NCBI GenBank assembly: GCA_004292605.1
Contig: RDXK01000111.1
Span: forward strand, 1 to 32,134
Source of the DNA: Bacteroidota bacterium
GTDB lineage: Bacteria; Bacteroidota; Bacteroidia; Chitinophagales; Chitinophagaceae
Reading direction: 5' to 3'
DNA: 32,134 nucleotides
Below the pieces are notes generated by a model. It did not search any database. It saw only the letters and a program-made list of their open reading frames with translations, and was not told the origin of the DNA. A program made the translations under genes and the position numbers. Shown here piece by piece: positions 1 to 32,134 of this stretch (within the stretch, counting starts at the first letter, position 1; the number at the start of each line of letters is the position of its first letter).

Positions 1-4
1 CTCA

Positions 5-1030
5 CTAAAACTTGGGGCAGGGTAAACCCTTTCCGCTAGGCGGGCGGCGGGTGTATATTAAACTCAATTCAAAACCGCCTCGGGTTTGTGAGGCACTTCG
101 CAATAAACTTGTATTTACATCGTAGGTGGCACCTATACGTACATCGCCGTATTCTAAGCCTACATAAGGTATCACGGCATCGTTTAATCGGTACCAGCTG
201 CCCGCATAAAAACTTACAGGCATTGGCTCGGTATCGTCTGCAGCTATAAACTGTACCGCTCCGCCCACTACCAATTCTCTAGCATTAGCCTGCGAGCTGT
301 ACAAGGCACTAGCATGTAAGGTAGTAGCTGCACCTAAAGGAAAATACCCACCGCTGTGTAGCGTTAGGCGGGGTTGCAAATTATACAAGCCACCCGTAAA
401 TTGCTGGCGTGGCCGGTTTAAATGGTATAAACTAGCACCGGCGTAAAAATAACTTCTATCATTGATGCTATTGGAGTATAATAAACCAGCATTCACATCC
501 CAATAGTTGCTGCGTAGCGTGGCACCATTAAAAATTTCGTTGGTAATACCTGTAAAGCCATTGGTAGTAAGTTGATCTTCAAACCGTAGCATACTGGTAT
601 TAATATTCATGTTGGCATAAGTAGCCTGAAACCCTACACCTAGTTGTTTAAAGCCATCCTCATCTAACCCTTTATGGAAACTGGTACTTAGCGTAGCATA
701 GGAAAAATTTACCGCTCCAGCAGCACTCTTATCGCTAAAGCCCATAAAGCCCAGCCCCCAAGTATCGTTATACCCAATTCTATTTTTCATAATGGGGGCA
801 TCAATACTTACGGTTTGTGTTTGGAAAGCCTGGTTAATAGTGGGCCATTGATTTCTATAATTACCCGCTACCCGGTAGCTACCATCGGTTTTGCCCGTAA
901 ATGCTGGGTTTACCGTAAGTGGCGACGAAAAAAATTGCGAGAATCGTGGGTCTTGAGCATAGGCATTCATTGGCACCAATGCATGCAGTAGCAGGATGGC
1001 CAAGGTGCTATACAAAACCCTATTTTTCAA
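5..1030 (-). CDS. PorP/SprF family type IX secretion-associated outer-membrane protein
   Basis: Predicted outer-membrane beta-barrel of the PorP/SprF family, whose members are linked to type IX secretion and gliding in Bacteroidota. The mature protein begins with the family-typical QDPRFSQFFSSPLTVNPAFTG, followed by alternating aromatic/polar stretches ending in aromatic residues, and closes with a CPKF-like C-terminus. I chose the TTG at 1030 because it gives a short basic start (LKNR), a hydrophobic core and a cleavage site after NAYA. A longer frame from a TTG at 1099 exists, but it would begin inside the T-tract of the nrdJ terminator and puts 23 extra residues before the signal peptide. 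No ATG fits. The gene stands alone here, without other type IX genes. Paralogues are common in this phylum, so the exact role is unknown. Confidence 0.85.
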   Translation of the reverse strand: MKNRVLYSTLAILLLHALVPMNAYAQDPRFSQFFSSPLTVNPAFTGKTDGSYRVAGNYRNQWPTINQAFQTQTVSIDAPIMKNRIGYNDTWGLGFMGFSDKSAAGAVNFSYATLSTSFHKGLDEDGFKQLGVGFQATYANMNINTSMLRFEDQLTTNGFTGITNEIFNGATLRSNYWDVNAGLLYSNSINDRSYFYAGASLYHLNRPRQQFTGGLYNLQPRLTLHSGGYFPLGAATTLHASALYSSQANARELVVGGAVQFIAADDTEPMPVSFYAGSWYRLNDAVIPYVGLEYGDVRIGATYDVNTSLLRSASQTRGGFELSLIYTRRPPSGKGLPCPKF

Positions 1031-1099
1031 ATGGTATATTTTTAGAATGGATAAGTAAATTACAGAATTTGTATCAATATACGGCGGTATTGTACACAA

Positions 1100-1136
1100 A
1101 AAAACCGTTTCACCTAAGTAAAACGGTTTTTAGCTG
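1100..1136 (-). terminator. Rho-independent terminator of nrdJ
   Basis: An 11-base perfect inverted repeat (1100-1110 AAAAACCGTTT-type arm with 1121-1131) encloses a 10-base loop. Read on the minus strand, the hairpin ends in a run of seven T (toward 1098). It lies 25 bases beyond the nrdJ stop and before the PorP/SprF start, so it should end nrdJ transcription. It also means the PorP/SprF gene probably has its own promoter between about 1031 and 1098, which I could not identify. Confidence 0.8.
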
Positions 1137-1156
1137 GTATTGTTGTGTAGTATGTA

Positions 1157-4100
1157 CTAGCTGCAGCCCATGCTGTTACCACAGTTAAGGCATTTGTAGC
1201 AGGTACCACTACGTACTGTTATATGTCCGCAAACATTACAGCTAGGTGCATCGCTCTGCATGCTTTTGGCAGCGGCATTCACAGCATCTAAACCCACAGA
1301 AGTTCTAAACGCATTGGTTTTTGTTCTGCTAGCTACATGACTGTCTTTTCCACTTGCGGCAGGCGTAGCATTGGCACTTGGTGTAATGCGTACACTACTT
1401 AGCTCTGGTACTTCGGTAAGTACATTTACTTCGTCGGCATCGCCTAAATTTTCTACCAATGGTTTATCTAACACATGCACTAAATCGGTACGGTTGCTGT
1501 ACTCATAAGCCAAGCATCTAAATATAAAATCTACAATGGATGTAGTGTTTTTAATATTCGGGTGCTCTACCATACCGGCTGGCTCAAATTTGGTGAATAT
1601 AAATTTCTCTGTAAACTCCTCTAATGGCACACCATACTGCAAACCTACCGATACGGCAATAGCAAAACAGTTCATTAAACTTCTGAGTGTGCTACCTTCT
1701 TTAGCTAAATCAATAAAAATTTCACCTAAAGTACCATCGCCATATTCACCAGTGCGTAGGAACACTACCTGACCGTTTATTTTGGCTTTTTGGGTAAAAC
1801 CTCTACGTTTTGCCGGTAAGGCTTTACGCTCTACTATTTTAGATAATTGACGCTTCAAAGTAGTATCGCTAGAAGCTTGTACACGCTTATGCACTTCTTC
1901 TAACAACTCCTCTACGGTAAGCTTGCTTAAATCTACAATATTCGATTCCGTAGCGGCATTAGTAGTGGCTTCTACCTCTTCGGTGGCAGTAGTATCTTTT
2001 TTCTTTTTGTCTTCCGATTTGTTGCTCAATGGCTGACTCAATTTTGAACCATCTCTGTACAAGGCATTGGCCTTTAAACCCATTTGCCAACTTAGCAAAT
2101 AGCAATCAGCTATTTCTTCCACGGTAGCTTCATGTGGCAAATTGATGGTTTTAGAAATGGCACCGCTTAAGAAAGGCTGGCAAGCGGCCATCATTTTAAT
2201 ATGGCCATGTGCATGAATATAGCGTTGGCCTTTTTTACCACACTTATTGGCACAGTCAAACACATTCAAATGCTCATCTTTCAAATAAGGAGCACCTTCT
2301 ATAGTCATGGCTCCGCACACATATTCATTGGCAGCTTCTATTTGCTCATCGGTAAAACCTAGGGCTTCCAATAAGTTAAAACTCCAATCGCCAAACTGTG
2401 CTTCGGTAAAGCCTAAACGCTGTAAACAAGCATCGCCTAAGGTATATCTGTTAAACACAAAACCTATTTCGAAAGCCGATTTAGCAGCATCGTTCAATTT
2501 CTTGATTTCTTCTGCCAAAAATCCTTTTTCACTTAACGTTTGTGAGTTAATAAACGGAGCACCATCAAAGCTAGCAGCACCCACGGCATATTTTTCTATT
2601 GCATCAATTTCTTTTTGGCTGTAGCCCAATGTTTTTAACGCATTTGGTACCGCACCATTGATGATTTTAAAGTATCCACCACCGCTTAGTTTTTTGAATT
2701 TCACTAAGGCAAAATCGGGCTCCACACCGGTAGTATCGCAATCCATCACCAAACCGATAGTTCCTGTAGGAGCTATTACGGTAGTTTGTGCATTTCTGTA
2801 CCCGTATTTTTCACCCAATTGTACCGCCTCATCCCATGCTTTGGTAGCAGCTTTTAATAAATTTTCAGGGCAATATTTCGCATTGATACCTACGGGCTTA
2901 ATGCTCAATCCCTCGTATGCATCGGTAGCATCGTAGGCAGCTGCACGGTGGTTACGCATTACACGTAGCATATCGGTTTTGTTTTCCTCGTACTTGGTAA
3001 AAGCACCTAGGAAACTCGCCATTTCTGCGGATGTTTTGTAAGCTACACCAGTCATGATAGCACTAACAGCACCAGCAATACCACGTGCTTCTTCACTATC
3101 GTAAGGTATACCACTAATCATCAATATGGTACCAAGGTTGGCAAAGCCTAAACCTAGGGTACGATAATCGTAGCTTAACTGGGCTACTTCCTTGCTAGGA
3201 AACTGTGCCATTAACACAGAAATTTCTAGTACGGTGGTCCATAAACGGCTGATGTATTCTAACCCTTCTACATCCAATACATTGGTTTCTTCATCAAAAA
3301 ACTTACGTAGGTTAATACTAGCTAGGTTACAAGCTGTATTATCTAAAAACATGTACTCGCTACAAGGGTTACTAGCGTTAATACGGCCACCCTGCGGGCA
3401 AGTATGCCACTCGTTAATGGTAGTATCGTACTGTGTGCCAGGATCGGCACAACGCCAAGCTGCATAGTTAATTTGGTTCCAAACTTCTCTGGCAGGTATT
3501 TTTTTCATCACACGGCCATCGCTTCTGGCTTTTAATTCCCAATCGCCATTTTCTTCCAATACTTTGAAAAATTCGTTGGGTATACGTATGCTATTATTGC
3601 TGTTTTGGCCCGCTACGGTAGCATAAGCTTCACCTTCGTAGCTGTTATCGTAACCAGCAGCTACTAAGGCAGCCACTTTCTTTTCTTCTTCTACTTTCCA
3701 GTTAATAAATTCAAGAATTTCAGGATGGTCTAAATCCAAACAAACCATCTTGGCTGCACGGCGGGTGGTACCACCACTTTTAATGGCACCAGCAGCACGG
3801 TCGCCTATTTTCAAAAAGCTCATTAAGCCGCTAGATGTTCCACCGCCGCTTAATTTTTCGCCATTACCTCTAATGCTACTAAAATTGGTTCCAACCCCTG
3901 AACCATATTTAAAAATTCTGGCTTCACGTACCCATAAATCCATAATACCGCCATCGTTCACTAAATCGTCGTTCACGCTTAAAATGAAACAGGCATGTGG
4001 CTGTGGACGCTCGTATGCGTTCTGGCTTTTTTTCAAAACACCATCTACCGCATCTACATAGTAGTGGCCCTGTGGTTTACCCGTAATGCCATAGCTTTCG

Positions 4101-4528
4101 TACAAACCGGTATTAAACCATTGTGGACTGTTGGGTACGCAACTTTGGTTAAGTATGCTGTATACCAATTCCTCGTAAAAAACTTGTGCATCTTGCTCGC
4201 TAGCAAAATACCCATAACGTTCGCCCCAAACACGCCAGCAGTTGGCCATACGGTGGGCTACTTGTTTAGCGCTAGTTTCACGGCCAAGTGTTCCATCGGG
4301 CTGGGGTACACCTGCTTTTCTAAAATATTTTTGGGCAAGAATATCGGTAGCTATTTGGCTCCATTGTGCCGGTACTTCTACATTCGTCATCTCAAAAACC
4401 TTTTCGCCCGTAGGGTTTTTGATTACGCTCGTACGATAATCGTACGTAAATAAATCGAACGGCGATACGCCTTCTAGCGTAAAGCGCCGAGAAAACTGTA
4501 AGCCTTTTTTGGGTTGTTGTTTGGCCAT
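1157..4528 (-). CDS. nrdJ: Adenosylcobalamin-dependent (class II) ribonucleotide reductase, large form
   Basis: Reduces ribonucleotides to deoxyribonucleotides using a radical made from coenzyme B12, so it needs no oxygen. Numbering from the ATG at 4528 (1123 residues), the expected cysteines are present: C180 in HACFIL and C400 in TACNLAS form the redox pair, and C389 in NPCSE is the radical cysteine. The 11-residue C389-C400 spacing equals that of C408/C419 in the Lactobacillus enzyme. The PTGTIG and GVEPDFALVKFKKLSGGG stretches are typical. A charged linker (about 4528-numbered 850-890) and a C-terminal Cys-rich zinc-ribbon-like end (CNVCG...CYKCLNCG...C) follow the core. A TTG-started extension to 4606 adds 26 residues without family character and was not used. 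No ATP-cone was recognised. No B12 riboswitch is visible upstream. Confidence 0.95.
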   Translation of the reverse strand: MAKQQPKKGLQFSRRFTLEGVSPFDLFTYDYRTSVIKNPTGEKVFEMTNVEVPAQWSQIATDILAQKYFRKAGVPQPDGTLGRETSAKQVAHRMANCWRVWGERYGYFASEQDAQVFYEELVYSILNQSCVPNSPQWFNTGLYESYGITGKPQGHYYVDAVDGVLKKSQNAYERPQPHACFILSVNDDLVNDGGIMDLWVREARIFKYGSGVGTNFSSIRGNGEKLSGGGTSSGLMSFLKIGDRAAGAIKSGGTTRRAAKMVCLDLDHPEILEFINWKVEEEKKVAALVAAGYDNSYEGEAYATVAGQNSNNSIRIPNEFFKVLEENGDWELKARSDGRVMKKIPAREVWNQINYAAWRCADPGTQYDTTINEWHTCPQGGRINASNPCSEYMFLDNTACNLASINLRKFFDEETNVLDVEGLEYISRLWTTVLEISVLMAQFPSKEVAQLSYDYRTLGLGFANLGTILMISGIPYDSEEARGIAGAVSAIMTGVAYKTSAEMASFLGAFTKYEENKTDMLRVMRNHRAAAYDATDAYEGLSIKPVGINAKYCPENLLKAATKAWDEAVQLGEKYGYRNAQTTVIAPTGTIGLVMDCDTTGVEPDFALVKFKKLSGGGYFKIINGAVPNALKTLGYSQKEIDAIEKYAVGAASFDGAPFINSQTLSEKGFLAEEIKKLNDAAKSAFEIGFVFNRYTLGDACLQRLGFTEAQFGDWSFNLLEALGFTDEQIEAANEYVCGAMTIEGAPYLKDEHLNVFDCANKCGKKGQRYIHAHGHIKMMAACQPFLSGAISKTINLPHEATVEEIADCYLLSWQMGLKANALYRDGSKLSQPLSNKSEDKKKKDTTATEEVEATTNAATESNIVDLSKLTVEELLEEVHKRVQASSDTTLKRQLSKIVERKALPAKRRGFTQKAKINGQVVFLRTGEYGDGTLGEIFIDLAKEGSTLRSLMNCFAIAVSVGLQYGVPLEEFTEKFIFTKFEPAGMVEHPNIKNTTSIVDFIFRCLAYEYSNRTDLVHVLDKPLVENLGDADEVNVLTEVPELSSVRITPSANATPAASGKDSHVASRTKTNAFRTSVGLDAVNAAAKSMQSDAPSCNVCGHITVRSGTCYKCLNCGNSMGCS

Positions 4529-4920
4529 GAGCTGTAATTTATGCGGTAAAAAGTTTGTTTTTGGAACCCGGAAATACGGTATACGAAAATATTTGCCCAC
4601 CCTCAATCTTCTTGTTAATTTATTTTCACAAAATGTGGAAAAGCCTTGGGTTGTTGGCGGCCATTGGGTTTAGCAAAATACCCACATAAAAACAGGCTTT
4701 GGTGGAAAAAAAACACCGAACAAATTGTTAATTATATGTAAAAGCGAATTCTACGTTGGTTTCGCCATAAAATCGACGGCTTTCTTAAAAATTCCCCTAA
4801 TTTCATACAAGCAGCGAGTACCGAAACTGAGGTTAAGGAAAGCTGTTTGTACTATTATTTTTGAATACCAATGCTGCTTAGCGATTTTTTTGCATTTTTG
4901 CAGCCGGAAGCATTAACTGC
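4529..4920. other. Divergent intergenic region between nrdJ and the GGGPS gene
   Basis: These 392 bases separate two divergent genes and must hold both promoters. I see no riboswitch, RNA gene or credible coding frame. Visible items are a weak interrupted palindrome TTTTCACA-AAA-TGTGGAAAA (4624-4642), a TATTTTGC element on the minus strand (4673-4680) that is one base short of the Bacteroidota TAnnTTTG box, a TATTTTTG box on the plus strand (4856-4863), and a tandem TTTTTGCA pair (4887-4902) just before the GGGPS start. None has been shown to be functional. Confidence 0.5.
4856..4863 (+). promoter_or_regulatory. Possible -7 promoter box for the GGGPS gene
   Basis: TATTTTTG matches the Bacteroidota sigma -7 consensus TAnnTTTG exactly and lies 57 bases before the ATG. 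No good -33 TTG element sits at the expected distance, so the call is tentative. A second candidate, CATTTTTGCA at 4893-4902 (one mismatch), would give a leader of only about 12 bases. Confidence 0.3.
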
Positions 4921-5676
4921 ATGAAATATACGTTACAACAAGAATTACAGCGAAAAAAGGCCCAAGGGCAGAAAAGTTTTGTTGTATTAATTGATCCTGA
5001 TAAAATTGATGAAACTAGCACCGAACAGCTGGTACAGTTAAGTGTGGAAGCCCGTGTAGATTATTTTTTTGTGGGCGGCAGCCTTGTTACCAGTTGCAAT
5101 TTAGATGAAGCCATACAGCAAATAAAAGCAGCTTGCGATATACCCGTAATTCTATTTCCAGGTTCGCCTTCCCAAATAAGCAAGTATGCCGATGCTCTTT
5201 TGTACCTGTCTCTTATTTCTGGTAGAAATGCGGAATTGCTCATTGGTCAGCATGTATTAAGTGCCCCAACTGTAAAACGCAGTGGGTTGGAAATAATGCC
5301 CACGGGGTATATGGTGATAGATGGTGGTGCCCCCACTACGGTTAGTTATATTTCAAACGCAGCACCTATACCGGCCGATAAGGCAGACATAGCTTTATGC
5401 ACCGCTATGGCGGGGGAAATGCTAGGAATGCAGCTAATTTATATGGATGCAGGTAGCGGAGCCAAACGCCCCATTACGGAACAAATGATTCAAAAAGTAT
5501 CGGCCAATATTGAGAAGCCGCTAATAGTGGGCGGCGGTATTACCACACCAGAAAAAGCTTACCTAAATTGTAAAGCCGGAGCCGATGTAATAGTGGTAGG
5601 CAACGCTATAGAAAAAGATATTTCGCTAATAAAAGAAATGAGCTACGCAGTACACAAAAGTATGGTGACTGCATAG
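4921..5676 (+). CDS. Geranylgeranylglyceryl phosphate synthase family protein (PcrB-like)
   Basis: TIM-barrel prenyltransferase that joins a polyprenyl diphosphate to sn-glycerol-1-phosphate through an ether bond. This is the first committed step of archaeal lipids; bacterial members exist in Bacteroidota (GGGPS group II) and Bacillota (PcrB). Motifs appear in family order: IDPDK near residue 24, FVGGSL near 50, LFPGSP near 78, YMDAGSGA at 174-181, the phosphate-binding VGGGI near 204 and VVGNAIE near 225. The length of 251 residues is normal. The ATG at 4921 gives a conventional N-terminus. The gene stands alone, converging with the response regulator only 14 bases away. The physiological product in this lineage cannot be told from the sequence. 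Whether the chain is C20 or longer is also undetermined. Confidence 0.9.
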   Translation: MKYTLQQELQRKKAQGQKSFVVLIDPDKIDETSTEQLVQLSVEARVDYFFVGGSLVTSCNLDEAIQQIKAACDIPVILFPGSPSQISKYADALLYLSLISGRNAELLIGQHVLSAPTVKRSGLEIMPTGYMVIDGGAPTTVSYISNAAPIPADKADIALCTAMAGEMLGMQLIYMDAGSGAKRPITEQMIQKVSANIEKPLIVGGGITTPEKAYLNCKAGADVIVVGNAIEKDISLIKEMSYAVHKSMVTA

Positions 5677-5690
5677 CTCGGTTTCGTTGG

Positions 5691-6419
5691 TTATAAACTC
5701 ATCATTTCCTTGAATTTCACGGTTTGGCGGCGACTAACCTCTATTTTTTCGCCTCCTTTGAGTTCCAATAATAATCCTCCGTTAAAATAAGGTTCCACTT
5801 TTTCAATCCATCGAAGATTGATAATATGCTTTCTGTTCGCCCGGAAAAATACTTTCTCATCTAACCGTTCTTCCAATGCATTTAACGATTTTAAAATCAA
5901 CGGTTTATTGTTGCCAAAAAACACTTTTGCATAGTTGCCCACACTTTCAAAAAGCCTTATTTCATTGAGTTTTACAAACCAGCATCGTTCGCCATCCTTT
6001 ACAAAAACTTGATCGCTTTCCGTTAAGGTGCCTCGCTGGCCACTGGGAGATGAACTTGTTTTTTCTACCTCATCATGAAACTTGTGCACCGCATCGGCCA
6101 AACGTTTTGGCTCTATGGGTTTCAGCACATAATCCAACGCATTTACTTCGAAAGCTTTTAAGGCAAATTCATCGTACGCGGTAGTAAAAATTACATGCGG
6201 AGCTTTCTCTAATTCTTCCAATAATTCAAAGCCCGATTTTCCCGGCATTTGAATATCTAAAAAAATAAGATCGGGTTTGTGCTGTTCAATTTTTTCTACG
6301 CCTTCTTCGGCATTGCTGGCTTCGTCAATAATTTGAATATCTGGATGCTCGGCAAGTAATTTTCGTAACTCATTTCTGGCTAAACGTTCATCGTCGATGA
6401 TGATGGCTTTGATAGACAT
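5691..6419 (-). CDS. LytTR-family response regulator
   Basis: DNA-binding response regulator of 242 residues. The N-terminal receiver domain (about 1-120) has the acidic pair D9/D10 in IIIDDE, the phosphoacceptor D55 in FLDIQMPG, T79/T80 in IFTTAYDE and K100 in YVLKPIEP. A LytTR DNA-binding domain occupies about 135-242, with the typical LFESVGNYAKVFF and FFRANRKHIINLRWIEKV stretches. It is encoded 10 bases downstream of the sensor kinase on the same strand, so the two form an operon and very likely a cognate pair. The target genes are unknown; nothing in the neighbourhood is an obvious target. Confidence 0.95.
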   Translation of the reverse strand: MSIKAIIIDDERLARNELRKLLAEHPDIQIIDEASNAEEGVEKIEQHKPDLIFLDIQMPGKSGFELLEELEKAPHVIFTTAYDEFALKAFEVNALDYVLKPIEPKRLADAVHKFHDEVEKTSSSPSGQRGTLTESDQVFVKDGERCWFVKLNEIRLFESVGNYAKVFFGNNKPLILKSLNALEERLDEKVFFRANRKHIINLRWIEKVEPYFNGGLLLELKGGEKIEVSRRQTVKFKEMMSL

Positions 6420-6429
6420 ACAATACTAT

Positions 6430-7482
6430 TTAAACTAAAATTTGTACAGGAATTTCTAGGCGGGCACATACTTGCTGCTCGCTAGGTAAGTTAAATAAAG
6501 AAAAACTAGCTTTTTTGCCGTAGAGCAATTTAAGCCTATTGATGGTTCCACTTACACCAAACCCATCTCCGTTGATATTATCGGGTAAGCGGCCCGTGTT
6601 AATTACTTCCATTACATGGCTATTATCGGTAAAATAGCTTACTACCTTTACGGTTCCACCCGCAAGTTGTTTACTAACACCGTGTTTAATGGCATTTTCT
6701 GCCAAGGTTTGCAGCATCATGGGTGGCACAGGATTATCCAATGTTTCTTCATCTATTTCAAAAACAATGGTTAATCTGTCTTCAAATCGAATATGCTCCA
6801 ATGCCAAGTAATCTTTAATAATATTTAGCTCTTGCTCAAACTTTACCGTGGTTTGCTTTTCGCTTTGCATACTACTACGTAAAATATTGCTAAGCTCTGT
6901 AATAGCCGTACGGGCACGTTGCGGATTTTCATCTACCAAGGCACGTATACTATTTAATGCGTTAAAAATAAAGTGCGGATTTATGTGGGCTTTAATAGTG
7001 TTCAACTCCATTTCCTGCACCAAAGCCTGTAGCTGTAGGGCTTTCAGCTGTTCCTTTCTATTGGTTTGTATGTAGTGGTACGTGAAGTAAATAAAGTTCC
7101 AGATGGCTAAAAATAAACTAGCACCAAAAGCCATGCGTACGGAATTATTCAGGAACGAGTATTCGCGTAAACCTTTTACATTTAATTGTAGCCAAGTAAA
7201 TGCAATAACACTTAGTAGGCCATATATAAAAGAAAAAATAGTGGTAGCTGCACTTAAGTGTAATAGCTGTTTAGGAAGTGGTTGTAGAAAAAGATTGCTA
7301 CGTTTTAATACCGTACGCATAGCATGCGTTACAAGAATGCCGATTAATGTATCTACCAATAAAATTTGAAAAAAAGTTGGTTGCGATTTGGCGCTGAGCG
7401 TTACGTTAAAAAAGGTATAAACCAAAAAGTAGGCTGTCCAGCCCGACAATTGGAAAACCCAGTATAATGATATTTTACGCAT
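6430..7482 (-). CDS. LytS/YehU-type sensor histidine kinase
   Basis: Membrane histidine kinase of 350 residues. About four transmembrane helices fill residues 5-135 (around 8-27, 38-55, 73-98 and 113-135), with no large periplasmic sensor domain. A short coiled segment leads to the His_kinase domain, with the phosphoacceptor H170 in INPHFIFN. The ATPase domain shows the N-box around N263 in QTLAENAIKHG and the glycine box GDGFGVSG near 310. This layout is the Bacteroidota LytS-like class that partners LytTR regulators, and the regulator follows it directly. The ATG at 7482 is the only sensible start. The signal sensed is unknown. Confidence 0.93.
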   Translation of the reverse strand: MRKISLYWVFQLSGWTAYFLVYTFFNVTLSAKSQPTFFQILLVDTLIGILVTHAMRTVLKRSNLFLQPLPKQLLHLSAATTIFSFIYGLLSVIAFTWLQLNVKGLREYSFLNNSVRMAFGASLFLAIWNFIYFTYHYIQTNRKEQLKALQLQALVQEMELNTIKAHINPHFIFNALNSIRALVDENPQRARTAITELSNILRSSMQSEKQTTVKFEQELNIIKDYLALEHIRFEDRLTIVFEIDEETLDNPVPPMMLQTLAENAIKHGVSKQLAGGTVKVVSYFTDNSHVMEVINTGRLPDNINGDGFGVSGTINRLKLLYGKKASFSLFNLPSEQQVCARLEIPVQILV

Positions 7483-7546
7483 GCGGAACTAAGGTATTTA
7501 AAACCTATACGCCTAGCAGGGTTTATTTATATCAATGGTAGGTAAC

Positions 7547-8782
7547 TTATATAGTTGGCAAATCGGGTTGTTTCCATAATAAACTGCTATCGCCATAACT
7601 CAGAAACCGATAATTGTTTTGCAAGGCATGCTCGTACATAGTTTTCCATGCGGTACCTACTACCGCTGCTATTAATAGTAGTAGTGTACTTTGTGGCTGA
7701 TGAAAGTTAGTAACTATACCATCGGCTACTTTTAGGGTATAGCCTGGTGCAATAATGATTTGTGTTTTACAAACTAGTTTGGCCAATTGGCGCTGCTGTA
7801 GCCAAGTGTACAATGCTGAAAAGCTTTGCTGGTAGGGTATGGCGTGTTGGGCAAGGTCGTACGCATCCCACTGTTGAATTAGTAAATCGGTCAATGCAGC
7901 GTTCGGCTGCAAACTTGCTTTTACACCCATCCAATACAGTGTTTCTATGGTACGCAGGCTAGTGGTACCCACGGCTACTATTGGTTGCTGGTTTTGAGCT
8001 AAAAACTGCACAAAATTGGTAGATACTTCTAAAAACTCCGCATGCATTTCGTGGCCGGCCATGGTGCTGGCTTTTACGGGTTTAAAGGTGCCCGCCCCTA
8101 CATGCAGGGTAACATAGGCACAATGGATGTTTTTGGCCTGCAGGGCGGCAAATACATCATCCGTAAAATGCAAACCGGCGGTGGGTGCAGCTACGCTACC
8201 GCTTTTGGCGGCGTAAACGGTTTGGTATCTAGTAATGTCGCTTATTTCGGTGGCTCTGTTCAAATAGGGCGGTAGGGGTATAATGCCTGCATGGTGTAAT
8301 AGTTCGCCAAAAGGCATGGCCAGGTTCCATGTAAAATCTATTAAATAGCTATCCACACCTTGGTGTAGCTTTTGGGCAGTGAGTGTACACGGCCCGTGCG
8401 GTGTGGTAATGTGCATTTCTAAGGTGGGCTGCTTCCATTTTTTGGCACCACCTACTAGGCATTGCCACTGTACTTGCTGCTGCTGCACCATGGCGGCTTC
8501 CACACTGGCGTAGTGTGGTGCTGGCTCCAAGCAGAAAATTTCTATGGTGCTACCTGTACTTTTTTCAAATACAAGGCGGGCTTCTATCACTTTTGAGTTA
8601 TTAAAAACCAATACTGTACCGGCGGGTAAATGGTTAGGTAGTTCGGCAAACTGGGCATCGGTTATAGAGCCATCAAACACCAAAAGTTTGCTAGCATCTC
8701 TATTGGCTAATGGATATTGGGCGATTTTTTCCTGCGGAAGGGTATAATTAAACTGCTCTATTTGAATATCTCGTGGGTGCAT
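7547..8782 (-). CDS. queA: S-adenosylmethionine:tRNA ribosyltransferase-isomerase
   Basis: Transfers and isomerises the ribose of S-adenosylmethionine onto preQ1-modified tRNA to make epoxyqueuosine, the penultimate step of queuosine synthesis at the wobble base. Recognisable stretches are the N-terminal FNYTLPQEKIAQYPL, LVFNNSKVI near 60, AAPTAGLHFT near 195, HVGAGTFKPV near 227, TNFHQPQSTLLLLIAA near 365 and the final YRFLSYGDSSLL. At 411 residues it is longer than the E. coli enzyme (about 356). The extra length lies partly in the Gln/Val-rich segment near 95-115 and in the region after 280. It is divergent from mraZ and shares its 253-base upstream region. No other queuosine gene is in the window. 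Confidence 0.95.
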   Translation of the reverse strand: MHPRDIQIEQFNYTLPQEKIAQYPLANRDASKLLVFDGSITDAQFAELPNHLPAGTVLVFNNSKVIEARLVFEKSTGSTIEIFCLEPAPHYASVEAAMVQQQQVQWQCLVGGAKKWKQPTLEMHITTPHGPCTLTAQKLHQGVDSYLIDFTWNLAMPFGELLHHAGIIPLPPYLNRATEISDITRYQTVYAAKSGSVAAPTAGLHFTDDVFAALQAKNIHCAYVTLHVGAGTFKPVKASTMAGHEMHAEFLEVSTNFVQFLAQNQQPIVAVGTTSLRTIETLYWMGVKASLQPNAALTDLLIQQWDAYDLAQHAIPYQQSFSALYTWLQQRQLAKLVCKTQIIIAPGYTLKVADGIVTNFHQPQSTLLLLIAAVVGTAWKTMYEHALQNNYRFLSYGDSSLLWKQPDLPTI

Positions 8783-8830
8783 GCTGCAAATTGCGTTAAA
8801 AATGACAAGAAAATCTACTTACAAACAGGG

Positions 8831-8960
8831 TTATGTACAATGTCATTGGGTTTATTAACAGATTTTTGTAGTTATTAACAGGTTTTTTGCATAAATCAGG
8901 TGGTTTTCCCCGCAAAACCTTGCTGTGATTGATTATGAGCTAATTATGTGTTGTGGATAA
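8831..8960. repeat. Tandem 20-base repeats and DnaA-box-like 9-mers upstream of mraZ
   Basis: TTATTAACAG occurs at 8852-8861 and 8872-8881, heading two tandem 20-base units (15 of 20 positions identical). A related 9-mer, TTATGTACA, begins 21 bases earlier at 8831. A perfect DnaA box in reverse orientation, TGTGGATAA, lies at 8952-8960. The repeated 9-mers each differ from TTATCCACA at two positions. The spacing of about two helical turns suggests protein binding on one face of the DNA. The binding protein is inferred, not shown. Confidence 0.4.
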
Positions 8961-8977
8961 AATGGATGACGCATTTA

Positions 8978-9012
8978 GGGTTAAAAAGTGGGAAAAAGTG
9001 TTATTTTGTGGT
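8978..9012 (+). promoter_or_regulatory. Probable MraZ operator
   Basis: Four 5-mers begin exactly 10 bases apart: GGGTT (8978), GTGGG (8988), GTGTT (8998) and GTGGT (9008), separated by A- or T-rich 5-base spacers. Known MraZ sites are direct repeats of this kind (GTGGG with 5-base spacers in E. coli; a thrice repeated AAAGTG[T/G] in Mycoplasma). AAAGTGG and AAAGTGT are literally present at 8985 and 8995. The array ends 23 bases before the mraZ start codon, where a repressor would autoregulate the operon. Confidence 0.75.
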
Positions 9013-9035
9013 AATCACACATCAAAAACCATCCA

Positions 9036-9491
9036 TTGATAGCATTTTTAGGTGAATACGAAGCTACAGTAGACGCAAAAGGGCGTTTTCTACTTCCGGC
9101 CGGCTTTAAAAAGCAGCTGGCAGAAGGGGAAGTGCGTTTTGTGCTCAACCGTGGTTTTGAAAATTGCCTAACGCTGTACCCACTACAAAGCTGGGCGCCC
9201 GTTTTTGAAAAAGTAAATTCCTTAAATGAATTCGACCCTAAAGTGCGGGCTTTTCGTAGACAGTTTTTGGGCGGTGCTACTGAGGTGGAATTGGATAGTG
9301 CAGGCCGTTTATTACTACCTGCCAATTTGAAAGAGTTTGCTGGTTTAGAAAAGGATATCATTTTAGTAGCTGCCACCAATAAAATTGAAATTTGGAACGC
9401 TACTACCTATAAAAATTTATTTACCGCCATTTCTCCAGAAGCGTTTAGCGAGCTAGCTATGGAAGTAATGGGAACGCTTCAAAAACCCTAA
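9036..9491 (+). CDS. mraZ: Transcriptional regulator MraZ
   Basis: DNA-binding protein of 151 residues that controls the dcw operon it heads; it forms a ring with each subunit carrying two SpoVT/AbrB-like halves. Both halves show the family's D-x3-R signature: VDAKGRFLLP at residues 12-21 (D13, R17) and LDSAGRLLLP at 86-95 (D87, R91). The start is a TTG at 9036: the resulting MIAFLGEYEATVDAKGR matches the family N-terminus, and no ATG lies nearby. It ends one base before the rsmH start, so the two are cotranscribed. Autoregulation is likely through the repeat array at 8978-9012. Confidence 0.95.
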   Translation: MIAFLGEYEATVDAKGRFLLPAGFKKQLAEGEVRFVLNRGFENCLTLYPLQSWAPVFEKVNSLNEFDPKVRAFRRQFLGGATEVELDSAGRLLLPANLKEFAGLEKDIILVAATNKIEIWNATTYKNLFTAISPEAFSELAMEVMGTLQKP

Positions 9492-9492
9492 A

Positions 9493-10413
9493 GTGCAAGT
9501 ACAAACTTACCATATACCTGTACTGTATCAGGAGTGTTTAGAGGCATTGCAAATACGTGCCGATGGCGTGTATGTAGACTGTACCTATGGCGGTGGTGGA
9601 CATAGCAAAGGAATTTTGGAAAGGTTAGGACCCGATGGAAAGCTATTTGCTTTTGACCAAGATGCCGATGCGGCTGCCAATGTAGTGGCCGATGAGCGAC
9701 TGGTATTTATACCCCATAATTTCAAACACTTACAGCGGTTTTTACGCTTGCATGGTGTGGCCAAGGTGGATGGTGTACTGGCCGATTTGGGTGTAAGCAG
9801 TCACCAATTTGATACCGGCGAACGTGGATTTTCTACCCGGTTTGATGGGCCGCTAGATATGCGAATGGATACTAGTAGCACAGTTACCGCGGCCGATGTG
9901 ATAGCCACCTACACGGAACAACAGCTGCACAAGCTTTTTGAAAAATACGGCGAAGTAACCAATAGCAAAACCTTGGCAAGGTATATAGTACAACAGCGTG
10001 TGGTGGTAAAACCTACTACCATTCAAATGTTTAAGCAAATGCTAGCACCAATGGTAAAGGGACTGCCCCAGAAATATTGGGCTCAAGTGTTCCAGGCTTT
10101 GCGGATAGAGGTGAACAATGAATTGGGGGTTTTGGAAGAATTGCTGAGCCAGTTGACAGATGTAATAAAACCCGGTGGAAGGGCTGCCATTATTACGTTT
10201 CATTCCTTAGAGGATAGGCTGGTAAAAAATGTTTTTAAAAATGTGACGGAAGAAGATGTGAACGACCCTTTTGGAAACAAGCCCGTAGTGCAGCATTGGA
10301 AGATGGTGCATAAAAAACCTATTGAGGCTACTGCGGAAGAGTTAAAAGCCAACCCACGTAGCCGAAGTGCCAAACTAAGAGTAGCAGAGAAACAACATGC
10401 AGCAACAGAGTAA
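9493..10413 (+). CDS. rsmH: 16S rRNA (cytosine1402-N4)-methyltransferase
   Basis: Methylates N4 of C1402 in the ribosomal P site (formerly MraW). The S-adenosylmethionine site is seen in YVDCTYGGGGHSKGIL (residues 27-42) and FAFDQDADA (52-60). The catalytic-domain signature DGVLADLGVSSHQFD follows near 95-109, then FSTRFDGPLDMRMD, AIITFHSLEDRLVK near 230 and the C-terminal NPRSRSAKLRVAEK. The start is GTG at 9493, one base after the mraZ stop. The 306-residue length is normal. The 3' end overlaps ftsL by 17 bases. Confidence 0.96.
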   Translation: MQVQTYHIPVLYQECLEALQIRADGVYVDCTYGGGGHSKGILERLGPDGKLFAFDQDADAAANVVADERLVFIPHNFKHLQRFLRLHGVAKVDGVLADLGVSSHQFDTGERGFSTRFDGPLDMRMDTSSTVTAADVIATYTEQQLHKLFEKYGEVTNSKTLARYIVQQRVVVKPTTIQMFKQMLAPMVKGLPQKYWAQVFQALRIEVNNELGVLEELLSQLTDVIKPGGRAAIITFHSLEDRLVKNVFKNVTEEDVNDPFGNKPVVQHWKMVHKKPIEATAEELKANPRSRSAKLRVAEKQHAATE

Positions 10414-10714
10414 AAAAAATACGTACATCAGTCAGGTATTTAACTATCAGTGGATAGTTACCAATGTGCCTTTTTTTTTATACGTGGCCTTGCTGGCAAT
10501 AGTGTACATAGCCAATGGGCACTATGCCGATAAAACGATTAGGGATATTAACCAAACTGCCAAAGAAATAAAGCAGTTGCAAAACGAATATAAAACGCTG
10601 AAAAGCGAGCTGATGTTTAAAAGTAGGGAAGCCGAATTGATAAAAGCAGCAGCGCCTTTAGGCTTGCAAATACCTACGGAACCCACGCAAAGAATACCAT
10701 TACAAAAAAACTAG
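10397..10714 (+). CDS. ftsL: FtsL-like division protein
   Basis: Small bitopic membrane protein of 105 residues in the position of ftsL, between rsmH and ftsI. It has a cytoplasmic N-terminus, one transmembrane helix (about 23-40, PFFLYVALLAIVYIAN) and a coiled coil with Leu/Ile/Lys heptads (about 48-82), then a short C-terminal tail. FtsL-type proteins bind FtsQ and activate FtsW/FtsI at the septum. Sequence conservation in this family is low, so the call rests on topology and position. The ATG at 10397 lies inside the end of rsmH, suggesting translational coupling. Confidence 0.85.
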   Translation: MQQQSKKNTYISQVFNYQWIVTNVPFFLYVALLAIVYIANGHYADKTIRDINQTAKEIKQLQNEYKTLKSELMFKSREAELIKAAAPLGLQIPTEPTQRIPLQKN

Positions 10715-10717
10715 ACA

Positions 10718-12859
10718 ATGAGTGTAAATAATGCCGAAGTAAAAAAAGACATCCTATGGAGGGTGTACTTGGGCTTTATTGTATTGTTTTTATTGGGCGG
10801 TGTTATTTTATACAAGGCCGTGGCAATTCAAAAAATAGAAGGTGCTCACTGGCGGGAACTTGCTAAAAAAATGCACCAAAAAGATATGCGTATTGAGCCC
10901 GAACGTGGCACTATTTATAGCGAGGATAAACAAATGCTTAGCACTAGCGTACCACAGTACGATGTATATATAGATTTTGGTGCCGATGGTTTACGCGAAA
11001 ATGCGGGTAAACTTTTCAGACAACATGTAGATAGTTTAAGTATATGTTTAGCCAATTTGTTTGGCGATTATTCTGCTGCACAATACAACCGTTTATTGAA
11101 AGCAAAATACCAAGAAAAGGATCGATATTTTTTATTGCAAAAAAAAGTAAGCTTTCGCCAGTACGAAACCATGAAACAGTTTCCGCTGGTGCGTTTAGGC
11201 CGAAACAAAAGTGGCTTTATAGCTACTAATAAAAGTTTTCGTTTAAACCCATACCAGTTATTGGCTTACCGTACGGTGGGTTTAGAACGAGAGAATGCCC
11301 AGAAAGTAGGTATAGAGCAAGCGTATGATACTTATTTGCGTGGTGTGGAAGGTAAACAATTGGTGCGATTTATAGGGGGTGGGTATGCCGTACCGGTAGA
11401 TGAGGAGCCCGAAATAGAACCTGAAAATGGGAGCGATGTATATACTTCCTTAAACATACATATTCAGGAAATTACCGAGAACGCATTGATGAAAATGATG
11501 CTGGAAAATGAAGCTGAACACGGCTGTGCTATAGTGATGGAAGTAGCCACAGGCAAAATAAAAGCAGTAGCAAATCTAGGTCGTGTAGCTCCGGGTAAAT
11601 ACTGGGAAAACATGAACTATGCTTTACAGCCTAGCGAACCTGGAAGTACCTTCAAACTAGCCACTTTGCTTACGGCTTTTGAAACAGGAAAAATTAACCA
11701 AAACACGGTAGTAAATTTAGAAGGTGGCACGTGGAGTGTGGGTGGACGAACCGTGTACGATAGTGAAAAGCATGGCCGATATGAGGTTACCACCAAGCGT
11801 GCTTTTGAGTTAAGCTCTAATGTAGGTATGGCTAAAATAGCATTGCAAACCTTTGGTAGCAATCCTAATAAATACATACAAAGTTTACAGGAATTGGGTT
11901 TTACCTCTAAAACGGGAATTGATATTTCCGGCGAGGGCAGTCCTATCATCTTCACACCCGCCAGTAAATACTGGAGCAATACTACCCTGCCGTGGATGAG
12001 TTTTGGGTACAATCTTACTATATCTCCCCTGCGTACGGCTATGCTGTACAATGCGGTAGCAAATAATGGTACCATGATGAAGCCTTATTTGGTTACTAGT
12101 ATTCAGCGGGAGGCAGAAGCTATCAAACAATTTGAACCTACCGTAGTAAAAAAATCCATTTGTTCACCCGCTACGTTGGCTCAATTAAAAAGCTGTTTGG
12201 TAGGTACCACTACCGAGGAAGGTGCTACTGCATTTGCCTTGTTTAAAAATTCGCCTTATACGGTGGCAGGTAAAACGGGTACGGCCTTGGTGGCAGAAGG
12301 AAAATTGGGTTATAGCAATCATGTATACCAATCCTCTTTTGCAGGTTATTTCCCAGCTAACAACCCAAAATACACCATTGTAGTAGTAATAAAAAATAAG
12401 CCACATGCTGCTAAAATTTATGGTGCGTTAGTGGCTGGCCCAGTGTTTAAAGAAATATCGGACAGATTATATACCCTGTTTATTCGTGGGGCACAAAGCT
12501 CATTACCCGATAGTAGTTTAAGAGCCGATTCTACTTTATACAATTATACTTTATTAGAAAAGCATGCCACTCAAATTTCGAAAAAATTAGGTGTGCAAGT
12601 AGCCGGCACTACCAGCAAAAGAAACGAGTTTGTAGAAGTATGTTTTACCAAGCAAGCCAAGGCAAGTGTAAAGGAAAAAGCATTATCGGAAACCACCGTG
12701 CCGCAGGTACAAGGCATGGTTTTGAAAGATGCTCTATATGCCTGCGAACGTATAGGCTTACAAGTAAAAGCAGTAGGTAAAGGCAGGGTAACTGCACAAA
12801 ACAAATTGCCCGGAAGTAGTTATAAAAAAGGTGAAATAATAGAACTTATTTTAAAATAA
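10718..12859 (+). CDS. ftsI: Septal peptidoglycan transpeptidase (PBP3/FtsI) with PASTA domain
   Basis: Class B penicillin-binding protein of 713 residues that crosslinks septal peptidoglycan. It has one transmembrane helix (about 14-32), a dimerisation/pedestal region starting at RIEPERGTIY, and a transpeptidase domain with all three active-site motifs: S310 in EPGSTFK, S366-S367-N368 and K519-T520-G521. The end carries a PASTA-like domain (about 660-713) beginning VPQVQGMVLKDAL and ending IIELILK. The stop shares one base with the murE start (TAATG), so translation is coupled. FtsW, its glycosyltransferase partner, is encoded four genes downstream. Confidence 0.95.
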   Translation: MSVNNAEVKKDILWRVYLGFIVLFLLGGVILYKAVAIQKIEGAHWRELAKKMHQKDMRIEPERGTIYSEDKQMLSTSVPQYDVYIDFGADGLRENAGKLFRQHVDSLSICLANLFGDYSAAQYNRLLKAKYQEKDRYFLLQKKVSFRQYETMKQFPLVRLGRNKSGFIATNKSFRLNPYQLLAYRTVGLERENAQKVGIEQAYDTYLRGVEGKQLVRFIGGGYAVPVDEEPEIEPENGSDVYTSLNIHIQEITENALMKMMLENEAEHGCAIVMEVATGKIKAVANLGRVAPGKYWENMNYALQPSEPGSTFKLATLLTAFETGKINQNTVVNLEGGTWSVGGRTVYDSEKHGRYEVTTKRAFELSSNVGMAKIALQTFGSNPNKYIQSLQELGFTSKTGIDISGEGSPIIFTPASKYWSNTTLPWMSFGYNLTISPLRTAMLYNAVANNGTMMKPYLVTSIQREAEAIKQFEPTVVKKSICSPATLAQLKSCLVGTTTEEGATAFALFKNSPYTVAGKTGTALVAEGKLGYSNHVYQSSFAGYFPANNPKYTIVVVIKNKPHAAKIYGALVAGPVFKEISDRLYTLFIRGAQSSLPDSSLRADSTLYNYTLLEKHATQISKKLGVQVAGTTSKRNEFVEVCFTKQAKASVKEKALSETTVPQVQGMVLKDALYACERIGLQVKAVGKGRVTAQNKLPGSSYKKGEIIELILK

Positions 12860-14322
12860 TGCATACAAGTATATCCTATATTCAATCGCTTATACAGCCC
12901 ACAAAAGTGGTGGCTGGTACTGCTGTAGATATTACCGGTATTGCCATTAATTCTAAGGAAGTAGAAGCTGGTTTTTGTTTTGCTGATTGGCGTAGTGTAA
13001 CTACCCAACAGTCGTACGTGGAGCAAGCCATAGAAATGGGTGCCCATGCGGTGATTACTACATCGTTACCTTCACATTTACACCCGCATGTAACCTATTG
13101 GGTAGTAGCAGATTTACCAAAAGCTACCGCCATTGTAGCCAATCATTTATTCGATTCGCCTTCGCAGAAATTACAAATAGTAGGTGTTACTGGTACCAAT
13201 GGTAAAACCACGGTGGCTACTATGCTGTACAAACTGTTTACCGCTATGGGTTTTACCTGTGGCTTAATAGGTACCGTACATATAAAAGTAGGCAACACTA
13301 CGGTGGATGCTACACATACTACACCCGATGTAATTACGCTTTTTAAACTATTACAGCGTATGCATCAGCAGGGCTGTACCCATGTATTTATGGAGTGTAG
13401 CAGCCACGCCATACACCAGCAGCGTATAGCGGGAATACAGTTTACCGGTGCCATCTTTACCAATATTACACACGACCATCTAGATTATCATAAAACCTTT
13501 GATGAGTACATACGTGTAAAGAAAATGTTATTCGATGGTTTATCGGCCGATGCTTTTGCGATATCCAATGCCGACGATAAGCGGGGAACCATTATGCTGC
13601 AAAATACAGCTGCCAAGCAAGTGTATTATGGTTTAAAAAATGCTGCTGACGTAAAAGGAAAAATAATAGATAATTCCTTGCTCGGCTTACAAATGATGAT
13701 GAACCAAGTGGAAGTGCATTTACGACTGATTGGTGAGTTTAACGCCTATAATTCTTTGGCCGTTTATGCCGCCGCCTTGGCTTTACAGCAACCAGCAGAT
13801 AAGGTTTTACTTGCTTTAAGTGCTATTACTGGTGCCGATGGTAGGTTCGATTATATGTTGAGTAAGTCTGGCATTTTAGCTATTGTAGATTATGCCCATA
13901 CACCTGATGCATTAGAGAATGTTTTAGTAACTATTAAGAAGTTTAAAAAGGGTTTCGAAAATGTGTATACCGTTGTAGGTTGTGGTGGTGATAGAGATGC
14001 TGCCAAACGCCCCATTATGGCACAAATAGCATGCGACTACAGTGAAAAAGCTATTCTTACAAGCGACAATCCTAGAACAGAAAATCCGCTAGCTATTTTA
14101 CAGCAAATGACGGCAAATCTCTCTAGTAGTGCCAAGCGAAGATTGGTAGTGGTAGAGGATAGAAAGGAAGCCATTTACTTGGCGGTAGAGCAAGCCAAGA
14201 AAGAAGATATTATTTTGATTGCGGGTAAAGGGCATGAAACTTATCAAGAAATAATGGGTGTGAAATATCCGTTCAATGATAAGGAAGTAGTAGCCAACGC
14301 ATTTAACCATTTTAATAAATAA
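12859..14322 (+). CDS. murE: UDP-MurNAc-L-Ala-D-Glu:meso-diaminopimelate ligase
   Basis: Cytoplasmic ATP-dependent ligase that adds the third stem-peptide residue. The ATP-binding loop TGTNGKTT is at residues 111-118, the Mur ligase [12 protein letters not shown] near 200, and GKGHE near 460. D403-N404-P405-R406 (DNPR) is the signature for meso-diaminopimelate rather than lysine, so the organism should have DAP-type peptidoglycan. The length of 487 residues is typical. murF, which follows murE in many bacteria, is absent here; mraY comes next, 7 bases after the stop. Confidence 0.96.
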
Positions 14323-14329
14323 CTGCTAT

Positions 14330-15646
14330 ATGTTATACTATTTAGTACAAACATTACAAGAATATAAAATTGCAGGTTTAGGCTTGTTCCAGTTTATTAC
14401 ATTCCGGGTAGCATTGGCGGTACTTTTGTCGCTCATCATTGCTACCGTATATGGTAAGCGATTGATTTTGTTTTTACAAAAAAAGCAAATTGGGGAAACG
14501 GTAAGAGATTTAGGTTTAGCAGGCGAGCAGCAAAAAAAAGGAACGCCAACCATGGGTGGAATAATCATTATTTTATCTATCATTATTCCAACTTTATTGT
14601 TTGCCGACTTAAATAAAGTATACATACGTTTAATGCTTTTGTGTACCGTATGGTTAGGTTTGATTGGCTTTTTGGATGATTACTTTAAAATAAAAGCTCG
14701 TAGAAAGGCACAAGCTCTTGGCGAGAAGTATAAAAAGCAGGATAGCGATGGCTTAGCAGGTATATCAAAAATTATTGGTCAGGTAGGTTTAGGCGTTATC
14801 ATTGGAGCCACGCTATATTTTAGTAATAGTGTAGTGCTTGAACGGGAATTACTCGGCAATACCACCGCAGTAGCTGCCGTAATTAATACCGGTGAACGAG
14901 CCGCTAAAGACACCAATAAAATTACTCGTGTAATTGATGGCAAGGAGCGAACTTTTGTAAAAGTAAAAACACCCATTACTACTATTCCGTTTGTAAAAAA
15001 TCATGAGTTTAATTATAGTAAGTTAATTAGCTGGATGGGCCCTTCGGCTGATAAGTTTACTTGGATTGTATATATCATCATTGTGGTATTTATAGTTACC
15101 GCAGTATCCAACGGGGCAAATATTACGGATGGTTTAGATGGATTAGCAGCAGGCGTAAGTGCTATAATTGGCGCTGGTATTGGTGTTTTTATTTATGTAA
15201 GTGGTAACTACAAATTTGCCGAATACTTAAATATTATGTACATACCCAATCTGGGTGAGTTGAGTATTTTCGTTGGTGCTTTTGTAGGGGCTTGTATCGG
15301 ATTTTTATGGTACAATGCTTACCCAGCCCAAGTGTTTATGGGCGATACGGGCAGCCTTGCCATTGGTGGTATCATTGCATCGCTAGCCATCATTGTACGG
15401 AAGGAATTATTGATACCTATTTTTTGCGGTGTGTTTTTAATTGAAAACCTAAGTGTAATTATTCAAGTTTCCTACTTTAAGTATACCAAGAAAAAATATG
15501 GTGAGGGTAGAAGGGTTTTTCTTATGAGCCCATTGCACCATCATTATCAAAAAAAGGGTTTCCATGAAAGTAAAATAGCCGTAAGGTTTTGGATAGTAAC
15601 CATTTTGTGTGTAGTAGCCAGTATTCTAACCCTTAAAATCCGATAA
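14330..15646 (+). CDS. mraY: Phospho-MurNAc-pentapeptide transferase (lipid I synthase), enlarged form
   Basis: Integral membrane enzyme that transfers phospho-MurNAc-pentapeptide to undecaprenyl phosphate. Family motifs are GTPTMGG (near 64-70), catalytic D116-D117 in [19 protein letters not shown] (D267, D270), MGDTGS with catalytic D339, and PLHHHYQ near 402. The protein has 438 residues against about 360 in E. coli. The extra length, about 72 residues, lies between the DD motif and the TDGLDG motif. It falls mostly at residues 165-240, a polar loop that should face the periplasm. Enlarged MraY is, to my knowledge, usual in Bacteroidota. Confidence 0.95.
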
Positions 15647-15651
15647 TATAC

Positions 15652-16989
15652 ATGAAGCATATTGTAATATTGGGTGGAGGTGAAAGCGGTGTGGGAGCGG
15701 CTGTATTAGCGGCTACCAAAGGCTATTCTGTTTTTTTATCGGATGGCGGTAGCTTAAAGCTTGCCTATAAAAAGGAATTGATTATTCGTTCTATACCGCA
15801 TGAAGAAGGGCAACACACCATAGAAAAAATTCTGGAAGCTAACACTGTAGTGAAAAGTCCGGGAATTGCGGAAACACACCCTGTAGTACAGCAAATACGG
15901 GCAAAAAATATCCCTATCATTTCGGAAGTAGAGTTTGCGTACCAGCATGTAGGCGATGCAAAAGTATTGGCCATTACAGGTAGCAATGGTAAAAGTACCT
16001 GCACCAGTTTGCTGCATCATATTTGTAAAACAGCCGATATAAACTGTGCACTTGTTGGCAATATAGGATTCTCCTTTGCTTGGCAAGTAGCTATCAATCC
16101 GGTAGATGTTTATGTGGTGGAAACAAGTAGTTTTCAATTAGATGATATTGTTACCTATAAACCACATGTAGCTATTTTATTGAATATAACCGAAGATCAT
16201 TTAGATAGATACAACTATCAATTTGAAAAGTACATAGAAGCCAAATTTAAGATTACCAAAAACCAGTCGGCAGATGATTTTTTCATTTACTGTGCCGACG
16301 ATGATGTAATAACCAAGCATATGAAACAAGTAGATATTTCCGCACAAAAATTACCATTTTCCATGAAGCAAGAAGTAAAAAAGGGAGCAAGTATTAAAGG
16401 CGATCAAATGATGATTCGCATCCAAGAAGAACGAGTAGCAATGAGCATTTACGATTTTGCTTTAAAAGGAAAACACAACCAATATAACACCATGGCCGCA
16501 GGCATAGCAGCAAGTACACTTGGCATTAGAAAGGAAAAAATTAGAGAGGCCGTAACTACTTTTCAAAGCTTAGAACATCGTATGGAGTTTGTAGCCACCG
16601 TACGTGGGGTAGATTTTATTAACGATAGTAAAGCCACCAATGTAAACAGCACTTGGTATGCATTAGAAAGTATGATGAAGCCTACCATACTTATTTTAGG
16701 TGGGGTAGATAAGGGAAATGACTACACGTTAATAGAAGAATTGGTAAAGGAAAAAGTGAGGGCTATTGTTTGCTTAGGTACTGATAATTCTAAAATTCAT
16801 GCGGCATTTGGTTCTTTGGTAGAAACCATTGTGGATACTGCAGCTGCTACCGATGCGGTGACCGAAGCATTCAAATTAGCCAAAAAAGGTGAAGCCATAT
16901 TATTAAGTCCGGCTTGTGCCAGTTTCGATTTATTTAAGAACTATGAGGATAGAGGTACACAGTTTAAACAAGCGGTAAAACTTTTGTAA
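15652..16989 (+). CDS. murD: UDP-MurNAc-L-alanine:D-glutamate ligase
   Basis: Adds D-glutamate to UDP-MurNAc-L-alanine in the cytoplasm. The N-terminal nucleotide-sugar site begins HIVILGGGESGVG. The ATP-binding loop is ITGSNGKST (108-116), followed by NITEDHLDRY near 180, HRMEFVATVRGVDFINDSKATN near 305-326 and the C-terminal LLSPACASFDLFKNYEDRG. The 445-residue length is normal. It starts 5 bases after mraY and ends 3 bases before ftsW. Confidence 0.96.
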   Translation: MKHIVILGGGESGVGAAVLAATKGYSVFLSDGGSLKLAYKKELIIRSIPHEEGQHTIEKILEANTVVKSPGIAETHPVVQQIRAKNIPIISEVEFAYQHVGDAKVLAITGSNGKSTCTSLLHHICKTADINCALVGNIGFSFAWQVAINPVDVYVVETSSFQLDDIVTYKPHVAILLNITEDHLDRYNYQFEKYIEAKFKITKNQSADDFFIYCADDDVITKHMKQVDISAQKLPFSMKQEVKKGASIKGDQMMIRIQEERVAMSIYDFALKGKHNQYNTMAAGIAASTLGIRKEKIREAVTTFQSLEHRMEFVATVRGVDFINDSKATNVNSTWYALESMMKPTILILGGVDKGNDYTLIEELVKEKVRAIVCLGTDNSKIHAAFGSLVETIVDTAAATDAVTEAFKLAKKGEAILLSPACASFDLFKNYEDRGTQFKQAVKLL

Positions 16990-16992
16990 ACC

Positions 16993-18276
16993 ATGAGTGA
17001 TGTAAAACAGCCATCTCTTCAAATTCCCAGCGTTGCGGCGGTAACCCAAGAGCTTTCCAAAAAGGCCAAGGGCGACCGTGTAATTTGGGGTTTGGTAATA
17101 GTACTTGCCTTAATATCCGTTATGGTGGTATATAGTGCTATTGGCAGTTTAGCATACAAAATGAACCGCGGAAACACAGAAGCTTACTTAATTAAGCAGC
17201 TATTTTTTATTGGTTTAGGTTTGGGTGTTATTTATGTATTGCACCGTATTAACTATACTATTTTTTCACGACTTGCCACGGTGTTCTATGTAAGTTCTAT
17301 ATTACTTTTATTATATACATTATTTTTTGGTGCAAAAATAAATGAAGGTAGTCGCTGGGTAATGATTCCATTTTTGGGTATTACGTTTCAGTCGAGCGAC
17401 TTTGCAAAATTGGCTCTCTACATTTACCTATCTAGAAACCTAAGCAAACTGCAAAATAGCATGGTAGATTTTAGAACCGTGGCTACGCATTTATTTTTAC
17501 CCATTGGTATTACCTGCGTTTGTATTATGCCAGCTAACTTATCAAACGCTTTGCTAACTGGTGCCACCGGAATTTTATTATTGTTTATTGGTAGAGTACC
17601 TTTCAAATATTTGCTAGCACTAAGTTCCGTTGTATTGCTACCCGCCATTGTGGTGATTGGTTTGGCCGTACACACACACCAGGCCAATACTACTGAAGGA
17701 GGTACCAAACCGTCTGTTACATTTATAAAGTCGTTGGGAAGGGTAGGCACATGGACTAGTCGTGTACACGATTTTATTTATGCAGCCGAGGCCAACGAAC
17801 CATACCAAGTTCAGCAGGCAAAAATGGCTATAGCCAATGGCGATATACTTTGGGGTAAAGGGCCAGGCAATAGCGAGCAACGAAATTTTTTACCGCAAGC
17901 ATATAACGATTTTATTTATAGCATCATTATTGAAGAATATGGAATCATCGGCGGGGCATTTATTATGTTGATATATTTTATGTTCTTGTTTCGCTGTATA
18001 CAATTGTTCAAGCGTTGTGCCTTTGCCTTTGGTGCATTTTTATGTATTGCACTCAGTTTTACATTGGTTATTCAAGCATTGGCTAATATGGCTGTGAATG
18101 TAAATATCGTACCCGTTACAGGGGTTACATTACCATTGGTAAGTATGGGTGGTACATCGTTTATTTTTACTTGTGCTGCCATTGGTATTATTTTAAGTGT
18201 GGCAAGAAATATTGAACAAGTAGAAGGTAAGGAAGCAATTCTTGAGAATGAAAAACCTGTAGTAGCCGCCGTATGA
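16993..18276 (+). CDS. ftsW: SEDS peptidoglycan glycosyltransferase FtsW
   Basis: Polytopic membrane glycosyltransferase that polymerises lipid II at the septum together with FtsI. It has about ten transmembrane segments. D306 in YNDFIYSIIIEEYG corresponds to the essential aspartate of the large periplasmic loop in the SEDS family, and LPLVSMGGTS closes the core as in other FtsW proteins. The usual FQPSE motif reads FQSSD (132-136). A cytoplasmic N-terminal stretch of about 28 polar residues precedes the first helix. The stop overlaps the murG start (ATGA). Confidence 0.94.
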   Translation: MSDVKQPSLQIPSVAAVTQELSKKAKGDRVIWGLVIVLALISVMVVYSAIGSLAYKMNRGNTEAYLIKQLFFIGLGLGVIYVLHRINYTIFSRLATVFYVSSILLLLYTLFFGAKINEGSRWVMIPFLGITFQSSDFAKLALYIYLSRNLSKLQNSMVDFRTVATHLFLPIGITCVCIMPANLSNALLTGATGILLLFIGRVPFKYLLALSSVVLLPAIVVIGLAVHTHQANTTEGGTKPSVTFIKSLGRVGTWTSRVHDFIYAAEANEPYQVQQAKMAIANGDILWGKGPGNSEQRNFLPQAYNDFIYSIIIEEYGIIGGAFIMLIYFMFLFRCIQLFKRCAFAFGAFLCIALSFTLVIQALANMAVNVNIVPVTGVTLPLVSMGGTSFIFTCAAIGIILSVARNIEQVEGKEAILENEKPVVAAV

Positions 18277-19382
18277 GCCAAGTAGCCAATACATATAAAA
18301 CCATTATTATAGCTGGCGGTGGCACCGGCGGCCATATATTTCCTGCGTTAGCTATAGCCAAGGCTTTGCAGCAGGCAGATGCTTCCATACATATTTTATT
18401 TGTAGGTGCTCTTGGTAAAATGGAAATGCAAAAAATTCCAGAGGCGGGTTATAAAATTATTGGTTTACCCATTGCAGGATTCAATAGAAATGCTCTTTGG
18501 AAAAATTGGAATTTGCCGTTTAAGCTCCTACAAAGTTTTTTAAAGGTTCGAGCAATTTTTTCAGCATACAAACCCATTGCTGTAGTAGGTGTGGGTGGCT
18601 ATTCTACCTACCCTGTGGTGCGGTGGGCTCAAAAAAAAGGTGTGCCTTCGTTTTTACATGAAAGCAATTCCTTTCCAGGCAAGGCAAATATTTGGCTAGC
18701 AAAAAAAGCTACAGCCGTGTTTGTAGCAAACGATTTAGTAAAGCCAGCCTTTGGTGCTGCTAACGTAATTGTTTCTGGTAATCCTATTCGTAAGTATTTA
18801 TTTGATTACACAGGTACCGTAGCAGAGGCAAACCTTTTTTTCAATATCAATTCCTCATTACCTACCCTACTTTTTGTGGGTGGTAGTTTAGGGGCCTCTA
18901 GTATTAACCGTGCTGTACAGCATTCAATAGCACTGCTTAGTGGCAAGGCCAATATTATTTGGCAAACGGGCAGTGCCGATTATTCCGCATGTGCTGCGGC
19001 AGCCAAGGTTTATGCGAATGTATTTGTGGCACCATTTATAAAGGAAATGGATACGGCGTACAAGGCTGCTACCATCGTGGTTTCTCGTGCTGGTGCTATG
19101 GCCGTTACTGAAATAGTAGAACTAGCCAAGCCAAGTATACTAGTGCCATATCCCTTTGCTACTGATGATCACCAAACAGCAAATGCAAAAATTTTGGTAG
19201 ATGCCGGTGCTGCATGGCTTATTAAGGATGCAGATTTGTCGGCTAATTTATTATCGCAGTTAATGGATTTACTTGCTAATCCAGCGTTACTACAGTCAGC
19301 TTCCGAAAAGTTGAAATCACTGCAACGCCCCAATGCCGATAGCTTTATTGCTTCTTATATCTTAAAATCTATTGCCCAATAA
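18273..19382 (+). CDS. murG: Lipid II synthase (GlcNAc transferase) MurG
   Basis: Peripheral membrane glycosyltransferase that adds GlcNAc to lipid I. The N-terminal glycine-rich AGGGTGGHIFPALAIA is at residues 14-29. HESNSFPGKANIWLAK near 127-142, LFVGGSLGASSIN near 195, and the donor-site stretch SRAGAMAVTEIVELAKPSILVP near 270-290 are all family hallmarks. The length of 369 residues is normal. The start ATG overlaps the ftsW stop by 4 bases, which couples synthesis of the last cytoplasmic step with the polymerase. Confidence 0.96.
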   Translation: MSQVANTYKTIIIAGGGTGGHIFPALAIAKALQQADASIHILFVGALGKMEMQKIPEAGYKIIGLPIAGFNRNALWKNWNLPFKLLQSFLKVRAIFSAYKPIAVVGVGGYSTYPVVRWAQKKGVPSFLHESNSFPGKANIWLAKKATAVFVANDLVKPAFGAANVIVSGNPIRKYLFDYTGTVAEANLFFNINSSLPTLLFVGGSLGASSINRAVQHSIALLSGKANIIWQTGSADYSACAAAAKVYANVFVAPFIKEMDTAYKAATIVVSRAGAMAVTEIVELAKPSILVPYPFATDDHQTANAKILVDAGAAWLIKDADLSANLLSQLMDLLANPALLQSASEKLKSLQRPNADSFIASYILKSIAQ

Positions 19383-19383
19383 T

Positions 19384-20757
19384 ATGTCTACTTCGCTTAC
19401 ACAAAACCCGCTACAGCATGCCAAGAATGTATATTTTATTGGCATTGGTGGAATAGGTATGAGTGCTCTAGTACGATATTTTTTGCACAAAGGTGTAAAT
19501 GTTTTTGGGTACGATAAAACGCCATCGGAGCTTACCAGTGCTCTAGAAAAAGAAGGTGCTGTTATCAGTTTTCAAGATGAGGTGGAAGCATTGCCGGTAT
19601 TGGATTTGGATATTGTAGTGTATACGCCAGCCATACCAAGTACTAGTAATTTATTACAGCATTTCAAAGCACATCATCCTTACTTAGTAAAGCGAAGCGA
19701 TGTTTTACAATGGATAACACAAACGTATAAAGCTATTTGTATTGCTGGTACGCATGGTAAAACTACGGTTAGTAGTATGGTAGCTCATGTGCTACACCAC
19801 AGCGGTTTTGGGTGCACTGCCTTCCTCGGTGGAATTATGAGTAATTACCAAACCAATTTTATTGCTGGCACCAACGATTGGTGTGTGATAGAAGCGGATG
19901 AATACGACAGAAGTTTTTTGAAATTATCGCCTACTATTTCCGTGGTAAATAGTGTAGATGCCGATCATTTAGATATTTATAAAACTGCCGAGGCAGTTGT
20001 GGAAGCTTTTGGATTATTTGTAAATAAAACAGCTACTAATGGAGCCGTTTACTTACAGCAAAAAGTAGTTCCCTTTGTGCAAACTAGTATCCTTGTAAAA
20101 TCCTTTTCCTGCCAAGATGCTACGGCCGACGTTTTTGCCAAGGATATTCGTATAGAAAATGGATGTTATGTATTTACGGCTGTTTGCGGAAACATAGTAG
20201 TGCCAAATATTCATTTGCAAATGGGTGGCCTGCACAACGTAGAAAATGCGTTGGTAGCTGTTGCTATAGCGGTACAATTAGGTATTTCCTCGCAAGCAAT
20301 ACAAGACGCCGTTGCAAGTTTTCAGGGAGTAAAGCGTAGGTTTCAATATCATTTGAATACCCATCAACAAGTATTGATAGATGATTATGCTCATCACCCT
20401 ACGGAATTACAAGCATTGATTACCGGAGTAAAAGCCATGTTTCCGAATGATACTATCAGCCTAGTATTCCAGCCACATTTATTTTCCCGAACTAGCGATT
20501 TGGTAAATGAGTTTGCTGAAGTATTGGCAGCGGTAGATCAATTATTTTTATTACCTATTTATCCTGCTCGGGAACTTCCCGTTCCGGGAGTTACTAGCGA
20601 GTGGTTGGCCTCAAAAATTAAGGCTGAAAAAGTGACTGTATTATCTACCGACACATGGGTAGATGAGGTGGTACAGCACACTAGCCGAGTGCTAGTATTG
20701 GCGGGTGCTGGCGATATTGATACCTATATTCCTTCACTTGTAAATAAGTTAGCATGA
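19384..20757 (+). CDS. murC: UDP-N-acetylmuramate:L-alanine ligase
   Basis: First Mur ligase, adding L-alanine to UDP-MurNAc. Numbering from the ATG at 19384 (457 residues): FIGIGGIGMSALV at 18-30, the ATP loop AGTHGKTT at 121-128, EADEYDRSFLKLSP near 173, VVNSVDADHLDIY near 190, DDYAHHPTEL near 335 and FQPHLFSRT near 365. A TTG four codons upstream at 19372 lies inside murG; the ATG directly follows the murG stop and is preferred. The stop overlaps the ftsQ start (ATGA). The gene order murG-murC-ftsQ, without murB or ddl, differs from E. coli. Confidence 0.96.
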   Translation: MSTSLTQNPLQHAKNVYFIGIGGIGMSALVRYFLHKGVNVFGYDKTPSELTSALEKEGAVISFQDEVEALPVLDLDIVVYTPAIPSTSNLLQHFKAHHPYLVKRSDVLQWITQTYKAICIAGTHGKTTVSSMVAHVLHHSGFGCTAFLGGIMSNYQTNFIAGTNDWCVIEADEYDRSFLKLSPTISVVNSVDADHLDIYKTAEAVVEAFGLFVNKTATNGAVYLQQKVVPFVQTSILVKSFSCQDATADVFAKDIRIENGCYVFTAVCGNIVVPNIHLQMGGLHNVENALVAVAIAVQLGISSQAIQDAVASFQGVKRRFQYHLNTHQQVLIDDYAHHPTELQALITGVKAMFPNDTISLVFQPHLFSRTSDLVNEFAEVLAAVDQLFLLPIYPARELPVPGVTSEWLASKIKAEKVTVLSTDTWVDEVVQHTSRVLVLAGAGDIDTYIPSLVNKLA

Positions 20758-21827
20758 AGCAGTGGAAGCGAATAGCGAGTATTGTAGTATGGATGCTACT
20801 TTCTTTATTTGTGGTGGCGGTATTTTTTGCCGCAGGCGCCAATAGAAACAAACAATCCATTAAAGATATTCAAGTACAAATAGTAGGAAGTAACAGCCAG
20901 GTTTTTGTGGATGAAAAAGATATTTTACAAGTACTATCTAGCATGGGTATTTCACTGCCGCAGGCACCTGCTGTAGGTAAGGTTCCCTTAAAAATAATTG
21001 AGCAAAAATTATCGGCAATTGCATGGGTAGCTACTGCTGATGCTTTTATAACCAACACTGGTATTTTAAAAATAAATATTACAGAACGGGAACCACTATT
21101 ACGTGTGTTTACTTTACAAGGCAATAGTTTTTATGTAGATTCTACCTTACATTATTTACCGCTCAGTGCTAAGCTCATGGCCGATGTGCCTGTATTTACA
21201 AGCTTTCCCGCTGGTACCTTTCCGCTAAGTAAGCCCGATAGTTTGGTATTGTTGGATGTAGTAAATATTGCTAAGCAAATAAAAAAAGATAGTTTTTGGC
21301 TTGCACAAATAGCGCAAACGGATATTTTACCCAATCGTACCTATGAGTGTATACCCACCGTAGGTTCACAAATTATTTCTTTAGGAACGGCGGATAGCTT
21401 GCAAGATAAGTTTGCTCGATTATTTAGTTTTTATAAACATGTGTGGGCAAAGCAAGGCATAGAAAAATACGAGAAAATAGATGTACAATACCAAGGGCAA
21501 GTGGTAGCTATAAGGCGTGGTGCACCCAAGCCAATGGTAGATACTACGGCTGCTGTGCTGCAATTGGTGAAAGCTTCATCGCAAGCCAACAACTTATTAA
21601 CGTTTGATAGTGTAAAAGTGAATGCAAGTACATTGCCAAATAGTTTACCCACTAAATCCGATTCGGCTAAAATAAATGCAAACAGAAAGTCAGTAACAGT
21701 TCCTTCAGTGGCTACCAAACCAACTACGGCACCGGTTAAAAAGCCAGTGGCCGTGGCACCGAAACAAGGGAAAGCCAAACAAGTAACCAAACCAAAAGCT
21801 GTATTGCAAAAAGGAAGAAACAACTAA
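20754..21827 (+). CDS. ftsQ: Division protein FtsQ (DivIB-like)
   Basis: Bitopic membrane protein that recruits FtsL and the septal synthase. It has a short basic cytoplasmic end, one transmembrane helix (about 8-28), a POTRA-like domain starting IKDIQVQIVGSNSQVFVDEKDI (about 36-105), and a beta domain running to about 255. Residues about 265-357 form a low-complexity tail rich in Lys, Pro, Ala, Thr and Val, with basic KP/VTKPK repeats. Such a basic periplasmic tail is not part of classical FtsQ. Position between murC and ftsA supports the call. Confidence 0.9.
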   Translation: MKQWKRIASIVVWMLLSLFVVAVFFAAGANRNKQSIKDIQVQIVGSNSQVFVDEKDILQVLSSMGISLPQAPAVGKVPLKIIEQKLSAIAWVATADAFITNTGILKINITEREPLLRVFTLQGNSFYVDSTLHYLPLSAKLMADVPVFTSFPAGTFPLSKPDSLVLLDVVNIAKQIKKDSFWLAQIAQTDILPNRTYECIPTVGSQIISLGTADSLQDKFARLFSFYKHVWAKQGIEKYEKIDVQYQGQVVAIRRGAPKPMVDTTAAVLQLVKASSQANNLLTFDSVKVNASTLPNSLPTKSDSAKINANRKSVTVPSVATKPTTAPVKKPVAVAPKQGKAKQVTKPKAVLQKGRNN

Positions 21828-21839
21828 ACAAAAACATAT

Positions 21840-23279
21840 ATGACACAACATCATTTTTCTACACACCCTATTACCCGGCCCGATGCTGAGTCGCCTATCA
21901 TTGTTGGTTTAGATATCGGTACTACAAAAATTGCTTGTATTGCCGGTAGAAAAAACGAGCAAGGAAAAATAGATATTTTAGGTTTTGGTAAAGCCAATAG
22001 TAGCGGTGTACAGCACGGTCAGGTTTTGAATATTGATCAAACTATTCGTGCCATTGGTGCTGCTCTAAAAGCTTGCTACGATAATTTCCCGGAATTAGAA
22101 ACCCAAAATGTTTATGTGGGTATTGCGGGTCATCATATTAAAAGTTTACAAACCCGTGGCGATATTGTACGCCAGAATGCGGATGTAGAAATAGCCAAGG
22201 AAGAAATTGATTTATTGATCAAAAATCAATACAAAACATTTATACCAGCAGGGGATGAAATTATAGATGTAATTCCGCAGGATTACTCGGTAGATAACCA
22301 CGCCAACATTACCGACCCAGTGGGTAGAACAGGTGTGAAAGTGGGAGCAAATTTCCACATCATCACAGGCGATAAAATTGCGATAAAAAATATTAATAGA
22401 GCGGTAGAACGTAGTGGATTAAAAGCGAAGGATTTGGTATTGCAACCCCTAGCGTCTTCCGCTGCTGTACTAAACGAAGTAGATTTAGAAGCTGGCGTAG
22501 CTATTTTAGATATTGGTGGTGGTACCAGCGATTTGGCTGTTTTTTATGATGGTATTTTACAACACACAGCCGTAATACCGTTTGGCGGTGAAAATATTAC
22601 CAACGATATCAAGAACGGTTTAGGGGTGCTGAAAGGCCAAGCCGAAGCCATGAAAACACAGTTTGGTAGTGCGGTAGCAGCTAAGGCAGCAAAAAATGCT
22701 TATATATCTATTCCTGGTATTGGTGGTATGGCCAATAAGGAAATAAGTACTGAAATGCTTTCGCAAATTATTGAAGCAAGAATGACAGAAATTCTTGAGT
22801 TTGTAGAATTTCATTTCAAGCATGGCGGCATTGATAAAAGAAAAATTAACGGTGGCATTATACTTACAGGTGGTGGTTCACAATTGCAAAATATTGTTCA
22901 ATTAACTGAGTACATATTGGCCCTACCTGCAAGGCGTGGTGTACCTACTGAGTACCTCGCTAGCGACCATATAGATGAAGTAAAAAAGCCAATGTATGCC
23001 ACTTGTATAGGATTGATTTTGAAAGGTGTGAACGACTTTGAGAACAACAATTCCTTTATTGCCGCAAAGCAGCAAGTACAAGGTTCTACGGTACTTCAAA
23101 CCACTCCCGTGGTTACCGTAGCTGCACCTGCAGGTGCTAATGCAAACGCCGAGCCAGCAGCTGCTACAGAACCGGGTGTAAAACCTGCTGTGGTAAGCAC
23201 TAGGAATAAAGTGTTTTGGTCAAAATTCAAGAATACCATTTTAGAATTATTTGATGGTGCTGAGGATACCAAATTATAA
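21840..23279 (+). CDS. ftsA: Division protein FtsA (actin-like membrane tether of FtsZ)
   Basis: Actin-fold ATPase that anchors FtsZ to the membrane. VGLDIGTTKIACIAG (about 22-36) is the first phosphate-binding loop, D224 in LDIGGGTSD the second, and ILTGGGSQL near 340 the adenosine loop. The SHS2-type 1C subdomain sits near 100-185. After about residue 405 comes an Ala/Pro/Val-rich linker. A basic amphipathic helix, NKVFWSKFKNTILELFDG (about 455-472), then fits the membrane-targeting sequence. The ATG is 12 bases after ftsQ. ftsZ follows after 47 bases. Confidence 0.96.
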   Translation: MTQHHFSTHPITRPDAESPIIVGLDIGTTKIACIAGRKNEQGKIDILGFGKANSSGVQHGQVLNIDQTIRAIGAALKACYDNFPELETQNVYVGIAGHHIKSLQTRGDIVRQNADVEIAKEEIDLLIKNQYKTFIPAGDEIIDVIPQDYSVDNHANITDPVGRTGVKVGANFHIITGDKIAIKNINRAVERSGLKAKDLVLQPLASSAAVLNEVDLEAGVAILDIGGGTSDLAVFYDGILQHTAVIPFGGENITNDIKNGLGVLKGQAEAMKTQFGSAVAAKAAKNAYISIPGIGGMANKEISTEMLSQIIEARMTEILEFVEFHFKHGGIDKRKINGGIILTGGGSQLQNIVQLTEYILALPARRGVPTEYLASDHIDEVKKPMYATCIGLILKGVNDFENNNSFIAAKQQVQGSTVLQTTPVVTVAAPAGANANAEPAAATEPGVKPAVVSTRNKVFWSKFKNTILELFDGAEDTKL

Positions 23280-23326
23280 AACCATTTTATCATTTTTTCG
23301 AACTACTACAACAAAAACAAAACAGA

Positions 23327-25027
23327 ATGATACACTTCGATTTACCAAAACAGCAAAGCTCTATTATTAAAGTAATAGGTGTAGGCGGCGGCGGAAGCAA
23401 TGCCGTGAACTACATGTTCGATCAAGATATTGAAGGCGTAGATTTTATTATATGTAACACTGATGCTAAGGCATTGGAACAAAGTGAAGTGCCTAATAAA
23501 ATACAGTTAGGTCCTTATTTAACACAGGGTTTGGGTGCTGGCGCTAACCCAGAAGTGGGTAAGAATGCCACTGAGGAAAGCGTAGAGGAAATTCGCCGAA
23601 TACTAGAAGTAAACACCAAAATGGCTTTTGTAACCGCTGGTATGGGTGGTGGTACTGGTACAGGTGGTGCACCTATTATTGCAAAAATTTGTAGAGAGTT
23701 AGGTATACTCACCGTAGGTATTGTTACTACACCTTTTGGCTTTGAAGGCCCCAAGCGTAAGCTACAAGCCGAGGCAGGTATTAGAGAACTACAGCCCTAC
23801 GTAGATACACTGTTGGTGATAAGCAACGATAAATTACGGATGCAGTTTGGTAACCTGAAAATGAGAGAGGCATTTAGTAAAGCCGACAACGTTTTGGGCA
23901 CTGCCGCAAAGTGTATTACCGATATTATTAACAGTCGTGGCCACGTAATTGTAGATTTTGCCGATGTATGCACAGTAATGAAAAATGGTGGTGTAGCTAT
24001 ACTAGGCAGCGCCGCCGTAGCCGGTGAAAAAAGAGCTCAATTAGCGATTGAAGAAGCGTTGAGTTCTCCATTGTTAAATGCAAACGATATCCGTGGTGCG
24101 AAATGGATTTTAATAAATATTAATACTACAGATAACGAGTACGAGTGTACGATGGATGAGGTAGATATCATTACCAGCTATGTACGTTCTCAAGCTGGCG
24201 AAAATGCCGATGTAATTGTGGGTATGGGTATAGATACTACTTTACACGATAAAATTGGAATCACTTTAATAGCTACTAGGTTCGATCATACAAGTGCTGC
24301 TGATTTTTCGCTAGCAGAAGCTGCAAAGCCTGTGATGCAAAAGCATATCGTGACCTTACAAAATGAGGTAGCCGCTAAGCCTGCTGTAGTTTTACCCGTA
24401 GTAGAAGCGGTGGCCGCTCCTGAATTACAGCCCACTATTTTGGTGGCCGACGAGCCTGCCGTAATAAAGCAAGAAGAGGAGGTAATAGTATCACAGGCAC
24501 CTGTGCATTTCGAATTGGCTACTACTGCTACCATTGCTCCAAAACCTGCGGTGGTGGAAGAGGAACCTACCATTCAATTAATACAAAAGCCTGTGGCGGA
24601 CGTAGCGTTTGTAAAACCTACACAAGTATATGCCAACGCAGCACCTACGCCAGCATACACAGTTACAGCGGTTCAAAATCCGGTGGAGCAGGAAGATGAG
24701 GCGGCTGGAATTTCCCTTACAGTAAAATCAGCTAGCTATGATGCTGCAGGTTTGCCACCTATGGGCCCTGTAGATAAAGAGGAAGAGGGCAAGCGTAAGG
24801 CACAGGAGCGTTTGAACAAGCTAAGAAATTTGAGCTTTAAAACAAGTGCTGATAATGAGTTAGATGAAGTGCCAGCTTATGTGCGTAAAAACATGGAGCT
24901 ATATGGTAATAATACCTTGGCTAGCGCTGAAACATATTATAATAAATATAACGTAACAAAGGACGAAAATGGCAATGGCCAAATTTCTACCCTAAATAGT
25001 TTTTTAGACGGTAAACGTCCGGATTAA
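23327..25027 (+). CDS. ftsZ: Cell-division tubulin homologue FtsZ
   Basis: GTPase that polymerises into the Z ring. The nucleotide site shows GVGGGGSNAVNYM near 17-29 and the tubulin signature GGGTGTGG at 107-114. The T7 synergy loop that completes GTP hydrolysis is VDFAD, with D210 and D213. The globular core ends near 320. About 190 residues of Ala/Val/Pro/Glu-rich linker follow, then DEVPAYVRKN at 513-522, resembling the conserved C-terminal peptide that binds FtsA. Unlike in E. coli, another 44 residues follow, ending NSFLDGKRPD. The length is 566 residues against about 383 in E. coli. A strong terminator closes the operon 20 bases after the stop. Confidence 0.97.
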   Translation: MIHFDLPKQQSSIIKVIGVGGGGSNAVNYMFDQDIEGVDFIICNTDAKALEQSEVPNKIQLGPYLTQGLGAGANPEVGKNATEESVEEIRRILEVNTKMAFVTAGMGGGTGTGGAPIIAKICRELGILTVGIVTTPFGFEGPKRKLQAEAGIRELQPYVDTLLVISNDKLRMQFGNLKMREAFSKADNVLGTAAKCITDIINSRGHVIVDFADVCTVMKNGGVAILGSAAVAGEKRAQLAIEEALSSPLLNANDIRGAKWILININTTDNEYECTMDEVDIITSYVRSQAGENADVIVGMGIDTTLHDKIGITLIATRFDHTSAADFSLAEAAKPVMQKHIVTLQNEVAAKPAVVLPVVEAVAAPELQPTILVADEPAVIKQEEEVIVSQAPVHFELATTATIAPKPAVVEEEPTIQLIQKPVADVAFVKPTQVYANAAPTPAYTVTAVQNPVEQEDEAAGISLTVKSASYDAAGLPPMGPVDKEEEGKRKAQERLNKLRNLSFKTSADNELDEVPAYVRKNMELYGNNTLASAETYYNKYNVTKDENGNGQISTLNSFLDGKRPD

Positions 25028-25046
25028 CGCTGTTTTGTTTAGTTGT

Positions 25047-25083
25047 AATTCCCTTGCATGGTAACGTGTAGGGGAATTTTTTT
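25047..25083 (+). terminator. Rho-independent terminator of the dcw operon
   Basis: A long hairpin pairs 25047-25060 with 25065-25078 (7 Watson-Crick pairs AATTCCC/GGGAATT at the base, then 7 further pairs including wobbles) around a GTAA loop. A T-run to 25083 follows. It lies 20 bases beyond the ftsZ stop. An in-frame ATG at 25058 falls within the hairpin, which argues against it as the start of the next gene. Confidence 0.88.
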
Positions 25084-25114
25084 AACTATTTTGCTTCAAA
25101 ATTGTTTTACACGT

Positions 25115-26050
25115 ATGGCACATATACTAGTTACAGGTGGTACAGGTACAGTAGGTAAATCTATTACCAAACTGCTTATTCAGCAAGGGTTTGCGGTATG
25201 TGTATTAACCCGTACACCAGAAAAATATGTGGCTACTAATAACCTGCAATACGCAAAATGGGATGTAGATAAAGGTGAAATAAATGAACGAGCTATTACC
25301 GCAGCATCTGCCATTATACATTTAGCGGGTGAGGGCGTGGCGGATAAGCGATGGAATGCAAAACGTAAGCAAGCCATACTTGATAGCCGAGTGAAAAGTG
25401 GGGAACTACTGGTAAAAAAATTACAGCAATTGCCACATAATGTAACTACGTTTATTTCATCATCGGCCATTGGCTGGTATGGGCCTGATACATCTAGCTC
25501 CGCCGAATATGGTTTTGCAGAAACACAACCGCACTTCAATGATTTTTTGGGTAATACTTGCTACGCTTGGGAGCAGAGTACACAGCCGCTTGTACAGTTA
25601 GGCATCCGCTGTGTGTGGTTACGTACGGGCATAGTATTGAGCAATACTGGCGGTGCTTTGATAGAGTTTAAGCGTAGTATAAAATTGGGTGTGGCAGCTA
25701 TACTTTCCAACGGGTTACAAAAAGTAAGTTGGATATCTATTAAAGATTTATCATCTATGTTTTTGTTTGCCCTACAGCATAAAATTAATGGAGTGTACAA
25801 TGCGGTGGCGCCTGCCCCCTCTACTAATAAGCACCTTACGCTAACCTTGGCTAAACTGCACCGTGGTTCCGTGTATTTACCCATTCATGTACCGGCGTTT
25901 TTGTTAAAAATTATGCTAGGCGAAATGAGTATTGAAGTACTAAAAAGCTGTACAGTAAATGCCGAAAAAATACAGTTAGATGGCTTTCATTTTGAGCACG
26001 CCACCATTGAAAAAGCCTTGCATTACCTGCGAGAAAATCCTACTTTATAA
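25115..26050 (+). CDS. TIGR01777-family NAD(P)-binding epimerase (SDR39U1/YfcH-like)
   Basis: Extended short-chain dehydrogenase/epimerase of 311 residues. ILVTGGTGTVGKS near residue 3-15 is the nucleotide-binding loop. IIHLAGEGVADKRW, the SSAIGWYG active-site stretch with Y, LRTGIVLSNTGGAL and the C-terminal VPAFLLKIMLGEMS are typical of the TIGR01777 group. The biological substrate of this family is unknown, so no reaction is claimed. The ATG at 25115 is chosen: the upstream ATG at 25058 sits in the ftsZ terminator. A TATTTTGC element at 25087-25094 may be a promoter box. The stop overlaps the convergent permease gene by 6 bases. Confidence 0.9.
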   Translation: MAHILVTGGTGTVGKSITKLLIQQGFAVCVLTRTPEKYVATNNLQYAKWDVDKGEINERAITAASAIIHLAGEGVADKRWNAKRKQAILDSRVKSGELLVKKLQQLPHNVTTFISSSAIGWYGPDTSSSAEYGFAETQPHFNDFLGNTCYAWEQSTQPLVQLGIRCVWLRTGIVLSNTGGALIEFKRSIKLGVAAILSNGLQKVSWISIKDLSSMFLFALQHKINGVYNAVAPAPSTNKHLTLTLAKLHRGSVYLPIHVPAFLLKIMLGEMSIEVLKSCTVNAEKIQLDGFHFEHATIEKALHYLRENPTL

Positions 26051-26833
26051 ATCGGCTTTTTGAAAACGCCAATGTGTAATAAACATAAATAAGGCAATGT
26101 ATATACAGCCCGTAAGCATTAGCCAATGCGTAGGAGGCGGTGTTATCATATTTTTAGCAATTTCTCGAAATATGGGAAACGGAATTTGCTTGTCTACACT
26201 TTCCAGCGGAAAAAAATAACCTACGGATTTTGTAAACTCGTTGGTAATACCTGCTAACATATTTTCAATAATGGTGCTGTATAAAAAGAACAATCCTATT
26301 ACTATTCCTGAACGTTTTAATAGCACACTCAATAGTAAGGCCAAACTACAATACATAAAGCATTGCATAAAAAATATACCTAAATAGTGTATACCATCTG
26401 CACTGAAAGAAGCATCGGGCTGGTAAAATCCAAAACCTAGTACATTGCCCAAAACCAATAGCGTGCTAAATAAACTCACCAACAGCACCGAAATTAATTT
26501 TACTAGAATGTACTGTTTACGGGCTACACCATCGATAATATTTTGACGATGCGTTTTGAAATTGTATTCGTTGGTAACGTGTATGATGATGAGTAGTCCT
26601 GGCATAAATAGCACCAAGCCGCTAAAATACGTAACCGTTTGCCATACTTGCGGAAAACTAAAAATACCACCACCCATCAAAGCTTGTGTTAACGGATCTT
26701 TCGGGGCTTTGTTAAAAATAGCACCTACTATCACGTTAATGCCTACCATGCTTACTGCATACAAGCCCATTAAAACCCAAAAAGTAGTATAGTTTTTAAT
26801 TTTTAGCCATTCTATGCGTAGTAGTTGCCACAT
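26045..26833 (-). CDS. ABC-2 type transporter permease
   Basis: Membrane permease of 262 residues with about six transmembrane segments (near 18-38, 68-88, 110-133, 146-168, 176-195 and 235-255). The start LLRIEWLKIKNYTTFWVL and the cytoplasmic loop NEYNFKTHRQNIIDG after helix 2 are characteristic of ABC-2 permeases of the NatB/YhgE-like kind. No ATP-binding subunit is encoded beside it; a partner upstream would lie on the same strand, but dsbD is there instead. The cargo is unknown. The gene converges with the epimerase, and their stop codons overlap. Confidence 0.82.
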   Translation of the reverse strand: MWQLLRIEWLKIKNYTTFWVLMGLYAVSMVGINVIVGAIFNKAPKDPLTQALMGGGIFSFPQVWQTVTYFSGLVLFMPGLLIIIHVTNEYNFKTHRQNIIDGVARKQYILVKLISVLLVSLFSTLLVLGNVLGFGFYQPDASFSADGIHYLGIFFMQCFMYCSLALLLSVLLKRSGIVIGLFFLYSTIIENMLAGITNEFTKSVGYFFPLESVDKQIPFPIFREIAKNMITPPPTHWLMLTGCIYIALFMFITHWRFQKADL

Positions 26834-26927
26834 ACCTAGTTATTTTGGTTAAAGATGAGCGAAAGGTACACAAACTAATAGGTATTTTGGCTAAGCGGTA
26901 ACACTGTATTACTTACGGTGCCTACGC

Positions 26928-28874
26928 CTAAGGATGTAGTTTTTTATACTCGTTTTCTATAGCAGTTAAGTGTGCCAGAAATTTATCTACATTACTATTG
27001 TATCCATATTTTGTGGTACTTAGTATTTTTTCATCAGCATCTATAAACATGTATAAAGGCTGTGAGTTAATACCAAATTTTTTAATTTGATAGGCTAAAT
27101 TCCATTCGCCTACGGTGTTTACAAACACGCCGTCATCGCCCTGATACTGCTGCTTGGTGGCTATTTCGGTGCGTTCATCCACATATAAACTCACTATTAC
27201 AAAATTGTTTCGCAGTTTCTCTAATACACGTGGATGGCTCCAAACTTCCTCTTCCATTTTTCTACAGTTGGCACAGGAATGACCAGTAAAATCGAGCATG
27301 ATAGGCTTGTTCAATTTTTTAGAAGCAGCCAAACCTTCTTGCAAATCGAAATAGCCTACAAGACCAAAAGGTAATTTTAGTTTGTCGGTTAATTTTTTGG
27401 GTGCCTCGGCACCGTTGGGTGCAGCGGCAACAGGAGCAGCGTATTGGTTTGTATGCAAATTGAAATCTTGCGTAGTAGCCGGTGGAAGAATACCCGATAA
27501 TGGTTTTAACGGAGCACCCCATAAGCCCGGTACCAAATACACCGCAAAGCTGAAGCTAGTGATAGCAAACAGTAGGCGAGGTACACTTATATAAGGCAAA
27601 TCGCTATCGTGTGAAAATTTGAGTTTGCCCAATAAGTATAGGGCCATTAGGGCAAATAGTACAATCCAAATACTTAAAAATACATCTCGGTTTAGTAGCT
27701 GCCAGTGATAAATTAAATCGATATTACTGAAAAATTTCAAGGCTAAGGCCAGTTCAATAAACCCGAAACAAACTTTTACACTGTTCAACCAGCCACCGCT
27801 TTTCGGTAGGTTTTGTAATAGGCTAGGGAAGAAAGCAAAAAGACTAAAGGGTAGAGCCAAACCAATGCTAAAACCAAGCATACCTATTACGGGTGCCATG
27901 GTGATGCCTTCGCTACTTGTTTGTCCTAACAAGGTACCTACAATAGGGCCAGTACAAGAGAAGGAAACTATCACTAGTGTAATGGCCATAAAAAATATGC
28001 CTACCAAACCACCTTTACTGGCTTTGCCATCGGCAGTATTGGCCCAGCTGCTAGGTAAACTAAGTTCAAACGCACCAAAGAACGAAGCTGCAAATACCAA
28101 AAACACCGCAAAAAATACAAAGTTGGCAGTGGCACTGGTACTAATACTATACAAGGCTGTGCTACCAAAAGCTAGGGTAATTAATAAAGTAGGGATGGTA
28201 TAAATTAGGATGATACTGGCACTATAAAGCAAAGCATTGCGTATACCCATAGCCTTGCTGCCACTACGTTTTAGGAAAAAGCTTACGGTAACAGGAATAA
28301 GTGGGAACACACAGGGTGTAAATACCGCTAGCAGTCCACCCAATAAGCAATACAAAAAAATGCTCGATAAGCTACCATCTGTACCACCTGTTTCACTAGC
28401 AGAGGTAGTGCTGGGTTTCGCAGGCAAAGGCACTCGTATAGTGCTTACGCCCGTAGGGTAATTGTCGCCATTTTTGGCTATCCAGTTAATAGAAGCTTCT
28501 ATACTTCCTGTCGTGGTATCGGTAACGATGATGCTTTGTATATAACTACTAGAATCCGTAGCCGGTATCAAATTACTATCACTTGCAGCCGCTGATTTGG
28601 CCGCAGTATGGGCTAGCACCTGGGCCGTACTTTGTAGGCTTTGTGTAGGTTTTAGGTTCCAACTAATGGAGCTAGCAATGGCAGTATCTGCTATGGTGCC
28701 GGCCTGCCATAATACAAAGCTGTAGGGTGCTACGGGTTTCGCTACTATAGTTATAGCAACGGCACTATCATTCTGCCATTTAGCCGTATAAGAAAACTGC
28801 ACCGGATTTGGTTCCTGTGCAGCTGCTAATAAGGTAAAAAAGCCTACAAAAAAACTTAGTAGAAATGCTTTCAT
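26928..28874 (-). CDS. dsbD: DsbD-type thiol:disulfide interchange protein with Cys-less N-terminal domain
   Basis: Carries reducing power from cytoplasmic thioredoxin across the inner membrane to the periplasm. A signal peptide (about 1-19) is followed by an N-terminal domain (about 20-165) without any cysteine. The transmembrane DsbD-beta domain has about eight helices and the redox pair C188 (FTPCVFPLIP) and C307 (FSCTGPIVG). A periplasmic thioredoxin-like domain contains C534-A-N-C537 in GHSCANCRK. The length of 648 residues is close to the family norm. It lies 7 bases after a separate gene for a DsbD-alpha-like domain that has the missing cysteines, so the two probably work together. Confidence 0.92.
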   Translation of the reverse strand: MKAFLLSFFVGFFTLLAAAQEPNPVQFSYTAKWQNDSAVAITIVAKPVAPYSFVLWQAGTIADTAIASSISWNLKPTQSLQSTAQVLAHTAAKSAAASDSNLIPATDSSSYIQSIIVTDTTTGSIEASINWIAKNGDNYPTGVSTIRVPLPAKPSTTSASETGGTDGSLSSIFLYCLLGGLLAVFTPCVFPLIPVTVSFFLKRSGSKAMGIRNALLYSASIILIYTIPTLLITLAFGSTALYSISTSATANFVFFAVFLVFAASFFGAFELSLPSSWANTADGKASKGGLVGIFFMAITLVIVSFSCTGPIVGTLLGQTSSEGITMAPVIGMLGFSIGLALPFSLFAFFPSLLQNLPKSGGWLNSVKVCFGFIELALALKFFSNIDLIYHWQLLNRDVFLSIWIVLFALMALYLLGKLKFSHDSDLPYISVPRLLFAITSFSFAVYLVPGLWGAPLKPLSGILPPATTQDFNLHTNQYAAPVAAAPNGAEAPKKLTDKLKLPFGLVGYFDLQEGLAASKKLNKPIMLDFTGHSCANCRKMEEEVWSHPRVLEKLRNNFVIVSLYVDERTEIATKQQYQGDDGVFVNTVGEWNLAYQIKKFGINSQPLYMFIDADEKILSTTKYGYNSNVDKFLAHLTAIENEYKKLHP

Positions 28875-28881
28875 GTGATAT

Positions 28882-29334
28882 TTATTTGATGGCTATAGAA
28901 AACGATTTTTTGCTTGGTGGCAAGCATTTTTCATCGTCGCATAGCATGTATTCTATTTCGCCAGTGATATTGGTAGCGATGGGTTTTTTCAAGGTGATAT
29001 TTTGTGTAAACACTACGGAATTGCTATAGTACAAAACGTTTACACCAAAATTTTTATCGTGTGTGGTTTGTTGTTTACCTACTTCAGTGGTTTTACCTAC
29101 TAACTGTATAAACGGATTTTTGGCAAAGCTAATTTTAGTAGGTATAGGGCCTCCATCAGGCGTATTCTGTGCATAAATATGCCATCCTTTTTCTAATGTA
29201 GCGGTAATAGATACCTGATAGGTATTACCTGCTTTTTTTATACTAGAAAAACTAAAGTTTACCGGCTGTTTAATTTGCCCAAAAATGGTAGCGGTTATGG
29301 TACAAACGATGGCTAAAAGAAACATTTTTTTCAT
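28882..29334 (-). CDS. Stand-alone DsbD N-terminal (alpha) domain protein
   Basis: Secreted protein of 150 residues with a signal peptide cleaved near residue 19-20 (ATIFG-Q). The mature part is one immunoglobulin-like DsbD-alpha domain: QVSITATLEKGWHIYAQN near 40, TKISF, NITLKKP and, near the end, EIEYMLCDDEKCLPP with C132 and C137. In E. coli DsbD the equivalent pair passes electrons to periplasmic targets. The gene sits 4 bases after purQ and 7 bases before dsbD on the same strand. It likely supplies the redox-active alpha domain that the adjacent DsbD has lost. The partnership is inference from proximity and motif content. Confidence 0.85.
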   Translation of the reverse strand: MKKMFLLAIVCTITATIFGQIKQPVNFSFSSIKKAGNTYQVSITATLEKGWHIYAQNTPDGGPIPTKISFAKNPFIQLVGKTTEVGKQQTTHDKNFGVNVLYYSNSVVFTQNITLKKPIATNITGEIEYMLCDDEKCLPPSKKSFSIAIK

Positions 29335-29338
29335 ATCA

Positions 29339-29998
29339 TTAATTTAAACCCAACAGCGAAAAAATAGATTGGCCGTGGGTATTGTTTAGTAAACTGGAAG
29401 TAGCTCTTTCTGGGTGGGGCATCATACCAAAAACATTGCGTTGTGCATTGGTAATACCTGCAATATTTTGCACAGCACCGTTCGGGTTGGCTTCGCTGGA
29501 AACCGTACCATCTGCCTCACAATATTGAAATAAAATTTGTTGGTTATCGGTAAGTTGCTGTATGGTAGCCTCATCTGCAAAATACCTGCCTTCGCCGTGG
29601 GCTATGGGTATACAAAAAGCATCTTGCTGATTGGGTGTTATATACACATTTTTACAAATAAATTGCTGGTTGGCGTTTTGTAAAAGTACACCGGGTAGCA
29701 AACCACTTTCGCACAAAATTTGGAACCCATTACACACGCCCAACACTTTGCCTCCTTTGTTGGCAAAATCTATTACCGACTGCATCATAGGACTAAACCT
29801 AGCAATGGCACCACAGCGTAAATAATCGCCGTAGCTAAAACCGCCCGGTAGTACTATACAGTCGTTGGTGGTAAAATCGCTAATATCACTATCCTTATGC
29901 CACAGCATTTTTACTTCCTTGCCTAAATCGTTGGCTAGGCTGTGTTGCATATCTCTATCGCAGTTTGAACCGGGAAATACTACTATTCCAAATTTCAT
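29339..29998 (-). CDS. purQ: Phosphoribosylformylglycinamidine synthase, glutaminase subunit
   Basis: Class I glutamine amidotransferase that supplies ammonia to PurL in the fourth step of purine synthesis. Numbering from the ATG at 29998 (219 residues): FPGSNCDRD at 8-16, [16 protein letters not shown] at 51-66, the nucleophile C89 in GVCNGFQIL, and H195/E197 in MMPHPERA complete the triad. A TTG at 30019 would add seven residues but lies inside the promoter -7 box, so it is rejected. purL and purS, required partners in the split system, are not in this window. Its position ahead of the dsbD pair has no obvious metabolic logic. Confidence 0.96.
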
Positions 29999-30016
29999 AT
30001 TGTATGTGTTGCGGGG

Positions 30017-30024
30017 CAAAGTTA
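30017..30024 (-). promoter_or_regulatory. -7 promoter element for purQ
   Basis: On the minus strand TAACTTTG is an exact match to the Bacteroidota TAnnTTTG -7 box, followed by a C. It lies 18 bases before the purQ ATG, which predicts a leader of roughly 12 bases. A weak GTTTTA stretch about 17 bases upstream could serve as the -33 region. It may drive purQ, the DsbD-alpha gene and dsbD together, since their gaps are 4 and 7 bases. Confidence 0.55.
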
Positions 30025-30055
30025 CTGTTTGTGAGCACTAATAAAACGGTAAATT

Positions 30056-31051
30056 TTAGTAAGCCTTTACTATTATCCACATGTAATTATTGTACAAAAC
30101 AGCGGCTACTAATAACCAAAATACGATGGAACGTACATAAAGGTTTTTGGCATGGGTAAAATAATTGGCCATGATGGCACTTGCGGGTAATAAACAAAGC
30201 TGCAAAGCATCTAACCCACCCGGTGAAACCAAATTGCCACCTGGCAATAAACACAAGGCTCCTAGAAATAGAACCAACCAAATTTTACGGGCCTGAATAA
30301 GCATTTTATGGCTATCGTTATTACCATATACCACGCCCACAGCAAACAGTAAAACTAATAATACAAGGCTTATGCTGGTGGGTATCCAATGCTGCCCAGC
30401 GGAAAGAATATGAATATCAAAATAGGGCAAAAAGGCACTTAGGGAACTCCATTTATTGGTTAGGTATAATACCGATGCTAGCAAGTAAAACGGCGTAATG
30501 GCACCAATAATAAACAAGCCAATTTCATTTAAACGAAACGGGCGAAGTATGAGTAGGGAAAACAACGCCCATGGAAGAATACCCACGGCATTATTAAAAA
30601 AGATGGTAATAAAGCCGGCTAATAGTCCAATATTAAACACCGTTCCGGCTGCGGAGTTACTGGTTTGGTTAAGTTTAGTAAACAAGCCAAGTAGTACTAT
30701 GAGCAATGTATTTACTACCAATGCTGGGGTAATATTGTTCCAATCGGGTAGTACGGCCATCACCACCACGTACGTCATGGCTATGGTAAGGTTCTGTTTG
30801 GGAAACAGCCTTACCTCGTTCAAGATATAGTTAAGCCTTAGGGCTTGTAGCAGTATAAATATTTGGTACAGCAGCATTAGCCCTACGGTGGGTACACCGG
30901 GTAAATACTGCAATAAATAATAAACCAAACCATGGTAAGGCTGGCAAATTACTTGCGGAGGATCGGCTATAAAATGTACATGCAGCCCAATGCTTAGCAG
31001 GGCTAACCAAAACACGGAAACGGTACTTTTTTCTTTAAATACGCCTACCAA
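30056..31051 (-). CDS. DUF6427-like polytopic membrane protein
   Basis: Integral membrane protein of 331 residues with about eight to ten hydrophobic segments and short loops. ILRPFRLNEIGLFIIG near residue 170-185 resembles the RPF-x-L-x-E signature of the DUF6427 family known from Bacteroidota. VFKEKSTVSVFWL at the N-terminus also fits that family. The function is unknown. The start is a TTG at 31051, chosen because the resulting N-terminus matches the family and no ATG lies near; the GTG at residue 13 is an alternative. It follows the neighbouring incomplete gene by 11 bases and is probably cotranscribed with it. Confidence 0.7.
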   Translation of the reverse strand: MVGVFKEKSTVSVFWLALLSIGLHVHFIADPPQVICQPYHGLVYYLLQYLPGVPTVGLMLLYQIFILLQALRLNYILNEVRLFPKQNLTIAMTYVVVMAVLPDWNNITPALVVNTLLIVLLGLFTKLNQTSNSAAGTVFNIGLLAGFITIFFNNAVGILPWALFSLLILRPFRLNEIGLFIIGAITPFYLLASVLYLTNKWSSLSAFLPYFDIHILSAGQHWIPTSISLVLLVLLFAVGVVYGNNDSHKMLIQARKIWLVLFLGALCLLPGGNLVSPGGLDALQLCLLPASAIMANYFTHAKNLYVRSIVFWLLVAAVLYNNYMWIIVKAY

Positions 31052-31062
31052 AATAAAGGATG

Positions 31063-32134
31063 TTAAAGCTCAATTTTGGCGAAAATAATACTATTGCGGT
31101 ATTGGCATGGAACAATGATTTGGCGAGAGGCAACTTGCTTGGCTAAGCGAGGCATAAAATCGTACCCACGGTCAAGATTTTTAAACGTAGGGTTGCGTAC
31201 TAGTTTGCCCACAGCATCTACACTATTATCGCTTAGTATGTAGTTCCGTTTTTCCATTACATTAAAAATAAAATGCACATCTGTTCCGGTATTGAGGGTG
31301 GTATAGCCAAGAAATAAGTCGGTATTATCCTCATACTGACTTTTGCGTATAATGTTCGTCCACTCCACTTCACCTTTTTTATTTACCGAGAACAAGGCAA
31401 TATTATCGGCAAAGTATCGGGTGCTGTTGTTTTGCGGAGCCCAGCCCATACCACCTGGGGCAAAGCCACCACCAAAACCATTGTTAAAACCCCAGCCGCC
31501 CATTGGGGTACCCCAGTTCCAAGCGTTTAATCCGCCCCAGCCACCAAAACCTCCTAGCCGCCAAGGATTGTAGAAACCGTTTGTAGGATTAAACATATAA
31601 TAATCGTAGGGGCTCCAGCCCGGATTGTTTAATTGGTTCCAGCGGTTATTGCTATTGGCACTACCTATGGATTCTGCTGCTAGGGCAAAACCGCCATCTT
31701 TTTTTATTAATATATCTTCTAAATAATAATTGTTAAAAGCATTTTCTACACCTGCCTCACCTCTAGCTTCCATTCTTAATTCATTCGGGAATGGATAGAT
31801 GGTTTCTACGGGTGCTACACTACTATCAAAAGGCGATATTACTTGGGCAAAAAGGCCATCGATATTCCCCTTGCGTTTAGTGGCATAGAACGATAAAAAA
31901 ACTATTTTTTGTTCGTTGTTATTAATCTTCAATCGTATATCATCCCAGATAATATTTTCTGGCTTATTTACAGGTTGGGTAATAATATCAATACTTCCAA
32001 GTGGTAAGCTTAACAAACTAGCTTGTACAATAGCATCCTTTTGGTTGTTGGTAGTTACTTTGGTTAAAAACAGGTTGCCTGCATTATCTACACAAAGTTC
32101 GTTCAGCATATCCTGTTCTGTAATATTCGGAATG
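31063..32134 (-). CDS. Partial protein of unknown function with Gly/Trp/Asn-rich insert
   Basis: Open frame running off the window; there is no stop upstream, so the true start lies beyond 32134 and the ATG at 32109 is probably internal (residues before it, ending TEQD, are in frame). At least 357 C-terminal residues are present. The flanking sequence is beta-rich, with repeated patterns such as DNAGNLFL, DDIRLKI, DGGFALAAES, KKGEVEWTN and DAVGKLV, suggestive of a propeller-like or repeat fold. A stretch encoded at about 31430-31610 is very rich in Gly, Trp, Asn, Pro and Phe (GGFGGWGG, WNWGTPMGGWG). I do not recognise the family. A periplasmic or surface role is guessed from composition only. 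Confidence 0.6.
   Translation of the reverse strand, partial: IPNITEQDMLNELCVDNAGNLFLTKVTTNNQKDAIVQASLLSLPLGSIDIITQPVNKPENIIWDDIRLKINNNEQKIVFLSFYATKRKGNIDGLFAQVISPFDSSVAPVETIYPFPNELRMEARGEAGVENAFNNYYLEDILIKKDGGFALAAESIGSANSNNRWNQLNNPGWSPYDYYMFNPTNGFYNPWRLGGFGGWGGLNAWNWGTPMGGWGFNNGFGGGFAPGGMGWAPQNNSTRYFADNIALFSVNKKGEVEWTNIIRKSQYEDNTDLFLGYTTLNTGTDVHFIFNVMEKRNYILSDNSVDAVGKLVRNPTFKNLDRGYDFMPRLAKQVASRQIIVPCQYRNSIIFAKIEL

Follow-up and report, generated by a model that had tools for sequence, protein, structure and literature searches.

Is the dcw operon of Bacteroidota, which encodes functions in cell division and wall synthesis, controlled by the product of its own first gene, mraZ? This locus raises the question because a short run of evenly spaced GTG motifs stands directly in front of that gene. 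The excerpts of PMC8475190 and PMC7761207 on which we draw describe MraZ sites in E. coli, Mollicutes and Burkholderia and also mention B. subtilis and Corynebacterium. Among the literature matches listed, none reports such a site for a member of the Bacteroidota, which falls short of showing that none is in print. We analysed a 32,134-nucleotide stretch of contig RDXK01000111.1 from a member of the Chitinophagaceae (hereafter the window), together with the rest of its 2.97-Mb genome and the mraZ upstream regions of other Bacteroidota. From the sequence evidence, we are almost certain that this motif is where MraZ, the repressor encoded by the operon itself, binds.

A phased array precedes mraZ in the window

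In the window, mraZ (9036..9491, plus strand) begins with a TTG codon and is followed by the second gene of the operon, rsmH (also called mraW; 9493..10413, plus strand; PF01795). The remaining dcw operon (10397..25027, plus strand) comprises ftsL, a PASTA-type ftsI, murE, mraY, murD, ftsW, murG, murC, an ORF at the place of ftsQ, ftsA and ftsZ. We named murE, murD, mraY, ftsW and ftsI by their Pfam domains together with gene order, and the ORF at the ftsQ place had no NCBIfam match. The divergent neighbour of mraZ, queA (7547..8782, minus strand), forms the left edge of a 253-base intergenic region. Among the matches listed, the best ones with a name belong to Chitinophagaceae, including Segetibacter, Ferruginibacter and Chitinophaga. 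Where the window has its TTG start codon, most of the relatives listed in the mraZ searches have M. GC skew in the window flips sign to the left of mraZ, and gene direction may account for this flip.

Direct reading of the intergenic region gave GGGTT at 8978, AAAAA at 8983, GTGGG at 8988, AAAAA at 8993, GTGTT at 8998, ATTTT at 9003 and GTGGT at 9008, with 23 bases between the end of the last unit and the TTG start at 9036. This reading confirmed the motif reported in the first-pass annotation, both in its position and in its 10-bp phase. We predict that the core MraZ operator occupies 8988..9012 (plus strand) and consists of three units in 10-bp phase, GTGGG-AAAAA-GTGTT-ATTTT-GTGGT.

The array is conserved at a period of 10 bp in most sampled Bacteroidota

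We compared 269 mraZ upstream regions arranged in four rings of increasing distance. Chitinophagaceae supplied 113 of them; moving outwards, 22 came from the remaining families of the order, 74 from elsewhere in the class and 60 from elsewhere in the phylum. The Chitinophagaceae ring combines 38 loci supplied by searches with the 80 best-matching loci, which together gave 113 distinct regions. All 57 matching genomes of the first search were taken; the wider samples contributed 77 new loci from 280 matching genomes (27 supplied by searches and 50 picked by family) and 60 from another 107. Weak-scoring families (f36, for example) are under-sampled or left out of this collection, and MAGs are among its genomes.

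Three perfect GTGK units at a period of 10 were present in 108/113, 17/22, 53/74 and 17/60 regions of the four rings, respectively, or 195/269 overall, so that the array is weakest in the other classes of the phylum. Triples with at most one letter off at this period numbered 112, 19, 67 and 34, and perfect pairs 110, 20, 67 and 52; 74/269 regions had no three perfect units, and 20/269 had not even a perfect pair. Periods of 7, 8, 9, 11, 12 and 13 yielded no perfect triple in any of the four rings, while one-letter-off triples at these other periods came to 1, 1, 0 and 6 (eight in all). Among 2690 shuffled sequences, none contained a perfect triple and six contained a triple with one letter off. 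A set of 133 regions gave the same picture: period 10 accounted for 78 perfect triples, and periods 6-9 and 11-15 for none. The distances between GTGK occurrences in these 133 regions were concentrated at 10 (217 against 2.6 expected), 20 (104 against 1.6) and 30 (29 against 0.8). Conservation of the 10-bp phasing in relatives, which had been put forward as the check on the original proposal, was therefore strongly borne out in 195/269 regions.

The same alignments showed which units belong to the array. A 23-bp core, GTGGGAAAAAGTGTTATTTTGTG, is matched in at least 18/23 letters by 110/113 Chitinophagaceae regions and is identical in 68; the three regions below that threshold (L008, L015 and L028), each with a GTG array of its own, are excluded from the counts of 110 given here. 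With 8988 as position 0, at least 3/4 GTGK letters were found at 0, +10 and +20 in 110, 109 and 110 of these 110 regions. The first-pass annotation had counted four units starting from 8978, and those at 8988, 8998 and 9008 were indeed conserved. GGGTT at 8978 (8978..8982, plus strand) was not: although it agrees with GTGKK in 4/5 letters, at least three of the four GTGK letters appeared at the -10 position in only 15/110 Chitinophagaceae, and GGGTT itself in one. This lack of conservation in Chitinophagaceae speaks against GGGTT as a member of the array; it is a weak unit, at best private to the source genome, and lies near the expected place of the -33 promoter element.

At the other end, the +30 position had at least 3/4 GTGK letters in 58/110 Chitinophagaceae, against an off-register background of 4.6%. 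Read from these sequences, the Chitinophagaceae array is one of three units followed by a degenerate downstream fourth, as in E. coli. The +30 place in the window (9018) reads CACAT and holds no unit, and thus three sure units remain in the source genome, where 8978 could still serve as a private weak unit.

The array is single in the genome and missing where mraZ is missing

We also asked how far the motif could be told from chance. The pair pattern GTGKK-N5-GTGKK has two overlapping matches at this site, the only ones in the window, where 0.88 are expected; because 25/100 shuffles also reach two matches, little weight can be given to pairs of units by themselves. Across the 2.97-Mb genome, the three-unit pattern has a single perfect (0-mismatch) match, and that match is at mraZ. 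Since a reversed control of the pattern is likewise seen once, what tells is the place rather than the count. When up to two mismatches were allowed, the genome contained 201 matches to the pattern and 219 to its reversed control. Near matches are thus no commoner than the control, which points to one site and gives no sign of a regulon, and we dropped the idea of an MraZ regulon elsewhere in this genome. On the sequence evidence, the real proof of the motif is its conservation rather than its count in window or genome. Because the genome holds only one such site, the circuit would be a dedicated autoregulatory one, a negative loop with a single target.

If the array serves MraZ, its fate should be tied to that of the gene. 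We identified 26 genomes that lack mraZ and dropped seven in which rsmH was absent or fragmentary, and in the remaining 19 we searched the 800 bases before rsmH for a three-unit array matching in at least 11/12 letters. The array was found before rsmH in 0/19 of these mraZ-less genomes, which are not independent of one another, since nine come from one family. The identical test detected the array in 76/77 Chitinophagaceae loci and in 0/74 stretches taken from inside or after rsmH. The lineages that keep rsmH without a match to mraZ include the families f43 (9 rows) and f103 (3 rows). Together, the conserved phasing and the absence of the array where mraZ is missing support the original proposal that an MraZ operator precedes this Bacteroidota dcw operon.

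These results also bear on whether the array might be bound by another regulator, with MraZ a mere bystander. A second conserved element nearby (described below) speaks for this idea to the extent that at least one further factor may act at the site. Against it stand the loss of the array in every one of the 19 mraZ-less genomes, the restriction of the perfect pattern to mraZ within the genome, and a layout equal to that before mraZ in E. coli, a species whose MraZ carries the annotation of DNA-binding transcriptional repressor. We consider it very improbable that MraZ is uninvolved, and we retain MraZ as the predicted ligand of the array.

A probable promoter box lies within the predicted operator

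The third spacer of the array departs from the A5 runs of the first two. At 9001..9008 (plus strand), overlapping units 2 and 3, the window reads TTATTTTG, which agrees in 7/8 letters with TAnnTTTG, the consensus of the Bacteroidota -7 promoter element as given in an excerpt of PMC7366714. The same TTATTTTG is found, identical, at +13 in 102/110 Chitinophagaceae. The last spacer of the operator is thus probably the -7 promoter box. The first-pass annotation had noted the third spacer as T-rich, and a -7 box explains this better than an operator variant does: the spacer would be T-rich because the box lies there, spacers in the other rings being mostly A-rich. We infer a transcription start at about 9012. 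The upstream half of the promoter is less well defined, with TTTG near -33 in only 36/110 Chitinophagaceae (32 of them at one position) and TTTA at that place in the window, so that the -33 part appears weak.

Of the arrays from the other orders of the class, 55/67 are accompanied by a TAnnTTTR box. In 44 of these it lies 34-36 bp after the first unit, compared with 13 bp in Chitinophagaceae, so that the operator of those orders is displaced upstream by ~22 bp relative to the promoter. By eye, TTGACA-like sequences instead precede the site at several loci of the other classes.

Placement of a -7 box inside the operator raises the possibility that the array is simply a core promoter with phased A-tracts, intrinsically bent or UP-like, and contains no operator at all. 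The A5 spacers are in phase, the third spacer coincides with the -7 box, and in Chitinophagaceae the spacers are themselves well conserved (1.25 bits, against 2.05 bits for GTG, with the caveat that GTGK letters served to find the arrays and only spacers and letter 5 are free of that bias). In the other three rings, however, the spacers drop to 0.66-0.79 bits and differ between groups while GTG stays at 1.8-2.1 bits, a value subject to the same selection bias. A ~22-bp displacement of the array from the -7 box, as found in other orders, is unexpected of a core promoter element, and joint loss with mraZ is not expected of a plain core promoter. A promoter without an operator is, in our judgement, even less probable than an array serving some other regulator.

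We therefore return to the MraZ operator, for which the overlap with the promoter suggests a simple mode of action. MraZ oligomers would read successive GTG[G/T] units, spaced 10 bp apart, on one face of the helix. With a probable -7 box inside the operator, bound MraZ would cover the promoter: the units straddle this box at 9001-9008 together with the presumed start site, and occupancy would exclude RNA polymerase. The division and wall-synthesis operon, from mraZ to ftsZ, would in this way limit its own output. Binding and repression by MraZ are carried over here from what excerpts of PMC8475190, PMC5138195 and PMC7761207 report for the family, whereas the sequence, its phasing and conservation, its single occurrence in the genome and its loss together with mraZ were observed directly. 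On this combined basis, we consider it highly probable that 8988-9012 is an MraZ operator at which the bound protein bars RNA polymerase and the dcw operon restrains itself.

The MraZ protein and its predicted site resemble known systems

The protein encoded in the window has the features of a full-length family member, with two MraZ domains (PF02381, E 9.3e-34), the conserved D/K/R motif and a TIGR00242 score of 137.5 bits, above the curated cut-off of 98.35. Residues D13, K15, R17, D87 and R91 are invariant among the 22 sequences compared. A structure model of the window protein (mean pLDDT 91.3) found its best structural neighbours in the MraZ proteins of M. pneumoniae and M. genitalium. 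The structure database contains complexes of M. genitalium MraZ titled 'its promoter' and '4 box promoter', which we know by title. The two M. genitalium MraZ-promoter complexes (9r4j and 9sz7) share the fold of the model with Z 19.0-19.9, rmsd 1.8-2.4 and 31% identity, a likeness by fold only; alignment with MraZ from the '4 box promoter' complex covered 138 residues at Z 19.9 and rmsd 1.8. Structural matches ranked below MraZ had Z 5.0 and less, and we regard them as chance hits or remote fold similarities. In five genomes of the survey (G087, G109, G169, G294 and G315), MraZ-domain matches number three or four rather than two, which hints at a second mraZ copy.

The site itself compares most directly with that of E. 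coli K-12 MG1655, where the sequence before mraZ reads GTGGG-AAATT-GTGGG-GCAAA-GTGGG-AATAA-GGGGT. Both have GTGGG units at an exact 10-bp period before mraZ, and in E. coli the degenerate fourth unit (GGGGT) ends 9 bases before the start codon. The two differ in their spacers (AAATT, GCAAA and AATAA in E. coli), in the second unit, which is GTGTT in Chitinophagaceae, and in the third spacer, which in Chitinophagaceae is the probable -7 box of a Bacteroidota-type promoter.

In Mollicutes, the MraZ site is AAAGTG[T/G], and in M. genitalium this motif occurs only before mraZ, according to an excerpt of PMC8475190 that quotes Fisunov 2016. The window site contains AAAGTGT literally (8995-9001) and, as in M. 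genitalium, is found only before mraZ; it differs in phylum, in core promoter and in the G at letter 4 of its outer units. Burkholderia cenocepacia MraZ gel-shifts a fragment with four 7-nt repeats separated by 3-nt spacers, as described in an excerpt of PMC7761207, and that site shares with ours the 10-bp period and the overlap with the start site. Unit number sets them apart, with four in the B. cenocepacia site, in the same excerpt, and in the M. genitalium '4 box' complex (by its title) versus three sure ones in the window.

By its sequence, the predicted MraZ operator is clearly of a known kind, here extended to Bacteroidota. A single-copy, 10-bp-phased site in most sampled Bacteroidota suggests that the MraZ code is old, and division autoregulation becomes testable in a phylum with its own type of promoter. 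Less expected is how the promoter is organised, most of all the presence of a DnaA-like box upstream of the array.

A DnaA-box-like element accompanies the probable promoter

Upstream of the operator, at 8952..8963 (plus strand), lies TGTGGATAAAAT, a DnaA-box-like element whose first G is 36 bp before the operator. The minus strand of 8952-8960 reads TTATCCACA, which we take to be the textbook DnaA-box consensus 9-mer. The genome contains the 12-mer TGTGGAWAAAAT a single time, against nine occurrences of its reversed control. TGTGGAWAA with its first G at -36 is present exactly in 81/113 Chitinophagaceae regions and with one mismatch in 15 more.

The position of this element appears to follow the promoter. 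From box start to -7 box, the distance is 50 bp in Chitinophagaceae (81/87 loci with both elements); in the other orders it is 46-48 bp in 31/43 loci on the forward strand and in one more on the reverse. The box therefore sits on opposite strands in the two groups at a distance from the -7 box that is nearly fixed in both. Because this distance is kept while the operator shifts, the element seems, from its placement, to belong to the promoter and not to the MraZ array. We also considered the upstream TGTGGATAA as an extra MraZ unit and rejected it: at 36 bp it is out of the 10-bp phase, and it tracks the -7 box instead of the array.

As an addition to the MraZ explanation and not an alternative to it, the TTWTCCACA-like element could be a genuine DnaA box, so that dcw transcription would answer to DnaA as well as to MraZ. 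Its frequency favours this: TTWTCCACA lies within 110 bases before the array in 90/113 Chitinophagaceae, where 0.8 are expected, and in the other orders the looser TTWTYMACA is found in 50/74 loci on the forward strand and 16/74 on the reverse, against 2.9 expected either way, with the forward form 1-3 bp before the array in 41/74. The near-constant spacing between element and -7 box within each of the two groups, despite opposite strands, points in the same direction, as do origin-like clusters elsewhere, one of seven TTATYCACA in ~250 bp in a Chitinophagaceae genome and one of four TTATCAACA within ~170 bp in a genome of another order.

Other counts weaken this reading. Of 19 dnaA loci from other genomes, nine had no box, eight had one or two, and only two had three or more; the strict form is absent from the dnaA locus of the source genome. 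Origin-like or at least paired boxes in close proximity were found in only 7/20 genomes, and TTTTCCACA is commoner than TTATCCACA in Chitinophagaceae (59 versus 30). In other families of the order, the box and the -7 box were both found in only 5/19 loci, at 46 (three loci), 58 and 60 bp, and in other classes the loose box is rare (5/60 forward and 4/60 reverse, 2.6 expected). No tight cluster was noticed among the 62 TTWTCCACA sites of the source genome, which is assembled in 331 contigs and in which no origin was located. Weighing both sides, we put the chance that the element is a DnaA box at somewhat below even.

More tentative still is a broader model in which, across the class, the dcw promoter would be a two-input device: an MraZ array that slides by about two helical turns with its 10-bp code kept, and a DnaA box ~46-50 bp before the -7 box that would couple expression of the division operon to replication initiation. 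With a DnaA-like box beside the operator, a connection of replication to division in Bacteroidota can be tested directly.

Two further observations concern these 9-mers. The Chitinophagaceae cluster of seven sites (L328, 1401-1652, in genome G019) lies far from dnaA and is perhaps a replication origin. In the window, the queA-mraZ intergenic region contains, by eye, more 9-mers of the TTATNNACA type, with TTATGTACA at 8831 and TTATTAACA at both 8852 and 8872.
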